DNA of 64,000 nucleotides from Gemmatimonadaceae bacterium. Its GTDB lineage: Bacteria > Gemmatimonadota > Gemmatimonadetes > Gemmatimonadales > Gemmatimonadaceae. How positions within the stretch are numbered: the stretch's first letter is position 1; the number at the start of each line of letters is the position of its first letter. The notes beneath the pieces were generated by a model. That model saw nothing but the letters and a program-made list of their open reading frames with translations. It was not told the origin of the DNA and did no database searches. The translations under genes and the position numbers were made by a program. Of this stretch, positions 1-64,000 are shown piece after piece. The stretch lies in the NCBI GenBank assembly GCA_013361335.1, contig JABFYH010000115.1, positions 1 to 64,000 on the forward strand, in the 5' to 3' direction.

Positions 1-1
1 C

Positions 2-1120
2 GACTGGTTCCTGCCGCGGCTCGGCGGGATCGAGCTGCACTTGCGCGATCTGGCGCTCGCGCTGCGGGCGCGGGGCGTCGACGCGCGGGTCGTCACGACG
101 ACGCGAGGGCCCGATCTGGTGGACGGCGTCCCCGTGCACCGCGTGCGCGCCGCGCTGTCTCCTGTCGGCGGGTTCGCCTTCACCCCCGCCGGCCTCGGGC
201 GCCTGGGTAGGATGCTCGACGCCGAGGGGTTCGACGTCATACATGCGCACGCGAGCGTCGTGTCGCCGGTGGCGTACACCGGCGCGCTCGCCGGCGTGCG
301 GATGGGGCTCCCGACGGTCCTGACTTTCCACTCCATGCTCCACCGGAGCGCGCTGCTGCTCGGCGCCAGCGAATCGCTGTTCGGGTGGATGGCCGATCGC
401 ATCGTGTTGAGTGCGGTGAGCAGCGTCGTCGCGTCGCAGGCCGTGCGGTGGCTGCCCGGGGCGGCGGTGGCGATTTTGCCGAACGGCATCAACACGGCCT
501 TCTGGCGCGACGGCATCGCACCGCGATCGCCCGGCAATGGCGGCGAGGTGACCGTCGTCTCGGCGATGCGGTTGTCGCGCAAGAAGCGGCCGACGACCCT
601 CCTCCGCGCCTTTGCCGCCGCGAGGCGGTTCGTGGGCGATGCACCGTCGATGCGGCTCGTGATCGCGGGCGACGGCCCCGATCGTGTCGCGCTCGCGCGA
701 GAAGCGATGGGGCTCGGCATCGGCGATCGGGTCGAGCTTCCCGGGCAGCTCAGCCGAGCTGCATTGCGGGAGCTCTATCAGCGTGCAGACATCTTCGTGC
801 TGCCCAGCGAGCGCGAGTCGTTCGGCATCGCCGCGCTGGAGGCGCGGGCCGCCGGCCTGCCGGTGATTGCCATGCTGGAAAGCGGCGCGCGCGACTTCGT
901 GCGCCAGGGCGTGGATGGTCTGCTCGCGCGCGGCGCGCGTGATCTCGCGCGGGCGATCGGGCGCCTCGCCGTGGACGGGCCCTTTCGTGAATACGTCGCG
1001 CGCCACAACGCCTCGGTGCCGCCACCCTACGACTGGGCGGAGGTGGCGGCGCTGCACGAGCGGATCTACGTGGCGGCGGGCGAGCTCCCCGCCGTGGCGC
1101 GCCGGGTGAGCCACCAGTAG
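2..1120 (+). CDS. Glycosyltransferase family 4, 5'-truncated by the window edge
   Basis: Frame is open from base 2 and reads DWFLPRLGGIELHLRDLALALRARG, a typical GT4 N-terminal GGxExH region, upstream of the ORF-track start at 41; the C-terminal half has E-S-F-G-x-x-x-x-E-A-x-A-x-G-x-P. Confidence 0.85.
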   Translation, partial: DWFLPRLGGIELHLRDLALALRARGVDARVVTTTRGPDLVDGVPVHRVRAALSPVGGFAFTPAGLGRLGRMLDAEGFDVIHAHASVVSPVAYTGALAGVRMGLPTVLTFHSMLHRSALLLGASESLFGWMADRIVLSAVSSVVASQAVRWLPGAAVAILPNGINTAFWRDGIAPRSPGNGGEVTVVSAMRLSRKKRPTTLLRAFAAARRFVGDAPSMRLVIAGDGPDRVALAREAMGLGIGDRVELPGQLSRAALRELYQRADIFVLPSERESFGIAALEARAAGLPVIAMLESGARDFVRQGVDGLLARGARDLARAIGRLAVDGPFREYVARHNASVPPPYDWAEVAALHERIYVAAGELPAVARRVSHQ

Positions 1121-2037
1121 CCAGGCAGCGCGAGCGCACCGAAGTAGCAGGCGTGCTGCACCAGCGCGATGCCGAGCGCGCGCTCCGGTGGGACGCCCAG
1201 ATAGGAGTAGGCGAGCACCACCGCCGCCTCGTACACGCCGAGGTTGCCCGGCACGAGCGGAAGCAGCGCCGCGAGGTTGACGGCGGCGAGGACGAGCAGC
1301 GCACTGACCGGCGGCAGCGCGACGCCGAAGGCGTGCTGGACACAGAGGATCGCCACCACCTCGGCGAGCTTCTTCGCGAGCGCGAGGCCGAGGGCCGCAC
1401 TGCTGCGAGAGGGCGAGCGGACCGGAGCCAGGGCGGTGCCGGCTGTTACGCCAGCCCGGACCAGGCGCGGCGGAAGCGATCGCCCCAACGCAGAGCTGCC
1501 GAGATGGCGCGCGTACCACGCCGCCCCGGCGACGATGAGCACGAGCAGGCCCACTCCGGCGGCGAGACCCTGCGCGCCGCGGGTCATCCAGGTCGGCAGG
1601 GTGACGGAAGCCGCCGCTCCCGCCAGCACGCAGAGCTTCGCGACGCCGACGAACAGCTGGTCCATCGCCAGCACCGAGAGGGCGCCCGCTCGACTCAGCG
1701 CGGCCTCGCTGACGAGGAAGTAGACCCCGGCGGCTTCACCGACGAGGAGGGGCGTGGTGTTCAGCACCGTGGAGGTCATCGCCACGACGCCGAGCATCGT
1801 CGCGAGCGAGGGGCGCGGCGTGCCGGATGCGAGCACCCGCCATTGCACCGCCCAGAGGGGAAGGATGGCAGCGAAGCAGAGCACGGCGAGCGCGATCCAC
1901 GCCGGCCGAGCGACGGCGAGCTCGGCGACGACGTGCGCGACGCTCAACTGCCGGATGGCGACGACGGCGAGCGCGGCCACTGCTGCGCCGGCGATCAGGC
2001 GGCGTGTGCGCCGGCTCGGCGCGGCCGCCGGCGTCAC
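1066..2037 (-). CDS. Lysylphosphatidylglycerol synthase-TM / UPF0104-like integral membrane protein
   Basis: Multiple TM segments; LLPLVPGNLGVYEAAVVLAYSYLGVP and PGYWWL motifs; GTG start overlaps the upstream deacetylase stop (GTGA) at 2037. Confidence 0.75.
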   Translation of the reverse strand: MTPAAAPSRRTRRLIAGAAVAALAVVAIRQLSVAHVVAELAVARPAWIALAVLCFAAILPLWAVQWRVLASGTPRPSLATMLGVVAMTSTVLNTTPLLVGEAAGVYFLVSEAALSRAGALSVLAMDQLFVGVAKLCVLAGAAASVTLPTWMTRGAQGLAAGVGLLVLIVAGAAWYARHLGSSALGRSLPPRLVRAGVTAGTALAPVRSPSRSSAALGLALAKKLAEVVAILCVQHAFGVALPPVSALLVLAAVNLAALLPLVPGNLGVYEAAVVLAYSYLGVPPERALGIALVQHACYFGALALPGYWWLTRRATAGSSPAAT

Positions 2038-2756
2038 GCCGCGGCCGCGGTGCGCGCCTCGAGCTCGCGCATCGTGACGAAGCTGGCGCCGGCGCGCTCG
2101 AAGAGCGTGATCACGTCGCGCAGACACCGGAGCGCCACCGGGCCGGTGCGGAAGCGGCAGTCGTAACGCAGATCCTCGTGCGTGAGATCGACGAACTCCC
2201 ACGGATGCACGAAGAGCACGACGGGATCCGCGAGGGCGAGCAGCCAGGGGTTGCGGACGAGGGCGGGGAGCCGCAGCACCGACGAGGTCATCGACGCCGG
2301 GATGCGCGTGAGCGTCGTCGGTACGCGCGGGGCGTGGTAGGAGCGCTTGTATTTCGCGAGCGACGAGTCGAGGGTGAACCCCGCCTCCTCGAGCAGACGC
2401 ACGTAGCGTTCGGGGAAGCGGAGGTACGGCGCGCGAAAGGAAGTCACCGGCGCGAAGGTCCGCAGCAGCCGCGCGGAGTCCGCGATCTCCCGGCGCGCGG
2501 TGGCCTCGTCGAGCTCGTCGAAGGCGGCGTGGGACACGCCATGGCACCCGAGCTCATGGCCGTCGCGCACGAGGGCGCGGACCGCATCGGGGTAGCGCGC
2601 CGCGACGTCGCCGGTCGTGAAGTACGTCGCGCGCACCCCGTGCTCGGCGAAGAGCGCGAGGAGTGCAGGGGCGCCCTGCTCGATGCCGCGAAAGGTCGTG
2701 TTCAGGTACGGCGGGCAGTCCGGCTCGAAATCGACGGTGAGGCAGACGCGTGGCAC
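2034..2756 (-). CDS. Polysaccharide deacetylase family protein (NodB-like)
   Basis: CLTVDFEPD, RATYFTTGDVA, GHELGCHGVSHAAF and SFRAPYLRF motifs. Confidence 0.85.
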   Translation of the reverse strand: MPRVCLTVDFEPDCPPYLNTTFRGIEQGAPALLALFAEHGVRATYFTTGDVAARYPDAVRALVRDGHELGCHGVSHAAFDELDEATARREIADSARLLRTFAPVTSFRAPYLRFPERYVRLLEEAGFTLDSSLAKYKRSYHAPRVPTTLTRIPASMTSSVLRLPALVRNPWLLALADPVVLFVHPWEFVDLTHEDLRYDCRFRTGPVALRCLRDVITLFERAGASFVTMRELEARTAAAA

Positions 2757-2776
2757 GGCGGGAAGGACGGAGGAGG

Positions 2777-2850
2777 TGGGCCCTGCTGGATTCGAACCAG
2801 CGACCGTCAGATTATGAGTCCGCTGCTCTAACCACCTGAGCTAAGGGCCC
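2777..2850 (-). tRNA. tRNA with CAU anticodon, most like tRNA-Ile2(CAU)
   Basis: Reverse complement GGGCCCT TA GCTC AGGTGGTTA GAGC A GCGGA CTCATAA TCTGA CGGTC GCTGG TTCGAAT CCAGC AGGGCCC A; cloverleaf folds with CAT anticodon; acceptor and T arm resemble bacterial tRNA-Ile2; complete CCA not encoded (ACCT). Confidence 0.9.
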
Positions 2851-2960
2851 GTGGCCGCGCCGTCGCGGCGCAGCGTCCGGAAAGGTACGCGGCGCGGCGC
2901 CACATTTCCAACTGGCGCCGGGCACTGTGCGTCGGCGTGGTGACCGGTCAGATTTGAGCG

Positions 2961-3998
2961 ATGATTGCTGTCGTGACCGGCTCGACGGGCTTCATCGGCT
3001 CGCATCTCGTGGACGCGCTGCTCGCTCGTGGCGACACGGTGCGGGCGCTGGTCCGCCCCGAGACGCCCATCGCGGCGCGCGACCCTCGCGTCGAACAGTT
3101 CGAGGCGGACCTGCTCGACGACCGGTCCGTGCGCGACTCGCGGGTGTGGGAGGGGGTGTCGCAGGTCTTTCATCTCGCCGGGGTGACGCGCGGGCGCACG
3201 CTCGCCCAGTTCCGCGCCGGCAACGTGTTTCCGACGGCGAACGTGCTCGCCGCGCTCGCGGCGCGACCGGGAAAGCGTCCGCACGTCGTGCTCGTCTCGT
3301 CGCAGGCGGCGGCGGGGCCGGCGTCGGCGCCCGACATGCCGCTGCGTGAGACCGACCGCCCGGTGCCGGTGGAAGCGTACGGCCGGAGCAAGCTGCAGGC
3401 GGAACAGGCGGTCGCGCGGTATCGTGACGACCTGCCGATCACGATCGTGCGTCCCGCCGCGGTCTATGGTCCGCGCGACCGCGACTTCCTGGCGGCATTC
3501 AAGCAGGCCAGCCGACGCGTCGCGCTGCATGCGGTGCCGCGGGATCATGCCTTCTCGGTGATCTACGTGTCCGACCTGGTGGCCGCGCTGCTCAAGGCCG
3601 CCGCGCTGCCGGTCACCGCGGGGCGCACGTACTTCGTCGCTGCGGAGGCGCCGATCACCTGGCAGCAGCTCTACGACGAGGTGGCCGCCGCCGCGGGTCG
3701 CCGCCCGATTCAGCTGCAGGTGCCGCGCTCCGCCGTGCGCGTCGCGGCGCACGCCGGCGACCTGCTGAGCACCTTCACGGGGCGCTCCACACTGCTCAAC
3801 CGCAACAAGGCGGCGCTCGCCCGGCCCAGGTGGTGGCTGTGCGATGCGTCACGCGCCCGCGCGGATCTCGAGTGGGATGCGACCGTGCCCCTGCAGGTTG
3901 GCGTGCGCGAGACATATAATTGGTACGTCGACGCCGGGTGGCTCCGTCCGCCGAAGCCCGAACCCACCGAGCGACCGCTGGAGGAACCGAAGGCGTGA
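2961..3998 (+). CDS. NAD(P)-dependent epimerase/dehydratase (extended SDR), candidate 3-ketosphinganine/3-ketoceramide reductase (CerR-like)
   Basis: TGSTGFIGSHLVDALL Rossmann motif, YGRSK catalytic motif; overlaps the FAAL-ACP-SPT fusion by 4 nt (GTGA). Confidence 0.8.
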   Translation: MIAVVTGSTGFIGSHLVDALLARGDTVRALVRPETPIAARDPRVEQFEADLLDDRSVRDSRVWEGVSQVFHLAGVTRGRTLAQFRAGNVFPTANVLAALAARPGKRPHVVLVSSQAAAGPASAPDMPLRETDRPVPVEAYGRSKLQAEQAVARYRDDLPITIVRPAAVYGPRDRDFLAAFKQASRRVALHAVPRDHAFSVIYVSDLVAALLKAAALPVTAGRTYFVAAEAPITWQQLYDEVAAAAGRRPIQLQVPRSAVRVAAHAGDLLSTFTGRSTLLNRNKAALARPRWWLCDASRARADLEWDATVPLQVGVRETYNWYVDAGWLRPPKPEPTERPLEEPKA

Positions 3999-6900
3999 GC
4001 GAAGGAGAGCTGTTGCGGGACGACGCTCGCGCCGCGGGCGTGCAGACGCTGGTGGACCTGCTCGAGTATCGAGCCGCGCGCCAACCGTCGCACGTCGTCT
4101 TCCGCTTCATCAACAGCGACGGCGGCGAGGAGGCGGGACTCACCTTCGCCGCGCTCCAGCGGCGCGCGCGCGCGATCGCGGTGCATCTCGCCGAGCACGT
4201 GATCCCGGGCGATCGCGTCGTGCTGCTCGTCCCTCCGGGACTCGAGTACGTGGCCGCCTTCTTCGGCTGCCTGTACGCCGGGGTCATCGCGGTGCCGGCG
4301 TATCCGCCCAACCCCCGCCGGGCCGACCCGCGCGTGGCGCGGATCGTGGCCGACTGCGGCGCGCGCATCGCGCTCGTCTCCGACGCGTTCATGGCGCGCC
4401 TCGACGGCTGGCTCGCGCTCACGCCCGATCTGAGCGCGCTCACCTGGCTCGACGCCGGCCGGCTCGCCGATGGGGACGCGACTGCGTGGCGCGCGCCGTC
4501 GTTGACCGGCCGCGCGCTCGCGATGCTGCAGTACACCTCGGGGTCCACGGGTGACCCACGCGGCGTGATGCTCTCGCACGCCAACCTGCTGCACAACTCC
4601 GCCGTCATCCATCGGGTGTCGGCGCATCGGACGCACGACAACGGGGTGTTCTGGCTGCCGCCCTTTCACGACATGGGGTTGATCGGCGGCATCCTCCAGC
4701 CGATCTACGCCGGGCTCTCCGCCGCGCTCATGGCGCCCGCCACCTTTCTTCAGCGACCGCTGCGCTGGCTTGAGGCGATGGCGCGGTACCGCGCGACGAC
4801 GAGCGGTGCCCCGAACTTCGCCTACGACCTGTGCGTCGAGCGCATCGGCGAGGCCGAGCGCGGGACGCTGGACCTGTCGCACTGGCGCACGTCGTTCAAC
4901 GGCGCCGAGCCGATTCGTGCCGACACGATCGAGCGCTTCTCGCAGGCCTTCGCCGCGAGCGGCTTGCGCCGCGACGTGATCCTGCCCTGCTACGGCCTGG
5001 CGGAGGGCACGCTGCTCGTGTCAGGGGGACCGGCGGAGCGAGCCCCGCTGATCGTGCCCGCCGACCGTCGCAGCCTGGAGTCCGGCGAGCTTCGCGCCCC
5101 CGACACGCCCGGCGCGAGCGCGATGACGCTCGTCGCGTCGGGTGAGCCGATCGCCGAGCAGACGGTGGCCATCGTCGATCCGGATACGGGAACGCGGTGC
5201 GGCAGCAACGAGATCGGCGAGATCTGGGTCGCCGGCCCCAGCGTCGCCGTGGGCTACTGGGAACGGCCGGAGGCGAGCGCCGCCACCTTCCACGCGCGCC
5301 TCGCCGGCTCCGGCCAGTCGTTCCTGCGCACCGGCGATCTCGGCGTCCTGATGCGGGGCCAGCTCATCGTCACCGGCCGACTGAAGGATCTCGTCATCCT
5401 CGACGGGCGAAACTACTACCCGCACGACATCGAGGTCGCCGCGGAGCGCAGCCATCCCGCGCTGCGTCCAGGCTTCACGGCGGCGTTCGGCGTTGCGGGC
5501 GACGGGCGCGAGCGACTCGTGCTCGTGGCCGAGGCGGCGCGCCAGCACAAGCCGGAGTCGGACAGCGCGCTCTTCCAGGCCATCCGCACCGAGCTGGCGG
5601 GCACGATCGGCGTCGTGCCGGACGAGATCGTGTTGATCCGGCAGAACACCATCCCGCGCACCTCGAGCGGCAAGATCCAGCGGCGCGCCTGCCGCGCCGC
5701 GTATCTCGGCGACGCGCTCGACGTCGTGGGCCGGTGGAAGATGCGGGGCAGCGACCTCGTGGCGCCGAACGACGCCATCACCGCCTTCGTGATCGACTGG
5801 GTGCGCGAAGAGCTCCAGGTCGATCCGGCGCGTCTCGATCCGCGCACGAAGTTGCGCGAGCTCGGCCTCGATTCGCTCGCCGTGACGCGCCTGATGGTGG
5901 CGCTCGAGGGGCGGTTCGGCCGGCGCATCGACCCGGCGCAGCTCTGGGAGCAGCCCGACATCGAGGCGCTGGCGCGCCACCTCGCCTCGCTCGACGGGCG
6001 CGGCACGCCGATGATGCCGGCGCGCGTCGCCGAGCGCCCGAGCTACGGACCGCCCTCGGCGGCGAGCACCGACGTGGCGCAATGGGGCGAGTACCGCACG
6101 CTCCGCAGCCGCCTCGACGCGCTCGCCGACCACGGCATCGCGAGCCCCTTCTTTCACGTGCACGAGGGGGTGACGGGCAGTGAGGCGGTCGTCGACGGCC
6201 GCACGCTGATCAACTTCGCGAACTACAACTACCTCGGCCTGTCCGGCGATGCGGACGTCACCTGCGCGGCGCAGGACGCGGTGGCGCGCTGGGGCAGCTC
6301 GGTCTCGGCGAGCCGCGTCGTGTCCGGCGAGCGGCCGGTACACCGCGAGCTGGAGCGCGAGATCGCCCGCTTCGTCGGCGCGGAGGACGCGGTCGTCTAC
6401 ATCGGCGGCGTGCCGGCGAACGTGTCCACCATCTCGCACCTCCTCGGCCCCGAGGACGTCGTGCTCTGCGATCAGCTCGTGCACAACAGCGCGATGCAGG
6501 GGGCGGAGTTCTCGGGCGCACGCCGGCTGGTGTTTCCGCACAACGACTGGGCGTCGCTCGACGCGATGCTGACACGGGTTCGCGGCCAGCACCGCCGCGC
6601 ACTCGTCGTCATCGAGGGAGTGTACAGCGCCGACGGCGACATCCCGGATCTCGGGCGGTTCGTCGAGGTCAAGGAGCGGCACCATGCGATGCTGATGGTC
6701 GACGAGGCGCACTCGATCGGCGTGCTGGGCGCGACGGGGCGGGGCATCGCCGAGCATGCCGGGGTCGATCCGCGCCGGGTCGAGATCTGGATGGGCACAC
6801 TGAGCAAGTCCCTCGCGAGCTGCGGCGGCTACATCGCCGGAAGCCGCGCCCTCGTGGAATACCTGAAGTACACGTCGCCCGGATTCGTCTACAGCGTCGG

Positions 6901-7309
6901 CATCCCGCCCAGCAACGCGGCCGCGGCGCTCGCCGCGCTCCGCAAGCTCGAGGCGGAGCCGGAGCGGGTGGTGCGCCTGCACGAACGCGCGGCGCGGTTC
7001 CTGGCGCTCTGCCGCCGCGCGGGGCTCGACACCGGCGCGAGCGGGGGGACACCGGTGATCCCCGTGATCGTCGGCGATTCACTGCGTGCCGCACGCCTGT
7101 CGGCGCTGCTCTTCGAGCGCGGGATCAACGTGCAGCCCATGGTCGCCCCGGCGGTGCCCGAGCATCTCGCCCGCCTGCGCTTCTTCATCGCGGCGACGCA
7201 CACCGACGAGCAGCTCGCGACGACGGTGACGACGCTGGTCGAGGCGCTCGCCGAGACGGAGCCGGACGCCGTCGACGTCGGGCGGACGGCGCAGGCGGTG
7301 CCGGCATGA
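3995..7309 (+). CDS. Trifunctional fusion: fatty acyl-AMP ligase (FAAL) - acyl carrier protein - PLP alpha-oxoamine synthase (serine palmitoyltransferase / AONS family)
   Basis: FAAL: LQYTSGSTGDPRGVMLSHANLL, WLPPFHDMGLIGGILQ, FLRTGDLG, RTSSGKIQRR; ACP: LRELGLDSLAVTRL (Ser codon at 5873-5875); oxoamine synthase: NFANYNYLGLSGD, MLMVDEAHSIGVLG, GTLSKSLASCGGYIAG (Lys codon at 6806-6808). GTG start chosen at 3995. Confidence 0.9.
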   Translation: MSEGELLRDDARAAGVQTLVDLLEYRAARQPSHVVFRFINSDGGEEAGLTFAALQRRARAIAVHLAEHVIPGDRVVLLVPPGLEYVAAFFGCLYAGVIAVPAYPPNPRRADPRVARIVADCGARIALVSDAFMARLDGWLALTPDLSALTWLDAGRLADGDATAWRAPSLTGRALAMLQYTSGSTGDPRGVMLSHANLLHNSAVIHRVSAHRTHDNGVFWLPPFHDMGLIGGILQPIYAGLSAALMAPATFLQRPLRWLEAMARYRATTSGAPNFAYDLCVERIGEAERGTLDLSHWRTSFNGAEPIRADTIERFSQAFAASGLRRDVILPCYGLAEGTLLVSGGPAERAPLIVPADRRSLESGELRAPDTPGASAMTLVASGEPIAEQTVAIVDPDTGTRCGSNEIGEIWVAGPSVAVGYWERPEASAATFHARLAGSGQSFLRTGDLGVLMRGQLIVTGRLKDLVILDGRNYYPHDIEVAAERSHPALRPGFTAAFGVAGDGRERLVLVAEAARQHKPESDSALFQAIRTELAGTIGVVPDEIVLIRQNTIPRTSSGKIQRRACRAAYLGDALDVVGRWKMRGSDLVAPNDAITAFVIDWVREELQVDPARLDPRTKLRELGLDSLAVTRLMVALEGRFGRRIDPAQLWEQPDIEALARHLASLDGRGTPMMPARVAERPSYGPPSAASTDVAQWGEYRTLRSRLDALADHGIASPFFHVHEGVTGSEAVVDGRTLINFANYNYLGLSGDADVTCAAQDAVARWGSSVSASRVVSGERPVHRELEREIARFVGAEDAVVYIGGVPANVSTISHLLGPEDVVLCDQLVHNSAMQGAEFSGARRLVFPHNDWASLDAMLTRVRGQHRRALVVIEGVYSADGDIPDLGRFVEVKERHHAMLMVDEAHSIGVLGATGRGIAEHAGVDPRRVEIWMGTLSKSLASCGGYIAGSRALVEYLKYTSPGFVYSVGIPPSNAAAALAALRKLEAEPERVVRLHERAARFLALCRRAGLDTGASGGTPVIPVIVGDSLRAARLSALLFERGINVQPMVAPAVPEHLARLRFFIAATHTDEQLATTVTTLVEALAETEPDAVDVGRTAQAVPA

Positions 7310-8106
7310 GCGGTGCCGCAGTCCGCTGGACCGTCGTCGACTGGCCGGCGACGGAGGTCTCCGCACGCCTCGCGACCCATGATGCCGTGATCTGCGCGGC
7401 GCCGCTGCATGCGACGGACGCCGAGGTGGCGCGCATGCTCCCGGTACTGTGCACGCGCGAGCGGGACCGGTTCGCGGGCTACACCAACGACGTCGTGGCG
7501 CGACGATTCGCGATGGGACGGGCGCTGCTGCGCGAGATCGTCGGCTGCGCGCTCGGCATCGCACCGGATGCGGTCACCCTGCACGAGGGGGTCCACGGCA
7601 AGCCGGTGCTGGCCGGCGCGCTGATGAGCCGCCCGCTCTGGTTCAGCGTCGCGCACTGCGAAGACCTGTTGCTGGTGGCGCTGAGCCGGACGTCGGACGT
7701 CGGCGTGGACCTCGAACGGGCACGCTCGATCGAGCAATGGGAGCGCGTGGCGGACCGGGTGCTGGCGCCGGTCGAGCGGGCGCAGCTTCAGCTGGCGGTG
7801 GACCGCGGCGAGGAGTCGGGGCGCGCCTTCCTGCGCTGCTGGTGTCGGGTGGAAGCGGAGCTCAAGGCGATCGGCTGCGGGATCGTCGGCCTCGAGGATC
7901 ATCGCGCGGGCCGACGTCCGCTTGGTCTGCGGGTGGTGGACCTGGATCCCCTGCCGCTGCCGGCGTCGATCGCCGCCGCGGGCGTGCGCTATCAGGCGGC
8001 GCTGGCGCTCTGCGCGCCGGGGCTGGAGAGCGCACGCCAGAGGGTGCTCGCCAGTCCCCAGGCGGCGAGGCCGACGATTCCACCGGCCAGGGCATCCACG
8101 GCGTAG
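7306..8106 (+). CDS. 4'-phosphopantetheinyl transferase (Sfp type)
   Basis: VGVDLERARS and FLRCWCRVEAELKAIGCGI motifs; starts 4 nt before the fusion-gene stop. Confidence 0.85.
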   Translation: MSGAAVRWTVVDWPATEVSARLATHDAVICAAPLHATDAEVARMLPVLCTRERDRFAGYTNDVVARRFAMGRALLREIVGCALGIAPDAVTLHEGVHGKPVLAGALMSRPLWFSVAHCEDLLLVALSRTSDVGVDLERARSIEQWERVADRVLAPVERAQLQLAVDRGEESGRAFLRCWCRVEAELKAIGCGIVGLEDHRAGRRPLGLRVVDLDPLPLPASIAAAGVRYQAALALCAPGLESARQRVLASPQAARPTIPPARASTA

Positions 8107-8897
8107 TGGAATCCGCCGTACACCGTCCCCAGCGCGAGACCGCAGGTCAGCAGCGCGATCACCACGCCGAGACGGCGCTGGAAGCGCAACGCGCAGAGCG
8201 ACGCGACCACGGACGCCGCGACGTGTGACGACGGAAAGGCTGTCCCGCGCGACGAGCCCGCGGCCAGCAGATGGAGGACCGCCGCGCGCACCGGGCCGTC
8301 CGGGGCGGCCGCCGCACCGACGAGATAGCGGGGACCGTCGACGGGAAAGACGAGGTACGTGAGGAAGCACGCGGCGTACACCAGCACGAGGGCGAGCATC
8401 GTCCGCGCGTAGTCCGTGCGCCGGCCGCGCAGGTAGAGGACGAGCGGCGGCAGGAGGACGAGCAGATAGTACGAAGCGTACGCCAGGTGCAGCGTCTCGC
8501 TCACCAGCAGCGACGGCAGGCTCGGCGCCCAGGTCGCGGACGGGTTCGACGGGAAGAGGCTGCGCTCCCAGCCGACGACGATCGCATCGGCGTGCGGGCG
8601 TCCGAATGCGGGGATGAGCCACCGCAGCTCGACGTACAGAAAGGCGCCGACCGCGAGCGGCAGCAGATCGCGCAGCCGGCGCAGGCGAGGCCGCGTGGTG
8701 GCGGCCAGCCCCGCCGCCGCGCCAAGGAGCGCGAGGTGCACCAGCAGCGCGCGGGGGTCACCGGTCGCACGCGCGCCGAGGAGGGCGGGCCACGCGGTCA
8801 GCGCGAGATACACGGCGATCAGCACCAGCGACGCACCGATCGTCCGGTCGGCCGTCGCGCCGCGTCGTGCCGGCGAGGCGGCGGTGAGGGCGTTCAT
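7992..8897 (-). CDS. PAP2-superfamily integral membrane protein, Aur1/inositolphosphotransferase-like
   Basis: YLVFPVDGPRY, GTAFPSSHVAASV and GTVYGGFHYAVDALAGGIVG motifs in a multi-TM protein. Confidence 0.8.
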   Translation of the reverse strand: MNALTAASPARRGATADRTIGASLVLIAVYLALTAWPALLGARATGDPRALLVHLALLGAAAGLAATTRPRLRRLRDLLPLAVGAFLYVELRWLIPAFGRPHADAIVVGWERSLFPSNPSATWAPSLPSLLVSETLHLAYASYYLLVLLPPLVLYLRGRRTDYARTMLALVLVYAACFLTYLVFPVDGPRYLVGAAAAPDGPVRAAVLHLLAAGSSRGTAFPSSHVAASVVASLCALRFQRRLGVVIALLTCGLALGTVYGGFHYAVDALAGGIVGLAAWGLASTLWRALSSPGAQSASAA

Positions 8898-8954
8898 CGG
8901 AGCGCAGTATTACACTACGCGCAGCGCAGTGAAAGTGGACTCGGACCACCTCTC

Positions 8955-10157
8955 GTGACTCTCAGCATCAATCGTGTCGCCAGCCGTGGCGACCTTCGCC
9001 GGTTCATCGGCTTCCCATATCGGATGTACGACGCGCGACGCCACCCGAACTGGGTGCCGCCGTTGCGCCTCGCCGTCTCCGACGCACTGGACGAGCGAAA
9101 GAATCCGTTCTATCGCGAGGCGGCACGCGCGCTCTTCCTGGCCGAGCGGGGGGGCGAGGTCGTCGGACGCATCGCGGCGATCGAGAACCGGACGCACAAC
9201 CGCTTTCACGAGGACCGCGTCGGCTTCTGGGGCTTCTTCGAATGCGTCGACGACCAGGCCGTGGCCGACGCGCTCTTCGCGGCCGCCGAAGGGTGGCTGG
9301 CCGAGCGGGGGCTCACGGTGATGCGCGGTCCGATGACGCCCAGCACCAACTACGAGTGCGGGCTGCTGGTGGACGGGTTCGAGCATCGCCCCACCTTCAT
9401 GACCGCGTGGAACCCGCCGTACTACGACGCCCTCTGCACGCGGGCGGGATTCGCCAAGGCGAAGGATCTCCTCGCGTTCTGGTTCGACGGCGAGACGACC
9501 GGGTACGCGCTCCCGGAGTTCGTGGCGCGCCAGGCCGAGCGTGCGTTGGCCGGCGGCACGCTGACCTTTCGCGACATGGATCCCGGCCGGTTCGACGAGG
9601 AGGTGGCGGGGCTCTGGGCGACCTACAACGATGCGTGGGAGCGCAACTGGGGGTTCGTGCCGATGTCGCGGGCGGAGTTCGTGCACATGGCGAAGGACAT
9701 GAAGAGCCTCCTCGATCTGCGCTTCGCCTTCGTCGCCGAAGTGGGGGGCGAAGCGGTGGGCTTCATGCTCGCGCTCCCCGACTACAACGAGGTGCTCGTG
9801 CGCAACCGGTCGGGGCGGATTCTCCCGCTGGGCGGCCCGCTCATGCTCTGGGGGAAGCGCCGCATTCGGAACATGCGGGTCATGGCGTTGGGCGTGCGCC
9901 GCGCCGCGCGGTCGCGGAGCATCCTTGCGCTGTTCACGTACGAGATCATGCGGCGCGGGAAGCTGTACGGAAAGAACGGCGCGGAGGCGTCGTGGCTGCT
10001 CGAGGACAATCAGCTCATCGTGAAGCCGATGCGGGCCATGGGGGCCCGGGAGCGGATGCGGTGGCGGGTGTACGACCGTCCGGTGACGCCGCCCGTCACG
10101 CGCTATATTGGAGCAGCGGCATCGGCGCCGCCCACCGTTCCCCGATCCGACGCATGA
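8955..10157 (+). CDS. GNAT-like N-acyltransferase, candidate bacterial ceramide synthase (bCerS)
   Basis: GTG start at 8955; ENRTHNRFHEDRVGFWGFFECVDD, RGPMTPSTNYECGLLVDGFEHRPTFMTAWNPPYYDALCTRAGFAKAKDL and LLEDNQL resemble the large GNAT family associated with bacterial ceramide synthesis. Confidence 0.65.
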   Translation: MTLSINRVASRGDLRRFIGFPYRMYDARRHPNWVPPLRLAVSDALDERKNPFYREAARALFLAERGGEVVGRIAAIENRTHNRFHEDRVGFWGFFECVDDQAVADALFAAAEGWLAERGLTVMRGPMTPSTNYECGLLVDGFEHRPTFMTAWNPPYYDALCTRAGFAKAKDLLAFWFDGETTGYALPEFVARQAERALAGGTLTFRDMDPGRFDEEVAGLWATYNDAWERNWGFVPMSRAEFVHMAKDMKSLLDLRFAFVAEVGGEAVGFMLALPDYNEVLVRNRSGRILPLGGPLMLWGKRRIRNMRVMALGVRRAARSRSILALFTYEIMRRGKLYGKNGAEASWLLEDNQLIVKPMRAMGARERMRWRVYDRPVTPPVTRYIGAAASAPPTVPRSDA

Positions 10158-11236
10158 CTTCCGAGCGATTCCTCGTCACCGGCGGGGCCGGCTTCATCGG
10201 TTCCGCGTTCGTGCGCCGTGCGGTGCGCGAGGGGCACCGCGTCCTCAACCTCGACAAGCTCACCTACGCCGGCAGCCTGCTGTCGGTGGCCGAGGTGTCG
10301 GACAGCCCGACGTACGAGCACGTGCGTGGGGACATCGGCGATCGGGCGCTCGTGCGGGCGCTGCTCGCGCGGTTCCGACCGACCGCCATCGTGCACCTGG
10401 CCGCCGAGTCGCACGTGGATCGCTCGATCGACGCACCCGCGGCGTTCATCGAGACCAACGTCGTCGGCACCTTCGCCCTCCTCGCCGAAGCCCTCGACCA
10501 CTGGCGTGCACTCGCCGATGACGAGCGCACGCGATTCCGCTTCCTGCACGTCTCGACCGATGAGGTGTTCGGCACGCTGGGCGCCACGGGACGCTTCGAC
10601 GAGCGCTCGCCGTACCAGCCGAACTCGCCCTATTCCGCATCGAAGGCGGCAGCGGACCACCTGGCACGCGCCTGGTTCCACACCTACGGCCTGCCGGTCG
10701 TCACGACGAACTGCACGAACAACTACGGCCCGTACCAGTTCCCGGAAAAGCTGATCCCGCTGATCATCCTGCGGGCGCTCGCCGGCCGTCCGCTGCCGGT
10801 CTACGGCACGGGGGCGAACGTGCGCGACTGGCTGTTCGTGGACGATCACGTCGACGCGCTGCTCCTCGCCGCCACGGGTGGCCGACCGGGCGAGACGTAC
10901 GGCGTGGGCGGGAACGCCGAACGGAGCAATCTCGAGGTGGTCAGGGAGGTATGCCGCGTCCTCGACGCGCTGGTGCCGAACCGCGCCGTTCCCGACCGCG
11001 CCTCGCTCATCGAGTTCGTCGTCGACCGGCCCGGCCACGACTTCCGGTACGCCATGGACACCGCCAAGATCGCGCGGGAGCTGGGATGGCAGCCGCGCGA
11101 GAGCTTCACGTCGGGGATCGAGCGCACGGTCGCCTGGTACCTCGCCAACGACGCGTGGTGTCGGGCGGTGCAGGGCGCCGGTGGCTATGCCGGCGACCGA
11201 CTCGGCCACGCCGTCACGGCCGCCGCCACGTCATGA
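10154..11236 (+). CDS. rfbB: dTDP-glucose 4,6-dehydratase
   Basis: FLVTGGAGFIGSAFVR, HLAAESHVDRSID, VSTDEVFGTLG, YSASKAAADHL, TNCTNNYGPYQFPEKLIPL motifs; ATGA overlap with upstream stop. Confidence 0.95.
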   Translation: MTSERFLVTGGAGFIGSAFVRRAVREGHRVLNLDKLTYAGSLLSVAEVSDSPTYEHVRGDIGDRALVRALLARFRPTAIVHLAAESHVDRSIDAPAAFIETNVVGTFALLAEALDHWRALADDERTRFRFLHVSTDEVFGTLGATGRFDERSPYQPNSPYSASKAAADHLARAWFHTYGLPVVTTNCTNNYGPYQFPEKLIPLIILRALAGRPLPVYGTGANVRDWLFVDDHVDALLLAATGGRPGETYGVGGNAERSNLEVVREVCRVLDALVPNRAVPDRASLIEFVVDRPGHDFRYAMDTAKIARELGWQPRESFTSGIERTVAWYLANDAWCRAVQGAGGYAGDRLGHAVTAAATS

Positions 11237-11255
11237 TGTGGACGCCGGTACGCCG

Positions 11256-11819
11256 ATGAAGGTCGAGCCCACCGCGCTGCCGGAGGTGCTGATCATCAGC
11301 CCCGTCGTCCGCGGCGACGCCCGCGGATCGTTCCACGAGAGCTGGCAGATGGCGCGGTACGCCGAGGCCGGCCTGCCGACACAGTGGGTGCAGGACAACG
11401 TCTCGCACTCGACGCGCGGGGTCCTGCGTGGCCTGCACTTTCAGCATCCGCGCGGGCAGGGCAAGCTGCTCTCCGTCCTCGCGGGCGAGATCCTCGACGT
11501 CGCCGTCGACGTACGCTGCGGGTCGCCGACGTTCGGGCGCGGTGTGAGCGTCACGCTCTCCGCTGCCGATCACCGCCAGCTGTACGTGCCGCCGGGCTTC
11601 GCGCACGGCTTTCTCGTGCTATCCGCGGACGCCATCGTGCACTACAAGTGCACCGACTACTACCGCCCCGAGGTGGAGCACGTGCTGGCGTGGAACGACC
11701 CGGCCTTCGGGCTCGCGTGGCCGATCGGCGAGCCGCTGCTGTCGCCGAAGGATGCCGCGGCGCCGCGCCTGGCCGAGTTCCCGGTGAACGCGTTGCCGGG
11801 GTTCGCGGCCGGCGCGTGA
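11256..11819 (+). CDS. rfbC: dTDP-4-dehydrorhamnose 3,5-epimerase
   Basis: DARGSFHESWQ, QDNVSHSTRGVLRGLHFQ, VPPGFAHGFLVLS motifs; next to rfbB and rfbD. Confidence 0.95.
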   Translation: MKVEPTALPEVLIISPVVRGDARGSFHESWQMARYAEAGLPTQWVQDNVSHSTRGVLRGLHFQHPRGQGKLLSVLAGEILDVAVDVRCGSPTFGRGVSVTLSAADHRQLYVPPGFAHGFLVLSADAIVHYKCTDYYRPEVEHVLAWNDPAFGLAWPIGEPLLSPKDAAAPRLAEFPVNALPGFAAGA

Positions 11820-12721
11820 CCGGCGTGTCGCCGTTGATCGGGCCAGTACTCCTTCTCGGCGCGGCGGGCCAACTGGGCCAGGCGCTCGCGCCGCGGCTGG
11901 CGCGACTTGGCGCCGTCGTCCCGTTGACCCGGGCCGACGTGGACCTGGAGCGGCTCGACGACGTACGCGCCCTGGTGCGTCGCGTGCGCCCCGGTCTCGT
12001 CGTGAATGCCGCGGCGTACACCGGCGTCGACGACGCCGAGGGGCACGAGGCGCGGTGCCGGCTGGTGAACGAGATGGTGCCCGCGGTCCTGGCGGAGGAG
12101 ACGGCGCGGCTCCGCGTCCCACTCGTGCACTTCTCCACGAACTACGTCTTCGACGGGCTGCAGCCGATGCCGTACACGGAAGACGCGCCCCCGTCGCCGC
12201 TGAGCGTGTACGGCGCGACCAAGGCGGACGGCGAGCGGGCCGTGGCCGCCGCGAATCCTCGCCATCTGATCGTCCGCGCGGCGGCGGTGTACGGTGGGTC
12301 CGGCCGCACCTTCATGCGACGGATCCTCGAGCTCGCACGGGAGCGCGAGGAGCTGCGTGTGGTCGACGACCAGTACGTGTCTCCGACGCCGGCGTGGGTG
12401 CTGGCGCACGCCACGGTTGCCGCGATCGACCATCTGCTGGCCGAGCACCCCGCTGCGCAGGGGTTGCTGCACCTGACCACGACCGGCGCGGCCTCATGGC
12501 ATGCGTTCGCGCTGCGGATTCTCGAGCTCGATCCGGACCGGGCCGCGCATCGGGTGCGGTCGGTGGTGGCCGTCGACACGGCCGGCTACCCGACGCCCGC
12601 GCGCCGCCCTGCCAATGGAGTGCTCGACACCGGGAAGGCCGAGCGGGAGCTGGGCATTCGTCTGCCGGGATGGGAGGAGGCGTTGCGGCGAACGTGGGCC
12701 GGCGAGGGAGCGTGTCGCTGA
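11816..12721 (+). CDS. rfbD: dTDP-4-dehydrorhamnose reductase
   Basis: LLGAAGQLGQAL, VNAAAYTGVDDAE, FSTNYVFDG, YGATKADGE motifs; GTGA overlap with rfbC. Confidence 0.95.
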   Translation: MTGVSPLIGPVLLLGAAGQLGQALAPRLARLGAVVPLTRADVDLERLDDVRALVRRVRPGLVVNAAAYTGVDDAEGHEARCRLVNEMVPAVLAEETARLRVPLVHFSTNYVFDGLQPMPYTEDAPPSPLSVYGATKADGERAVAAANPRHLIVRAAAVYGGSGRTFMRRILELAREREELRVVDDQYVSPTPAWVLAHATVAAIDHLLAEHPAAQGLLHLTTTGAASWHAFALRILELDPDRAAHRVRSVVAVDTAGYPTPARRPANGVLDTGKAERELGIRLPGWEEALRRTWAGEGACR

Positions 12722-13779
12722 CCGGACGCGGTGGGCGCTACCTCATCGTCAAGCTGGCCGCGCTGGGTGACGTCGTGATGGCCTCGACGCTCGTCGGCGC
12801 CATTCGCGCGCGCGAGCCGGCGGCGCACGTCACCTGGCTGTGCGGGGCGGGAGTCGCGCCGCTGGTGCGACTGTTCGACGGCGTGGACGAGGTGCTCGTC
12901 GTCGACGAGGTCGCCCTGATGCGCGGCCGCCCCGCCGCACGGTTGCGCGCGCTCTTCACGCTGTGGTGGACGCTCGCGTCGCGGCGCTTCGACGTCACGT
13001 TGCTCGGCCACGCCGACCGTCGCTATCGTGCCGCTCTCGGCGTCGCGCGCCTCGGTCAGGTGCGCGCGCTCCGGCCGCGCGAGCCGGGACGCACGCTCCC
13101 GATCCCGGACCGCTATTTCGGCGACGAGTACGCGCGGCTGCTCGACGTCGAGCGCTCGCGCGGCCCCATCACCGGTCATGCCGCGCTCGCGTCGCTGCGC
13201 GTGCCACTCCCGCAGCCGCCGGCGTCGGATCGGATCGGCGTCGTCCTGGTGCCGGGCGGAACGCGCAACGTCCTTCGCGAGAGCGCACTGCGCCGCTGGC
13301 CGGTGGAGCGGTACGCCGAAGTCGCCGCAGCTTTGCGGCGGGCCGACCGCCGCGTCACGCTCGTGGGCGACGCCGGCGACGACTGGGTGAGGCCGCACTT
13401 CGCGGGACTCGACGTTCGCGACGAGATCGGCGCCCAATCGATCGCCGGGACGCTGAATCTGATGGCGCACGCCGATCTCGTGATCACCCACGACACCGGC
13501 CCGCTCCACCTGGCTGGCCTCGTGCGCGCCCCGGTGCTGGCGCTGTTCGGGCCGACCACACCGGCCCAGTTTCTCCCGCGGCACCCCGGGGCGGAGGCGA
13601 TCTGGGGCGGTGGCGATCTGGCCTGCCGCCCCTGTTACGACGGCCGCGAGTTCGCGGCGTGCACGAGCAACCTCTGCATGCAGGACATCCCGGTGGAGAC
13701 CGTGATGCGCCGCGCGCTGGCTCGCCTCGGCACGGCGGATCCCGCGCGCGGGGCTCCGGCGGCTATCTTTCAGCCATGA
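12712..13779 (+). CDS. Glycosyltransferase family 9 (heptosyltransferase-like)
   Basis: YLIVKLAALGDVVMASTLVGAIR start, VLVPGGTRN, VITHDTGPLHLAG, LFGPTTPAQFLP motifs. Confidence 0.85.
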   Translation: MSLTGRGGRYLIVKLAALGDVVMASTLVGAIRAREPAAHVTWLCGAGVAPLVRLFDGVDEVLVVDEVALMRGRPAARLRALFTLWWTLASRRFDVTLLGHADRRYRAALGVARLGQVRALRPREPGRTLPIPDRYFGDEYARLLDVERSRGPITGHAALASLRVPLPQPPASDRIGVVLVPGGTRNVLRESALRRWPVERYAEVAAALRRADRRVTLVGDAGDDWVRPHFAGLDVRDEIGAQSIAGTLNLMAHADLVITHDTGPLHLAGLVRAPVLALFGPTTPAQFLPRHPGAEAIWGGGDLACRPCYDGREFAACTSNLCMQDIPVETVMRRALARLGTADPARGAPAAIFQP

Positions 13780-14558
13780 CCACCCCGACCCCTCCCCGCG
13801 CGCTCCGCAGCGAGCGCGACCGATGGGAACGACTGGCGCGCGATCCGTATTACGCGGTGCTCAACGTGGAGGCGCATCGCCAGGACCGGCTCTCGGAGAG
13901 CGACCGCGAGCGCTTCGCACGCACGGGGGATGAGGAGGTCGCTCGCACCTTCGAGGAGATCCGCCGCTGGGTGGCGCCCGGTTTCGCGCCGGGGCGCGCC
14001 GTCGACTTCGGCTGTGGCGTCGGCCGGCTCACGATCCCGATCGCGCGCATCGCCGAGCGGGTCACCGGCATCGACATCAGCGAGACGATGCTCGAGGAAG
14101 CGCGCCGCAACTGCGTGGCCCGCGGCGTCGACAACGCGACCTTCGTGTCGTCCGACGTCTACTTCGCGGACGGTGCCGCCGCCGCAGAGCCGGTGGACTT
14201 CGTGCACGCGTACATCGTCTTCCAGCACATGCCGCCGCGGGCCGGTCGTTGGGTCGCCGACGCGCTGGTGCGGCAGCTCGCGCCCGGCGGCGTGGGGGCG
14301 CTGCACTTCACGTACGCGCGGCGGGCGTCGATGACGCGGCGCGTCGTGCACCGGCTGCGCCGCTTCGTGCCCGGGGTGAACGCCCTGGTCAACCTCGTCC
14401 AGGGGCGCGCGGCGTCCGAACCGTTGATCCCGATGAACGAGTACGATCTCGGTGGGCTCTTCGCGCTGCTCGCGAGCCATGGGTGCACGGAGGTGCACGC
14501 GCGGCTGACGGACCATGGTGGACACCTTGGCGCCATGCTCCTCTTCCGAAAGCCGTGA
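13776..14558 (+). CDS. Class I SAM-dependent methyltransferase
   Basis: AVDFGCGVGRLTIPIARIAERVTGIDIS motif; ATGA overlap with GT9 gene. Confidence 0.8.
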   Translation: MTTPTPPRALRSERDRWERLARDPYYAVLNVEAHRQDRLSESDRERFARTGDEEVARTFEEIRRWVAPGFAPGRAVDFGCGVGRLTIPIARIAERVTGIDISETMLEEARRNCVARGVDNATFVSSDVYFADGAAAAEPVDFVHAYIVFQHMPPRAGRWVADALVRQLAPGGVGALHFTYARRASMTRRVVHRLRRFVPGVNALVNLVQGRAASEPLIPMNEYDLGGLFALLASHGCTEVHARLTDHGGHLGAMLLFRKP

Positions 14559-15499
14559 GCCTCGCCGAGCCCTCCCTGCCGGCCGCGTACCGCCAGGGCG
14601 CACCACCGGCCAGCACCGTGCCGCGCGTCGCGGTGATCGTCCTCAACTGGAACGGCGAGCGAGACACCACGGCCTGTGTCGAGTCGTTCCTGGCTCAGCG
14701 CGACGTCGACGTTGACCTGCTGTTGGTGGACAACGCCTCGGCCGACGGCAGCGGCGAGCGGCTGCGCGCGCGGTTCCCAGACGTGAGCTATCTGCAGACA
14801 GGAGAGAACCTCGGCTACGCGGGCGGCAACAACCGCGGGATCGATTGGGCGATGACCCGCGCCACCGAGTGGGTGTTGGTCGTCAACAACGATACCGTCG
14901 CCGATCCCGACTGCGTGCGTCTCCTGCTCGCGGCGGCGGCAAGTGATGCGCGACTCGCCGCGGCGGCGCCGCTGATCACGCGCGCCGAAGAGCCGACGCG
15001 CGTCTGGTTTGCCGGCGGGCGGTTCGACCGGCTGCGCGCGGTGGGGACGCACGACCACGAGAACGCGCTCGTGAGCGCGGTGCCGGTGTCGTTCGAGGAC
15101 GACCCGCCGGTGTTACACGAGTGCACGTTCCTCACCGGCTGCTGCCTGTTGCTGCGCGCCGAGGCGCTTCGGGCGGTGGGCGGATTCCGCGAGGACTTCT
15201 TCGCGTACGGCGAGGATCTGGAGCTGGCGGTGCGCCTGCGGCGGAACGGCTGGCGCCTGGGCTGGGTGCCCGCGGCACGGCTCGCGCACCGCACGCCGCC
15301 GGCGCAGCCGACGCCGCGGCAGATCCTCCTGCGCGATCGCAATCGGCGGCGGCTCGTGCGGGCGCACTACGGCGCAGCGTGGCGCCTCGCCTTTGCGCTG
15401 TGGTTCTGGCCGACGCGGGTGATCCATCTGGCGCGCTACCTGATGCGCGGCGACACCGAGCGCGCGGCCGCCATCCGCGAGGGGATGCGCGCACGCTGA
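14555..15499 (+). CDS. Glycosyltransferase family 2 (rhamnosyltransferase/WbbL-like)
   Basis: AVIVLNWNGERDTTACVESFLAQ, LLVDNASADGSGERL, NNDTVADPDCV, GCCLLLRAEALRAVGGFREDFFAYGEDLELAVR. Confidence 0.85.
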   Translation: MSLAEPSLPAAYRQGAPPASTVPRVAVIVLNWNGERDTTACVESFLAQRDVDVDLLLVDNASADGSGERLRARFPDVSYLQTGENLGYAGGNNRGIDWAMTRATEWVLVVNNDTVADPDCVRLLLAAAASDARLAAAAPLITRAEEPTRVWFAGGRFDRLRAVGTHDHENALVSAVPVSFEDDPPVLHECTFLTGCCLLLRAEALRAVGGFREDFFAYGEDLELAVRLRRNGWRLGWVPAARLAHRTPPAQPTPRQILLRDRNRRRLVRAHYGAAWRLAFALWFWPTRVIHLARYLMRGDTERAAAIREGMRAR

Positions 15500-15590
15500 G
15501 GCGCCGCGGGCCGGGTCGCCGGGGTGGCCGTGCGGGGGACCATCGCGTTACCCTTCGTGATCGCCTCTCCCGTCGCCACGAGTCTGATTC

Positions 15591-16205
15591 ATGCGCCACC
15601 TTCTGAAAGCCCTGCTGCTCGCCGTCGTCTTCCTGCCGGAGGTCGCGGGTGGCCAGGCCTCGCGTCCGAAGCCCGAGACGTTCACGCTGGGCCCGGGCGA
15701 CGTGGTCCGCGTGCGCATCTGGCGCGAGCCCACGCTCGACGGCGACTTCCAGGTGGACGAGCAGAGCCGGCTCACCCTTCCGTTGCTCGGCACGCGGTCG
15801 GTGGTGGGGCTGCCGTGGGTCGACCTGCGCGACTCCCTGCTCACCGCGTATCGGCGAGAGCTCAAGGCACCCTCGGTGACGCTCACGCCACTGCGGCGCG
15901 TCTACGTCCTGGGCGAGGTGGCTCGGCCCGGCCTCTACCTCGCCGACCCTACCCTCAGCCTGGCGGGCGTCGTGGGGATGGCGGGCGGCGCATCGCCGAT
16001 CGGGGACCTGCGGCGGCTCCGCGTGGTGCGCGACGGCCAGACGATCATCGATCGCGCGGCGATCGACGGGCAGCTCATTCAGACCGACATCCGATCGGAG
16101 GATCAGGTCTTCGTCGATCGGCGCAACTGGTTCGAGCTCAACAGCACCTTCGTCGCCTCCGCGGCCATCTCGGTCGCGTCGATCATCATCTCGCTTCGCC
16201 GCTGA
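15591..16205 (+). CDS. Polysaccharide biosynthesis/export outer-membrane protein (Wza-like, Poly_export + SLBB)
   Basis: Signal peptide; FTLGPGDVVRVRIWREPTLDGDFQVDEQSRLTLPLLG; VYVLGEVARPGLYLADPTLSL; terminal TM helix. Confidence 0.85.
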   Translation: MRHLLKALLLAVVFLPEVAGGQASRPKPETFTLGPGDVVRVRIWREPTLDGDFQVDEQSRLTLPLLGTRSVVGLPWVDLRDSLLTAYRRELKAPSVTLTPLRRVYVLGEVARPGLYLADPTLSLAGVVGMAGGASPIGDLRRLRVVRDGQTIIDRAAIDGQLIQTDIRSEDQVFVDRRNWFELNSTFVASAAISVASIIISLRR

Positions 16206-16214
16206 CGCCGAGCG

Positions 16215-17858
16215 CTACCAGCCGGTGACCCGCACCCCGGCGTGCAGGTTGAACTGGTCGGCACCGGGTCGGAGATCGCGATTCAGGTCGATGGCCGGCA
16301 CCAGCACGAGCGTGTAGTCGCGGCGGCCGGCGAAGCGGAGCATCTCGAGGCGCAGCGCATACAGCACGTCCGGGTGGACGTTCGTCGCGGGCACGCTGTC
16401 GCCAGGCAGCCAGTCGAAGCGCAGGGCGCGTTCGATGCCGACGGTGACGCGGCCCCGCGGCGTGTAGTCGTCGACCGCCACGCGCCATCCGGATCCGCCG
16501 AACGCCTCGGGTGACCCGAGCAGCAGACCGCGCTGGGTGTGCCCCTGCACGACCTGGAAATGCAGATACGGCGGGATGGGTCGGTCGGCGCCTCGCTGGC
16601 CGCGCTCCTGATGTGACAGCTCGCCGTCCACGAGCTCGATGCGCACGAGTCGGCGCTGCGTGGGCGTGACCGTGAACACCCGCTGGAAGCCCAGCGTGAA
16701 CGACGTGAGGTCGTCGGGCTTCAGGATCAGCTTCCGGAGGTCGCCCGGAAAGTCCTCGCGGTACAGCTCTCCATAGGCTTCGACGCGCCCATCCGGCACG
16801 GCCCAGCGAAAGAAGGCCGCGGCGGTCTGGTTCTCGTTCGGGATGTTGACGTCGGCGGCCGGGTTGCCCACGGCGCCAACGAGGGCGCGTGGGTCGAGCG
16901 GGCGGAGCACGTGCATGAGCGACAACGGATCCGTCGACTCGAAGAAGCGGGCGAAGCCGACCTCGAGGCCGTCGACGCCGCCGGGGGTCACGCCGATGAT
17001 CGCCGCGGAGGCCACGCGACCGGCGCGTTCGGGCAGGGCGGGGGAGAACTGCGATTGCGACAGAGATCCGACGAGGAGCCGCGCCTGCACGCGCGCGATC
17101 TTGAGGTCCACCGGCAGCCCGGTGCCGATGAAGGCGTGCGGAAAGCCTCCGGCACCCGGCCCCAGGAGGAGCGGGTACTCACGGGCCGGCCCCCAGCGCT
17201 GCGGAGCGGTGGAGACGCCGAGCGAGACGCCCCGGAGATCGAGCGCGATGGTCGACGAGCCAAGGTCGACGCGGCTGTACGACGAGGCGCCGAAGCGTTG
17301 GGGCAGATCGATGCTGGTGGGAAAGCGCGCATCACGGAACTGCGCGTCTCCCACCTGGAGGTTGGGCGCCAACGGGAATGCCACGTTCTGGGACACGAAC
17401 GCGATGGGGGCGAACTGGGCTCGCAGGCGTCCCCATCGCGCAGACACTCCCGCCTGCACCGACAGGTTGACGCCGCGGCCCGACCACATCGGCCCAACTG
17501 CGTCCTGCATGGGAAACGCCGAGTTGACGGTGCTCACCGCCGTGGGCCGAAGCCAGTGAATCGCGCGAGTGGAGTCGCGAGTCGGGAAGCGGGCGTCCCA
17601 CGGATGGGCGCCCATCGGCGCGACCCGCTGGATCGCTTCGCCGGCGAAGGGGAGGACCGTCCACGGGAGCAGGGGCACCGATCCGGTGAGCTGCAGCACG
17701 CGGAGGTAGCGCTCCGCTTCCCCCGCGACCTCCACGTCGCCGCCGAGATCGAGGTGGGGAACGACCTGGCCCGCGGCGGAGGGGGCCGCGACGCTCACGC
17801 CGAGGACGAACGTGGTGGCCGCGATGACGGTTCGAACGTGCGCGACGAACTCTCGCAT
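16215..17858 (-). CDS. Capsule assembly Wzi family protein
   Basis: Signal peptide followed by a beta-rich outer-membrane protein; SSTIALDLRGVSLGVSTAPQRWGPAREYPLLLGPGAGGFPHAF. Confidence 0.7.
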   Translation of the reverse strand: MREFVAHVRTVIAATTFVLGVSVAAPSAAGQVVPHLDLGGDVEVAGEAERYLRVLQLTGSVPLLPWTVLPFAGEAIQRVAPMGAHPWDARFPTRDSTRAIHWLRPTAVSTVNSAFPMQDAVGPMWSGRGVNLSVQAGVSARWGRLRAQFAPIAFVSQNVAFPLAPNLQVGDAQFRDARFPTSIDLPQRFGASSYSRVDLGSSTIALDLRGVSLGVSTAPQRWGPAREYPLLLGPGAGGFPHAFIGTGLPVDLKIARVQARLLVGSLSQSQFSPALPERAGRVASAAIIGVTPGGVDGLEVGFARFFESTDPLSLMHVLRPLDPRALVGAVGNPAADVNIPNENQTAAAFFRWAVPDGRVEAYGELYREDFPGDLRKLILKPDDLTSFTLGFQRVFTVTPTQRRLVRIELVDGELSHQERGQRGADRPIPPYLHFQVVQGHTQRGLLLGSPEAFGGSGWRVAVDDYTPRGRVTVGIERALRFDWLPGDSVPATNVHPDVLYALRLEMLRFAGRRDYTLVLVPAIDLNRDLRPGADQFNLHAGVRVTGW

Positions 17859-17954
17859 GACGGGTCCGGCGGTTATGTTGGGGTGTCGGCCCTCCCTGGC
17901 AGCACAGTACCATCGTGTGACTGCATCCAGCTACCCCCTTTGCTTCGGTTCGAC

Positions 17955-19493
17955 GTGCGACGCTCCGCGCTTCGGAAGTGCTGGCTATTGTGGTGGCTCG
18001 TGGCGCCCGTGGTGGTGGCCCCGCGCGTCGCCGCGCAGCAGTCCGAATGGGCGACACTGCCGCTGATCGGCAGCGAGCAGGACGAGCGTCAGCGCCTTGG
18101 CCAACTGCGGGGCGACACCGCAGGTCCTGGTCTGCTGCGCGCGCCCTCGCGCTCCCTGCCGTGGCGGCCCGACACGGCCGGCGTGGTGGCGCGCTACCTC
18201 CTGCCGGAGGTCCGCCTCGTAGGCAACTCCGCGCTCCCGCTCTCGCTCAACGACGGGCCGTTGCATGCGGGGCGCGGAGTCAACGCCCTCGTCACCGCGG
18301 GGATCGTGGTGGAGGCGGCGAAGGTGCGGCTCGTGCTCGCGCCGCAGTTCGTGGTCGAGCAGAATCTTCCCTTCCAGGTCATCCAGTTCCCGCAGCGCCC
18401 CGACCTGCCCCGGAGCGTGTGGGCCAACCCGTTTCACCCCCCGCCCGAATCGATCGACCTGCCGCTCCGCTTCGGCGACGACTCGCGACTGCGGCTCGAC
18501 GCGGGACAGAGCAGCCTCACCGTGCGGCTGGGTGGCGCCGAGGTGGGCGTCGCGACCGAGAACCTCTGGTGGGGTCCCGGGATCCGCAACGCGATCATCC
18601 TCAGCAACAATGCCGGCGGCTTCCGCCACCTGCTCGCGCGGACACGCGAGCCGCTGCCGACGCGGCTCGGTCCCGTGGACGTCGATCTCGTGCTCGGCCG
18701 CCTCGACGAATCGGGATTCTTCGACGCCGACGGGAGCAACGACTCGCGATCGGTGGCGGGGGGCGCGTTGGTGTGGCGGCCGGCGGGGACGACGGGGCTG
18801 CGCCTGGGCGCCGCGCGTCTGCGCATCGGCGGACCCGCCGGTCACGATCAGATGTCGTCGCTGTTCGGCCAGTGGGTGTTCCCGTCCGGCGGCTTCGAGA
18901 TGTACGGTGAGTGGGCCCGCTTCGCCGATCCGACGTCGCTCCGCGACTTTCTCGAGTTCCCCAATCACTCCCAGGGCTATACGCTCGGCCTGCAGTGGGC
19001 GCGGCCCCTGACGCGCGAACGCACCGTTCGCCTTCAGACCGAGGTCTCGTACCTCGAGCCGAGTGCATCGTTTCGCGTTCGACCGGTCATGACATCTTAT
19101 ACCAGCCAGCAGGTGCCGCAGGGTTTCACCCAGCGCGGCGAGGTGCTCGGCGCCGCCATCGGACCGGGATCCTCGAGCCAGTGGCTCGCCGGCGATCTGT
19201 TCAGCCCGGCCTGGCGGGTCGGCGTCTTCGCCGGCCGCGTGCGCTACGACAACGGCGTGCTGTACGAACCCATCGTGCCCGTGTTCAAGCTTCAGGACGT
19301 GAGCATCCTCGGAGGCGTGCGGGCGTCGCGGGAATACCGCGGCGTGCGCGTGCTCGTGGAGTTCACCGACACCGCGCGTCTCAACTATCTCTATCAGGCG
19401 TACCTGGACGATCCGATCGCCACCACCTCGCGCGGGATCGACATCGCCAATCGCACACTATCCGTGACCTTCTCCACCGCGCCGGGACACTGA
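17955..19493 (+). CDS. Capsule assembly Wzi family protein (second copy)
   Basis: Signal-peptide-like N-terminus MRRSALRKCWLLWWLVAPVVVAPRVAAQ from GTG 17955 (start uncertain); LGGAEVGVATENLWWGPGIRNAIILSNNAGGFRHL. Confidence 0.7.
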   Translation: MRRSALRKCWLLWWLVAPVVVAPRVAAQQSEWATLPLIGSEQDERQRLGQLRGDTAGPGLLRAPSRSLPWRPDTAGVVARYLLPEVRLVGNSALPLSLNDGPLHAGRGVNALVTAGIVVEAAKVRLVLAPQFVVEQNLPFQVIQFPQRPDLPRSVWANPFHPPPESIDLPLRFGDDSRLRLDAGQSSLTVRLGGAEVGVATENLWWGPGIRNAIILSNNAGGFRHLLARTREPLPTRLGPVDVDLVLGRLDESGFFDADGSNDSRSVAGGALVWRPAGTTGLRLGAARLRIGGPAGHDQMSSLFGQWVFPSGGFEMYGEWARFADPTSLRDFLEFPNHSQGYTLGLQWARPLTRERTVRLQTEVSYLEPSASFRVRPVMTSYTSQQVPQGFTQRGEVLGAAIGPGSSSQWLAGDLFSPAWRVGVFAGRVRYDNGVLYEPIVPVFKLQDVSILGGVRASREYRGVRVLVEFTDTARLNYLYQAYLDDPIATTSRGIDIANRTLSVTFSTAPGH

Positions 19494-19496
19494 CCG

Positions 19497-21053
19497 ATGG
19501 AGCCGATTCGAGGAACGGATCCGACGCTCCGCCAGCTGCTGCGCCGCATCGCCCGCCGCCGGCGGCTGCTGCTCGCCGTGGCCGTCGCGACGTTCGTCGT
19601 CGTCGCGGCCTGGACGCTCCTGGCCACGCCTCGGTACGAGAGCACGGCGGTGCTCCGCATCGAGAGCAAGAGCGCCATCCCGAGCCTCAGCGACGCGGTG
19701 AAGGAACTTCCCGGCATGGGGCTCGCCGGGCTCGCGAAGGACGAGCTGGACACCGACATCGGTGTGCTGAAGAGCTCGCGCATCGCCGACGCCACGATCG
19801 ACGCCATGGGGCTGGCCGTGCAGGTGAAGCAGCCCGCCGAGGACCGTGCGCGGGTGATCCGGGTGCGTGTCCTCGATTCGTCCGACGTCGAAGGCAAGAT
19901 CACGCTCTCGCGCCGCGATGATGGCCGCTACGACGTGGAGACCGACGACCTCGAGGGCGTCGGCAAGCTGCCCGCGGTGTGGGCGCCCGGCGACTCGCTG
20001 CGGGTGGGAAGCCTGATGCTCGCGCTCCCCGAGAATCTCCGCGCCGGCGGACCGTCGACGATCAAGCTCCGCCTCCTGCCGCGGTACAAGGTGCACAAGC
20101 TGCTCGACCGGCGCTTGACGATTCGCAAGCAGGAGGGCGGGTCGCGTCTCGTCGAGGTCTCCTTCGCCGATCCCGACCGGCGCTTCGCCGCGCAGGTGGT
20201 CGGCGTCATGGTGCGCGAGTACGTGACGTACATGCTGCAGACGGACGAGCACGACGAGACGGCGCAGATCCGTGAGCTGCGGGCCGCGCTCGGCACCACG
20301 GCCGTGCGGCTCGCGACGGCGGAAGAGCAGCTGCGCCGCTTTCAGCAGCGGGCGCGCGTCGTGCTGCCGACCGAGCAGGCCGAGGAGCAGGTCAAGCGCA
20401 TCGCCGCCGTGGAGTCGCGCATCGACGCCATCCGCATCGAGCGGAACGGCCTGGCGCGGTTGCTCGAGCTGATCCGCAGCCGGTCGGCCAGCGGCGGCGA
20501 TCCCGCCGCGTACCGCCAGCTGGCGACCTTTCCGTCGCTGGTCGGCAACCGGGCGATCCAGGACGTGCTGGCGGCGCTGACGGATCTCGAGTCCAAGCGC
20601 TCGGCGCTGGCCGTCACCCGGACGGAGGCCAACGTCGAGCTGCAGCAGATCACGAGCCGGATCGCGGACCTCGATCGGCAGCTGTATCGCCTCGGCTCGC
20701 AGTATCTCGAGAGCCTCGATCAGCAGCTGACGTCCACCACCCGGACGGTCGGCACCCTCAACGACACGCTCGTCGCCCTCCCCGCGACCTCGTTGCAGTA
20801 CGCCCGGCTCGCGCGTGATCGGACGATCCTGGATTCGGAATACGTCGCGCTCTACAAGCAGCTCAAGATCACCGAGCTCCAGGACGTGCTGCGCAAGGAG
20901 AAGGTCAAGGTGGTGGACCCGCCGCGCGTGGCGAACGCCGACGACCCGGAGTTTCCGAAGCGCACGGTGCAGCTGGTGCTCGGCCTCGTGCTGGGCATCG
21001 TGCTGGCGTTCGCGGTCGGGCTGGGCGTGGAGCTGTGGACCGAGGCGGACTAG
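19497..21053 (+). CDS. Wzz/chain-length determinant-type polysaccharide co-polymerase (set 1, no kinase domain)
   Basis: N-terminal TM LLLAVAVATFVVVAAWTLLATPRYESTAVLRIESK, long coiled-coil region, C-terminal TM LVLGLVLGIVLAFAVGLGVEL. Confidence 0.8.
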   Translation: MEPIRGTDPTLRQLLRRIARRRRLLLAVAVATFVVVAAWTLLATPRYESTAVLRIESKSAIPSLSDAVKELPGMGLAGLAKDELDTDIGVLKSSRIADATIDAMGLAVQVKQPAEDRARVIRVRVLDSSDVEGKITLSRRDDGRYDVETDDLEGVGKLPAVWAPGDSLRVGSLMLALPENLRAGGPSTIKLRLLPRYKVHKLLDRRLTIRKQEGGSRLVEVSFADPDRRFAAQVVGVMVREYVTYMLQTDEHDETAQIRELRAALGTTAVRLATAEEQLRRFQQRARVVLPTEQAEEQVKRIAAVESRIDAIRIERNGLARLLELIRSRSASGGDPAAYRQLATFPSLVGNRAIQDVLAALTDLESKRSALAVTRTEANVELQQITSRIADLDRQLYRLGSQYLESLDQQLTSTTRTVGTLNDTLVALPATSLQYARLARDRTILDSEYVALYKQLKITELQDVLRKEKVKVVDPPRVANADDPEFPKRTVQLVLGLVLGIVLAFAVGLGVELWTEAD

Positions 21054-21055
21054 TC

Positions 21056-22330
21056 GTGTCGCACCCGGCGGCGCCGCGTCGGCCGCTCCTGCAGAACCTG
21101 GCTGCCCTGTTCGGGGCGCAGGCGGTGGCGCTCATCGTGCCGCTGCTCACCATCCCCTACCTCGCGCGAACGCTGCGGCCGGAGGGGTGGGCCGCCGTGC
21201 TGGTGGCCCAGGCGCTCGGCAACTGGCTCATCCTGCTCGTCGAATACGCCTTCGACCTGTCCGGCACGCGCGCGGTGGCCCACGCGCGCCGGGCGCCGGA
21301 CACGATGGCCGAGGTCGTGGGAGGGGTGCAGGGGGCAAAGCTGCTGCTCGTCCCGATCGCGGCCCTCATCGTGCTCGTGGTGCCCTACGCCCTGCCGGCG
21401 ATGCGCGCCGAGGGGCGGCTGCTCGCCTGGACGCTCGCGTTCGCGGTGCTGCGTGGGCTGAATCCGCTCTGGTACTATCAGGGGATCGAGCGCATGCGGG
21501 GCGCCGTGACCGTGGATACGGTGGCGCGAACCGCCGCATCGCTTGGCGTGCTCCTGTTCGTCCACGGACCCGAGGACGGCTGGCGGGTGCTCGCCCTCCA
21601 GGCGGTGTTCGCGGGGCTGTCGCTGGTACTGCTCACGGGTCGCATGATGCGCGAGGTGCCGACTCGATTCCCGACGCCGCGCGCGGCCTTTGCGAGCCTT
21701 CGCGCCGCGTCCGGGGTGTTCGGCGTGCGTGCCGCGTCGGGGCTGTCGATCCAGGCGAACACGCTCATTCTCGCCGCGCTCGCCGCCCCCGTGACGGTGG
21801 CGCTGTTCGGCGGGGCGGAACGGATCATCCGGGCGAGCATCAACCTGCTGCAGCCTCTGACGCAGGCTTTCCTCCCGCGGCTGAGCTACCTTAGCGTGGC
21901 CGATCCGGCCCGGGGCCGCCGCACCGTCGAGCGCTGCCTGCTCTTGGTCGGCGGTTTGGGGACGTCGTTCGGCGTCGTCGCGTTCGTCGGCGCACCGGTG
22001 CTCGTTCACCTGCTCCTCGGGCCGGGGTACGAGGGCGCGGTGCCGGTGCTTCGCGTTCTGGCGGCGCTGCCGATTCTGGTGGCGGTGAACACGGTGCTCG
22101 GCATGTACTGGGCGGTGCCGTTCGGTCACGAACGCGCCCTGCTGCTGGCGGTCGCCGGTGCCGGCATCATCAACATCGCGCTGGCGGTGCTGCTCGTTCC
22201 GCGCTGGGGCGCGATCGGCATGAGCGCCGCCGTGGTGGGCGCGGAGCTCGTGGTGCTCGCGCTGTTGGGGTCCCTCTATGGCCGGCGCCGAGCGGCGGCG
22301 AAGTCGTCGTCCGCCGCGCTGTCGTCATGA
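21056..22330 (+). CDS. Oligosaccharide flippase (Wzx-like, set 1)
   Basis: LLQNLAALFGAQAVALIVPLLTIPYLARTLRPEGWAAVLVAQAL, Wzx-type multi-TM protein; GTG start after wzz-like stop. Confidence 0.85.
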   Translation: MSHPAAPRRPLLQNLAALFGAQAVALIVPLLTIPYLARTLRPEGWAAVLVAQALGNWLILLVEYAFDLSGTRAVAHARRAPDTMAEVVGGVQGAKLLLVPIAALIVLVVPYALPAMRAEGRLLAWTLAFAVLRGLNPLWYYQGIERMRGAVTVDTVARTAASLGVLLFVHGPEDGWRVLALQAVFAGLSLVLLTGRMMREVPTRFPTPRAAFASLRAASGVFGVRAASGLSIQANTLILAALAAPVTVALFGGAERIIRASINLLQPLTQAFLPRLSYLSVADPARGRRTVERCLLLVGGLGTSFGVVAFVGAPVLVHLLLGPGYEGAVPVLRVLAALPILVAVNTVLGMYWAVPFGHERALLLAVAGAGIINIALAVLLVPRWGAIGMSAAVVGAELVVLALLGSLYGRRRAAAKSSSAALSS

Positions 22331-23622
22331 AGGCCGGCGGAGGCGGGGCAGGCTACGACGCGCTCCTGATCACCTGGGTGGTGTTGATCGGCGCCGACCG
22401 CATCGACTTCCTGGGGGGCGACGGCGCATTCCACCTGACGCCCTATCTCGTGCTCACGCCGATCGTGCTGGCGGCGGAGGTGTTGCGGCGACATCTGCGC
22501 CGGCACACGCTGCGGGTGACCCCGCAGCTCTCGGCGCTGCTGCTCGTCGCCTTCACCTTGCTCGGGATCGTCGGCATCTCGGTGTTCGCGAGCCCGGAGA
22601 TCACGAAGTCCGTCTCGCGCGCGGCGCTGCTGGCCGTCCATCTGCTCGGTGCGCTGTCGGTCGTCGTCGCTGCGTCGGACCGCACCGACATCGATCGCCT
22701 GTTCGAGCGCGGCGCGGTCGGCGGGCTCCTGCTGTTCGCGGTCTTCGATGCGCTTCAGGTGGCGAGCTTCCTCCACGCGCTGCCGGAGGAGGTGCACGTC
22801 GGTCCGCTCTTCGTGGATCTGCTCCCGTCGGTCTATGCGCAGTTCGTGCCGCAGCTCTCCGGTCCCGTCGCGGATCAGAACCGAGCGGGGCTCCTGCTGC
22901 TCTTCTACGGCTGGTTCGTGGGCTACCGACCGGGCCGCGGTCCGCGCACCGGCTTTCTCGCGCTGGCGTTCGTGCTGGGCGTCTGCACCCTCTCGCGCTC
23001 GGCCAGCATCGCCGCGCTGGCCACCCTCGCCGTGCTCGTGATCGACCGGCGGGTGCGCGGCATCTCCGTTGGATTTCTCTCCGTTCTCTCGGTCGCCGCG
23101 GTCGCGGTCGTCCTCACGCTGCTGCTCTCACCCGCCGTGCGCGCGTGGGCGGGGACGGCGCTGGAGCCCTTCGCCGAGCGGGCCTCGCTGGATCGGGGCA
23201 CGGCGCAGCAGCACTTCATGCTGATCCAGCGGGGCATCGACGCCGGTATGGCTTCGCTGGGAAGGCTGGCCATCGGGTTGGGATACGGCAGCTCGTATTC
23301 GGTGCTCCAGGACGTCTTTCCAGGGCATCGCTACGCCAACTTCCACTCGCTGTACGTGACCTTCTTTGCCGAATCGGGTGTCGCGGCGCTGCTGTGCATC
23401 CTGCTTCTCTTCGCCGTGCCACTCGGGCGCGGCGGGCCGTACCGCGCGCTCGTCGCCGGCAGCGCGACCTTCAACCTCTTCTACCAGGCGCACACCGAGC
23501 CGGAGTTCTGGGTGATCATCGTCCTGGCGTGGCTCACGCTGCCCGCGTGGAGATCGCACGCGCGTGGCGCCGCGATCGTCAGAACCGGTCCTTCGCCGGC
23601 GCTGCGCACGGATGGAGCGTGA
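22327..23622 (+). CDS. O-antigen polymerase/ligase-like multi-TM protein (candidate Wzy, set 1)
   Basis: About 10 TM segments; SVYAQFVPQLSGPVADQNRAGLLLLFYGWFVGY, FLALAFVLGVCTLSRSASIAAL, YANFHSLYVTFFAESG; overlaps flippase by 4 nt. Confidence 0.65.
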   Translation: MKAGGGGAGYDALLITWVVLIGADRIDFLGGDGAFHLTPYLVLTPIVLAAEVLRRHLRRHTLRVTPQLSALLLVAFTLLGIVGISVFASPEITKSVSRAALLAVHLLGALSVVVAASDRTDIDRLFERGAVGGLLLFAVFDALQVASFLHALPEEVHVGPLFVDLLPSVYAQFVPQLSGPVADQNRAGLLLLFYGWFVGYRPGRGPRTGFLALAFVLGVCTLSRSASIAALATLAVLVIDRRVRGISVGFLSVLSVAAVAVVLTLLLSPAVRAWAGTALEPFAERASLDRGTAQQHFMLIQRGIDAGMASLGRLAIGLGYGSSYSVLQDVFPGHRYANFHSLYVTFFAESGVAALLCILLLFAVPLGRGGPYRALVAGSATFNLFYQAHTEPEFWVIIVLAWLTLPAWRSHARGAAIVRTGPSPALRTDGA

Positions 23623-24007
23623 AGGTGACGACGCGGTCGAACCCGGGCGGCATGTCGAGATTGTCCTTCACCATGGTGGTGGATCCGCGCTCGTCGCACA
23701 GCCCCGCCGGCATGGCCCCCACCACGCCGTAGTTGCCGGGCGGCACGCGCTCGAAGGTGTACTGTCCCGATTCGTCGGTCGCGGCGTACTCCATCGGCCG
23801 GACGCCGGTGTACAGGACGATCCCGAGGTCGGCCAGGGGAGCGCCGGACGCCATCGTGACGGACACGTGCAGCGTGCCGTAGCGCGACGGGGTGACGAGC
23901 ACGGCCTCACATGCCACGACGCCCGACAGGAGCGCGCCGGCGAGGAGCCGGAGCACACGTGATCGCGCGGGGCACACCGGCACGAGGAGCGGACGCAAGA
24001 GGCGCAT
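23579..24007 (-). CDS. Small predicted lipoprotein with carboxypeptidase-regulatory-like (prealbumin-fold) domain
   Basis: Lipobox VVAC after a hydrophobic N-terminus; YAATDESGQYTFERVPPGNYGVVGAMPAG. Confidence 0.6.
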   Translation of the reverse strand: MRLLRPLLVPVCPARSRVLRLLAGALLSGVVACEAVLVTPSRYGTLHVSVTMASGAPLADLGIVLYTGVRPMEYAATDESGQYTFERVPPGNYGVVGAMPAGLCDERGSTTMVKDNLDMPPGFDRVVTFTLHPCAAPAKDRF

Positions 24008-24134
24008 CGCGAATAGTAAGGCGGCGACCAGGCCGAAGGGAGAGCGAGCGTGGCACGCGCCGCGGCGTACGAGCGATCTGCTTGTCAGCGTCGGCGACCG
24101 TGGATTAATTCCGGCGAGACTCGCTCAGAGCGGA

Positions 24135-25019
24135 ATGACGGAACTTTCTCGGATCGACCCCGCGCCGGCGCGCGGGCGCTGTGTCGTGTGCGGCGGCAGC
24201 CGGCGGCACGCGGTGTTCACGGAGTTCGGCGTGGACGTCCTCGAATGCGACGACTGCGGCCACGTCTACTCGTCGTGGCCCGGCGGCCAGGACTACGACG
24301 GCTACTTCGGCACCGGCCCCATCGATGCCGAGGCCGCGGAGCGATTCTGGAATGGGCAGCACGCGCGGATGTACGACGACTTCATCCGACGCTTCCTCGT
24401 CGGTCGCCGGGGCCGCCTGCTGGACGTCGGTTGTGGGCTGGGGTACTTCGTCAAGCGCGCCGCCGCCGTCCCGGGATGGGAGGCCTTCGGATACGAGATC
24501 TCGCCGCAGGCCGTGGCGTTCGCGCGGGAGCGCCTCGGTCTCGACACTGTTTTCTGCGGAACGGTCGAGACGTCGCACTTCACCCCTGGCAGCTTCGACG
24601 TCATCACGATGTGGGACGTCATCGAGCACATCCCGGACCCGGATCCCCTGCTGGCCTATCTTCGGTCGCTGCTCACCGCGGACGGCGTCCTCTGCATGCA
24701 CACGCCGAACGCCGTCGTTCAGGTGCCGAAGGCACGACTGACGCGACGCCTGCGCGGCATGCGCCCCGACCTCCACTATCTCGAGGCGCGGGATCACATC
24801 AACATCTACAAGGTGTCGACGCTCCGGCGCGTGCTGCAGCGCAACGGGTTCCGCCGCGTGCGGTTCATCCATCTCAGCCCGATCGACGGGATGGCGGGAT
24901 ACAAGGGGAGGATCGCCAGCCTGCTGAAGCGTGCCTGGTTCGTCGCGGCCGTCGTGCTCTTTCACGCGAGCCTGGGGCGGATCAATGTCGACAACCTCTT
25001 CGTCGCCGCGAATCCCTGA
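24135..25019 (+). CDS. SAM-dependent methyltransferase with N-terminal zinc ribbon
   Basis: CVVCGG...LECDDCGHVYSSWPGG then LLDVGCGLGYFVKRAA and DVITMWDVIEHIPDP. Confidence 0.85.
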   Translation: MTELSRIDPAPARGRCVVCGGSRRHAVFTEFGVDVLECDDCGHVYSSWPGGQDYDGYFGTGPIDAEAAERFWNGQHARMYDDFIRRFLVGRRGRLLDVGCGLGYFVKRAAAVPGWEAFGYEISPQAVAFARERLGLDTVFCGTVETSHFTPGSFDVITMWDVIEHIPDPDPLLAYLRSLLTADGVLCMHTPNAVVQVPKARLTRRLRGMRPDLHYLEARDHINIYKVSTLRRVLQRNGFRRVRFIHLSPIDGMAGYKGRIASLLKRAWFVAAVVLFHASLGRINVDNLFVAANP

Positions 25020-25023
25020 CGCC

Positions 25024-25992
25024 GTGATCCCGCCGCGTACCGCGGACACCGTGGACATCATCGCCACGCTCTTCGACGGTGCGGCGTACCTCGGGGCGCT
25101 GCTCGCGAGCCTGAACGCGCAGACGCACACGGACTGGCGTCTCTGGCTGCGGGACGACGGCTCGACCGACGCGACGGCGGAGCTCGCGCGGCAGGCCGCG
25201 GCCCGTGACCGACGCATCGAGCTGCTCGATGCCGGCGGCGTCCGGCTCGGCGCCGCCGCGGGGTTTGGCTGGCTCCTCGAACGCGTGCCGGCCTCGGCGC
25301 GCTACGTGATGTGCGCCGATCAGGACGACGTCTGGCTCCCGCACAAGATCGCGCGGACGCTGGCGGCGATGCGCGGGGCCGAGGCGGCGGGCGAGGGCCC
25401 GGTGCTGGTGCACACGGATCTCGTCGTGGTCGACGAGCACCTCGACGTGATCGACCCGTCGTTCTGGCACTACGCCGGCGTCGTCCCGGAGCCGGCGACG
25501 CTGCGTCGGCTGATCGTCCAGAACGTCGCCACGGGCGCGACGGTGATGCTCAACCGGGCGCTGCGGGAGCGGATCGGCCGGCTGCCCGCCGAGGCGATCT
25601 TCCAGGACTGGTGGTTCGCGTGCGTAGCGGCCGTGTTCGGTCGAGTCGTCGCCGTCCGGGAGCCGACCGTGCTGTATCGGCAGCATGGCGCGAACGCCGT
25701 GGGTGCGCGCGCCGTGGTCCGACCGCGTTGGCGCGAGCTGCCGCGGGTGGCGCGCGACGCGGTGGCCGGACGGGCGCGCCTCCGCGCCGAGATCGCGCGC
25801 ACCGCGACCCAAGCCGCGGCCTTCCTGAGCCGCTACCGGGACGAGCTCGCCGAGGCCGACCGGCGTTTTTTGCAGGCCTACGCCGGACTGCCGCGGTATG
25901 GGCTGGTGCGTCGCAAGGTGGAGATCGCCCGCCTGTGGCTGCGGCGCGACCGTGGGCTGTGGCGGAACCTGGGCGTGTTGTTGCGGGCATGA
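25024..25992 (+). CDS. Glycosyltransferase family 2
   Basis: VDIIATLFDGAAYLGALLASLNAQTHTDWRLWLRDDGSTDAT, YVMCADQDDVWLPHKI; GTG start inferred. Confidence 0.85.
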   Translation: MIPPRTADTVDIIATLFDGAAYLGALLASLNAQTHTDWRLWLRDDGSTDATAELARQAAARDRRIELLDAGGVRLGAAAGFGWLLERVPASARYVMCADQDDVWLPHKIARTLAAMRGAEAAGEGPVLVHTDLVVVDEHLDVIDPSFWHYAGVVPEPATLRRLIVQNVATGATVMLNRALRERIGRLPAEAIFQDWWFACVAAVFGRVVAVREPTVLYRQHGANAVGARAVVRPRWRELPRVARDAVAGRARLRAEIARTATQAAAFLSRYRDELAEADRRFLQAYAGLPRYGLVRRKVEIARLWLRRDRGLWRNLGVLLRA

Positions 25993-26145
25993 GCGGCGTT
26001 ACATTTCTGCTCTGCGCCGTCCGGGGACGCCTCCGCGGCCGTCCCGGAGCCTGCCGCACGCTTTTCGCATTGTCGCGAGCGCGAGCGGCCGGCTCGGCCC
26101 TCCTGAACGTCGCCTGATGACTGAGCGCCCCTCCCCGAGACCACG

Positions 26146-27639
26146 ATGACGAGCCCGGAGCTGGACGCCACGCACCCGGCCGTCCGTGAGCGTCGGCCGT
26201 CGCGATCGAGCGACCGCGAGATCTCGGTGCTCGTCCGCCCGGATGTCGCGCTGTACCAGACCAAGCACGACACCACGAGGCGGCACCTCACGCGCGGGCT
26301 GCTCCGGGTGCTCTCACTCCTGAGCGGCGACTGCGTCGCGGCGGCGGCCTCGGCGGCCATCGTGCGCGCGGCGGCGCAGTGGGCGTCCGGTGCGCTCGGC
26401 GGGGGGCAGGGCTGGTGGTATCCCAGCACGGCGGAGTTCTGCGGCGCGGCGATCCTCTCGCTGCTGCTCGGCGGAAACTATCAGCGCTCGGACCGGCCGC
26501 ATTCCACGCTGCACCTCCTCATGGCGAGCGCGCTCGGCGTGGTCGTCGTGTACTGGTCGAGCTACTGGGCGAGCCCGAGCGTCGGGGCGGTGGCGATCGC
26601 GGCGCTGCTCGCGATCGTGACCACCTGCACCCTGTTTCTGACGCGGGGCATCGTGGCGGCCACCGTGGCCTGGGCGCTGCCGGACCACCGACGTCTGGTC
26701 CCGGCCATCGTGCTGTCGTCGACCGGCGTGGAGCCTGTCGTCGACCCGCGGTCCGGCTATCGCGTGGCCGGCCGGGTCGCGCTCGATCGCGGCCATCCCG
26801 AAGCGTACGCGCAGGAGCTGGCGCGCGGGATCCGGCACACTCGCGCGGAATCGGTGATCGTGTTCGGCAGCATCGACGACCGGTTGTTCGCGCGCTGCCT
26901 GGAGGTGAGCCTCAACGCGGGGTGCGAGGTGCTGTGCACCCCGCCGGGCCACGGCGTTGCCGCGGTGCGCCCGAGCGTCATCTGGCGCGGTCCGTACGAC
27001 CTCATCCAGGTTCAGTCCCCCACGCTCAAGGCGCCGCAGATGATCGCCAAGCGCTGCGTGGACGTGGTACTCGCCTGCGTGGGGCTGCTCGTCACCGCGC
27101 CGCTCGCCGCGATCGTGGCCATCGCCATCCGGCTCGATTCTCCGGGCCCGGTGCTGTTCCGGCAGGAGCGGGTCGGATTGGGCGGGCGGCGCTTTCAGAT
27201 GTTCAAGTTCCGGACGATGCGTCCGGGCGCCGACGCCGAGAAGGCGGGGCTCGCGCACCTCAACGCGACGGGCGACCGGCGGCTGTTCAAGATTCCGGAT
27301 GACCCGCGGATCTCCCGCGTCGGCGGCTTCCTGCGGCAATGGAGTCTCGACGAGCTGCCGCAGCTCCTCAACGTGCTGATGGGGCACATGTCGCTCGTCG
27401 GGCCGCGTCCCTTCTTCGAAGAGGATTTCGCCGACTACGAGGTGCACCACTTCCGCCGGCTCGGCGCGAAGCCCGGGATCACCGGTCTGTGGCAGGTGTA
27501 CGGCCGCAGCTCGGTGCTGGATTTCGAGGAGGTCGTGCGGATGGATACCGAATACATCGATCGGTGGTCGCTCTGGCTCGACCTCAAGATCCTCCTCAAC
27601 ACCGTGCCGGCGGTGATGCGACGGACCGGCGCGTATTGA
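26146..27639 (+). CDS. Undecaprenyl-phosphate sugar phosphotransferase (polyprenyl-P hexose-1-P transferase, WbaP/WcaJ type)
   Basis: KRCVDVVLACVGLLVTAPLAAIVAIAIRLDSPGPVLFRQERVGLGGRRFQMFKFRTM, LDELPQLLNVLMGHMSLVGPRPFF, GITGLWQVYGRSS. Confidence 0.92.
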   Translation: MTSPELDATHPAVRERRPSRSSDREISVLVRPDVALYQTKHDTTRRHLTRGLLRVLSLLSGDCVAAAASAAIVRAAAQWASGALGGGQGWWYPSTAEFCGAAILSLLLGGNYQRSDRPHSTLHLLMASALGVVVVYWSSYWASPSVGAVAIAALLAIVTTCTLFLTRGIVAATVAWALPDHRRLVPAIVLSSTGVEPVVDPRSGYRVAGRVALDRGHPEAYAQELARGIRHTRAESVIVFGSIDDRLFARCLEVSLNAGCEVLCTPPGHGVAAVRPSVIWRGPYDLIQVQSPTLKAPQMIAKRCVDVVLACVGLLVTAPLAAIVAIAIRLDSPGPVLFRQERVGLGGRRFQMFKFRTMRPGADAEKAGLAHLNATGDRRLFKIPDDPRISRVGGFLRQWSLDELPQLLNVLMGHMSLVGPRPFFEEDFADYEVHHFRRLGAKPGITGLWQVYGRSSVLDFEEVVRMDTEYIDRWSLWLDLKILLNTVPAVMRRTGAY

Positions 27640-27896
27640 CCGCTGCGGGTCGGGGGCGGCGCGCTGGCGACAGGGGGCCGCGCAGCGCTTGTGGCTATCC
27701 GGGGCACCCGGTAACTTGAAGCCTCGACACGACATATAGCGGGCGCTCGTTCAGATGTTTATCGAGCCGGGCTCCACGGCGATGTCACGGGACGGGGGCG
27801 GGACGTCGTCGACGGAGTCCCCGATCGCGCGGTCCGACCTGGCGCGCTCGGCGTCTCCATCGCGACGCGGCGCTGGCGGCCGATGCGTGTGACAGG

Positions 27897-29981
27897 GTGG
27901 TGGCGCTTCGAGTTAGGCGAGGCGCGGACGTGCAGCACGATATTCCTCATCAGCCGATTGCAGTGACCTCATTCGTCGACCGTATCCCGGCCCTTCGCAA
28001 TCGGGCGTTCTTCGTCTCCGATCTGATCCTGCTGCCGCTCTGCGTCATCGCGGCGTTCAAGGCCCGGTACGAGGGCGCCTGGAGCCCGGACGTGGTGGAC
28101 CTGATGCGGACGTTCATGGCCACGTCCGTCCCGCTCAAGTTCATCGCCCTGATCAGCTTCGGCCTGTATCGGCGGCTCTGGCGCTACGCCAGCATCAGCG
28201 ACGTGGAGATGCTCGTCGGCACCGCCACGGTCTGCGCGATTATCGACGGCGTCGTCGGCGTGGTCGTGCTCCCGGCACTCTCGCTCACGCCGGGTCGCAT
28301 CTCGTACGCCGTCGTCCTGCTCACCGCCTGCCTGAGCGCGGTGGCCATCACGCTGCCGCGCCTGGGCATGCGCATCCTGCGACGGCGCGACCGGAAGTCC
28401 CGCCACCTTGGCTCGCGGCGCGCCATCGTGGTCGGCGCGGGTGCGGCGGGCGGGATGATCGTGAAGGAGCTGGCGGAGAACCCGCAGCTCGGCATCGCGC
28501 CGATCGCCCTGCTGGACGACGACCCACGCAAGCATCGGCTCCGCCTCCACAACGTGCCCGTCCTCGGCGCGCTGCGTGACCTGGAGACCGTCGCCGCCGG
28601 CGTCGGCGCCACCGACATCGTCATCGCCATGCCCTCGGCGGCCGGCCGCACGATCCGCGAAGTGGTCCGTCAGGCGAGCGAGGCGGGGCTGGCCACGCGC
28701 ACGGTGCCCGGCCTGTACGAGATCCTCTCCGGCGAGAAGCGCGTCAACGCCCTCCGGCAGATCGAGATTCAGGACCTCCTGCGGCGCGAGCCGATCAAGA
28801 CGGACATCGCCCAGGTGGCGTCGCTGGTCAAGGGACGGACCGTGATGGTCACGGGGGCCGGCGGCTCGATCGGCAGCGAGCTGTGTCGTCAGCTCGCACG
28901 CCTCGACCCGGAGCGCATCATCGCCCTCGGTCGCGGCGAGAACTCGATCTTCGAGCTGCTCCAGGAGTTCGCCCGCACCTTTCCGAAGGTGCGGATCGAA
29001 CCGGTGATCGCGGACGTCCGCGATTTCACGCGCATGGCGCAGGTCATCTCGACGTACCGGCCCTACTCCGTCTTCCACGCCGCGGCGCACAAGCACGTGC
29101 CGCTGATGGAAGCCAACGTCGTCGAAGCGGTGCTCAACAACGTGCTCGGCACCAAGAACGTCGTCACGCTCTGCGCGGCGAACGACGTCGAGCACTTCGT
29201 GCTCATCTCGACCGACAAGGCGGTCCGACCGACGAGCGTGATGGGAGCGACCAAGCGCATCGCCGAGCATCTCGTGCACCAGTGCGCCATCGAGCGGAAG
29301 AGCGGCTACGTCGCCGTCCGCTTCGGCAACGTGCTGGGGAGCCGCGGCAGCGTCGTCCCGACGTTCATGCGACAGATCGCGGACGGCGGGCCGGTGACGA
29401 TCACGCATCCCGACATGGTGCGGTTCTTCATGACCATTCCCGAGGCGGTGCAGCTGGTGCTCCAGGCGGCCGCGCTCGGCGATCAGGGCGAGGTGTTCGT
29501 CCTCGACATGGGGGAGCCGGTCCGCGTGTACGACCTCGCGCTGGACCTGATCCGGCTGTCCGGGCTCGAGCCGGACGTGGACATCGAGGTCCGTCTGACG
29601 GGGACCCGCCCCGGCGAGAAGCTCTACGAGGAGCTGTTCTTCCAGGGCGCCCACGTGGTGCCCACGATCCACCCGAAGATCCTGCGCGCCCGCGACGCCG
29701 AGGCGTCCGAGCACAGCATGTCGGACATCGATGCGCTCATCGAGGCGGCGCGCGAGGGGCGTCCCGCGTCGAAGATCCGGCGGCTCATCCTTCAGCTGGT
29801 GCCCGAGTACGCCGGCGTGCTCGATACCGGCGAGTTCCACATCGGCGACCGCACGGGCCCCGAGCCGGAGGTGGATGAGGAGCCGGAGCTCGTCGCGGAC
29901 GATGTGGACGCCGAGGCGCAGACGCCGGTTGAAGCGGCGCTGGCCACCACGTCGCCCGGTCGCGGGATCACCGGCCGCTAG
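27897..29981 (+). CDS. Membrane-anchored nucleoside-diphosphate-sugar 4,6-dehydratase (CapD/FlaA1/PglF family)
   Basis: N-terminal TM region, AIVVGAGAAGGMIVKEL, VMVTGAGGSIGSELCRQL, HAAAHKHVPLME, ISTDKAVRPTSVMGATKR; exact start uncertain. Confidence 0.92.
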   Translation: MVALRVRRGADVQHDIPHQPIAVTSFVDRIPALRNRAFFVSDLILLPLCVIAAFKARYEGAWSPDVVDLMRTFMATSVPLKFIALISFGLYRRLWRYASISDVEMLVGTATVCAIIDGVVGVVVLPALSLTPGRISYAVVLLTACLSAVAITLPRLGMRILRRRDRKSRHLGSRRAIVVGAGAAGGMIVKELAENPQLGIAPIALLDDDPRKHRLRLHNVPVLGALRDLETVAAGVGATDIVIAMPSAAGRTIREVVRQASEAGLATRTVPGLYEILSGEKRVNALRQIEIQDLLRREPIKTDIAQVASLVKGRTVMVTGAGGSIGSELCRQLARLDPERIIALGRGENSIFELLQEFARTFPKVRIEPVIADVRDFTRMAQVISTYRPYSVFHAAAHKHVPLMEANVVEAVLNNVLGTKNVVTLCAANDVEHFVLISTDKAVRPTSVMGATKRIAEHLVHQCAIERKSGYVAVRFGNVLGSRGSVVPTFMRQIADGGPVTITHPDMVRFFMTIPEAVQLVLQAAALGDQGEVFVLDMGEPVRVYDLALDLIRLSGLEPDVDIEVRLTGTRPGEKLYEELFFQGAHVVPTIHPKILRARDAEASEHSMSDIDALIEAAREGRPASKIRRLILQLVPEYAGVLDTGEFHIGDRTGPEPEVDEEPELVADDVDAEAQTPVEAALATTSPGRGITGR

Positions 29982-30011
29982 CGCACCGAGCCGCCGGCGC
30001 GGCCGGCCACC

Positions 30012-30458
30012 TCAGCGCGCGGAGCGCCAGACGTACGGGATGTCCGGCGACTCCACGTCGCGCCGCTCGATCTCGTCCGCGCGATGGGGAATGGTCGCGC
30101 AGTTGGCGACCATCGACGGCGTGGGCGCGAGCCCTTCGAACCCGCTCCACAGCCCCGGCGGGATGGTCAACAGCGCATACTCGTTCTCGCCCAGCACCAC
30201 CTCCATCACGGCGCCCGCCGTGGCGCTGCCCGGCCGCGGATCGTAGAGCACGACCTTCACGCGGCCGACGGGCACGGCGTAGTTGAGCGTCATCTCCCGG
30301 TGACGATGCCACGCCTTCACCACGCCGGGATTCACCCACGAGAAGTAGATCTCGCCGAATCGCAGGTAGTGCGGCGCGTCTTCCCGCAGCATGTGCATGA
30401 TCCGGCCGCGGTCGTCCGGAATCTGCCGCAGCGGCGTGAGGAGAACGCCGGCGATCAT
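30012..30458 (-). CDS. dTDP-4-dehydrorhamnose 3,5-epimerase-like cupin
   Basis: MIAGVLLTPLRQIPDDRGRIMHMLR, FSWVNPGVVKAWHRHREMTLNYAVPVG, LLTIPPGLWSGFEGL. Confidence 0.75.
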   Translation of the reverse strand: MIAGVLLTPLRQIPDDRGRIMHMLREDAPHYLRFGEIYFSWVNPGVVKAWHRHREMTLNYAVPVGRVKVVLYDPRPGSATAGAVMEVVLGENEYALLTIPPGLWSGFEGLAPTPSMVANCATIPHRADEIERRDVESPDIPYVWRSAR

Positions 30459-30486
30459 CCGGCCCACGATGCTCGCCGGTTCGCCG

Positions 30487-31257
30487 TCACCAGGTCTTCC
30501 ATGGCGCCCGCCCGTGCTCCCACAGGTCGTTGAGCACGTTCCGGTCGCGGACCGTGTCCATGCACTGCCAGTAGTCGTGCAGCCGGTGCGCGAAGAGCTG
30601 CCCGTCCGCGGCGAGGCGCTCGAGCGGCTGCTCCTCGAGCACCGTCTCGTCGCCCTCGATGTAGTCGAAGATGCCGGGCTCGAAGACGAAGAATCCCCCG
30701 TTGATCCACCCCTCCGACGTCTGCGGCTTCTCCTTGAACTCCACGACGCGATCGCCGTCGAAGCCGAGGGCACCGAAGCGTGCGGTGGGACGGACGGCCG
30801 TGACGGTGGCGAGCCCGCCATGTGACCGGTGGAACTCGAGCAGACGCGCGATGTCGATGCGCGCGACGGCGTCGCCGTAGGTCATCATGAAGGTCCCGTG
30901 CGGCCGCAGCTTGTGCTCGAGGCGCTTCAGGCGGCCGCCGGTCATCGTGCGCTCGCCGGTGTCCATCAGGTGCACGCGCCAGTCCTCGCCGCGCGCCTCC
31001 TCGAACTGCGTCACGCCGGACGAGAGGTCGACCACGCCGTCCCGGCTGCGAGCGTAGTAGTGCAGGAAGTAGTCGCGGATCACCTCGCCCTTGTAGCCGA
31101 GCGCGAGGACGAACTCCTTGAACCCCTGGGTGCCGTAGACGCGAAGCAGATGCCAGAGGATGGGGCGTCCGCCGATCTCGACCATCGGCTTCGGCTTGAT
31201 CTGCGTCTCCTCGGAGAGACGAGTCCCGAGGCCGCCGCAAAGGATGACCGTTTTCAT
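30487..31257 (-). CDS. rfbF: Glucose-1-phosphate cytidylyltransferase
   Basis: MKTVILCGGLGTRLSEETQIKPKPMVEIGGRPILWHLLRVY, FMMTYGDAV, INGGFFVFEP. Confidence 0.93.
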   Translation of the reverse strand: MKTVILCGGLGTRLSEETQIKPKPMVEIGGRPILWHLLRVYGTQGFKEFVLALGYKGEVIRDYFLHYYARSRDGVVDLSSGVTQFEEARGEDWRVHLMDTGERTMTGGRLKRLEHKLRPHGTFMMTYGDAVARIDIARLLEFHRSHGGLATVTAVRPTARFGALGFDGDRVVEFKEKPQTSEGWINGGFFVFEPGIFDYIEGDETVLEEQPLERLAADGQLFAHRLHDYWQCMDTVRDRNVLNDLWEHGRAPWKTW

Positions 31258-31285
31258 GAGAAGGAAGCGGGCAGGGAGGGGCTGG

Positions 31286-32422
31286 TCAGTCGGCGGGCGC
31301 GGCGAGGGCGCGGGCGAGCTCCTCGATCACCGTGTCGACGTCGGCGTCCGACAGGTCCACGTGCAGGGGCAGCGTGAGCAGCTCCTGATGCAGCTGGCGA
31401 GTCACGGGGAAACCGGCCGAGTCGGCGGCAAAGAGCGTGAGCGTGTGATTGGGCTTGTAGTGCACCCCCGTCTCGACGCCTCGCGTCCGCAGCGTGGCTT
31501 GCACGGCATCGCGCCGGCCGTCGAGGATGCGCACGGGTTGGATGTGCGGGACCACACCGGGCGCGGTCTCGAGCAGGGCGACGCCCGGGACGCCGGCGAG
31601 CCCGCGCCGGTAGCGCTCCGCGAGGGCGACGCGTCGTGGAGCGAACTCCCCGTCGAGCCGGCCGAGCTGTACCCGCCCGATCGCCGCCATGATGTTGCTC
31701 ATGTGGTATCGCCAGCCCGGCTGCGTGACGTCGAAGTCCCAGCTCCGTTCGCCGCGATACCGCGCGTCGGTGTCGCGCTGCACGCCGAGCAGGCGCGCAT
31801 CCTCGACGGACTGGCGGACGCGAGGGTCGGCGGTGACGACCGCACCCCCCTCGCCGCAGGTGATGTTCTTGATGCCGTCGAAGCTGAAGCAGATCACGTC
31901 GCCCTCGGCGCCGATCGGGATGCCGTCGCGCGTCCCGCCGAAGGCATGCGCCGCGTCCTCGATCACGCGGAGGCCGTGCGCGCGCGCGAGCGCGTAGACG
32001 CCGGTGACGTTCGGCAGGTACCCGGCGTAGTGGACCGGCATGATCGCGCGGGTGCGCGGCGTGAGGCGGCGTGCCGCATCATCCAGGGCGATCGTGGCCG
32101 TGGCGAGGTCCGCATCGCAGGCGACGGGTGTCGCGCCCGTGGCGCGAATCGCCTGGAAGCAGGACACGAAGGTGAGGGAGGGCACCAGCACCTCGTCGCC
32201 GGGGCCGATGCCGCACGCCTGCACCGCCAGCTGCAGGGCGGCCGTGCCCGTGGCCACGGAGGTGACCGACATCCGGGGGCCGAGATATCGCTCGAGCTCC
32301 TCCTCGAACGCCCGGGTGTCCGCGCCCATCCCGAGGTACTCCCGCTCGAGGACCGTGCTCACCGCCGCCCGTTCAGCGGGTCCCATCGCGCACTTGGACA
32401 GCCTGATGGACGTGCGACTCAA
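31286..32422 (-). CDS. DegT/DnrJ/EryC1/StrS aminotransferase
   Basis: SVATGTAALQLAVQA, GDEVLVPSLTFVSC, VIEDAAHAFGG, CFSFDGIKNITCGEGGAVVT; TTG start at 32422 is a guess, ATG at about 32387 is an alternative. Confidence 0.88.
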   Translation of the reverse strand: MSRTSIRLSKCAMGPAERAAVSTVLEREYLGMGADTRAFEEELERYLGPRMSVTSVATGTAALQLAVQACGIGPGDEVLVPSLTFVSCFQAIRATGATPVACDADLATATIALDDAARRLTPRTRAIMPVHYAGYLPNVTGVYALARAHGLRVIEDAAHAFGGTRDGIPIGAEGDVICFSFDGIKNITCGEGGAVVTADPRVRQSVEDARLLGVQRDTDARYRGERSWDFDVTQPGWRYHMSNIMAAIGRVQLGRLDGEFAPRRVALAERYRRGLAGVPGVALLETAPGVVPHIQPVRILDGRRDAVQATLRTRGVETGVHYKPNHTLTLFAADSAGFPVTRQLHQELLTLPLHVDLSDADVDTVIEELARALAAPAD

Positions 32423-32582
32423 TGCGCCTGCCGTGGTGGGAGTCGAGGAGGAGCCGGGAAGTGTAATCGCGCGCTCCCGACGACGGAAGTTCGCGCGCGT
32501 GTGGCGACCCTTGCCCGTCGACCGTGCGCATGGCCAGTATTCCGGCTCCGCAGCGCTCGCGCAGGGCAGACACGGCAGGGAC

Positions 32583-33359
32583 ATGAACGGACGACTGAAG
32601 ACCCGCATCGCGGCGCGTGAAGTCACGATCGGCACGTGGATGAACATCGGTCACGCGGCGGTCGCGGAGATCATGGCCGACGCCGGTTTCGACTGGCTCG
32701 TGATCGATCTCGAGCACACGGCCATCACGATCCGCGAGGCGGAGGAGCTCATCCGGATCGTCGACCTCAAGGGGGTGACGCCGCTCGTGCGCGTCAGCGC
32801 GAACGATCCCGTGCAGATCAAGCGCGTGCTCGATGCGGGAGCGGGCGGGGTGATCGTGCCGATGGTCAACAGTGCCGCCGACGCGGCCGCGGCGGTGCGG
32901 GCGGTGAAGTACCCGCCGGTGGGCACCCGCGGCGTCGGGATCGGTCGCGCGCACCGGTACGGCCCGGGCTTCGCCGAGTACGAGTCGACGGTGAACGAGT
33001 CGACGATCGTCGTCGCGCAGATCGAGCACAAGGACGCGATCGCGAACCTCGGCGAGATCCAGGGCACGCCCGGCATCGACGCGACGATCATCGGTCCGTA
33101 CGACCTGTCCGCGTCCGTCGGGCGGCCAGGGCTGCTCGACGATCCGGTCGTGGTGGCGCTGCTGCGCCGGTACGAAGCTGATTCAAAGGCCGCCGGCAAG
33201 CCCCTCGGCGTGCATGTGGTCCCGCCCCGGATCGAGCTGCTGCAGGAGAAGATCGCCGCGGGCTACACCTTCCTCGCCTACAGTGTCGACTTCCTGTTCC
33301 TGGGCGAGGCGTGCCGAGGGGATCTGGCCCGGCTGCGCGCGCCGCGTGGCGGTGACTAG
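32583..33359 (+). CDS. HpcH/HpaI aldolase family protein (pyruvate aldolase type)
   Basis: GTWMNIGHAAVAEIMADAGFDWLVIDLEHTAI, GAGGVIVPMVNSAADA, IIGPYDLSASVG. Confidence 0.88.
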   Translation: MNGRLKTRIAAREVTIGTWMNIGHAAVAEIMADAGFDWLVIDLEHTAITIREAEELIRIVDLKGVTPLVRVSANDPVQIKRVLDAGAGGVIVPMVNSAADAAAAVRAVKYPPVGTRGVGIGRAHRYGPGFAEYESTVNESTIVVAQIEHKDAIANLGEIQGTPGIDATIIGPYDLSASVGRPGLLDDPVVVALLRRYEADSKAAGKPLGVHVVPPRIELLQEKIAAGYTFLAYSVDFLFLGEACRGDLARLRAPRGGD

Positions 33360-33418
33360 ATTTGACCGGCGCCCGCAGTCGCGGCGCCCCGCCGGTCCCA
33401 CTTCTGGAGCTCCTCGTA

Positions 33419-34201
33419 ATGCACGTCGTCGGATTCATCGCCGCCCGGATGGCGTCGACCCGATATCCTGGCAAGCCGTTGGCGCCGATTCGCGGTGTGC
33501 CGATGATCGGCCACGTGTTCCACCGCGCTCGGCTCGCGCGCACGCTCGACGACGTCGTCGTGGCGACGTGCGACGACGCGATTCTGGAGTACTGCGACGG
33601 CATCGGCGCCATGGGCATCCGGACTCGCGACACTCACGAGCGGGCGACGGATCGCATCGCCGAGGCGCTCCCGTACTACGAGGAGGCGACCGGACACCGC
33701 GTCGACGTGGCGGTGCTGGTGCAGGGCGACGAGCCGATGCTCGTGCCCGAGATGCTCGACGAGCTCGTGGCCCCGATGCGCGCCGACGCGCTGTCGATCG
33801 GGAACCTCATCAGCCCGATCGGCAGCGCCGAGGAGTTCGAGGATCCCAACACGGTCAAGGCGGTGCGCGATCGCGACGACTTCGCGCTGTACTTCTCTCG
33901 CGAGGCGATCCCCTCGCGCGCGAAGTACTCGCGCGCCGTGCCGATGTGGAAGCAGCTCGGCCTCATCGCCTTCCGCCGCGACGCGCTGCTGGACTACACC
34001 CAGCTCGCGCCGACGCCGCTCGAGGAGATCGAGTCGGTGGACATGAACCGCGTCCTCGAGCATGGCCGCCGGATCAAGCTCGTGGAGACCCGGCACCGCA
34101 CGACCGCGGTGGACACGCCGGGCGACCTGGCGCGAGTCGACGCGCTCATGGCGAACGACCCGCTGATGGCGACGTACGCCGCCCGGAGCGCCGCGCGATG
34201 A
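33419..34201 (+). CDS. CMP-sugar synthetase, KdsB-like cytidylyltransferase
   Basis: VGFIAARMASTRYPGKPLAPIRGVPMIGHVFHRA, VQGDEPMLVPEML, SREAIPS, LGLIAFRRDAL. Confidence 0.82.
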   Translation: MHVVGFIAARMASTRYPGKPLAPIRGVPMIGHVFHRARLARTLDDVVVATCDDAILEYCDGIGAMGIRTRDTHERATDRIAEALPYYEEATGHRVDVAVLVQGDEPMLVPEMLDELVAPMRADALSIGNLISPIGSAEEFEDPNTVKAVRDRDDFALYFSREAIPSRAKYSRAVPMWKQLGLIAFRRDALLDYTQLAPTPLEEIESVDMNRVLEHGRRIKLVETRHRTTAVDTPGDLARVDALMANDPLMATYAARSAAR

Positions 34202-35184
34202 AGGAGGCCGAGATCCGCAGCCGGACGGCCCACAACACCTACCTGGCTCTGGTGAGCGCGGACGCGGAACGGCTCGCGCAGGACCACTCGGCCTTTGCCG
34301 CGATCGACTGTCCATGCTGCGGCGGGCGATCCATCATCGAGGAGTTCCAGAAGGCCGGCTTTCGCTACGTGAGCTGCGAGTCGTGCGCGACCTTGTTCGT
34401 CAACCCGCGCCCGACGTTCGACTCGCTGATGGCGCTCTACGCCGACTCGCCATCGACCCGGTACTGGGTCGAGGAGTTCTTCAAGCCGATGGCCGAGGCG
34501 CGGCGCGCGCGGATCTTCCGGCCCCGCGCGCAGTACGTGGCCGAGCATTTTCCCGACGTCGCCCGTGGCCGGGTGGGTGACATCGGTGCCGGCTTCGGGC
34601 TGTTCCTCGAGGAGCTGCAAGCCCTCTGGCCGGCGGCGAACCTCGTCGCCATCGAGCCGTCGGCCGACATGGCGGCCATCCTCCGCACGAAGGGGATCCC
34701 GGTCGTCGAGCAGATGCTGGAGCAGGTGCCGCCGAGCGAGGCGGGCTTCGACCTGCTCACCGCCTTCGAGCTGTTCGAGCATCTCCACGACCCGGCGGGC
34801 TTCCTGCGCCACGTCGCGCGGCTGCTGCGGCCGGGCGGGGTGCTGTATCTCACCACGCTGAGCGGGTTCGGCTTCGACATCCAGGTGCACTGGGCGAGCT
34901 CGAAGAGCGTGTCGCCGCCGCATCATCTCAACTTCGCCAATCCCGCGTCCATGGCACGGCTGCTCGAGCGCACCGGGTTCGACGTGATCGAGATCGCGAC
35001 GCCAGGAGAGCTGGACTGGGACATCGTCGAAGGCAACTGGCAGCAGGAGGGGATCGATCCGGGGCGGCTGTGGCGCACCGTCTCCCGGCACGGCGGGGAC
35101 GACGCGAAGCGCCGGCTGCAGGGATGGATCCGGGAGAGCGGCTTCAGCTCCCACCTGCGCGCCGTCGCGCGCCGGCGAGGGTGA
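34198..35184 (+). CDS. SAM-dependent methyltransferase with N-terminal zinc ribbon
   Basis: CPCCGGRSIIEEFQKAGFRYVSCESCATLFVNPRP, VGDIGAGFGLFLEEL, LLTAFELFEHLHDP; ATGA overlap upstream. Confidence 0.83.
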   Translation: MKEAEIRSRTAHNTYLALVSADAERLAQDHSAFAAIDCPCCGGRSIIEEFQKAGFRYVSCESCATLFVNPRPTFDSLMALYADSPSTRYWVEEFFKPMAEARRARIFRPRAQYVAEHFPDVARGRVGDIGAGFGLFLEELQALWPAANLVAIEPSADMAAILRTKGIPVVEQMLEQVPPSEAGFDLLTAFELFEHLHDPAGFLRHVARLLRPGGVLYLTTLSGFGFDIQVHWASSKSVSPPHHLNFANPASMARLLERTGFDVIEIATPGELDWDIVEGNWQQEGIDPGRLWRTVSRHGGDDAKRRLQGWIRESGFSSHLRAVARRRG

Positions 35185-36230
35185 CCGTGAAGCCTCCCCT
35201 TCGCGTCGGTGTGGCGGGGTACGGCGTCGTGGGTCGGCGGCGCCGGCAGGTCGTCGACGCCAATCCGCTCATGAAGACGGTCGCCGTCAGCGACATCACC
35301 TTCGCCGACGCGCCGCTCGAGGACAGCGCGGTGTACGTCGAGTCGTCGTGGGAGCGGCTGCTCGATCACGAGCTCGACGTCCTCATCGTGAGCCTACCCA
35401 ACCACATCGCGCCCGACGCGACGATCGCCGGGCTCGAGCATGGGCTGCACGTGTTCTGCGAGAAGCCGCCCGGCCGGTCCGTGGCGGACATCCGCCGCGT
35501 CCGCGCGGTGGAGCAGGCGCATCCCGGGCAGCGGCTCAAGTACGGCTTCAACCATCGCTACCACGACTCGGTCATCGAGACCAAGCGCATCATCGAGTCG
35601 GGGCGCTACGGGCGGGTGATCAACGTCCGCGGCGTGTACGGCAAGAGCTCGATCATTCCCTTCTCGGGCGGGTGGCGCTCCGAGCGGACGGTCGCCGGCG
35701 GCGGCATCCTGCTCGATCAGGGCATCCACATGCTCGACATGATCCGCTACTTCTGCGGCGACTTCGACGAGGTCCAGAGCTTCGTGTCGAACGGCTACTG
35801 GAAGCACGACGTCGAGGACAACGCGTACGCGCTGATGCGCTCGCGGCACGGCGTGGTGGCGATGATTCATTCGACGGCGACGCAGTGGCGCCACACCTTC
35901 CGCCTGGAGGTCACGCTCGAGGAGGCGCTGCTCGAGCTGACGGGGATCCTGTCCGGCTCCAAGAGCTACGGCGAGGAGCGCCTCACCGTGGTCCCACGAA
36001 AGGACGGCTCCGCGGTGGGGGCCCACGAGGAGACGACGACGCAGTATCTTGATGACCACTCCTGGAAGGACGAGATCGAGGAGTTCGCGGACGTTCTGCT
36101 GACGGGGGCGCCGGTCCTTCACGGAACCAGCTACGACGCGGAGCGGGTGATGGAGCTGGTGTTTCGCATCTATCACGCCGACTCGCGATGGCGCGAGGCG
36201 TACGACATTCCCGATCCTCGCGTGCCGTAA
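35181..36230 (+). CDS. Gfo/Idh/MocA family oxidoreductase
   Basis: LRVGVAGYGVVGRRR, GLHVFCEKPPGRSVADI, GGGILLDQGIHMLDMIRYF; GTGA overlap upstream. Confidence 0.9.
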   Translation: MTVKPPLRVGVAGYGVVGRRRRQVVDANPLMKTVAVSDITFADAPLEDSAVYVESSWERLLDHELDVLIVSLPNHIAPDATIAGLEHGLHVFCEKPPGRSVADIRRVRAVEQAHPGQRLKYGFNHRYHDSVIETKRIIESGRYGRVINVRGVYGKSSIIPFSGGWRSERTVAGGGILLDQGIHMLDMIRYFCGDFDEVQSFVSNGYWKHDVEDNAYALMRSRHGVVAMIHSTATQWRHTFRLEVTLEEALLELTGILSGSKSYGEERLTVVPRKDGSAVGAHEETTTQYLDDHSWKDEIEEFADVLLTGAPVLHGTSYDAERVMELVFRIYHADSRWREAYDIPDPRVP

Positions 36231-36247
36231 CACCCCAAGCCGATCCC

Positions 36248-36868
36248 ATGCCAAGCAAGCTCGAGGACCTGGCGCGCAGCGCCGCGTCACCCGCCGCGTT
36301 CGCGCGCGGATATTTCGACTATCTCAAGTCCGTGCTGGACGCCGTGTCGCCGGCGGCGATCGAGGCGCTCGTCGGTGAGCTCGAGGCCGTCCGGGCCGAG
36401 GGGCGGACGATGTTCATCGCCGGCAACGGCGGCTCCGCCACCACCGCAACCTCCATGGCGAACGACCTGGGGTTCGACGTCGTGAAGAAGAGCGGCACGA
36501 CGGTGCCCTTTCGCCTGCTCGCCCTGACCGACAGCAACGCGGTGCTGACGGCGGCCGCCAACGACATCGGGTACGAGCAGGTCTTCGTCACCCAGCTCGT
36601 GATGCACTGGCGCGAGGGCGATCGGCTGCTGCTCATCTCCGCCAGCGGCAACTCGCCGAACCTGATCGAGGCGGCCAAGTGGGTGAAGGCCCGGGGCGGC
36701 CGCGTCACGTCGTTCCTCGGCTTCGACGGCGGCCGGCTGCGCGAGCTGTCCGACGTGGTGGTCCACGTGCCGACGGTCAAGGGGGAGTACGGGCCGGTGG
36801 AGGACGCGCATCTGATCATCAACCACGTGCTCGCGCACTGGTTCCAGGTGCGCCTGCGCGGCAGCTGA
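36248..36868 (+). CDS. SIS-domain sugar isomerase (phosphoheptose isomerase GmhA-like)
   Basis: GRTMFIAGNGGSATTATSMANDLGFD, LLISASGNSPNLIEAAKWVKARGG, EDAHLIINHVL. Confidence 0.82.
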   Translation: MPSKLEDLARSAASPAAFARGYFDYLKSVLDAVSPAAIEALVGELEAVRAEGRTMFIAGNGGSATTATSMANDLGFDVVKKSGTTVPFRLLALTDSNAVLTAAANDIGYEQVFVTQLVMHWREGDRLLLISASGNSPNLIEAAKWVKARGGRVTSFLGFDGGRLRELSDVVVHVPTVKGEYGPVEDAHLIINHVLAHWFQVRLRGS

Positions 36869-37608
36869 TGCAGCCCGACTTTGCGGGCCGGGTGGCGCTC
36901 GTCACCGGCGGCACCCGCGGCATCGGGCTCGCCGTCGCCGAGCAGCTCGCCGAGCGTGGCGCCACCGTGCACGTCACCGGGCGCGACGCGACCCGCGAGG
37001 AGTCGCGCGCCCTCGGCCGGCGGAGTGGGTGGACCTTTCACGCCGTCGACTACGCCGATCCGGCCGCCGTCGGCACGTTCATCGACGCCGTCGTGGCAAC
37101 GACGCCGTTCGACGTGCTCGTCAACAACGCCGGCATCAACCGCGTCCGGCCGATCGCGCAGACGCGGCTGGACGACTGGCGCGAGCTGCAGGCGGTCAAC
37201 CTCGAGGCGCCCCTTCGCCTCACGATGGCGGTGGCCGACGGCATGCAGCGGCGGCGATACGGCCGCATCGTCAACATCAGCTCGATCTTCGGCGTCGTGA
37301 GCAAGGCGCATCGCGCGCTCTACTCCATCTCCAAGTTCGGGATCCGCGGGCTCACCATTGCCTCCGCGCTCGAGCTGGCGCCCCACGGCGTGCTGGTGAA
37401 CGCCATGGCCCCCGGGTTCGTGCGCACCGAGCTGACGGCGAGCATCCTGAGCGAGGCGGAGCAGGAAGCGCTCGCGCGACAGGTACCCATGGGCCGCTTC
37501 GCCGAGGCGGGGGAGATCGCGCGGGTGATCTGCTTCCTCGCCAGCGAGGCGAACAGCTACATCACCGGCCAGACGATCGTCGCCGACGGGGGCTTCACGA
37601 GTGGCTGA
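36868..37608 (+). CDS. Short-chain dehydrogenase/reductase
   Basis: ALVTGGTRGIGLAVAEQL, VLVNNAGINR, NISSIFGVVSKAHRALYSISKFGIRGL, TGQTIVADGGF. Confidence 0.92.
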   Translation: MQPDFAGRVALVTGGTRGIGLAVAEQLAERGATVHVTGRDATREESRALGRRSGWTFHAVDYADPAAVGTFIDAVVATTPFDVLVNNAGINRVRPIAQTRLDDWRELQAVNLEAPLRLTMAVADGMQRRRYGRIVNISSIFGVVSKAHRALYSISKFGIRGLTIASALELAPHGVLVNAMAPGFVRTELTASILSEAEQEALARQVPMGRFAEAGEIARVICFLASEANSYITGQTIVADGGFTSG

Positions 37609-38668
37609 GCCGCTGCTGATCCGGTCGCGGCTCTGGGACTACCCGGTGCGCTTCACCGCCGACGTGGCGGGTGCGCTCGACGCTGCGGCGGAGGAGCCCG
37701 GCGTGCTGGTGATCGACGCGACGGTGCGGGAGCGATTCGGCGTCGGCCGGTGGCGCGACGACCGTGTGATCACCATCCCGGCACACGAGGAGACGAAGAC
37801 CCTCGCCGGCAGTGGCGACCTTCTGGCGCAGCTGGTGGCCGGCGGCATGCGCCGCAGCCATCGCCTCGTCGTCGTCGGCGGGGGGATCGTGCAGGACGTG
37901 GCCAGCTTCGCGGCCTCCGTGCTCTATCGCGGCGTATCGTGGGTGTTCTTTCCCACGACCCTTCTCGCGCAGTGCGACAGCTGCATCGGCGGCAAGACGT
38001 CGATCAACCACGCCGGGGCCAAGAACATCCTCGGCAACTTCCATCCGCCGCGGGAAGTGGTGATCGACACCGGCTTCCTGGAGACGCTGCCGGACGCCGC
38101 GATCGGGTCGGGGATCGGCGAGATGCTTCACTACTTCGTCTACGCGGACAGCCCCTTTCTCGAGCGCACGGCACGCGAGCACGACGCGCTGCTCGGCGAC
38201 CGATCCCGCCTGGCCCCCTTCATCGACGAAAGCCTCCGGATCAAGCAGCGCGTCATCGAGCAGGACGAGTTCGAGCAGGGGGAGCGGGCGAAGTTCAACT
38301 ACGGGCACACCTTCGGCCATGCGCTCGAGGCGGCGACGGCGTACGCCGTGCCGCATGGCTACGCCGTGACGGTGGGGATGGACCTGGCGAACTTCGTGAG
38401 CCGCGAGATCGGGCTCATGGCGCCGGACACCTTCGACGCGCTGCACGCGGTGCTTCGCGTGAACTTTCCGGCGTACGACTGGCGCACGCTCGATCTCGCG
38501 AGCTACGCGACGCTCCTGACGCGGGACAAGAAGAACACCGCGACGCAGGTCCGCTGCATCCTCGCCGAGGGGCCCGGACGGCTCCGGGTGCACCCGCTGC
38601 GGCTCCGCGAGGACGGCCTCGATCGGCTCGTGCAGCGCTACTTCACGTCGGAGCTGCCGTATGCCTGA
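37601..38668 (+). CDS. AroB-like sugar-phosphate cyclase (3-dehydroquinate synthase family, divergent)
   Basis: VVVGGGIVQDVASFAASVLYRGVSWVFFPTTLLAQCDSCIGGKTSINHAGAKNILGNFHPP, GSGIGEMLHYF, FNYGHTFGHALEA. Confidence 0.87.
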   Translation: MAEPLLIRSRLWDYPVRFTADVAGALDAAAEEPGVLVIDATVRERFGVGRWRDDRVITIPAHEETKTLAGSGDLLAQLVAGGMRRSHRLVVVGGGIVQDVASFAASVLYRGVSWVFFPTTLLAQCDSCIGGKTSINHAGAKNILGNFHPPREVVIDTGFLETLPDAAIGSGIGEMLHYFVYADSPFLERTAREHDALLGDRSRLAPFIDESLRIKQRVIEQDEFEQGERAKFNYGHTFGHALEAATAYAVPHGYAVTVGMDLANFVSREIGLMAPDTFDALHAVLRVNFPAYDWRTLDLASYATLLTRDKKNTATQVRCILAEGPGRLRVHPLRLREDGLDRLVQRYFTSELPYA

Positions 38669-39644
38669 CGGCGCGCGCGTTCTCATCACCACGGTGCCAT
38701 TCGGCGAGGTGGACGACACGCCGCTGCGGCTGCTCCGCGGCGCCGGCATCGACTTCACCGTCAATCCGCTCGGCCGCAAGCTGAAGCCCGCCGAGGCGGC
38801 CGAGATGGTGCGCGACTACGACATCGTGATCGCCGGTACCGAGCCGATCACCGACGACGTGATGGCCCGCGCGCCGCGGCTCAAGCTGATCAGCCGGGTG
38901 GGAGTCGGGCTCGATTCGGTGGATCTGCTGGCGGCGCGGCGCCGCGGCATCGGCGTGTCGTACACGGCCGACGCTCCCGCCGCCGCCGTGGCGGAGCTGA
39001 CGATCGGCCTCATCATCGACGTGCTACGGTCCGTCAGCGTGGCCAGCGCAAGCCTGCGCGCGGGGCGATGGGACCGGCTGTTCGGCCGTCGCATCGCCGA
39101 GTGCACGGTGGGCGTCGTGGGCATGGGGCGCATCGGGCGACGGGTGGTCCGTCACCTGTCGGCATTCGGCGGGCGCGTGCTGGTGTGCGACCGGGTGCTC
39201 GACGAAGGGTGGGCCCGGCAGTGGGGAGCGACGCCGGCCACCTTCGACGAGATCCTCCGCGAGTCGGACGTGGTCACGCTGCATGTCCCGCTGGCCCCGC
39301 AGACGCGGGGAATGATCGGGGCGGAGGAGATCGCGCGCATGCGGCCCGAGGCGGTGGTCGTGAACACGGCGCGGGGGGGTGTGGTGGACGAGGCCGCGCT
39401 GCTCGCGGCCCTGCGCGCCGGACGGCTGGCGGGCGCGGCGGTGGACGTGTTCGAGGAAGAGCCCTACCATGGGCCGCTGGCCGCCGAGCCTCGCTGCCTC
39501 GTCACGCCGCATCTCGGCTCGATGTCGCGGGACTGCCGCGCGCGAATGGAGATCGAGGCGACGGAGGAAGCCATCCGCTTCGCGCGTGGCGAGCCGCTGC
39601 AGCAATCCGTTCCCCCCGAGGAGTACGCGATCCGTGAGGGGTGA
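38661..39644 (+). CDS. D-isomer specific 2-hydroxyacid dehydrogenase (phosphoglycerate dehydrogenase-like)
   Basis: LKLISRVGVGLDSVDL, VGVVGMGRIGRRVVRHL, VVNTARGGVVDEAALLAAL, VTPHLGSMS. Confidence 0.9.
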   Translation: MPDGARVLITTVPFGEVDDTPLRLLRGAGIDFTVNPLGRKLKPAEAAEMVRDYDIVIAGTEPITDDVMARAPRLKLISRVGVGLDSVDLLAARRRGIGVSYTADAPAAAVAELTIGLIIDVLRSVSVASASLRAGRWDRLFGRRIAECTVGVVGMGRIGRRVVRHLSAFGGRVLVCDRVLDEGWARQWGATPATFDEILRESDVVTLHVPLAPQTRGMIGAEEIARMRPEAVVVNTARGGVVDEAALLAALRAGRLAGAAVDVFEEEPYHGPLAAEPRCLVTPHLGSMSRDCRARMEIEATEEAIRFARGEPLQQSVPPEEYAIREG

Positions 39645-39650
39645 GCGGGA

Positions 39651-40529
39651 CTAGATGCCGTGTGCGGCCAGGTGGCGGAGGTAGTTCCCGTACACGCTCG
39701 CTGGCGCCTCGGTCGCCAGCCGGGCGAAGGCGTCGGCGTCGATGAAACCGCGGTGCAGGGCGATCTCCTCGAGGCAGGCGATCTTGGCCCCCGTGCGCTC
39801 CTCGATGGCCTCGATGAAGACGCCCGCCTTGAGCAGCGACTCCGCGGTGCCGGTGTCGAGCCAGGCGATGCCGCGCCCGAGCGTCTCCACGTGCAACGTG
39901 CCGGCGTCGAGGTAGACGCGATTGAGGTCGGTGATCTCGAGCTCTCCGCGCGACGAGGGCGCAAGCTCGCGCGCGATGCGAATCACGTCGCCATCGTAGA
40001 AGTAGATGCCGGGAACGGCGTACCGGCTGCGGGGCGTCTTTGGCTTTTCTTCGAGGCTCACCGCCTTGCCCGCCGCGTCGAGCTCGACGACCCCGTAGTG
40101 GGTCGGGTCGGCGACGGCGTAGCCGAAGATGGTGGCGCCGTTGGTCCGCGCGGCCGCGCGCTGGAAGATCTGCGCGAGCCCTGCGCCGTGGAAGAGATTG
40201 TCCCCGAGGATGAGCGCGGACGGCGAGGCGCCGACGAAGTCGGCGCCGATCCGGAAGGCGTCGGCGAGGCCGGCGGGGCGGGGCTGCTCGGCGTAGGCGA
40301 AGCGCATCCCGAGGCGCTCTCCCGTGCCCAGCAGCGCCTCGTACCGCGGCAGGTCCGTGGGGGTGGAGATGATGAGCACCTCCCGGATTCCCGTCAGCAT
40401 CAGGACGGAGAGCGGGTAGTAGATCATCGGCTTGTCGTAGACCGGCAGCAGCTGCTTGGTGACGCCGAGCGTTGCCGGATAGAGCCGGGTCCCGGAGCCG
40501 CCGGCGAGGATGATCCCTTTGCGATGCAT
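39651..40529 (-). CDS. rfbA: Glucose-1-phosphate thymidylyltransferase
   Basis: MHRKGIILAGGSGTRLYPATLGVTKQLLPVYDKPMIYYPLS, LILGDNLFHG, VSLEEKPKTPRSRYAVPGIYFYD. Confidence 0.95.
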   Translation of the reverse strand: MHRKGIILAGGSGTRLYPATLGVTKQLLPVYDKPMIYYPLSVLMLTGIREVLIISTPTDLPRYEALLGTGERLGMRFAYAEQPRPAGLADAFRIGADFVGASPSALILGDNLFHGAGLAQIFQRAAARTNGATIFGYAVADPTHYGVVELDAAGKAVSLEEKPKTPRSRYAVPGIYFYDGDVIRIARELAPSSRGELEITDLNRVYLDAGTLHVETLGRGIAWLDTGTAESLLKAGVFIEAIEERTGAKIACLEEIALHRGFIDADAFARLATEAPASVYGNYLRHLAAHGI

Positions 40530-40875
40530 GTCGGTTGGCGGTGAGGTGGACGATAATCTCGACATCGCGCGCCGGTTGCGGCAGTGGCGGTCGTCCGGGG
40601 GCGTTGCGCGGGCGGGCTGAATCTGCGTGCCGACCTTGAGATGGCCCGTCCCCGAGGGCATCTTTCCGCCCTGGATTTCGCGTCGCGGCTGCTGCGTTTC
40701 CGCGCGGCCGCGCGGTGCCGGGACGCCGCCGGCCACCGCTTCGCCGGCATCCTGTGGCGACTCGGCGGGCCGCCCCGCGACCATCGAGGATGCTGCTCTT
40801 GCGAACACCGGAACTCGGGATGGATGAACGTACACGGCGGGGTGGCTCGCGTCGCGGGTGCCGGTGGGTCACGGC

Positions 40876-42015
40876 ATGAGTGACACGCTGGTGCGCGACG
40901 AGCGGGGTGCCGTCGGGGACGCGCCACCGCGCGCCGCGTCGCCGCGTTCCGCGCGCTCGCCCGCCGCGGGCGCGGAGGATCTCACGCTCGTCCGGGTGAT
41001 GACGCAGCTGCTCCGCGATCGTCGTCGGATCCTGTTCTGGACGGCGCTGGTCGGCACCATCGCGCTCGTGATCGCGCTCGTTACCCGGCCCGTCTACTCG
41101 GCCGACGCCTCGTTCACTCCGCAGGTCGCCGACGCCGGCCGCTCCGGCCTCTCGTCGCTCGCCGGCCAGCTCGGACTGAGCATGCCCGGCAGCGCGGCGT
41201 CACAGTCGCAGTTCTATGCGGAGCTGCTGCGCTCTCATGCCCTGCTCGCGCCCCTCGCCACCGACACGCTCACGGTGCCGGAGCTCGGTCCGGGGCCGCG
41301 GACCTTTGCGTCCCTCTTCAAGGCAGAGGGCTCGCCGGAGCGCGTCGCCGAGGTGTTCGTCGAGCAGGCCACGCGCGCCTCGGCGGTGCACGTGAGCATC
41401 CAGACCGGCACGGTCAGCCTTCGCGTCACCACGCCGTGGCGGAGCGTGTCGCTGGCGCTGGCCAACCGGATGCTGCGCGGCGTGAACGAGTACAACGTGC
41501 GGTCGCGTCAGTCGCAGGCGGCGGAGGAGCGCCGCTTCGTCGAGGCGCGGCTGGCCGTGGCCCGCCAGGAGCAGCGCGCGGCCGAAGACCGGCTCGAGGG
41601 GTTCCTGCGGGCGAATCGGCAGTTCGTGTCGCCGGAGCTCACCTTCGCGCGCGAGCGGCTGCAGCGCGAGGTCAATCTGCAGCAGGCGCTGGTGAGCACC
41701 CTGGCCCAGTCGTACGAGGACGCGCGGATCCGCGAGGTGCGGGACACCCCGGTCATCACCATCGTCGAGTCGCCCTCGGCGTCCACGCTGCCCGACCCGC
41801 GCCGCCGGGCGTTCAAGGTGGCGGTCGGACTGCTGCTCGGCGCGCTGATCGGCATCGTCATCAGCCTGGCGAAGGACGCCATGGCGCGGCGGTCCGCGGT
41901 GGGCGATACGGAAACCGACGAGTTTCTGCGGCAGCTTCGCGCGGCCCGCGCCGATCTGGGCCGGTTGTTTCGCCGCCGGCGAGCGGGGAAGGCGTCGAGT
42001 GGCCAGCAGGTCTAG
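40876..42015 (+). CDS. Wzz/chain-length determinant family protein (set 2)
   Basis: TM at ILFWTALVGTIALVIALVTRPVYSADASFTPQ, coiled coil, C-terminal TM AFKVAVGLLLGALIGIVISLAKD. Confidence 0.8.
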   Translation: MSDTLVRDERGAVGDAPPRAASPRSARSPAAGAEDLTLVRVMTQLLRDRRRILFWTALVGTIALVIALVTRPVYSADASFTPQVADAGRSGLSSLAGQLGLSMPGSAASQSQFYAELLRSHALLAPLATDTLTVPELGPGPRTFASLFKAEGSPERVAEVFVEQATRASAVHVSIQTGTVSLRVTTPWRSVSLALANRMLRGVNEYNVRSRQSQAAEERRFVEARLAVARQEQRAAEDRLEGFLRANRQFVSPELTFARERLQREVNLQQALVSTLAQSYEDARIREVRDTPVITIVESPSASTLPDPRRRAFKVAVGLLLGALIGIVISLAKDAMARRSAVGDTETDEFLRQLRAARADLGRLFRRRRAGKASSGQQV

Positions 42016-42048
42016 CATCCCGCGCGGCTGCGGCGCACCGGCGTCGGC

Positions 42049-43626
42049 GTGACCGCCGGTCTCACGCCCCCGCCCCCGGCGCCGCCGCCGACCAGGACGA
42101 CGGCGCCCGAGGCGCCCGACGTGCTGGCCGCCGTCCTGCCGCGTCTGCGCGAGGCAGGGGCCCACACCCTGGTGTACGGAATCGGGTCGGCGCTCCAGGC
42201 GGCGTCGGGATTCATCCTCATCCCGCTGTACACCCGCCACTTCGATGCGGCGACGTACGGGGTGTTCGCGCTCCTCACCCTCGTGAGCACCTTCGGGGCG
42301 ACGGCGTTCTCCTTCGGCGCCCCGTCCGCGCTGGCCCGGTCGTATTTCGACTACACCGAGCCCGCGGACCGGAAGGGCGTCGTGGCGACGTCGATCTATC
42401 TCGTGCTCGCCGGAGGGCTGCTCGCGATGGGGATCACGATCGCCGCGTCCGAGGCGATCTCCCAACGGATCATCGGCAGTCCCGCCTACGGGCCGCACCT
42501 CCGCCTGATCCTCGCGATGGCCATCCTCGCGCAGGTCGGCGGCGTGCTGTTGGTGCTCGCCCGATTCAAGCGCCGGTCGATGCTGGTGGTCGGCACCAAT
42601 CTGGTCGCGCTCGTCGGGACGTCCGTGCTGATCTGGTACCTGCTCACGTCGTGGCAGCTCGGCCTGATGGCGCCGATCATCGGCATGCTGGTGTCGCAGG
42701 GCGTGCAGGTGCTGTGGCTCGGCTGGGCGCTGCGCGACGACATCGGCGTGCGCGGCATGCGGCGCGAGGTGCCGGTGCAGCTCGCGTACGGGCTGCCGGC
42801 GGCGGCGGTCGGGGTGCTCTACTACGCCCTGGACTCGGTGGACCGGGTGCTGCTGAACAAGCTCACCGACACGTCGGCCGTGGGCGTGTACTCGCTGGGG
42901 TATCGCATCGCCTTCGTCATCAACGTGCTGCTCGTCCAGCCCTTCGGCCAGATCTGGACGCCGATGCGCATGGAGTATCGGCACGACGCGCACGCGCGCC
43001 GGCTGTTCGCCGTGGTCCTGCGGTATTTCCTCCTGGCGGGGCTCGTCGGCTCGCTGCTCATCGGCACCTTCTCGGGCGAGCTGGTCGCCCTCGTGGCCGG
43101 TGGCGCGCAGTACCGGGAGGCCTACCGCGTGGTGGGACTGGTCATGCTCGGCTACGTCGCGTACGGCGCGCTCGGCATCGTCGACGCGGGCATCATCTTC
43201 GAGCGCAAGGTGCACTTCCACCTCGTCAACTTCGCCGTGGCGCTCGCGCTCAACGTCGCGCTCAACTTCCTGCTGATCCCGCGGCTCGGCATCGTCGGGG
43301 CCGGCCTCGCGACCCTGCTCACGTACGCGGTGGTGACCATCGTTGCAGGCGCGCTGTCCGTTCGCCTGTACCGCGTGCCGTGGGAGCTCGGGCGCATCAC
43401 GATGTGCGTGCTGCTCGCCGTGGGTGCGCTCCTCGCCGCCGCCTTCCTGCCCATCGGCACGCCGGTCGGCGTGGCGATCAAGGTCGGTCTCTTGGCCGCG
43501 GTCCTGCCGCTGCTGTGGTTCGCCGGCACGGAGCCCGCGGAGCGCGCCGTCGCGGCGTCCGTCACGCGAGTCGCGGCCGCGTGGCTCGCGCGGCCGTTCA
43601 CCCGGCAACCGCTTCCCGAGCCATGA
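42049..43626 (+). CDS. Oligosaccharide flippase (Wzx-like, set 2)
   Basis: TLVYGIGSALQAASGFILIPLYTRHFDAATYGVFALLTLVSTF, multi-TM. Confidence 0.85.
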   Translation: MTAGLTPPPPAPPPTRTTAPEAPDVLAAVLPRLREAGAHTLVYGIGSALQAASGFILIPLYTRHFDAATYGVFALLTLVSTFGATAFSFGAPSALARSYFDYTEPADRKGVVATSIYLVLAGGLLAMGITIAASEAISQRIIGSPAYGPHLRLILAMAILAQVGGVLLVLARFKRRSMLVVGTNLVALVGTSVLIWYLLTSWQLGLMAPIIGMLVSQGVQVLWLGWALRDDIGVRGMRREVPVQLAYGLPAAAVGVLYYALDSVDRVLLNKLTDTSAVGVYSLGYRIAFVINVLLVQPFGQIWTPMRMEYRHDAHARRLFAVVLRYFLLAGLVGSLLIGTFSGELVALVAGGAQYREAYRVVGLVMLGYVAYGALGIVDAGIIFERKVHFHLVNFAVALALNVALNFLLIPRLGIVGAGLATLLTYAVVTIVAGALSVRLYRVPWELGRITMCVLLAVGALLAAAFLPIGTPVGVAIKVGLLAAVLPLLWFAGTEPAERAVAASVTRVAAAWLARPFTRQPLPEP

Positions 43627-44129
43627 CCATGCTCTCGCAGGCCGCCGCGTGGTTCGTTCGCCGCACGCGCCCGTACGCGCGCGCGCTGGCGTACGCGTAT
43701 GGCGTCCGGCTCGATTGGCACTGCGAGCCGACCGGGCAGCATCCGCTGCAGATCGAAGGCGGCAGCGCGCAGGCCACGGCGAACATCCCGCGTAGCGTGC
43801 GCTTCAACACCCGCAGCGGCGCCATCTTCGTCGGACGGGACACGGTCTTCGGCGAGGACGTGCAGGTGCTGACCGGCAAGCATCTCGCGCTGTGGGAGGC
43901 TGAGCGCGCCGGCGTCCCGCTCCACCACGTCCCGGAGAGCGGACGCGAGATCCGGATCGGGCGAGGCTGCTACATCGGGACTGGCGCGATCCTCATCGGA
44001 CCGTTGGTCGTCGGCGACCATGCGGTGATCGGGGCAGGGAGCGTCGTGACGCACGACGTGCCGCCCCGCACCTTCGTCGCCGGCGTGCCGGCGCGGGTGA
44101 TCCAGGCGCACGTGGAGGTCGGGTCGTGA
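43623..44129 (+). CDS. Hexapeptide-repeat (LbetaH) acyltransferase
   Basis: IRIGRGCYIGTGAILIGPLVVGDHAVIGAGSVVTHDVPPRTFVAGVPARVI; ATGA overlap upstream. Confidence 0.82.
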   Translation: MTMLSQAAAWFVRRTRPYARALAYAYGVRLDWHCEPTGQHPLQIEGGSAQATANIPRSVRFNTRSGAIFVGRDTVFGEDVQVLTGKHLALWEAERAGVPLHHVPESGREIRIGRGCYIGTGAILIGPLVVGDHAVIGAGSVVTHDVPPRTFVAGVPARVIQAHVEVGS

Positions 44130-44536
44130 CGCTGCCCGTCGAATGGCATCGATTGGTGGTGCGCGGCGACGCGCGCGGCACGCTCATTCCGGTGGAGCTC
44201 GGGCGCGACGTCCCCTTTCCGACGGCGCGCGTCTACTTCATCTCGGGCACCATGGCCGGGGTCCGGCGCGGCTTCCACGCCCACCGCGCGTTGACGCAGC
44301 TCGCGGTGTGCATCACCGGCTCGTGCCGCTTTCTGCTCGACGACGGCGCATCGAAGGTGGAGGTCGCGCTCGACGCGCCCGGCTGCGGCGTGCTCGTGCG
44401 TCCGATGATCTGGCACGAGATGTACGACTTCTCCAGCGACTGCGTGCTGGCGGTGTTCGCCGATGGTCCCTACGACGAGTCGGACTACGTGCGCGACTAC
44501 GCGGAGTTCGCCTCGCTGGCCGGAGCGGCGCGATGA
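44126..44536 (+). CDS. dTDP-sugar 3,4-ketoisomerase (FdtA/QdtA, WxcM-like cupin)
   Basis: VYFISGTMAGVRRGFHAHRALTQLAVCITGSCRFLLDDG, VRPMIWHEMYDFSSDCVLAVFADGPYDESDYVRDY. Confidence 0.88.
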   Translation: MTLPVEWHRLVVRGDARGTLIPVELGRDVPFPTARVYFISGTMAGVRRGFHAHRALTQLAVCITGSCRFLLDDGASKVEVALDAPGCGVLVRPMIWHEMYDFSSDCVLAVFADGPYDESDYVRDYAEFASLAGAAR

Positions 44537-45096
44537 TCCACGCGATGGCCGACGTGCAGAGCGACCAGATCGGCCCGGACACCCGGATCTGGCAGTACAG
44601 CATCGTGCTGCCCGGCGCCGTGATCGGCGCCGGCTGCAACGTGAACGCGCACTGCCTCATCGAGGGGGGCGCGCGCCTCGGCGATCGGGTGACGATCAAG
44701 TGCGGGGTCTACGTGTGGAATGGGGTGAACCTCGCCGACGACGTGTTCGTCGGGCCCAATGCCACCTTCACCAACGACCTGCATCCCCGCTCGCGACGCC
44801 CACCGGCGCAGTGGGTGCCCACCGTCGTGCAGCGCGGCGCGTCCATCGGCGCCGCGGCGACGATCGTCGCCGGCGTGACGATCGGCGAGTACGCGCTCGT
44901 CGGCGCGGGCAGCGTTGTGACCCGGGACGTTGGCGCGTACCGGGTCGTGGTGGGCGTGCCGGCGCGACCACAGGGATGGATCTGCCGCTGTGCGGAGCGC
45001 CTCGGCGAATCGCTCGTTTGTGGCGCGTGCGGCCGGCGCTACGTTCGGCGAGGAGACGGGTTGGCGCCGCTTGAGCCGACCGAGCCGGCGTCATGA
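44533..45096 (+). CDS. LbetaH N-acetyltransferase (FdtC/WbbJ-like) with C-terminal zinc-ribbon-like tail
   Basis: IGPDTRIWQYSIVLPGAVIGAGCNVNAHCLIE, NDLHPRSRR, IVAGVTIGEYALVGAGSVVTRDV, ICRCAERLGESLVCGACGRRY. Confidence 0.85.
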   Translation: MIHAMADVQSDQIGPDTRIWQYSIVLPGAVIGAGCNVNAHCLIEGGARLGDRVTIKCGVYVWNGVNLADDVFVGPNATFTNDLHPRSRRPPAQWVPTVVQRGASIGAAATIVAGVTIGEYALVGAGSVVTRDVGAYRVVVGVPARPQGWICRCAERLGESLVCGACGRRYVRRGDGLAPLEPTEPAS

Positions 45097-46262
45097 CCCA
45101 CGTCCCCGTCGTCCCGCCGCCTACCATTTCGTTGCCACCCGACGCGCCCCGGATGATCCCCTTCCTCGATCTCAAGCGCATCAACGCGCGCGACCGCGAC
45201 CGCCTCCTCGCCGCGATGGCCCGCGTGCTCGATTCGGGCTGGTACATCCTGGGGCAGGAGGTGCGCGAGTTCGAGCGCCGCTTCGCCGAGTACACCGGAG
45301 TGCCGCACGCGATCGGGGTCGCCAACGGGATGGACGCGCTCACGCTCGTCTTTCGCGCGCTGCGGGAGCTGGGCCGGATCGCGGCGGGCGACGAGGTGCT
45401 CGTCCCGTCCAACACCTACATCGCCACGATCCTCGCGCTGACCGAGAATCGTCTGACGCCGGTGCTCGTCGAGCCGGATCCGCGCACCTTCAACATGGAC
45501 CCGGCGCGCGTCCGCGAGGCGATCACCCCGCGCACGCGTGCGATTCTCACCGTCCACCTGTACGGCCGACTCGGCTGGTCGCCGGAGCTGCAGGCGGTCG
45601 CGGACGCCGCCGGCGTTCCGATCGTCGAGGACGCGGCGCAGTCGCAGGGTGCGGCGCTCGACGGCCGCCGCGCCGGATCGCTCGGCCTGGCCACCGGGAC
45701 GAGCCTCTATCCGGGGAAGAACCTGGGCGCGCTGGGGGACGCGGGCGTCGTCACCACCTGGGATGCGCCCCTCGCCGAGGCCGTGCGGACGATCGCCAAC
45801 TACGGGTCGCAGCGGAAATACGAGAACCGGTACAAGGGGGTCAACAGCCGGCTCGACGAGCTGCAGGCGGCAATGCTGGTGGTGAAGCTCGACCGGCTCG
45901 ACGCCGACAACGCCCGGCGGCGCACGATCGCCGCGCGCTATGGCGCGGGCATCCGCAACCGGGCGATCGCTCTCCCGGAGCCGGGCCCGGAAGGCGCGCA
46001 CGTATGGCATCTGTACGTCGTGCGCGCCGACGATCGCGACGAGTTGCAGCGGCACCTCGCCGCGCACGGCATCCAGACGCTCGTGCATTATCCGACCCCG
46101 CCTCACCAGCAGCCGGCGTACGCGGAATGGGCGGACCGGAGCTACCCGATCGCCGAGGCCATCCATCGCACGGTGCTCAGCCTTCCGATGGACCCGACGA
46201 TGAGCGACGCGGACGTGGACGCCGTCATCGCGACGTGCAACACCTTCCGCGGCGCCACCTGA
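45093..46262 (+). CDS. DegT/DnrJ/EryC1/StrS aminotransferase (FdtB-like)
   Basis: MIPFLDLKRINA, LDSGWYILGQEVREFERRFAEYTG, VPIVEDAAQSQGA, SLYPGKNLGALGDAG. Confidence 0.88.
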   Translation: MTHVPVVPPPTISLPPDAPRMIPFLDLKRINARDRDRLLAAMARVLDSGWYILGQEVREFERRFAEYTGVPHAIGVANGMDALTLVFRALRELGRIAAGDEVLVPSNTYIATILALTENRLTPVLVEPDPRTFNMDPARVREAITPRTRAILTVHLYGRLGWSPELQAVADAAGVPIVEDAAQSQGAALDGRRAGSLGLATGTSLYPGKNLGALGDAGVVTTWDAPLAEAVRTIANYGSQRKYENRYKGVNSRLDELQAAMLVVKLDRLDADNARRRTIAARYGAGIRNRAIALPEPGPEGAHVWHLYVVRADDRDELQRHLAAHGIQTLVHYPTPPHQQPAYAEWADRSYPIAEAIHRTVLSLPMDPTMSDADVDAVIATCNTFRGAT

Positions 46263-46275
46263 CGGCCGACGGGGT

Positions 46276-46293
46276 CGCGCCCTTTCGGGCGCG
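46276..46293. terminator. Perfect 7-bp stem, 4-nt loop hairpin between FdtB-like gene and rfbG (attenuator/terminator candidate)
   Basis: CGCGCCC-TTTC-GGGCGCG; a TTTTT run lies ~17 nt downstream rather than immediately adjacent. Confidence 0.3.
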
Positions 46294-46325
46294 CCGGATC
46301 TCACTCGACTTTTTGGAGCACGGCA

Positions 46326-47444
46326 ATGGACAGCGGGTCTCCCATCCCCACCGCGTTCGGCGGACAGCTCTCGGGCAAGCGGGTGCTGCTCACGGGGCAC
46401 ACGGGCTTCAAGGGCTCGTGGCTGGCGGCGTGGCTCACCGAGCTCGGTGCGCACGTCACCGGCTTCTCCGACGGCATCCCGAGCGAGCCGGCGCACTTTC
46501 AGATCGCCGGGATGGCCGATCGGGTCGCGCATCGCCTGGGTGACGTGCGCGATCGCGACGCCGTCGCGCGCGTGATCGGGGAGGTGCAGCCGGACGTCGT
46601 GTTTCACCTGGCCGCGCAGGCTCTCGTGCGGCGTTCCTTCGAGGATCCCGCGCGGACCTTCGAGACGAACACGCTCGGCACTCTCAACGTGCTGGAGGCC
46701 GTTCGCCAGGCGGGCGGCGTTGAGGCCCTGGTCCTCGTCACCTCCGACAAGGCCTACCGCAACGTCGAATGGGTGTGGGGCTATCGGGAAAACGACGCGC
46801 TGGGCGGCGAAGATCCGTACAGCGGCTCGAAGGGCGCGGCGGAGCTGGTCGCGTACTCGTACATGAAGTCCTACTTCGAGACGGGCGAGACGAAGGTCGC
46901 GACGGCGCGCGCGGGCAACGTCATCGGTGGCGGCGACTGGGCGGAGGATCGGATCGTGCCGGACTGCGTGCGCGCCTGGTCGGCACGGCAGACGGTCACG
47001 TTGCGTCACCCGCACGCGACGCGCCCGTGGCAGCACGTGCTCGAGCCGCTGAGCGGATATCTCTGGCTGGCCGCGCGCCTGCTGGCGAACGACCCGCGCG
47101 CGCGCGGCGAGTCGTTCAACTTCGGGCCTGACGCGAACGTGTCGGCGCCCGTGGTCACGCTGATCGAGCGGCTGGGCGATCGGTGGGCCGAGGCCAGGTG
47201 GGTGGTGGATCCCGCGGGGCTCGCCGGCCGACCGGAGGCGCGGCTGCTCAAGCTCTCCTGCGACAAGGCGCTGCTCGATCTCCAGTGGCATGCGACGCTC
47301 GGCTTCGACGAGACGGTCGCGTTCACCGCCGACTGGTATCGGACGTTCTACGCGGGCGATGCGGACGTCTGGGGGCTGACGACGCGACAGATCGGCCACT
47401 ACACGGCACTCGCGGCCGAGCGCGGGCTGGCGTGGGCCAGCTAG
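46326..47444 (+). CDS. rfbG: CDP-glucose 4,6-dehydratase
   Basis: VLLTGHTGFKGSWLAAWLTELGAHVTGFS, VTSDKAYRNVEWVWGYRENDALGG, PWQHVLEPLSGYL. Confidence 0.94.
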   Translation: MDSGSPIPTAFGGQLSGKRVLLTGHTGFKGSWLAAWLTELGAHVTGFSDGIPSEPAHFQIAGMADRVAHRLGDVRDRDAVARVIGEVQPDVVFHLAAQALVRRSFEDPARTFETNTLGTLNVLEAVRQAGGVEALVLVTSDKAYRNVEWVWGYRENDALGGEDPYSGSKGAAELVAYSYMKSYFETGETKVATARAGNVIGGGDWAEDRIVPDCVRAWSARQTVTLRHPHATRPWQHVLEPLSGYLWLAARLLANDPRARGESFNFGPDANVSAPVVTLIERLGDRWAEARWVVDPAGLAGRPEARLLKLSCDKALLDLQWHATLGFDETVAFTADWYRTFYAGDADVWGLTTRQIGHYTALAAERGLAWAS

Positions 47445-48478
47445 ACCCGGTGGCCGGGCTGGCCCGCGACGGACGACCGCCTCGGCGCGCCGTCGACCTG
47501 TCGGGGTTCATGTTCTCCGGCAAGTCCGCGGTGAGCGACCTGCTGCGCGAGTGTGATCGCGTGCTGGTCCCGAACTACCGGACCGAGTTCGATCTGCTGC
47601 GGATCGGCGGTGGGCTGATCGATCTCGAGAATGCCGTGGTCGATTGGTCCCCGATCCGCACCCAGTCGGCCCTCACCCGATTCGAGCGGACCGTTCAGCG
47701 CCTGGCGGCCACCCCGGCGTTTCCGGCGAACCTCGTCACCACCGGCTTCGGCTACGCGCGCCAGTACCCCGGCATCCTCGAGGGCGCGCGGCGCTTCGTC
47801 GACGAGATCGTGGACGTGGCCTGGAGCACGCCCTGGCCATTCGACGATCTGGACGACGGTCCCGTAGCGACCTTCACGCGCAAGCTGCGAAGTCGCTTCG
47901 GCGCGGCGCCACGACGGTCGTATCGGCTGGTCTCCGCCGAGCGGTTCCCTGGCGCGGCGAGCGCCTTCGTCTCGAGCCTGCTCTGGCAGGGGGCCGATCC
48001 GTCGCGCGATGACCTGGTGGTCACGCACAACGCCCTCGAGCCCTTCGACCCGGCGCGTCACCTGCATCTGCTCGGGCCCGGCGCGCGGAGCATCGTCGTC
48101 GACCGCGACCCGCGCGACATCTACGCGACGGCGATCACGACGCAGGTCGGCTTCAACGACGACCTCGAGTTCTACCGTCGCATCGCCGGCGCGCACGACG
48201 TCGAGACGTTCATTCGTCGTCACCAGGCGTATCGCCGCGCGTGCGCCCCGGCGAACGATCGGGTGCTGCGGCTGCGGTTCGAGGACGTCGCGTTGCGGTA
48301 CGACGAGACGGTCGCCCGCGTGCTGGAGTTTCTGGAGCTGCCGAGCACCGCGCATGTGGCGCGCGGATCGCACCTCGACCCGGAGCGGACGCGGGCCAAC
48401 ATCGGTATCTGGCGCGCGCCGGCGCTCGCCGCGTACGCGGCCGACTTCGCACGCATCGAGGCGGAGTGCGGTGCGTAG
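47432..48478 (+). CDS. Sulfotransferase-like protein
   Basis: N-terminal P-loop-like LSGFMFSGKSAVSDLL; ARSIVVDRDPRDIYATAI and LRLRFEDVALRYDETVARVLEFLEL resemble PAPS sulfotransferases; GTG start inferred. Confidence 0.6.
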   Translation: MGQLDPVAGLARDGRPPRRAVDLSGFMFSGKSAVSDLLRECDRVLVPNYRTEFDLLRIGGGLIDLENAVVDWSPIRTQSALTRFERTVQRLAATPAFPANLVTTGFGYARQYPGILEGARRFVDEIVDVAWSTPWPFDDLDDGPVATFTRKLRSRFGAAPRRSYRLVSAERFPGAASAFVSSLLWQGADPSRDDLVVTHNALEPFDPARHLHLLGPGARSIVVDRDPRDIYATAITTQVGFNDDLEFYRRIAGAHDVETFIRRHQAYRRACAPANDRVLRLRFEDVALRYDETVARVLEFLELPSTAHVARGSHLDPERTRANIGIWRAPALAAYAADFARIEAECGA

Positions 48479-49712
48479 TCCCCTCATCTTCTATTTCCCC
48501 TACCGCGGCACCGGGGGCGTGCCCGTGCTCTTTCTCCGCCTGGCGCAGCTGCTTCGCGGGGAGTACGACGTGTACCTGGTGGATCATCGCGACGGGGCGA
48601 TGGGCGCGCGCGTGCCCCAGGGCGTGACGCTCCTCGACATCGACGCGCGGACGCCCTTCCCGGACGGCGGCGTGCTCGTGGTGCAGTCGCTCCTGCCCTG
48701 GAACCTCGCGGCGGCCGATCGGCTCGGTCCACGCACGCGGGTGCTGCTCTGGAACCTGCACCCGTACAACCTGTACCCGTACCTGTTCTCGGATTACGGC
48801 GCGTCCGTCGCGAAGCGCGCCGTCGCGCGGCTGGTGAACCCGCTGTCCGCGCTCCGGGTGCGCAAGATGCGCCACGTCGTGTCGTACCTCACCCGGCACC
48901 ATGCCCTGGTCTTCATGGACGAGGAGAACCGGACGCGAACGCAGGCGTTCTTTCCCGGCCTGCCGATCGAAGGGCGCTACCTCCCCGTGCTGAGCGACGC
49001 GCCGGCGGAGCGACACCTGCGCCCGGCGGGAGGACCGCTGCGGTGCGGATGGATCGGCCGGCTCGTCGACTTCAAGGCGCACATCCTCTCGCATCTGATG
49101 GCGCGCCTGGACGCGGCGGTCACCGCGGTCGGCCCGATCACCCTCACCGTCATCGGGGACGGCGCGCATCGCGAGCGTCTGCAGCAGGAGGCGGCCGCGC
49201 TGACCCGGCTCAGCGTGACCTTCGTGCCACCGGTGCCGGTCGAACAGCTCGGCCGGCTCGTCGACGCCGAGATCGACGTGCTGTTCGCCATGGGCACCAG
49301 CGCGCTGGACGGAGCGAGTCGTGGCATCCCGACCTTCCTGGTGGACTACTCCTTCCGCCCGATCGAGGGACTCTACCGATTCCGGCTCATCCAGGAGTCG
49401 CGCGGGTTCAGCCTCGGCAACCTGGTGACGGAGACGAGCTTCGAGGCCACGTCGTCCCTCGAGGAGTCGCTGCGCGCGGTGCGGCGCGATTACGCGGCGC
49501 TCGCGTCGGCGGGGGTGGAGTACTGGCGCGCGCATCACTCACCCGACGCAGTGGCGGGCCGGTTCCGCGAGTGCGTGGCGGGGACCTCGGCGACCGTCGG
49601 CGAGATGCGCGCGGCGGGATTCCTGTCACCGGATCCGATCTCCCGCGCGGTGTTGCGACCGGCGCGGCGGCTCGCCGGCCTCTCCGCCAGCGCGGGGTTC
49701 GACAACGTATGA
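48471..49712 (+). CDS. Glycosyltransferase (GT4/GT-B like)
   Basis: FYFPYRGTGGVPVLFLRLAQLL, CGWIGRLVDFKAHILSHL, LTVIGDGAHRERL; GTG start inferred. Confidence 0.75.
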   Translation: MRSPLIFYFPYRGTGGVPVLFLRLAQLLRGEYDVYLVDHRDGAMGARVPQGVTLLDIDARTPFPDGGVLVVQSLLPWNLAAADRLGPRTRVLLWNLHPYNLYPYLFSDYGASVAKRAVARLVNPLSALRVRKMRHVVSYLTRHHALVFMDEENRTRTQAFFPGLPIEGRYLPVLSDAPAERHLRPAGGPLRCGWIGRLVDFKAHILSHLMARLDAAVTAVGPITLTVIGDGAHRERLQQEAAALTRLSVTFVPPVPVEQLGRLVDAEIDVLFAMGTSALDGASRGIPTFLVDYSFRPIEGLYRFRLIQESRGFSLGNLVTETSFEATSSLEESLRAVRRDYAALASAGVEYWRAHHSPDAVAGRFRECVAGTSATVGEMRAAGFLSPDPISRAVLRPARRLAGLSASAGFDNV

Positions 49713-51016
49713 CGAGCCTGCCGATGCCGCGCGGAGCGGTGGTGCCGACCGACACCCGTGCTCACACCGGCAAGGCGACCCCGATCGCCTTGCTCGTGCT
49801 GTTCGTGCTCGCGCCGAAGGCCGGCGTGGTCGACTTCTCGGGCCTCGTGATCGGCGTCTGGTTCCTCGTGGCGTGGCTGATGGGCAGCCGGCGGATCATC
49901 CTCTCCGACGACGGATCGCTGCTCGTGCCGCTGCTCTGGGTGACGCTGCTGGGGCTCGCGTGCGTCGCGTACCTCGTGTACGGACAGGTGTCGGCCGAGA
50001 TCATCTTCAAGCCGGTCCGCCAGCTCGTCCTGTTGACGATGCTGATCTACCTGTTCCGGCAGTACGAGCTGACGGCGATCGATGCCCTCAAGGCGGCGCT
50101 GGTCGCCGCGGCGGCGAATGGTCTGGTGGTGATCCTCCAGTACGTGCTGGATGCGATGCACATCGCCCCGGACTTCCTGATCATGCCCGGGTTCGACGCG
50201 TCGATCAACGTCCCGTTTCGAAAGCCCGGCCTCACCGCCGGCTATCCGGTGGCGGGCATGCTCGCCGTGTTCGGCATCGTGATCGCGGCGTCGTGGCTGC
50301 GCGCCCGACGGGCCGGCTGGGTCGTGCTGTGCCTGCTGCTCTGCATGGTGTCGGTCACGGTGACGTCGAGGATGGCGCTGCTCTTCGGCATCGTCGCCAT
50401 CATCGTGCTCGTCGTGCCCGCGGCCGTCGCGAGGCCGAGGCTGCTCATCCTGTACGGCACCATCGCCCTGGCGGGGGTGATCGCCTTCCAGCGGTACTCC
50501 GGCCTGCTGCACTACGACACGATCGGCGTGATGTTCGAGCTGTTCATCAACCTGTCGCAGGGCCAGGTGGAGACGAAGAGCACGACGGCGCTGATCGAGA
50601 GCTACGGGCTGCTCCCCGACAAGCTGCTCACGCTGTTGATCGGCAATGGCACGTACAATCTGTCGGACTCCGGATTGAACGTCGACGCGGGGTTCCAGTC
50701 GATCATGTTCTCCGCGGGCGGCGTCGCCCTGCTGCTCTACGTCGCCCTGTCGTGGTGCTACTTCCGCAAGGCGTGGTCAGCGGTGCGGGGGACGTACTTC
50801 TCCACGGCGGTGGTGCTGCTGTACGTGATGGTGATGGTCGCCAACCTCAAGACCGACGCCTTCTTCAGCCGGTCGTTCGGCGACGCCTGGCTGCTGATCG
50901 TGGCCGCCGGGTATGGCCTGGTGCGCGACGACGACGAGTGGGCGCGCCCGCGGGCCGACCGCCCTCCGGACGAGCCGCCAGGACCCGCACATTCCCGTCT
51001 GCCCGGTTATGTTTGA
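49709..51016 (+). CDS. O-antigen polymerase/ligase-like multi-TM protein (candidate Wzy, set 2)
   Basis: About 10 TM helices, large periplasmic loop, GNGTYNLSDSGLNVDAGFQSIMFSAGGVALLLYV; ATGA overlap upstream. Confidence 0.65.
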   Translation: MTSLPMPRGAVVPTDTRAHTGKATPIALLVLFVLAPKAGVVDFSGLVIGVWFLVAWLMGSRRIILSDDGSLLVPLLWVTLLGLACVAYLVYGQVSAEIIFKPVRQLVLLTMLIYLFRQYELTAIDALKAALVAAAANGLVVILQYVLDAMHIAPDFLIMPGFDASINVPFRKPGLTAGYPVAGMLAVFGIVIAASWLRARRAGWVVLCLLLCMVSVTVTSRMALLFGIVAIIVLVVPAAVARPRLLILYGTIALAGVIAFQRYSGLLHYDTIGVMFELFINLSQGQVETKSTTALIESYGLLPDKLLTLLIGNGTYNLSDSGLNVDAGFQSIMFSAGGVALLLYVALSWCYFRKAWSAVRGTYFSTAVVLLYVMVMVANLKTDAFFSRSFGDAWLLIVAAGYGLVRDDDEWARPRADRPPDEPPGPAHSRLPGYV

Positions 51017-51055
51017 CGGCTGGGCGGGAGTTGACTCGTGGAGAGGAGCCGGTCG

Positions 51056-52048
51056 ATGGAGGTGAGCGGCAAGCGGGTGCTGGTGACGGGCGCGGACGGC
51101 TTCATCGGCAGCCACCTGACGGAACGGCTGCTCGCCGAGGGCTGCTCGGTCCGCGCCTTCGTGTGCTACAACTCGTTCAACTCCTGGGGGTGGCTCGACA
51201 GCCTGCCCCCGGCGGTGCTGTCGGACATCGATGTCTTCCCCGGCGACATCCGCGACCCCAACGGGGTGCGCCAGGCGATGCGCGACGTCGACATCGTGAT
51301 GCATCTCGCGGCGCTGATCGCGATCCCGTTCAGCTACCATTCTCCGGACGCGTACGTCGACACGAACATCAAGGGCACGCTGAACGTCCTCCAGGCCGCC
51401 CGCGACGCCGAGTGCGAGCGGGTCATGGTCACGTCGACGTCCGAGGTGTACGGGACGGCGCGCTACGTCCCGATCGACGAGCAGCATCCCTACCAGGGCC
51501 AGTCGCCGTATTCGGCGAGCAAGATCGGAGCGGATCGCCTCGCCGAGTCGTTCCACCGCAGCTTCGCGACGCCGGTGACGATCGTCCGCCCCTTCAACAC
51601 GTACGGCCCGCGCCAGTCGGCGCGCGCGGTGATCCCGACCCTCATCACGCAGCTGCTCAGCGGGCAGCGGGAGCTTCACCTCGGCGCGCTCTCGCCCACG
51701 CGGGACTTCGTGTTCGTGGAGGACACCGTGGCCGGGTTCCTGGCGATCGCGCGCGCCGATGCCACCGTCGGGGAGGAGATCAACATCGCGACCGAGCGAG
51801 AGATCTCGATCGGCGACCTGGTGGAGAAGCTGAAGCGGCTCACCGGTGCCGACGCCACGGTGGTGACGGACGAGCAGCGCCTGCGCCCCGACGCGAGCGA
51901 GGTGTTTCGCCTGCTGGGCGCCAACGGAAAGATCCGGCGGCTGACCGATTGGACGCCGCGCGTCGATCTCGATCAGGGCCTCGCGCGGACCGTCGAGTGG
52001 TTCCGGGCCAACGCCCGGTCGTACAAGACCGGCATCTACAACATCTAG
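51056..52048 (+). CDS. NAD-dependent 4,6-dehydratase, LegB-like
   Basis: RVLVTGADGFIGSHLTERLL, CYNSFNSWGWLDSLP, HLAALIAIPFSYHSPDAYVDTNIKGTLNVLQAARD, TSTSEVYGTA, RPFNTYGPRQSARAVIPT. Confidence 0.82.
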   Translation: MEVSGKRVLVTGADGFIGSHLTERLLAEGCSVRAFVCYNSFNSWGWLDSLPPAVLSDIDVFPGDIRDPNGVRQAMRDVDIVMHLAALIAIPFSYHSPDAYVDTNIKGTLNVLQAARDAECERVMVTSTSEVYGTARYVPIDEQHPYQGQSPYSASKIGADRLAESFHRSFATPVTIVRPFNTYGPRQSARAVIPTLITQLLSGQRELHLGALSPTRDFVFVEDTVAGFLAIARADATVGEEINIATEREISIGDLVEKLKRLTGADATVVTDEQRLRPDASEVFRLLGANGKIRRLTDWTPRVDLDQGLARTVEWFRANARSYKTGIYNI

Positions 52049-52067
52049 GGCCACGAGACGAGAGGCG

Positions 52068-52772
52068 ATGCAAGCCGTCATCCTCGCCGGGGGCAAGGGC
52101 ACACGCCTCCGCCCGTACACGATGAGCATTCCCAAGCCGCTCGTTCCCATCGGGGAGATGCCGATCCTCGAGGTCGTGCTGCGGCAGTTGAAGCACTACG
52201 GCTTCACCGACGTGATCCTCGCCGTGAACCACCTCGCGGAGATCATCATGGCCGTCTTCGGGGACGGCAGCAAGCTCGGGCTGCGCCTGCGCTATTCGGT
52301 CGAGGATCATGTCCTCGGCACGGCGGGACCGCTCTCGCTGCTGGAGGCCCTCGAGCCGACCTTCCTCACGATGAACGGCGACCTCCTGACGACGCTCGAC
52401 TACGGGAAGCTGATGCGGCACCACGCGGAGGCCGGCAATCAGATCACCATCGGCTCGTATCCCAAGGAGGTCAAGATCGACCTCGGGGTCCTGGAGGCGG
52501 AGGGCAACCAGTTCCGGAAGTACATCGAGAAGCCGACCTACTCGTTCCTCGTGAGCACGGGGATCTACGCGATGAGCCGAGACGTGATCCCGTTGATCCC
52601 ACGGAACGTCAAGCTCGATCTGCCGGACCTCGTCACGATGGCGCATGACCGCGGCATGCAGGTGCGCCTGTACCGCGACGACTACTACTGGCTCGACATC
52701 GGCCGGGCGGAGGACTACGAGAAGGCCAACGAGATCTTCGAGCAGCGTCGCGACGAGTTCCTGCCGGGATGA
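52068..52772 (+). CDS. Sugar nucleotidyltransferase (PtmE-like, no CBS domains)
   Basis: MQAVILAGGKGTRLRPYTMSIPKPLVPIGEMPILEVVLRQL, FLTMNGDLLTTLDY, YWLDIGRAEDYEKANE. Confidence 0.88.
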   Translation: MQAVILAGGKGTRLRPYTMSIPKPLVPIGEMPILEVVLRQLKHYGFTDVILAVNHLAEIIMAVFGDGSKLGLRLRYSVEDHVLGTAGPLSLLEALEPTFLTMNGDLLTTLDYGKLMRHHAEAGNQITIGSYPKEVKIDLGVLEAEGNQFRKYIEKPTYSFLVSTGIYAMSRDVIPLIPRNVKLDLPDLVTMAHDRGMQVRLYRDDYYWLDIGRAEDYEKANEIFEQRRDEFLPG

Positions 52773-53659
52773 GCGTCGTGATCGTGCTCGGCGCCGAGGG
52801 TTTTCTCGGCCGCCATCTGGTCCATCATGTCGCTGCCGACCCATCCGGTCCGCATCGGGTCGTCGGCGTGGACCGCCACGCCCGCGGCGGCGGCGGCTCG
52901 TATGCGGTCGACCTGCGGGACGACGCGGCGGTCGGTCACCTGCTGCGGACGGAGCGTCCCGACGTCGTCGTCAACCTCGCCGGCGTGGTCGAGGGGACGG
53001 ACGATGAGCTGTCCGAGATCAACGTCGAGCTCCCGGGTCGCCTGATGCGGATGATGGCGAGCTGGCCGGAGACCCGCGACGCCCGCCTGCTGCTCCTCGG
53101 ATCGGCGGCCGAGTATGGCGAGTGCGACGTGGCGCAGGACGAGTGCGCCCCGCTGCGGCCGGCGTCGGCGTACGGGCGGTCCAAGCTCCGGCAGTACGAG
53201 CGCTTTCGCGCCGTCGCCGATGCCGGCGGCCAATGGGTCGCCCTCGCGCGGCCCTTCAACATCGTCGGCCCCGGAATGCCTCGCCACCTCGCGCTCGCGT
53301 CGTTCGCCGAGCAGATCGCCGCCGCGGGCGGCAACGAGCGCATCCGCACCGGCAACCTCAGCGCCGTCCGCGATTTTCTGGACGTCGAGGACGTGGTGAC
53401 CGCCCTGTGGCACGTCGTCCGGCGTGGCCGGTCCGGCGAGGTGTACAACGTGTCGAGCGGGGTCGGGCACTCGATGCGCGCGCTCGTCGAGATGCTGGTG
53501 CAGCTGAGCGGGCGCGAGCTCACGATCGACGAGAACACCTCCGCGAGCGCGGGCGTGCCGGTGAGCATCGGATCGTCCGAGAAGCTGCGGCGGGAGACCG
53601 GCTGGGCCCCCCGGATTCCCATCGCCACCTCGTTGCGTCGGCTGCTGGGGCAGGGATGA
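52769..53659 (+). CDS. NAD-dependent epimerase/dehydratase
   Basis: VIVLGAEGFLGRHLVHH, VNLAGVVEG, LGSAAEYGE, YGRSKLRQYE; ATGA overlap upstream. Confidence 0.82.
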   Translation: MSVVIVLGAEGFLGRHLVHHVAADPSGPHRVVGVDRHARGGGGSYAVDLRDDAAVGHLLRTERPDVVVNLAGVVEGTDDELSEINVELPGRLMRMMASWPETRDARLLLLGSAAEYGECDVAQDECAPLRPASAYGRSKLRQYERFRAVADAGGQWVALARPFNIVGPGMPRHLALASFAEQIAAAGGNERIRTGNLSAVRDFLDVEDVVTALWHVVRRGRSGEVYNVSSGVGHSMRALVEMLVQLSGRELTIDENTSASAGVPVSIGSSEKLRRETGWAPRIPIATSLRRLLGQG

Positions 53660-54822
53660 CGGAGTCACCGCTCCACGACCTCGAGGTGTACTGCGACGGG
53701 CTCGGTGAAGGCGGCGCGGAGTTTCTGCTGCTCGACCTGCTGCCCGCGCTGCGCTCCCGCTTTCGCTCGGTGGAAGTGATCGCGCTGCGGGGGCCATCCG
53801 GGCTCGAGGAACGGTTCCGCGCGATCGCACCGGTCACTCGCGTCACCATGGTCGGAATGTTCCGGCGACTCTGGTCGGGGCGCGCAGTGGCGCACGTCAG
53901 CCTGGCCCGGCCGCAGGCGATCGCGTCGCTGGTGGTCGTGCTGCGCCGGCTGCTCCGGACGGCGCCGCGGGCGCGCATCGTCTGCCACGAACAGGCGTCG
54001 TTCCAGTACTACACGGGCCGATCCGGACGCCAGCGGCTCGCCGACGGCCTGTTCCGACGGCTCGTCACCTACTGCGTTCGCCACCGTCTCTACGGCTACA
54101 TCGTCACCACTCGCGCGCGCCGCGCGGAGCTGCGCGCGCTCCTGGGCGACGCGGGTGACATCGTCGTGATCCCGAACAGCGTGGCCGCCACGCGCATGGC
54201 TCGACTCGCAGCGTCGCGTGCCAACCGGACGCCGAGTGCGAGTGGGGAGACACGCTTCTTCACACTGTCCAGGCTTCATCCCGTGAAGCAGCTTCACTGG
54301 GCGGTCGACGCGGTGGCGGCGATGGCCCGGCGGTACCCGGAGCGCCGGTTCGTGCTCTCGGTCTGCGGCCGTGGCTCCGAGCTGCCGGTGCTGGAGCGGC
54401 ATGCCGCCGCCGCGGCCGACGCGGCGAACCTCCGCATCGAGTTCCCGGGGTTCGTCGAGTCGCTCGAGGCGCGCGCCCGGGAGTCGGATTTCTTCCTGTT
54501 CCCCAGCAAGGCGGAAGGATTTCCCGTCGGGCTCACCGAGGCCGCGCTCACCGGGATCACCGCCATCGCCACCGACTGCCCACACGGGCCCGCCGACCTG
54601 GCCGAGTTTTTTTCCAACGTGCACCTCGCCTCGCCCCCGACGTACGAGCAGTTCGCGCGCACCGTCGAGCAGGTCGCCGTCGCGGCGTGGGGCGACGATG
54701 CTGCTCCCGACGGGGCCGCGCCGCGCGCCGGGTGGCCACCCGCCGAGGAGACCGCCGCGCGCATCGCCGATTTCCTCGAGGGCCTGCCGCCGATCGGCTC
54801 TCCCACCCGCCCCACCCGATGA
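53656..54822 (+). CDS. Glycosyltransferase family 4
   Basis: DGLGEGGAEFLLLDLLPAL, FTLSRLHPVKQLHWAVDAVAAM, FFLFPSKAEGFPVGLTEAALTGITAIATDCPHGP. Confidence 0.85.
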   Translation: MTESPLHDLEVYCDGLGEGGAEFLLLDLLPALRSRFRSVEVIALRGPSGLEERFRAIAPVTRVTMVGMFRRLWSGRAVAHVSLARPQAIASLVVVLRRLLRTAPRARIVCHEQASFQYYTGRSGRQRLADGLFRRLVTYCVRHRLYGYIVTTRARRAELRALLGDAGDIVVIPNSVAATRMARLAASRANRTPSASGETRFFTLSRLHPVKQLHWAVDAVAAMARRYPERRFVLSVCGRGSELPVLERHAAAAADAANLRIEFPGFVESLEARARESDFFLFPSKAEGFPVGLTEAALTGITAIATDCPHGPADLAEFFSNVHLASPPTYEQFARTVEQVAVAAWGDDAAPDGAAPRAGWPPAEETAARIADFLEGLPPIGSPTRPTR

Positions 54823-55802
54823 CGGATTCTCTCGGCATGCCACACCACGCCGCCGCGCCCGCGACCGGCCGGCGCGCTCCTCGCGTGAGCGTCGTGATGA
54901 ACTGCTACAACGGCGAGACCTACCTGCGGGAAGCGATGGACTCGGTGGTGGCGCAAACGGTGGGCGACTGGGAGATCGTGTTCGTCGACAACGCATCCAC
55001 CGACGCCAGCCCGGAGATCGCGCGGTCCTACGGCGATCGCGTGCGCTACGTGCGGAATCCGGAGACCGTGTCGCTCGGGCGCTCGCGCAACGTGGCGCTC
55101 GAGCATTGCACCGGCGATCTCATCGCCTTCCTGGATTGCGACGATCTGTGGGAGCCGACGAAGCTGGAGCGCCAGCTGCCGCTGTTCGACGACGAGCGCG
55201 TCGGGCTCGCCTACTCGGACTGCTGGCTCCTCCGCAACGGGCGCCGGATCGGGCGGCGCTACGAGCCTGGCGCCCACCACCCGGTCGGCCGGTGCCTGAA
55301 CGCGCTGCTCGCCGACTACTCGCTGGTGTTGAGCACCGCCGTGATACGGCGAAAGGCCCTCCAGCAGCTCGATGAGTGGTTCGACCCCGCGCTCCAGCTC
55401 GCGGAGGAGGCCGACATCTTCCTGCGGCTCGCCATCGGATGGGAGCTCGCCATGGTGCCCGAGGCGCTCGCGAGCTATCGGCTGCACGCCAACAGCGAGA
55501 GCGTGCGCAAGATGGAGCTCTACGGCGTCGAGAACGTCCTCATCCTGGAGAAGCTGCGCCGGCTGGTGCCGCGGTTCGACGAGCAGCACGGCGAAGCGGC
55601 GGCGCGGTGGACGGACAATGGGCTCTGGAGCACCGCCGTCGCCGCGTGGAAGCGCGGTGACGGGCATGCAGCGCGCGACGCGATCGGGCGGACGAAGCGT
55701 CGCGGGTGGAAGCATCGTGCGCTCCTCGTCGCGAGCGTCGCGCCGTACTCGGCCTGCCGCGGCGTGCTCAACCTCGTGCGCGGGCGGCCCTGGACGGAGT
55801 GA
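54819..55802 (+). CDS. Glycosyltransferase family 2
   Basis: RVSVVMNCYNGETYLREAMDSVVAQTVGDWEIVFVDNASTDASPE, FLDCDDLWEPTKLE. Confidence 0.88.
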   Translation: MTDSLGMPHHAAAPATGRRAPRVSVVMNCYNGETYLREAMDSVVAQTVGDWEIVFVDNASTDASPEIARSYGDRVRYVRNPETVSLGRSRNVALEHCTGDLIAFLDCDDLWEPTKLERQLPLFDDERVGLAYSDCWLLRNGRRIGRRYEPGAHHPVGRCLNALLADYSLVLSTAVIRRKALQQLDEWFDPALQLAEEADIFLRLAIGWELAMVPEALASYRLHANSESVRKMELYGVENVLILEKLRRLVPRFDEQHGEAAARWTDNGLWSTAVAAWKRGDGHAARDAIGRTKRRGWKHRALLVASVAPYSACRGVLNLVRGRPWTE

Positions 55803-55816
55803 GTCGGCGCCGGCGA

Positions 55817-55832
55817 CGGGGCGCGCGCCCCG
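55817..55832. terminator. 16-bp perfect palindrome between convergent genes (bidirectional terminator candidate)
   Basis: CGGGGCGCGCGCCCCG in the ~39-bp gap between the stop codons of the GT2 gene and asnB-like gene; no T-tract. Confidence 0.25.
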
Positions 55833-55841
55833 CATCGCCCT

Positions 55842-57779
55842 TCACGCTGCCTGCTGGGCCTCCAGCCACTGCTGGAAGATGAGGATGCCCCAGAGCTGAT
55901 GTTGGCGGTTGTGCCGGCCGGAGAGATGCTCGCGCCACGCGGTCTCCACCGCCGCGCGCCGGAAGAATCCTTCCCGCTCGATGCGAGCGCCGTCGAGCAG
56001 GGCGCTCGCCCAGTCGCGCAGGGGGCCGCGCAGCCACGAGTCGAGCGGGACGCCGAAGCCCATCTTGGGTCGCTCGAGCAGCTGCTGCGGCACGTGGCGG
56101 TAGAGAATCTGTCGCAGCGCCCATTTGCCCTGGCCGTCGCGCACCTTCATGCCGAGCGGCAGGCGCCACGCGGCCTCCACGACGCGGTGGTCGAGGAACG
56201 GCGCGCGCGTCTCGAGGCTCACCGCCATCGCCGCCCGGTCCACCTTGGTCATCACGTCGTCCGGGAGGTACGTCCGCGCGTCCGTGAACATCATCCGCTC
56301 GACGAAGCCCAACGAGTCCGGCGCGCCGGACCCCGTCGCCGTCGGCTCGCCGCCGCCGAGGACGACCTCATCCGGCTGCTGCCATTGCGACGCCATCGAC
56401 CGGTAGAACTCCGCCTCGCCGGTCGCCGCCAGCACCCCCGCCAGCTTGTGCATGCGGTCGCCGGCCTGGGCCACGCGCAGCCGCGGCGGCAGCCATCCGT
56501 CGATCGAGTCGAACACCCGCCCCCAGCGTGCCGGTGAGACGGTCCGGATGCCGCGGGCGGTCAGGCTGCGCACCGGCACCGGCACGCGCGCGAGGTGGCG
56601 CCAGAGCCGCGCGCCCACCACGTAGCGGTTGTAGCCGCCGAACATCTCGTCGCCGCCGTCCCCGCTCAAGGCAACGGTCACGTGTCCACGGGCGAGCTGC
56701 GCGACGAGAAAGGTCGGGATCTGCGACGAGTCGGCAAAGGGCTCGTCGTAGATCGCGGGCAGTCGTGGGATGACGCGCAGCGCTTCGTCTGCCGTGACGT
56801 AGAGCTCCGTGTGATCGGTGCCCAGATGGCGCGCCACCGCTCTCGCGTGCGTCGCCTCGTCGTAGCCCGACTCGCCGAAGCCGATCGTGAAGGTGCGCAC
56901 GCGCCGCGTGCTCTGCGCCTGCATCAGCGCGACGACGGTCGACGAATCGATGCCGCCGGACAGGAAGGCGCCGAGCGGCACGTCGGCGACCATCTGCTGG
57001 CCGATGCACGTGCGCAGCACCTGCTCGATCTCGTCGAGCGCAGCCTCGTCGCCGCCGGCAAAGGGTGTCGCGGCGCCCTGCCGCACCACGTCGGCGAGGT
57101 CCCAGTAGCGGGTGGTCATGACCGCACCGCCGCGCGCGATCGTGCAGATCGTCCCGGGCTCGACCTTGTGGATGCCCTCGTAGATCGAGCGGGGCGCCGG
57201 CACGTAGTTGTACCGGAGGTAGAGCGTGAGGGCCAGGCGGTCGATGGTTCCGCGAAAGGCGGGATGGCTCCGCAGCGCCTTGAGCTCGGACCCGAACAGG
57301 AGCACGCCGCCCATCACGCCGTAATACAGCGGCTTCTCGCCGAGCCGATCCCGCACGAGATGCAGCGTCGCACGCTCGCGATCCCAGAGGGCGATGGCGA
57401 ACATGCCGGCGAGCTCGCGCACGGTGGCGTCGAGCCCCCAGCGCGAAAGCGCGGCCAGCATCACCTCGGTGTCGCTGTGGCCGCGAAAGGTCTCCCCGAG
57501 CGCGGCCAGGCGATCACGAATCGCGGCGAAGTTGTAGATCTCGCCGTTGAACACCACGACGTACCGGCCGTCGCGCGACGTCATCGGCTGCGCGCCCTCG
57601 GCGCTGAGATCCAGCACGGACAGCCGCCGGTGGCCCAGGGCGATCCCACGCTCGGCGTCGGTCCAGATCCCGTCCGCGTCCGGGCCGCGGTGCGCGATCG
57701 CGCACGTCATGCCGGCCACGATACGTGCCGCGTCGTCCGGTGCGATGGTTGGCGCCCAGAGTCCGGCGATGCCGCACAT
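55842..57779 (-). CDS. asnB: Asparagine synthase (glutamine-hydrolysing), AsnB family
   Basis: MCGIAGLW N-terminus with catalytic Cys, HRGPDADG, VFNGEIYNF, GHSDTEVML, GAFLSGGIDSSTVVALM, ALSGDGGDEMFGGYNRY. Confidence 0.93.
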   Translation of the reverse strand: MCGIAGLWAPTIAPDDAARIVAGMTCAIAHRGPDADGIWTDAERGIALGHRRLSVLDLSAEGAQPMTSRDGRYVVVFNGEIYNFAAIRDRLAALGETFRGHSDTEVMLAALSRWGLDATVRELAGMFAIALWDRERATLHLVRDRLGEKPLYYGVMGGVLLFGSELKALRSHPAFRGTIDRLALTLYLRYNYVPAPRSIYEGIHKVEPGTICTIARGGAVMTTRYWDLADVVRQGAATPFAGGDEAALDEIEQVLRTCIGQQMVADVPLGAFLSGGIDSSTVVALMQAQSTRRVRTFTIGFGESGYDEATHARAVARHLGTDHTELYVTADEALRVIPRLPAIYDEPFADSSQIPTFLVAQLARGHVTVALSGDGGDEMFGGYNRYVVGARLWRHLARVPVPVRSLTARGIRTVSPARWGRVFDSIDGWLPPRLRVAQAGDRMHKLAGVLAATGEAEFYRSMASQWQQPDEVVLGGGEPTATGSGAPDSLGFVERMMFTDARTYLPDDVMTKVDRAAMAVSLETRAPFLDHRVVEAAWRLPLGMKVRDGQGKWALRQILYRHVPQQLLERPKMGFGVPLDSWLRGPLRDWASALLDGARIEREGFFRRAAVETAWREHLSGRHNRQHQLWGILIFQQWLEAQQAA

Positions 57780-57981
57780 CAGCGTATCCTGTGCGCAGGA
57801 GCGGCGGTGACGAGTGCGCGGGCCATGCAAGCGGGAAAGGGAGACGTCGCGTGCGCGTCGAAGCACAGCGCGCACGCGAAAGTTAGACGGACGCGTGGCG
57901 GCGCGGAACCGGGGGCGAGCCGCTAAGTTGATGCCTTCCGCCGCGCATCACGCGCGGTCGGACCGTCACGAACGCGTCGAC

Positions 57982-59127
57982 ATGACCCCGATCGCTGGCC
58001 GCCTTCTGCTCGTCGTCAACGACGCGGAGTTTTTTCTGTCCCACCGCCTCCCTGTCGCGGTCGGCGCGCGGGCGGCCGGCTACGACGTGCGCATCGCCAC
58101 GGCGGACGGGCCAGGCGTGGCGCGCATTCGCGCGCTGGGCTTCACCCACCGTCCGCTGCCGCTCACGCGCAGTGGAACGCATCCGGTGGCCGAGCTGCGG
58201 CTGCTGATCGCGCTCTACCGGCTCTTCCGTGCGGAACGGCCGGAGATCGCGCACCTCGTCACGATCAAGCCGGTGCTGTACGGTGGCATCATGGCGCGCA
58301 TCACCGGCGTCCCCGCCGTCGTCGCGGCGGTATCCGGTCTGGGGTTCGTGTTTCTCGAGCGCGGCGTTCGTGCGGCGTTGGTGCGGCGCCTGGTGGCCGC
58401 GCTCTACCGTGTGGCGCTCGGCGGACGCGCGGTGCGCGTGGTGTTCCAGAACCCGGACGACCGTGCGACGATCGTGCGCGTCACCGGGATCGACGAATCG
58501 AAGACGGTGCTCATCCGCGGGTCCGGCGTGGACCTCGCGACCCACGTCGCCGTTCCTCGCCCACCGGCAACGCCGGTGGTGGTGGTCATGGCGGCGCGCC
58601 TGCTGCGCGACAAGGGCGTGCGCGAGTTCGTCGACGCGGCGCGCCGGCTCCGGGAACGCGCCGTGCCGGCGCGCTTCGTTCTCGCGGGGGACCGCGATCC
58701 CGGAAACCCGACAAGCATCGACGACCGGGAGCTGGCCGCATGGCGCGCCGGCGGGCTCGTCGAGCTGGTCGGCCATCGCACCGACGTGCCGCGCCTCTTC
58801 GCCGACGCGGATATCGTCGTGCTGCCGTCCTACCGCGAAGGGCTGCCCAAGGTGCTGCTCGAGGCGGCGGCGTGCGGCAGGCCCGTGATCACATCGGACG
58901 TTCCCGGATGTCGCGATGCCGTCACGCCCGGCGAGACCGGCCTGCTCGTGCCGGCGCGGGACGCCGCCGCTCTCGCCGATGCGATCGAGCGTCTCGTGCT
59001 GGACCCGCCACTGCGGGCCCGGATGGGCGCGGCCAGCCGCGCCCTCGCCGAACGCGCGTTCTCCATCGAGGGCGTGGTCGACGCGCACCTGCGCATCTAT
59101 CGCGAGCTGCGCGGCGCCGTCCCATGA
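57982..59127 (+). CDS. Glycosyltransferase family 4
   Basis: LLLVVNDAEFFLSHRLPVAVGARAAGYDVRIAT, LVTIKPVLYGG, FADADIVVLPSYREGLPKVLLEAAACGRPVITSDVPGCRDAV. Confidence 0.92.
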   Translation: MTPIAGRLLLVVNDAEFFLSHRLPVAVGARAAGYDVRIATADGPGVARIRALGFTHRPLPLTRSGTHPVAELRLLIALYRLFRAERPEIAHLVTIKPVLYGGIMARITGVPAVVAAVSGLGFVFLERGVRAALVRRLVAALYRVALGGRAVRVVFQNPDDRATIVRVTGIDESKTVLIRGSGVDLATHVAVPRPPATPVVVVMAARLLRDKGVREFVDAARRLRERAVPARFVLAGDRDPGNPTSIDDRELAAWRAGGLVELVGHRTDVPRLFADADIVVLPSYREGLPKVLLEAAACGRPVITSDVPGCRDAVTPGETGLLVPARDAAALADAIERLVLDPPLRARMGAASRALAERAFSIEGVVDAHLRIYRELRGAVP

Positions 59128-60083
59128 GAGTCCTCGTCACGGGTGCGACGGGCTTTCTCGGCGGAGCCCTGGTGGTGCGGCTCGCTGCCGAGGATCAGGT
59201 CGACGTCCGTGCCGCGACGCGCGGTGCGCCCCCGGCCGGATCCGGTCGGGTGGAGTGGGTCGCGGTCGGCGATCTCGACGCGGATACCGATTGGGCCGTC
59301 GCGCTGGCCGGCGTCGACGTCGTCGTCCACGCGGCGGCCCGAGTGCACGTGATGCACGATACCGCCCGCGACCCGCTCGCCGAGTTCCGCCGCGCGAACG
59401 TCGACGGGACGCTCGCGCTGGCGCGCCAGGCGGCCGCGGCCGGTGTGCGCCGCTTCGTGTTCGTCAGCTCGGTGAAGGTGAACGGCGAGCGCACCAGTCG
59501 AGGCCACCCCTTTCGGGCGACGGACGCGCCCGATCCCGCGGACCCTTATGGGATGTCCAAGGCCGAGGCGGAGGCGGGACTGCGGGCGCTCGCCGCGGCG
59601 ACGGGGCTCGAGGTGGTCATCGTGCGACCGGTGCTCGTCTACGGCCCCGGTGTGAAGGGCAACTTCCGCTCGATGATGCGATGGATCCGCCGGGGCATTC
59701 CTCTCCCGCTCGCCGCGGTGGACAATCGCCGGAGCCTCGTCGCGCTCGACAACGTCGTCGACCTGCTCGTCAGCTGCCTGCGCCATCCTGCAGCGGCCGG
59801 CGCGACGTTCATGGTGAGCGACGGCGACGACGTCTCGACCGCCGAGCTGCTGCGTCGCGTCGCCGCCGCGATGGGACGCCGCCCGCGCCTGATTCCCGTT
59901 CCCCTGCCGCTGCTGCGGGCGCTCGGCGCGATCACCGGCCGTCGCGCGCCGATCCAGCGGCTGTGCGACGATCTGCAGGTCGACATCGAGGCGACGCGGA
60001 GCCGCCTGGGGTGGTCGCCCCCGCGATCCATGGACGAGGCGTTGCGCGCCATGGTGCGGATGGAGTGGTCCGACGAGCGCTGA
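59124..60083 (+). CDS. NAD-dependent epimerase/dehydratase (UDP-sugar 4-epimerase/WbpK-like)
   Basis: MRVLVTGATGFLGGALVVRLA, VHAAARVHVMHDTA, FVSSVKVNGERT, YGMSKAEAE, DDLQVDIEATRSRLGW; ATGA overlap upstream. Confidence 0.87.
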   Translation: MRVLVTGATGFLGGALVVRLAAEDQVDVRAATRGAPPAGSGRVEWVAVGDLDADTDWAVALAGVDVVVHAAARVHVMHDTARDPLAEFRRANVDGTLALARQAAAAGVRRFVFVSSVKVNGERTSRGHPFRATDAPDPADPYGMSKAEAEAGLRALAAATGLEVVIVRPVLVYGPGVKGNFRSMMRWIRRGIPLPLAAVDNRRSLVALDNVVDLLVSCLRHPAAAGATFMVSDGDDVSTAELLRRVAAAMGRRPRLIPVPLPLLRALGAITGRRAPIQRLCDDLQVDIEATRSRLGWSPPRSMDEALRAMVRMEWSDER

Positions 60084-60096
60084 CGCCGGCACTCGG

Positions 60097-61104
60097 TTAC
60101 ATCGGCGCGCGTCGCTCCGCGGCAAAGGCCAACGCGGCCAGGAGTACCGCAGCGACGAGCAGGGCGGGTCCGGCGAGCCCGGACCGGAAGGTGGCTGCCG
60201 CCGCCAGCGCCGCGAGCGCCATCGTGGTAGCGGCAGCGGCGAGGGTGACCGGGCGGTGACCCCCCCACGCGCGCGCCAGACGCTGATACGCGTGATCGCG
60301 GTGCGCGTCCGCCAGCCGATCGCCGCGACGCATCCGCCGCACCAGCGTGATCGTGGTGTCGGCAACGAACACGCCGCCGAGAATCCCGAACGCGACCAGC
60401 GGCACCGCGCGATCGTTCTCGCCCGCGACGGCCAGCACCGCGATCATGAACCCCAGCGCGCCGCTGGCCACGTCGCCGAGAAAGATGCGCGCGGGCGGCC
60501 AGTTCCAGTACAGGAAGCCCGCCGCCGCCGCCGCGAAGACGAGCGACAGCGTCGCCAGCGACCCCGCGCCACGAAGATGGAACAGCACCGCGGCGACGCC
60601 GAAGATCAGCACCGCCTGGGAGCCCGCGATGCCGTCGATCCCGTCCATGAAGTTGAACAGGTTGATGCTCCACACGATTCCGATCGCGGCGAGCACCGTG
60701 CCCACAGGGCCGAGGTGGAGCACGCGCGTGCCGATGACGAGATCGGGAAGGCCACCCAGGACGAAGAGAGATGCGGCCGCCGCGGCGGCGTGCGCGGCGA
60801 GTCGTAGCCGCGCCGTCAGCCCGCCATGATCGTCGCGCCATCCGACAATGCCGAGCACGATCATGCCCGGCGCGAAGGCGAGCGCATGACGCGCGTCGAT
60901 CCGCCCGACGGCCACCCCCACCGCTAGCGCGAGCAGTGCCGCGACGAGCACGGCGAGCCCACCGCCGCGCGGCGTCGGTGTGACGTGCGAGCTCCGCGCG
61001 TTCGGGCGGTCCAGCACGTCGTGTCGCAGGGCATACGCCCGCACTTGCCCGGTGAGCCAGAGGCTCACGGCCCCCGTGAGCAGGACCAGCGTCGAGACGA
61101 CCAT
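60097..61104 (-). CDS. Undecaprenyl-phosphate N-acetylhexosamine-1-phosphate transferase (WecA/WbpL/MraY-like)
   Basis: VLDRPNARSSHVTPTPRGGGLAV, NLFNFMDGIDGIAGSQAV, PPARIFLGDVASGALGF, HRDHAYQRL. Confidence 0.9.
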   Translation of the reverse strand: MVVSTLVLLTGAVSLWLTGQVRAYALRHDVLDRPNARSSHVTPTPRGGGLAVLVAALLALAVGVAVGRIDARHALAFAPGMIVLGIVGWRDDHGGLTARLRLAAHAAAAAASLFVLGGLPDLVIGTRVLHLGPVGTVLAAIGIVWSINLFNFMDGIDGIAGSQAVLIFGVAAVLFHLRGAGSLATLSLVFAAAAAGFLYWNWPPARIFLGDVASGALGFMIAVLAVAGENDRAVPLVAFGILGGVFVADTTITLVRRMRRGDRLADAHRDHAYQRLARAWGGHRPVTLAAAATTMALAALAAAATFRSGLAGPALLVAAVLLAALAFAAERRAPM

Positions 61105-61126
61105 GCGGGACGAGAGCGTGCGCCGG

Positions 61127-62122
61127 CTACGCGTGGAGCTGGTGCGTGTCGACGTACTCCAGCACCTCGGCGGCCGTGACGGTGGCGGCGCCGAGCTTGC
61201 CGACCTCGATGCCCGCCGCGACGTTCGCGATCGCCGCGGCCTGCGCGGGCGTCGCGCCGGCGGCGAGCATGCACGCCAGGTATGCCGTCACGGTGTCGCC
61301 GGCACCGACGACATCGTAGACCTCGCGGGCGACCGTGGGCAGCCGCGCCACCTCGCCATGGGCGGAGAAGAGCGCCATGCCGCGGTCGCCGAGCGTGAGC
61401 AGGATGTGCGCGACGCCAAGGCGCTGCAGGGCGGCGGGAACCGCGTCGGGATGATCGACGTCGACGGCGGCGCCCAGGGCCGCCTCGAGCTCGCGGCGGT
61501 TCGGCTTGAAGACCGTCGCCCCGCGGTACGCGAAGAAGTTCTTGAACTTGGGGTCGACCACGACGGGGAGGTCACGCGCCGCGGCGGCGTCGATCGCGGC
61601 GCGGATCACGGCCGGCACGAGCACCCCCTTGTTGTAATCCTCGAGCACGACTGCGTCCGCCGCCGCGATCGCACGCTGTACCGCCTCGAGGACCTGGGCC
61701 ATGTCGGACCCGGCGAGATCCGCGTCCTCCTCCTCGTCCACGCGCGCGAGCTGCTGCGAGCGCGCGACGATGCGCGTCTTCTGCGTCGTGGGGCGGCCCA
61801 CGCGCACGAGCGCGGCACCGTCCTCCCCGATGGCGCGCAGCATCTCCGCCAGCGTCTCACCGCCGCGATCGGCGCCGATGGCGCCGACCAGGGTGCATCG
61901 TGCGCCGATCGCCGCGACGTTTTGCGCCACGTTCGCCGCACCCCCGAGCGCGTGCTTCCGCTCGCGGACCCGGACGACGGGCACCGGCGCCTCGGGGGAG
62001 ATGCGGTCGACGTCGCCGATCAGGTAGACGTCGAGCATCACGTCGCCGATCACGACGATGCGCTTTCCACGCGCCCGGTCGAGCAGCTCGACCAGCCGCG
62101 CACGCGACAGTGAGATGGTCAT
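61127..62122 (-). CDS. D-glycero-beta-D-manno-heptose-7-phosphate kinase domain (RfaE/HldE N-terminal type, PfkB family)
   Basis: VVIGDVMLDVYLIGDVDRISPEAPVPVV, LGGAANVAQNVAAIGA, VLEDYNKGVL, DPKFKNFFAYRGATVFKPNRRE, VVGAGDTV. Confidence 0.88.
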   Translation of the reverse strand: MTISLSRARLVELLDRARGKRIVVIGDVMLDVYLIGDVDRISPEAPVPVVRVRERKHALGGAANVAQNVAAIGARCTLVGAIGADRGGETLAEMLRAIGEDGAALVRVGRPTTQKTRIVARSQQLARVDEEEDADLAGSDMAQVLEAVQRAIAAADAVVLEDYNKGVLVPAVIRAAIDAAAARDLPVVVDPKFKNFFAYRGATVFKPNRRELEAALGAAVDVDHPDAVPAALQRLGVAHILLTLGDRGMALFSAHGEVARLPTVAREVYDVVGAGDTVTAYLACMLAAGATPAQAAAIANVAAGIEVGKLGAATVTAAEVLEYVDTHQLHA

Positions 62123-62223
62123 CGACCGCGCAACCTAGACCGTGCCGGACGACCGGTCAACCGACTCGCCGGGCATCCGTCGCGCTATCTTGATCGCTCG
62201 TCGGACCGACACCCGCGCCGCCC

Positions 62224-63159
62224 ATGCATTCCTACCTGGTCGAGAAGCTCGTGATGTACGTGCGGAACCACACCCTCATGCGCCGGCATGCCGGCGCGGC
62301 GGGTGTGGCCGACTTCGCGAACCTCTCGGCGCCGCCGCGCTCGATCGGATTCGACACCTCCAACAGCCGCCACGTCCACCTCGGCGACCATCTCTTTCTC
62401 GAGCCGGTCATGCGCGCCTGCCGCCTGCGGGGCGTGTCCGTGGTCGTCGCGCCGAGCGCGCCGATGGAGGAGTACTTCCGCGACGCGGGCTACACGGTGG
62501 TGCCTCCCCCGGTCGTGCTTCAGCAGGAGCTCCGGGTGACGCCGGTGTGGATGTACGATTCGATGCCCCGCGCCGAGCGGCGCACGCGCTTCCTGTATCT
62601 GAACACGATCGACCACCACATCGAGCGTCCCGTCTCGGAGCATCTGGCGGAATCGGTGCTGCGCGCCGCGCGGCTCGACGTGGGCGCCGCGCCGATCGAC
62701 GGCCGCCCGCACCGGGTGGGACCGGGCCCGACCCCGCTCGACGGTGCGGACGGACGATGGCTGCTGTTCAACGACACGGTCGACTCGGGCCGCTTTCGCG
62801 TGGTCGCCCGGGATCGGGCGGTGTTGGCGGCCGTCGCCGCCGAGCAGCGCCGTGCCGGCTTCCGGATCGCGCGGATCGGCACGGCCGCCGAGCGTGACGA
62901 GCGTCCGGCGGCGCTCGGGATCGAAGACCTGGACCTTCGCGGCCGGACCTCGCTGATGGAGCTTTTTCGCCTGCTGGAGTCCCCGTCGGTGGCGGGGACG
63001 ATCTCGTTCGATCACGTCGTCGCCCACATGGGGATGGCCTGCGGCAAGCCGGCGATCGTGAAGGTGCGGCGCGGCTCGCGGCGCCACGTCGCGTTCATGA
63101 AGCGCGTGCTCATTCCGCCCTACACCGCAGACCGCGCCGCGATGGTGCGTTACGTGTAA
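62224..63159 (+). CDS. Putative GT9-like glycosyltransferase or conserved hypothetical protein
   Basis: Complete ORF with good codon character; weak GT-B-like layout (VHLGDHLFLEPVMRACRLRGVSVVVAPSAPMEEYFRDAG; SPSVAGTISFDHVVAHMGMACGKPAIV). Confidence 0.45.
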   Translation: MHSYLVEKLVMYVRNHTLMRRHAGAAGVADFANLSAPPRSIGFDTSNSRHVHLGDHLFLEPVMRACRLRGVSVVVAPSAPMEEYFRDAGYTVVPPPVVLQQELRVTPVWMYDSMPRAERRTRFLYLNTIDHHIERPVSEHLAESVLRAARLDVGAAPIDGRPHRVGPGPTPLDGADGRWLLFNDTVDSGRFRVVARDRAVLAAVAAEQRRAGFRIARIGTAAERDERPAALGIEDLDLRGRTSLMELFRLLESPSVAGTISFDHVVAHMGMACGKPAIVKVRRGSRRHVAFMKRVLIPPYTADRAAMVRYV

Positions 63160-63233
63160 CAGCCGCGCCCGGCACACCCCTTGCCTAGATTGCCTCGTCC
63201 CAGCCGTACCGTGCGAACCCGGCCCACTCCCAT

Positions 63234-64000
63234 TTGCCCGCTTTCGTCGACCGCTTCTCCGAGGCTGCCAAGGAGAAGGTCCAGACTGTCCAGGACTATT
63301 TCGCCCTGGCCGGCCGAGCCATCGGCTTCGCCTTCGCGCGCCCGTTGTACGTCCAGGACTGGGTGCAGCAGATGGACGAGATCGGCGTCAAGTCGCTCGG
63401 CATCGTCCTCCTGACCGGCTTCTTCACGGGCATGGTGCTCGCGCTCCAGTCCAGCGTGCAGCTCCAGGCCTTCGGCATCTCGTCGCTGGTCGGCCGACTG
63501 GTGGCGGGCTCGATGATCCGCGAGCTGGGGCCGGTCCTCGCCGGCCTCATGGTGGCGGGGCGGGTGGGCTCGGGAATCGCCGCGCAGCTCGGCTCGATGC
63601 GCGTCACCGAGCAGATCGACGCGCTCAACACCCTCGGCACCGACCCGATCAAGAAGCTGGTCACGCCGCGCGTGCTCGCCGCGCTGGTCATGCTGCCGAT
63701 CCTCACGATCATCAACGACTTCGTCGGGATCGTCGGCGGCAACCTGATCGCGACGCTCCTCATCGGCATCCCCACCGGGCAATACTGGCGGACGGTGTGG
63801 GAGCAGATCGTGTCCGGCGGGTTCACCCTGCGCTACATCCCGAACGATTTCATCCAGGGGCTGGTGAAGCCGTTCGTGTTCGGGGGGATCATCTCGATCT
63901 CCGGGTGCTACTTCGGGCTCAACACCACCGGCGGGACCGAAGGGGTGGGGCAGGCGACGACGCGCACCGTGGTGCTCTCGAGCATCCTCATCCTCGTCGT
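63234..64000 (+). CDS. mlaE: MlaE-type ABC transporter permease, 3'-truncated by the window edge
   Basis: Open frame absent from the ORF track because it runs off the end; QQMDEIGVKSLGIVLLTGFFTGMVLALQSSVQLQAFG, RELGPVLAGLMVAGRVGSGIAAQLGSMRVTEQIDALNTLGTDP; TTG start inferred. Confidence 0.9.
   Translation, partial: MPAFVDRFSEAAKEKVQTVQDYFALAGRAIGFAFARPLYVQDWVQQMDEIGVKSLGIVLLTGFFTGMVLALQSSVQLQAFGISSLVGRLVAGSMIRELGPVLAGLMVAGRVGSGIAAQLGSMRVTEQIDALNTLGTDPIKKLVTPRVLAALVMLPILTIINDFVGIVGGNLIATLLIGIPTGQYWRTVWEQIVSGGFTLRYIPNDFIQGLVKPFVFGGIISISGCYFGLNTTGGTEGVGQATTRTVVLSSILILV

Follow-up and report, generated by a model that had tools for sequence, protein, structure and literature searches.

A surface-polysaccharide locus of a Gemmatimonadaceae bacterium contains a + strand run of eight genes (32583-39644 in the window, the 64,000-nucleotide stretch of DNA analyzed here) that brings together an AroB-like cyclase and a KdsB-like CMP-transferase. 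The locus raises the question of whether these genes form one pathway and, if so, which sugar the pathway supplies. The answer tentatively proposed here, with somewhat less than even confidence, is a pathway to one acidic sugar destined for a surface glycan: an ulosonic acid, activated with CMP, that is carbocyclic or has its ring modified in some other way.

Layout of the locus

Matches to Pfam and curated profiles identify all nine families that the first-pass annotation had predicted at 31286-39644 (Table 1). The + strand run is as tight as described there: overlaps of 4, 4, 1, 8, and 8 nt occur at five of its seven junctions, and the remaining two are gaps of 59 nt (HpaI-KdsB) and 17 nt (Gfo-SIS). 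The absence of a PEP-condensing synthase also holds for the window; in profile searches of the bacterium's own genome, no KdsA or NeuB synthase is found in the window, and matches to the DAHP_synth/NeuB models are confined to other contigs. Routes to Kdo8N, legionaminic acid, and pseudaminic acid were rejected, as the window lacks KdsA/NeuB.

The divergent DegT aminotransferase, previously taken as a pathway member, lies outside the module and belongs instead to a CDP-glucose branch. RfbF and an epimerase-like gene lie in the same - strand unit, and close DegT homologues accompany these two genes in three other loci (L040, L048, and L065). The polysaccharide locus holds CDP-sugar genes, and dTDP-sugar genes as well.

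Table 1. Genes of the eight-gene run and of the neighboring CDP-glucose branch, with window coordinates.
Gene product	Coordinates	Strand	Profile match and remarks
HpaI-type class II pyruvate aldolase	32583..33359	+	PF03328 9e-33; optional module part
KdsB-like CMP-transferase, altered acceptor pocket	33419..34201	+	PF02348, PRK13368
Class I SAM methyltransferase, N-terminal CxxC..CxxC zinc-ribbon-like motif	34198..35184	+	PF13489; optional tailoring
Gfo/Idh/MocA oxidoreductase	35181..36230	+	PF22725/PF01408
GmhA-like SIS sugar-phosphate isomerase, changed metal site	36248..36868	+	PF13580
SDR, constant cyclase partner	36868..37608	+	PF13561
AroB-like sugar phosphate cyclase, TIGR04425 clade	37601..38668	+	TIGR04425 376 bits
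D-2-hydroxyacid dehydrogenase (HADH)	38661..39644	+	PF02826/PF00389
DegT aminotransferase, outside module	31286..~32437	-	PF01041 312 bits
RfbF glucose-1-phosphate cytidylyltransferase, outside module	30487..31257	-	TIGR02623 352 bits, cut-off 300

A conserved and mobile module

A search of genome neighborhoods for the families listed by the first-pass annotation finds the set recurring, with variations, around relatives of the cyclase in about a dozen bacterial phyla. The CMP-transferase (PF02348) is present in 32 of 42 type A loci and in none of 25 control loci of housekeeping aroB drawn from the same scan (Fisher p 1e-10); when only the type A loci with 9 kb or more of flank on each side are counted, it is found in 23 of 24. 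The SDR occurs in 41 of the 42 type A loci, Gfo in 33, HADH in 29, and SIS in 28; the last three are each absent from some loci. The SDR accompanies the cyclase in 54/55 cellular and 73/80 viral loci. Since the gene set recurs near cyclase relatives and is absent at the 25 housekeeping aroB genes, more than chance is at work: the eight-gene run is a conserved, horizontally moving module.

The bacterium's own genome has separate housekeeping copies of aroB, kdsA/kdsB, and gmhA, with kdsB lying near a KdsA-type gene; the cyclase, CMP-transferase, and SIS enzyme of the module are therefore paralogues. The earlier remark that the gene combination does not match the known Kdo, sialic acid, legionaminic acid, or shikimate pathways is also supported.

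The AroB-like cyclase

The nearest curated model to the window cyclase is by far TIGR04425, at 376 bits, 24 below the cut-off of 400; against the aroB model TIGR01357 it scores 266 bits, under the equivalog cut-off of 305. Only three of the 298 genomes sampled from the phylum have a copy above the TIGR04425 cut-off. In phylogeny the cyclase falls in a clade separate from housekeeping AroB that includes above-cut-off relatives in three further loci (L033-L035). At NCBI, the family carries the label hypothetical.

The window cyclase keeps every aligned catalytic or carboxylate-binding position of DHQ synthase (DHQS) except K197, which is replaced by histidine in part of the clade, the window copy included; judged by these residues, its active site is an intact one of the DHQS type. 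K250, R264, and N268 are conserved in all 55 cellular and all 80 viral cyclase copies, and H275 in 54/55 and 80/80, respectively, but the corresponding residues in two annotated sedoheptulose-7-phosphate cyclases are M, K/S, D, and P. This difference points to a C7 2-ulosonate 7-phosphate as the probable substrate. The GmhA and DHQS families both use C7 sugar 7-phosphates, which supports the C7 count. The retained DHQS residues indicate a similar pocket and do not fix the substrate.

Two other routes were considered for the cyclase and rejected. The K/R/N/H fingerprint argues against a plain sedoheptulose-7-phosphate cyclitol route, and in the case of an AHBA-type aminoshikimate route, the aDHQS reference clusters with housekeeping-type DHQS, outside the cyclase clade. 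The first-pass annotation had proposed a novel ulosonate or cyclitol: a CMP-activated and/or carbocyclic sugar is still the best reading, while the plain cyclitol is disfavored by the carboxylate-type fingerprint. As the fingerprint favors a carboxylate-bearing substrate over that of a plain sedoheptulose-7-phosphate cyclase, "ulosonate" and "carbocycle" are probably one molecule and not alternatives.

The CMP-transferase and other enzymes of the module

The KdsB-like protein passes two broader subfamily models, including PRK13368 (262 bits, cut-off 255), and falls below the cut-off of the kdsB equivalog TIGR00466 (150.7 bits against 155.2). H185, invariant in KdsB and retained in the own-genome KdsB and the solved KdsBs compared, is missing from every module copy that is complete in that region; in the window protein both H185 and the LEQLR motif are replaced. 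The SIS enzyme likewise scores 80 bits against a gmhA cut-off of 209, and the GmhA metal site H61/E65/Q172/H180 reads S/D/E/H in the window. Compared with the bacterium's own GmhA, the first three of these residues are S or H, D, and E across the window SIS group. The changes in the KdsB pocket and in the SIS metal site follow consistent patterns.

The solved structures nearest to the Gfo/Idh protein are inositol 2-dehydrogenase, 1,5-anhydrofructose reductase, and glucose-fructose oxidoreductase, and its EKP motif is present in 33/33 copies. The HADH, which has R/E/H and GxGxxG motifs in the window, is nearest among solved structures to 3-phosphoglycerate dehydrogenase. The methyltransferase is encoded in 11 of the 42 type A loci, with the CxxC..CxxC motif in 10 of the 11.

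Viral versions and probable glycosyltransfer

A minimal set of CMP-transferase, SDR, and AroB-like cyclase occurs on viral contigs, some of which carry T4-like capsid genes. Most of these sets lack Gfo and HADH, and no HpaI match is found in the viral loci. The minimal set adjoins a transferase with a Pfam match to GT29; all its PDB profile matches are sialyltransferases, and its predicted fold resembles sialyltransferases in the best 26 matches. The GT29-like transferase is present in 22 of 28 CTP-type and none of 42 TPP-type viral loci (p 4e-13). This association favors a role of the activated sugar as a glycosyl donor.

A search of 22000-50000 of the window finds neither a GT29-like nor a PF01973-like transferase. 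TIGR04326 was considered as a CMP-sugar transferase and rejected; its predicted fold is a generic GT-B with low coverage and no visible CMP preference. Among the matches listed for plasmid and phage records, there are only housekeeping-type aroB or sedoheptulose-7-phosphate cyclases.

Proposed pathway and alternatives

We infer the order of steps, the substrate, and the carbocyclic product as follows. The SIS enzyme would yield an aldo-heptose 7-phosphate, which the Gfo/Idh enzyme would oxidize at C1 to a heptonate and the D-2-hydroxyacid dehydrogenase at C2 to a hept-2-ulosonate 7-phosphate. The AroB-like enzyme would then carry out oxidation, phosphate elimination, and ring closure, as in DHQ synthase; closure would exchange the ring oxygen for C7, giving a carbocyclic ulosonic acid analogue. 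The SDR would reduce the ring ketone, and the KdsB-like enzyme would add CMP to form the donor for glycan transfer; the methyltransferase and HpaI, the latter present in about a third of loci, may tailor the product. Where SIS, Gfo, or HADH is missing, including the viral sets that mostly lack Gfo and HADH, the substrate would be obtained differently.

More speculatively, the product may be a CMP-activated carbocyclic ulosonic acid analogue used by sialyltransferase-type enzymes, an undescribed class of building block whose module is found in roughly a dozen bacterial phyla and also on T4-like phages. The reactivity of CMP-ulosonates normally needs the ring oxygen, which a saturated carbocycle lacks; unless the product is not fully carbocyclic, sialyltransferase-type transfer would thus depend on some special feature, for instance an allylic one. 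No description of the gene set or pathway was found in the open-license literature searched. Bradyrhizose was considered because its sugar is inositol-fused, and no link was found; the paper on its 11-gene cluster names a dTDP-glucose 4,6-dehydratase and none of the searched families.

HpaI might instead build the chain, although this is unlikely: pyruvate and a C4 aldose 4-phosphate would give 3-deoxy-hept-2-ulosonate 7-phosphate, a DAHP isomer, with no PEP-dependent synthase, and the AroB-like enzyme would convert it to a dehydroquinate-like acid. The HpaI family makes 2-keto-3-deoxy acids, the metal/catalytic motifs QIE, GPYDLS, VRV, and EH are intact in 14/14 module copies, the cyclase active site is of the DHQS type, and some TPP-type family loci carry an HMGL-like enzyme, a possible alternative pyruvate aldolase. 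However, only 14 of the 42 type A loci have HpaI, which is therefore optional and not an obligatory chain builder; it rarely occurs with the alternative aminotransferase and second Gfo pair (both in one locus, p 0.04), and the viral loci have no match to it.

It is rather improbable that the AroB-like enzyme eliminates phosphate with no carbocycle formed, leaving the SDR to reduce a 6-ketone to a 7-deoxy ulosonic acid that is CMP-activated and transferred like sialic acid. Such a route would account for the near-constant SDR-AroB pairing and give a donor readily usable by a sialyltransferase-type enzyme, and the K197 replacement is in its favor, but all remaining cyclization residues are conserved. 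The final aldol closure of DHQ synthase is thought to be easy once phosphate is lost, and blocking it would need a special feature.

That the locus makes two unrelated sugars for one polysaccharide, a cyclitol by AroB, SIS, Gfo, and SDR and a separate ulosonic acid by HpaI and KdsB, is improbable: textbook functions permit such a split and polysaccharide loci mix pathways, as the CDP- and dTDP-sugar genes here illustrate, but the CMP-transferase follows the SDR-AroB pair from phylum to phylum, whether or not HpaI is present, and adjoins the pair on phages, and the fingerprint is unlike that of a cyclitol-forming cyclase. The reading that these genes are ordinary housekeeping duplicates of enzymes for shikimate, Kdo, and heptose, suggested by common families with housekeeping Pfam names, is scarcely credible and already contradicted by the separate housekeeping genes, the distinct clade or altered sites of the module copies, and the rarity of above-cut-off TIGR04425 copies in the phylum.

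If the proposed CMP-activated carbocyclic ulosonic acid is correct, shikimate-type ring closure has been recruited to produce an activated sugar of the cell surface. That would account for a large uncharacterized clade easily confused with aroB, lead one to expect a new acidic residue in the surface glycans of bacteria, and offer a reason for phages to carry the genes, namely modification of host or virion glycans.

Comparison with known systems

The window cyclase shares with DHQ synthase (AroB) a fold family and, except for K197, the positions that handle NAD, metal, phosphate, and carboxylate. Its clade differs in lacking the E of HGE after the last metal histidine, in having mostly D for E260 and often F for L267, and in occupying surface-sugar loci instead of shikimate loci. 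The closest curated model, TIGR04425, describes an AroB-related putative sugar phosphate phospholyase (cyclizing) and is itself a hypothetical equivalog to which no function is assigned. EboD of the ebo operon likewise represents an uncharacterized clade of DHQS-like proteins, encoded in an operon that is conserved and mobile, but it is accompanied there by a UbiA prenyltransferase and hydrolases, and by none of the module genes (PMC5133447).

Sedoheptulose-7-phosphate cyclase pathways share the superfamily, and an S7P-related SIS enzyme lies nearby in the window; where those pathways use a kinase and a nucleotidyltransferase, the window has a CMP-transferase. The CMP-Kdo and CMP-nonulosonate pathways (KdsB/NeuA) share the PF02348 activation step, and the phage versions carry GT29-like transferases; in the window, in contrast, KdsA/NeuB is absent, the acceptor pocket is changed, and a DHQS-type cyclase is added.

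Gene content and surroundings of the window module

All nine families named in the first-pass annotation were found where it had placed them, and the 1-8 nt overlaps that it described for most junctions hold for five of the seven in the eight-gene + strand run, with start codons picked by frame and overlap (those of HpaI and KdsB least certain). The DegT aminotransferase, which it had counted in the pathway, is instead part of a CDP-sugar branch outside the module, since it adjoins RfbF and its close homologues are found together with RfbF in three other loci (L040, L048, and L065). The module is also flanked by a dTDP-amino-sugar branch (RmlA, FdtA, a hexapeptide transferase, and a second DegT).

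Features of the module and its neighbours (window coordinates)
Feature	Position	Strand	Remark
Wzi-, Wzz-, flippase-, and O-antigen ligase/polymerase-like genes	16911-23622
Epimerase-like gene			PF00908; next after RfbF
RfbF	30487-31257	-	TIGR02623, above cut-off
DegT	31286-32437	-	28 nt upstream of RfbF
HpaI	32583-33359	+
KdsB-like	33419-34201	+
Methyltransferase	34198-35184	+
Gfo/Idh	35181-36230	+
SIS	36248-36868	+
SDR	36868-37608	+
AroB-like	37601-38668	+
Hydroxyacid dehydrogenase (HADH)	38661-39644	+
RmlA	39651-40688	-
Second Wzz-like	40858-42015
Flippase	42049-43626
FdtA	44126-44536
Hexapeptide transferase	44506-45096
Second DegT	45093-46262
CDP-glucose 4,6-dehydratase	46326-47444		TIGR02622, 458 bits
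Sulfotransferase-like	47183-48478		PF13469

The window has one set of glycan assembly genes at a distance from the cassette and a second Wzz-like gene and flippase beside it, so two assembly systems may have fused in this locus; the sulfotransferase-like protein hints at a sulfated glycan. Window 30012-49712 shares with L040 (Chlorobiaceae MAG) and L065 (Opitutaceae MAG) the cassette and also the flippase, the sulfotransferase-like gene, a GT-B-like unknown, and CDP-sugar genes; these additional genes suggest one glycan in different phyla.

The module's AroB-like, KdsB-like, and SIS genes are paralogues, not housekeeping copies. The source genome (3.75 Mb in 230 contigs, 84% complete) carries another aroB on contig C230, kdsB at most 3 kb from a KdsA-type gene on C136, and a better GmhA on C12. 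Cyclase copies over the TIGR04425 cut-off occur in only three of 298 sampled genomes of the phylum, in neighbourhoods similar but not identical to that of the window.

A conserved module in cellular genomes

The cassette is a conserved mobile module. Across bacterial and archaeal genomes, a scan whose counts are all lower bounds gave at least 80 loci, and the cyclase clade is present at no fewer than 55, counting the window and its three phylum relatives. In a careful tree all 55 clade members are separate from the housekeeping AroB set; a few further cyclases (L091, L100, L106, and L111) also lie on this side of the tree, at the clade base.

The 55 loci are of two types. Type A (42 loci) includes SDR (41), Gfo (33), HADH (29), SIS (28), HpaI (14), and methyltransferase (11), together with a PF02348 CMP-transferase in 32 (KdsB-like 21, NeuA-like 11, cupin fusion 8; categories overlap); this enzyme is present in 23 of the 24 loci with at least 9 kb on both sides. 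Type B (13 loci, e.g., Lachnospiraceae and Mycobacterium) pairs SDR-AroB with a TPP enzyme (13), FGGY kinase (9), and HMGL-like protein (5), and none of the 13 has a CMP-transferase. Type B cassettes (L073, L075-L083, L085, L087, and L088) occur in Bacillota, Mycobacterium, and others.

Loci L040 (Chlorobiaceae), L041 (Omnitrophota), and L056 (Nitrosomonadales) contain all eight cassette families. Among 25 housekeeping aroB loci that the scan also gave, many of them with short flanks, no CMP-transferase, HpaI, SIS, HADH, or methyltransferase was found; one had weak Gfo and SDR matches. HpaI and the aminotransferase/second-Gfo pair seldom share a locus (one case, p 0.04).

TIGR04326 surface-carbohydrate proteins, with a predicted GT-B-like fold, lie alongside ten cassettes (L056:15223-17124 and nine other loci). 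PF01973 (MptE-like) proteins, possibly CMP-ulosonate transferases of the Maf kind, accompany cassettes lacking KdsB at L035, L045, L046, L047, L049, and 17 viral loci.

Phage versions

The IMG/VR scan gave 101 contigs with relatives, of which 80 were kept (L129-L208); at least 80 viral contigs have the SDR-AroB pair or the cyclase. These also split, into CTP (29) and TPP (43) types with one contig counted in both; NeuB is frequent in the TPP type. The usual CTP-type order is sialyltransferase-like GT, cytidylyltransferase-cupin, SDR, AroB, class III aminotransferase, SIS, and epimerase. T4-like major capsid Gp23 was detected on 8/30 of these contigs versus 0/14 control genomes, and Terminase_6N on 7/24; the others could be host DNA or fragments.

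The viral transferase gives weak but recurrent matches to PF00777 (GT29), its PDB profile matches are eight sialyltransferases and no others, and the 26 best Foldseek matches of its model (pLDDT 84) are sialyltransferases, at TM-scores of just 0.35-0.48. With the contig of both types excluded, this gene is present in 22/28 CTP-type versus 0/42 TPP-type loci. A joint tree (quick method) places the window's group and a viral CTP clade within one supported set. Contig L042, from a bin assigned to a thaumarchaeon, has the viral-type gene set and is nested in the viral clade next to L131; it is probably a mis-binned virus.

Proposed pathway and active sites

The unit that stays constant comprises SDR, a DHQS-like cyclase, and a CMP-transferase. 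From family chemistry we infer a route in which SIS would isomerize sedoheptulose 7-phosphate, Gfo would oxidize C1, and HADH would oxidize C2, giving hept-2-ulosonate 7-phosphate. By putting C7 in place of the oxygen in the ring of a C7 ulosonate, DHQ synthase forms what is formally the carbocyclic analogue of an ulosonic acid, and the module's cyclase would do likewise. KdsB/NeuA-family enzymes normally add CMP at the equivalent hydroxyl and would do so here. This route has two weak points: how reactive a carbocyclic CMP ester would be, and the lack of Gfo/HADH in most viral sets. Should the cyclase instead do no more than remove phosphate, a 7-deoxy ulosonic acid would result. The NCBI model for the cyclase, TIGR04425, is labelled hypothetical, and no account of the pathway was found among the open-licence papers searched; at the upper reading, the product would be categorically new.

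The cassette KdsB-like proteins retain the P-loop, the QGDEP motif, and the arginine that follows SR. The 'HIGIYAYR' histidine of KdsB is missing in every copy complete at that region (L038 is truncated), and 'LEQLR' is replaced by a D-containing motif in most copies (L053 differs). Relative to the genome's own GmhA, SIS is altered at H61, E65, and Q172; in the window group these positions have S or H, D, and E, respectively. The HpaI motifs are unbroken.

In Aspergillus DHQ synthase numbering (carried over by alignment), R130, D146, K152, K161, N162, E194, K250, R264, N268, H271, and H287 are present in 55/55 cellular and 80/80 viral cyclase copies; the window copy and 22 further cellular copies have H in place of K197. 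In two annotated sedoheptulose-7-phosphate cyclases used as references, the K250, R264, N268, and H275 positions are M, K or S, D, and P, respectively. The cassette cyclases differ in alignment from these two enzymes by keeping K250, R264, and N268, the positions round the substrate carboxylate.
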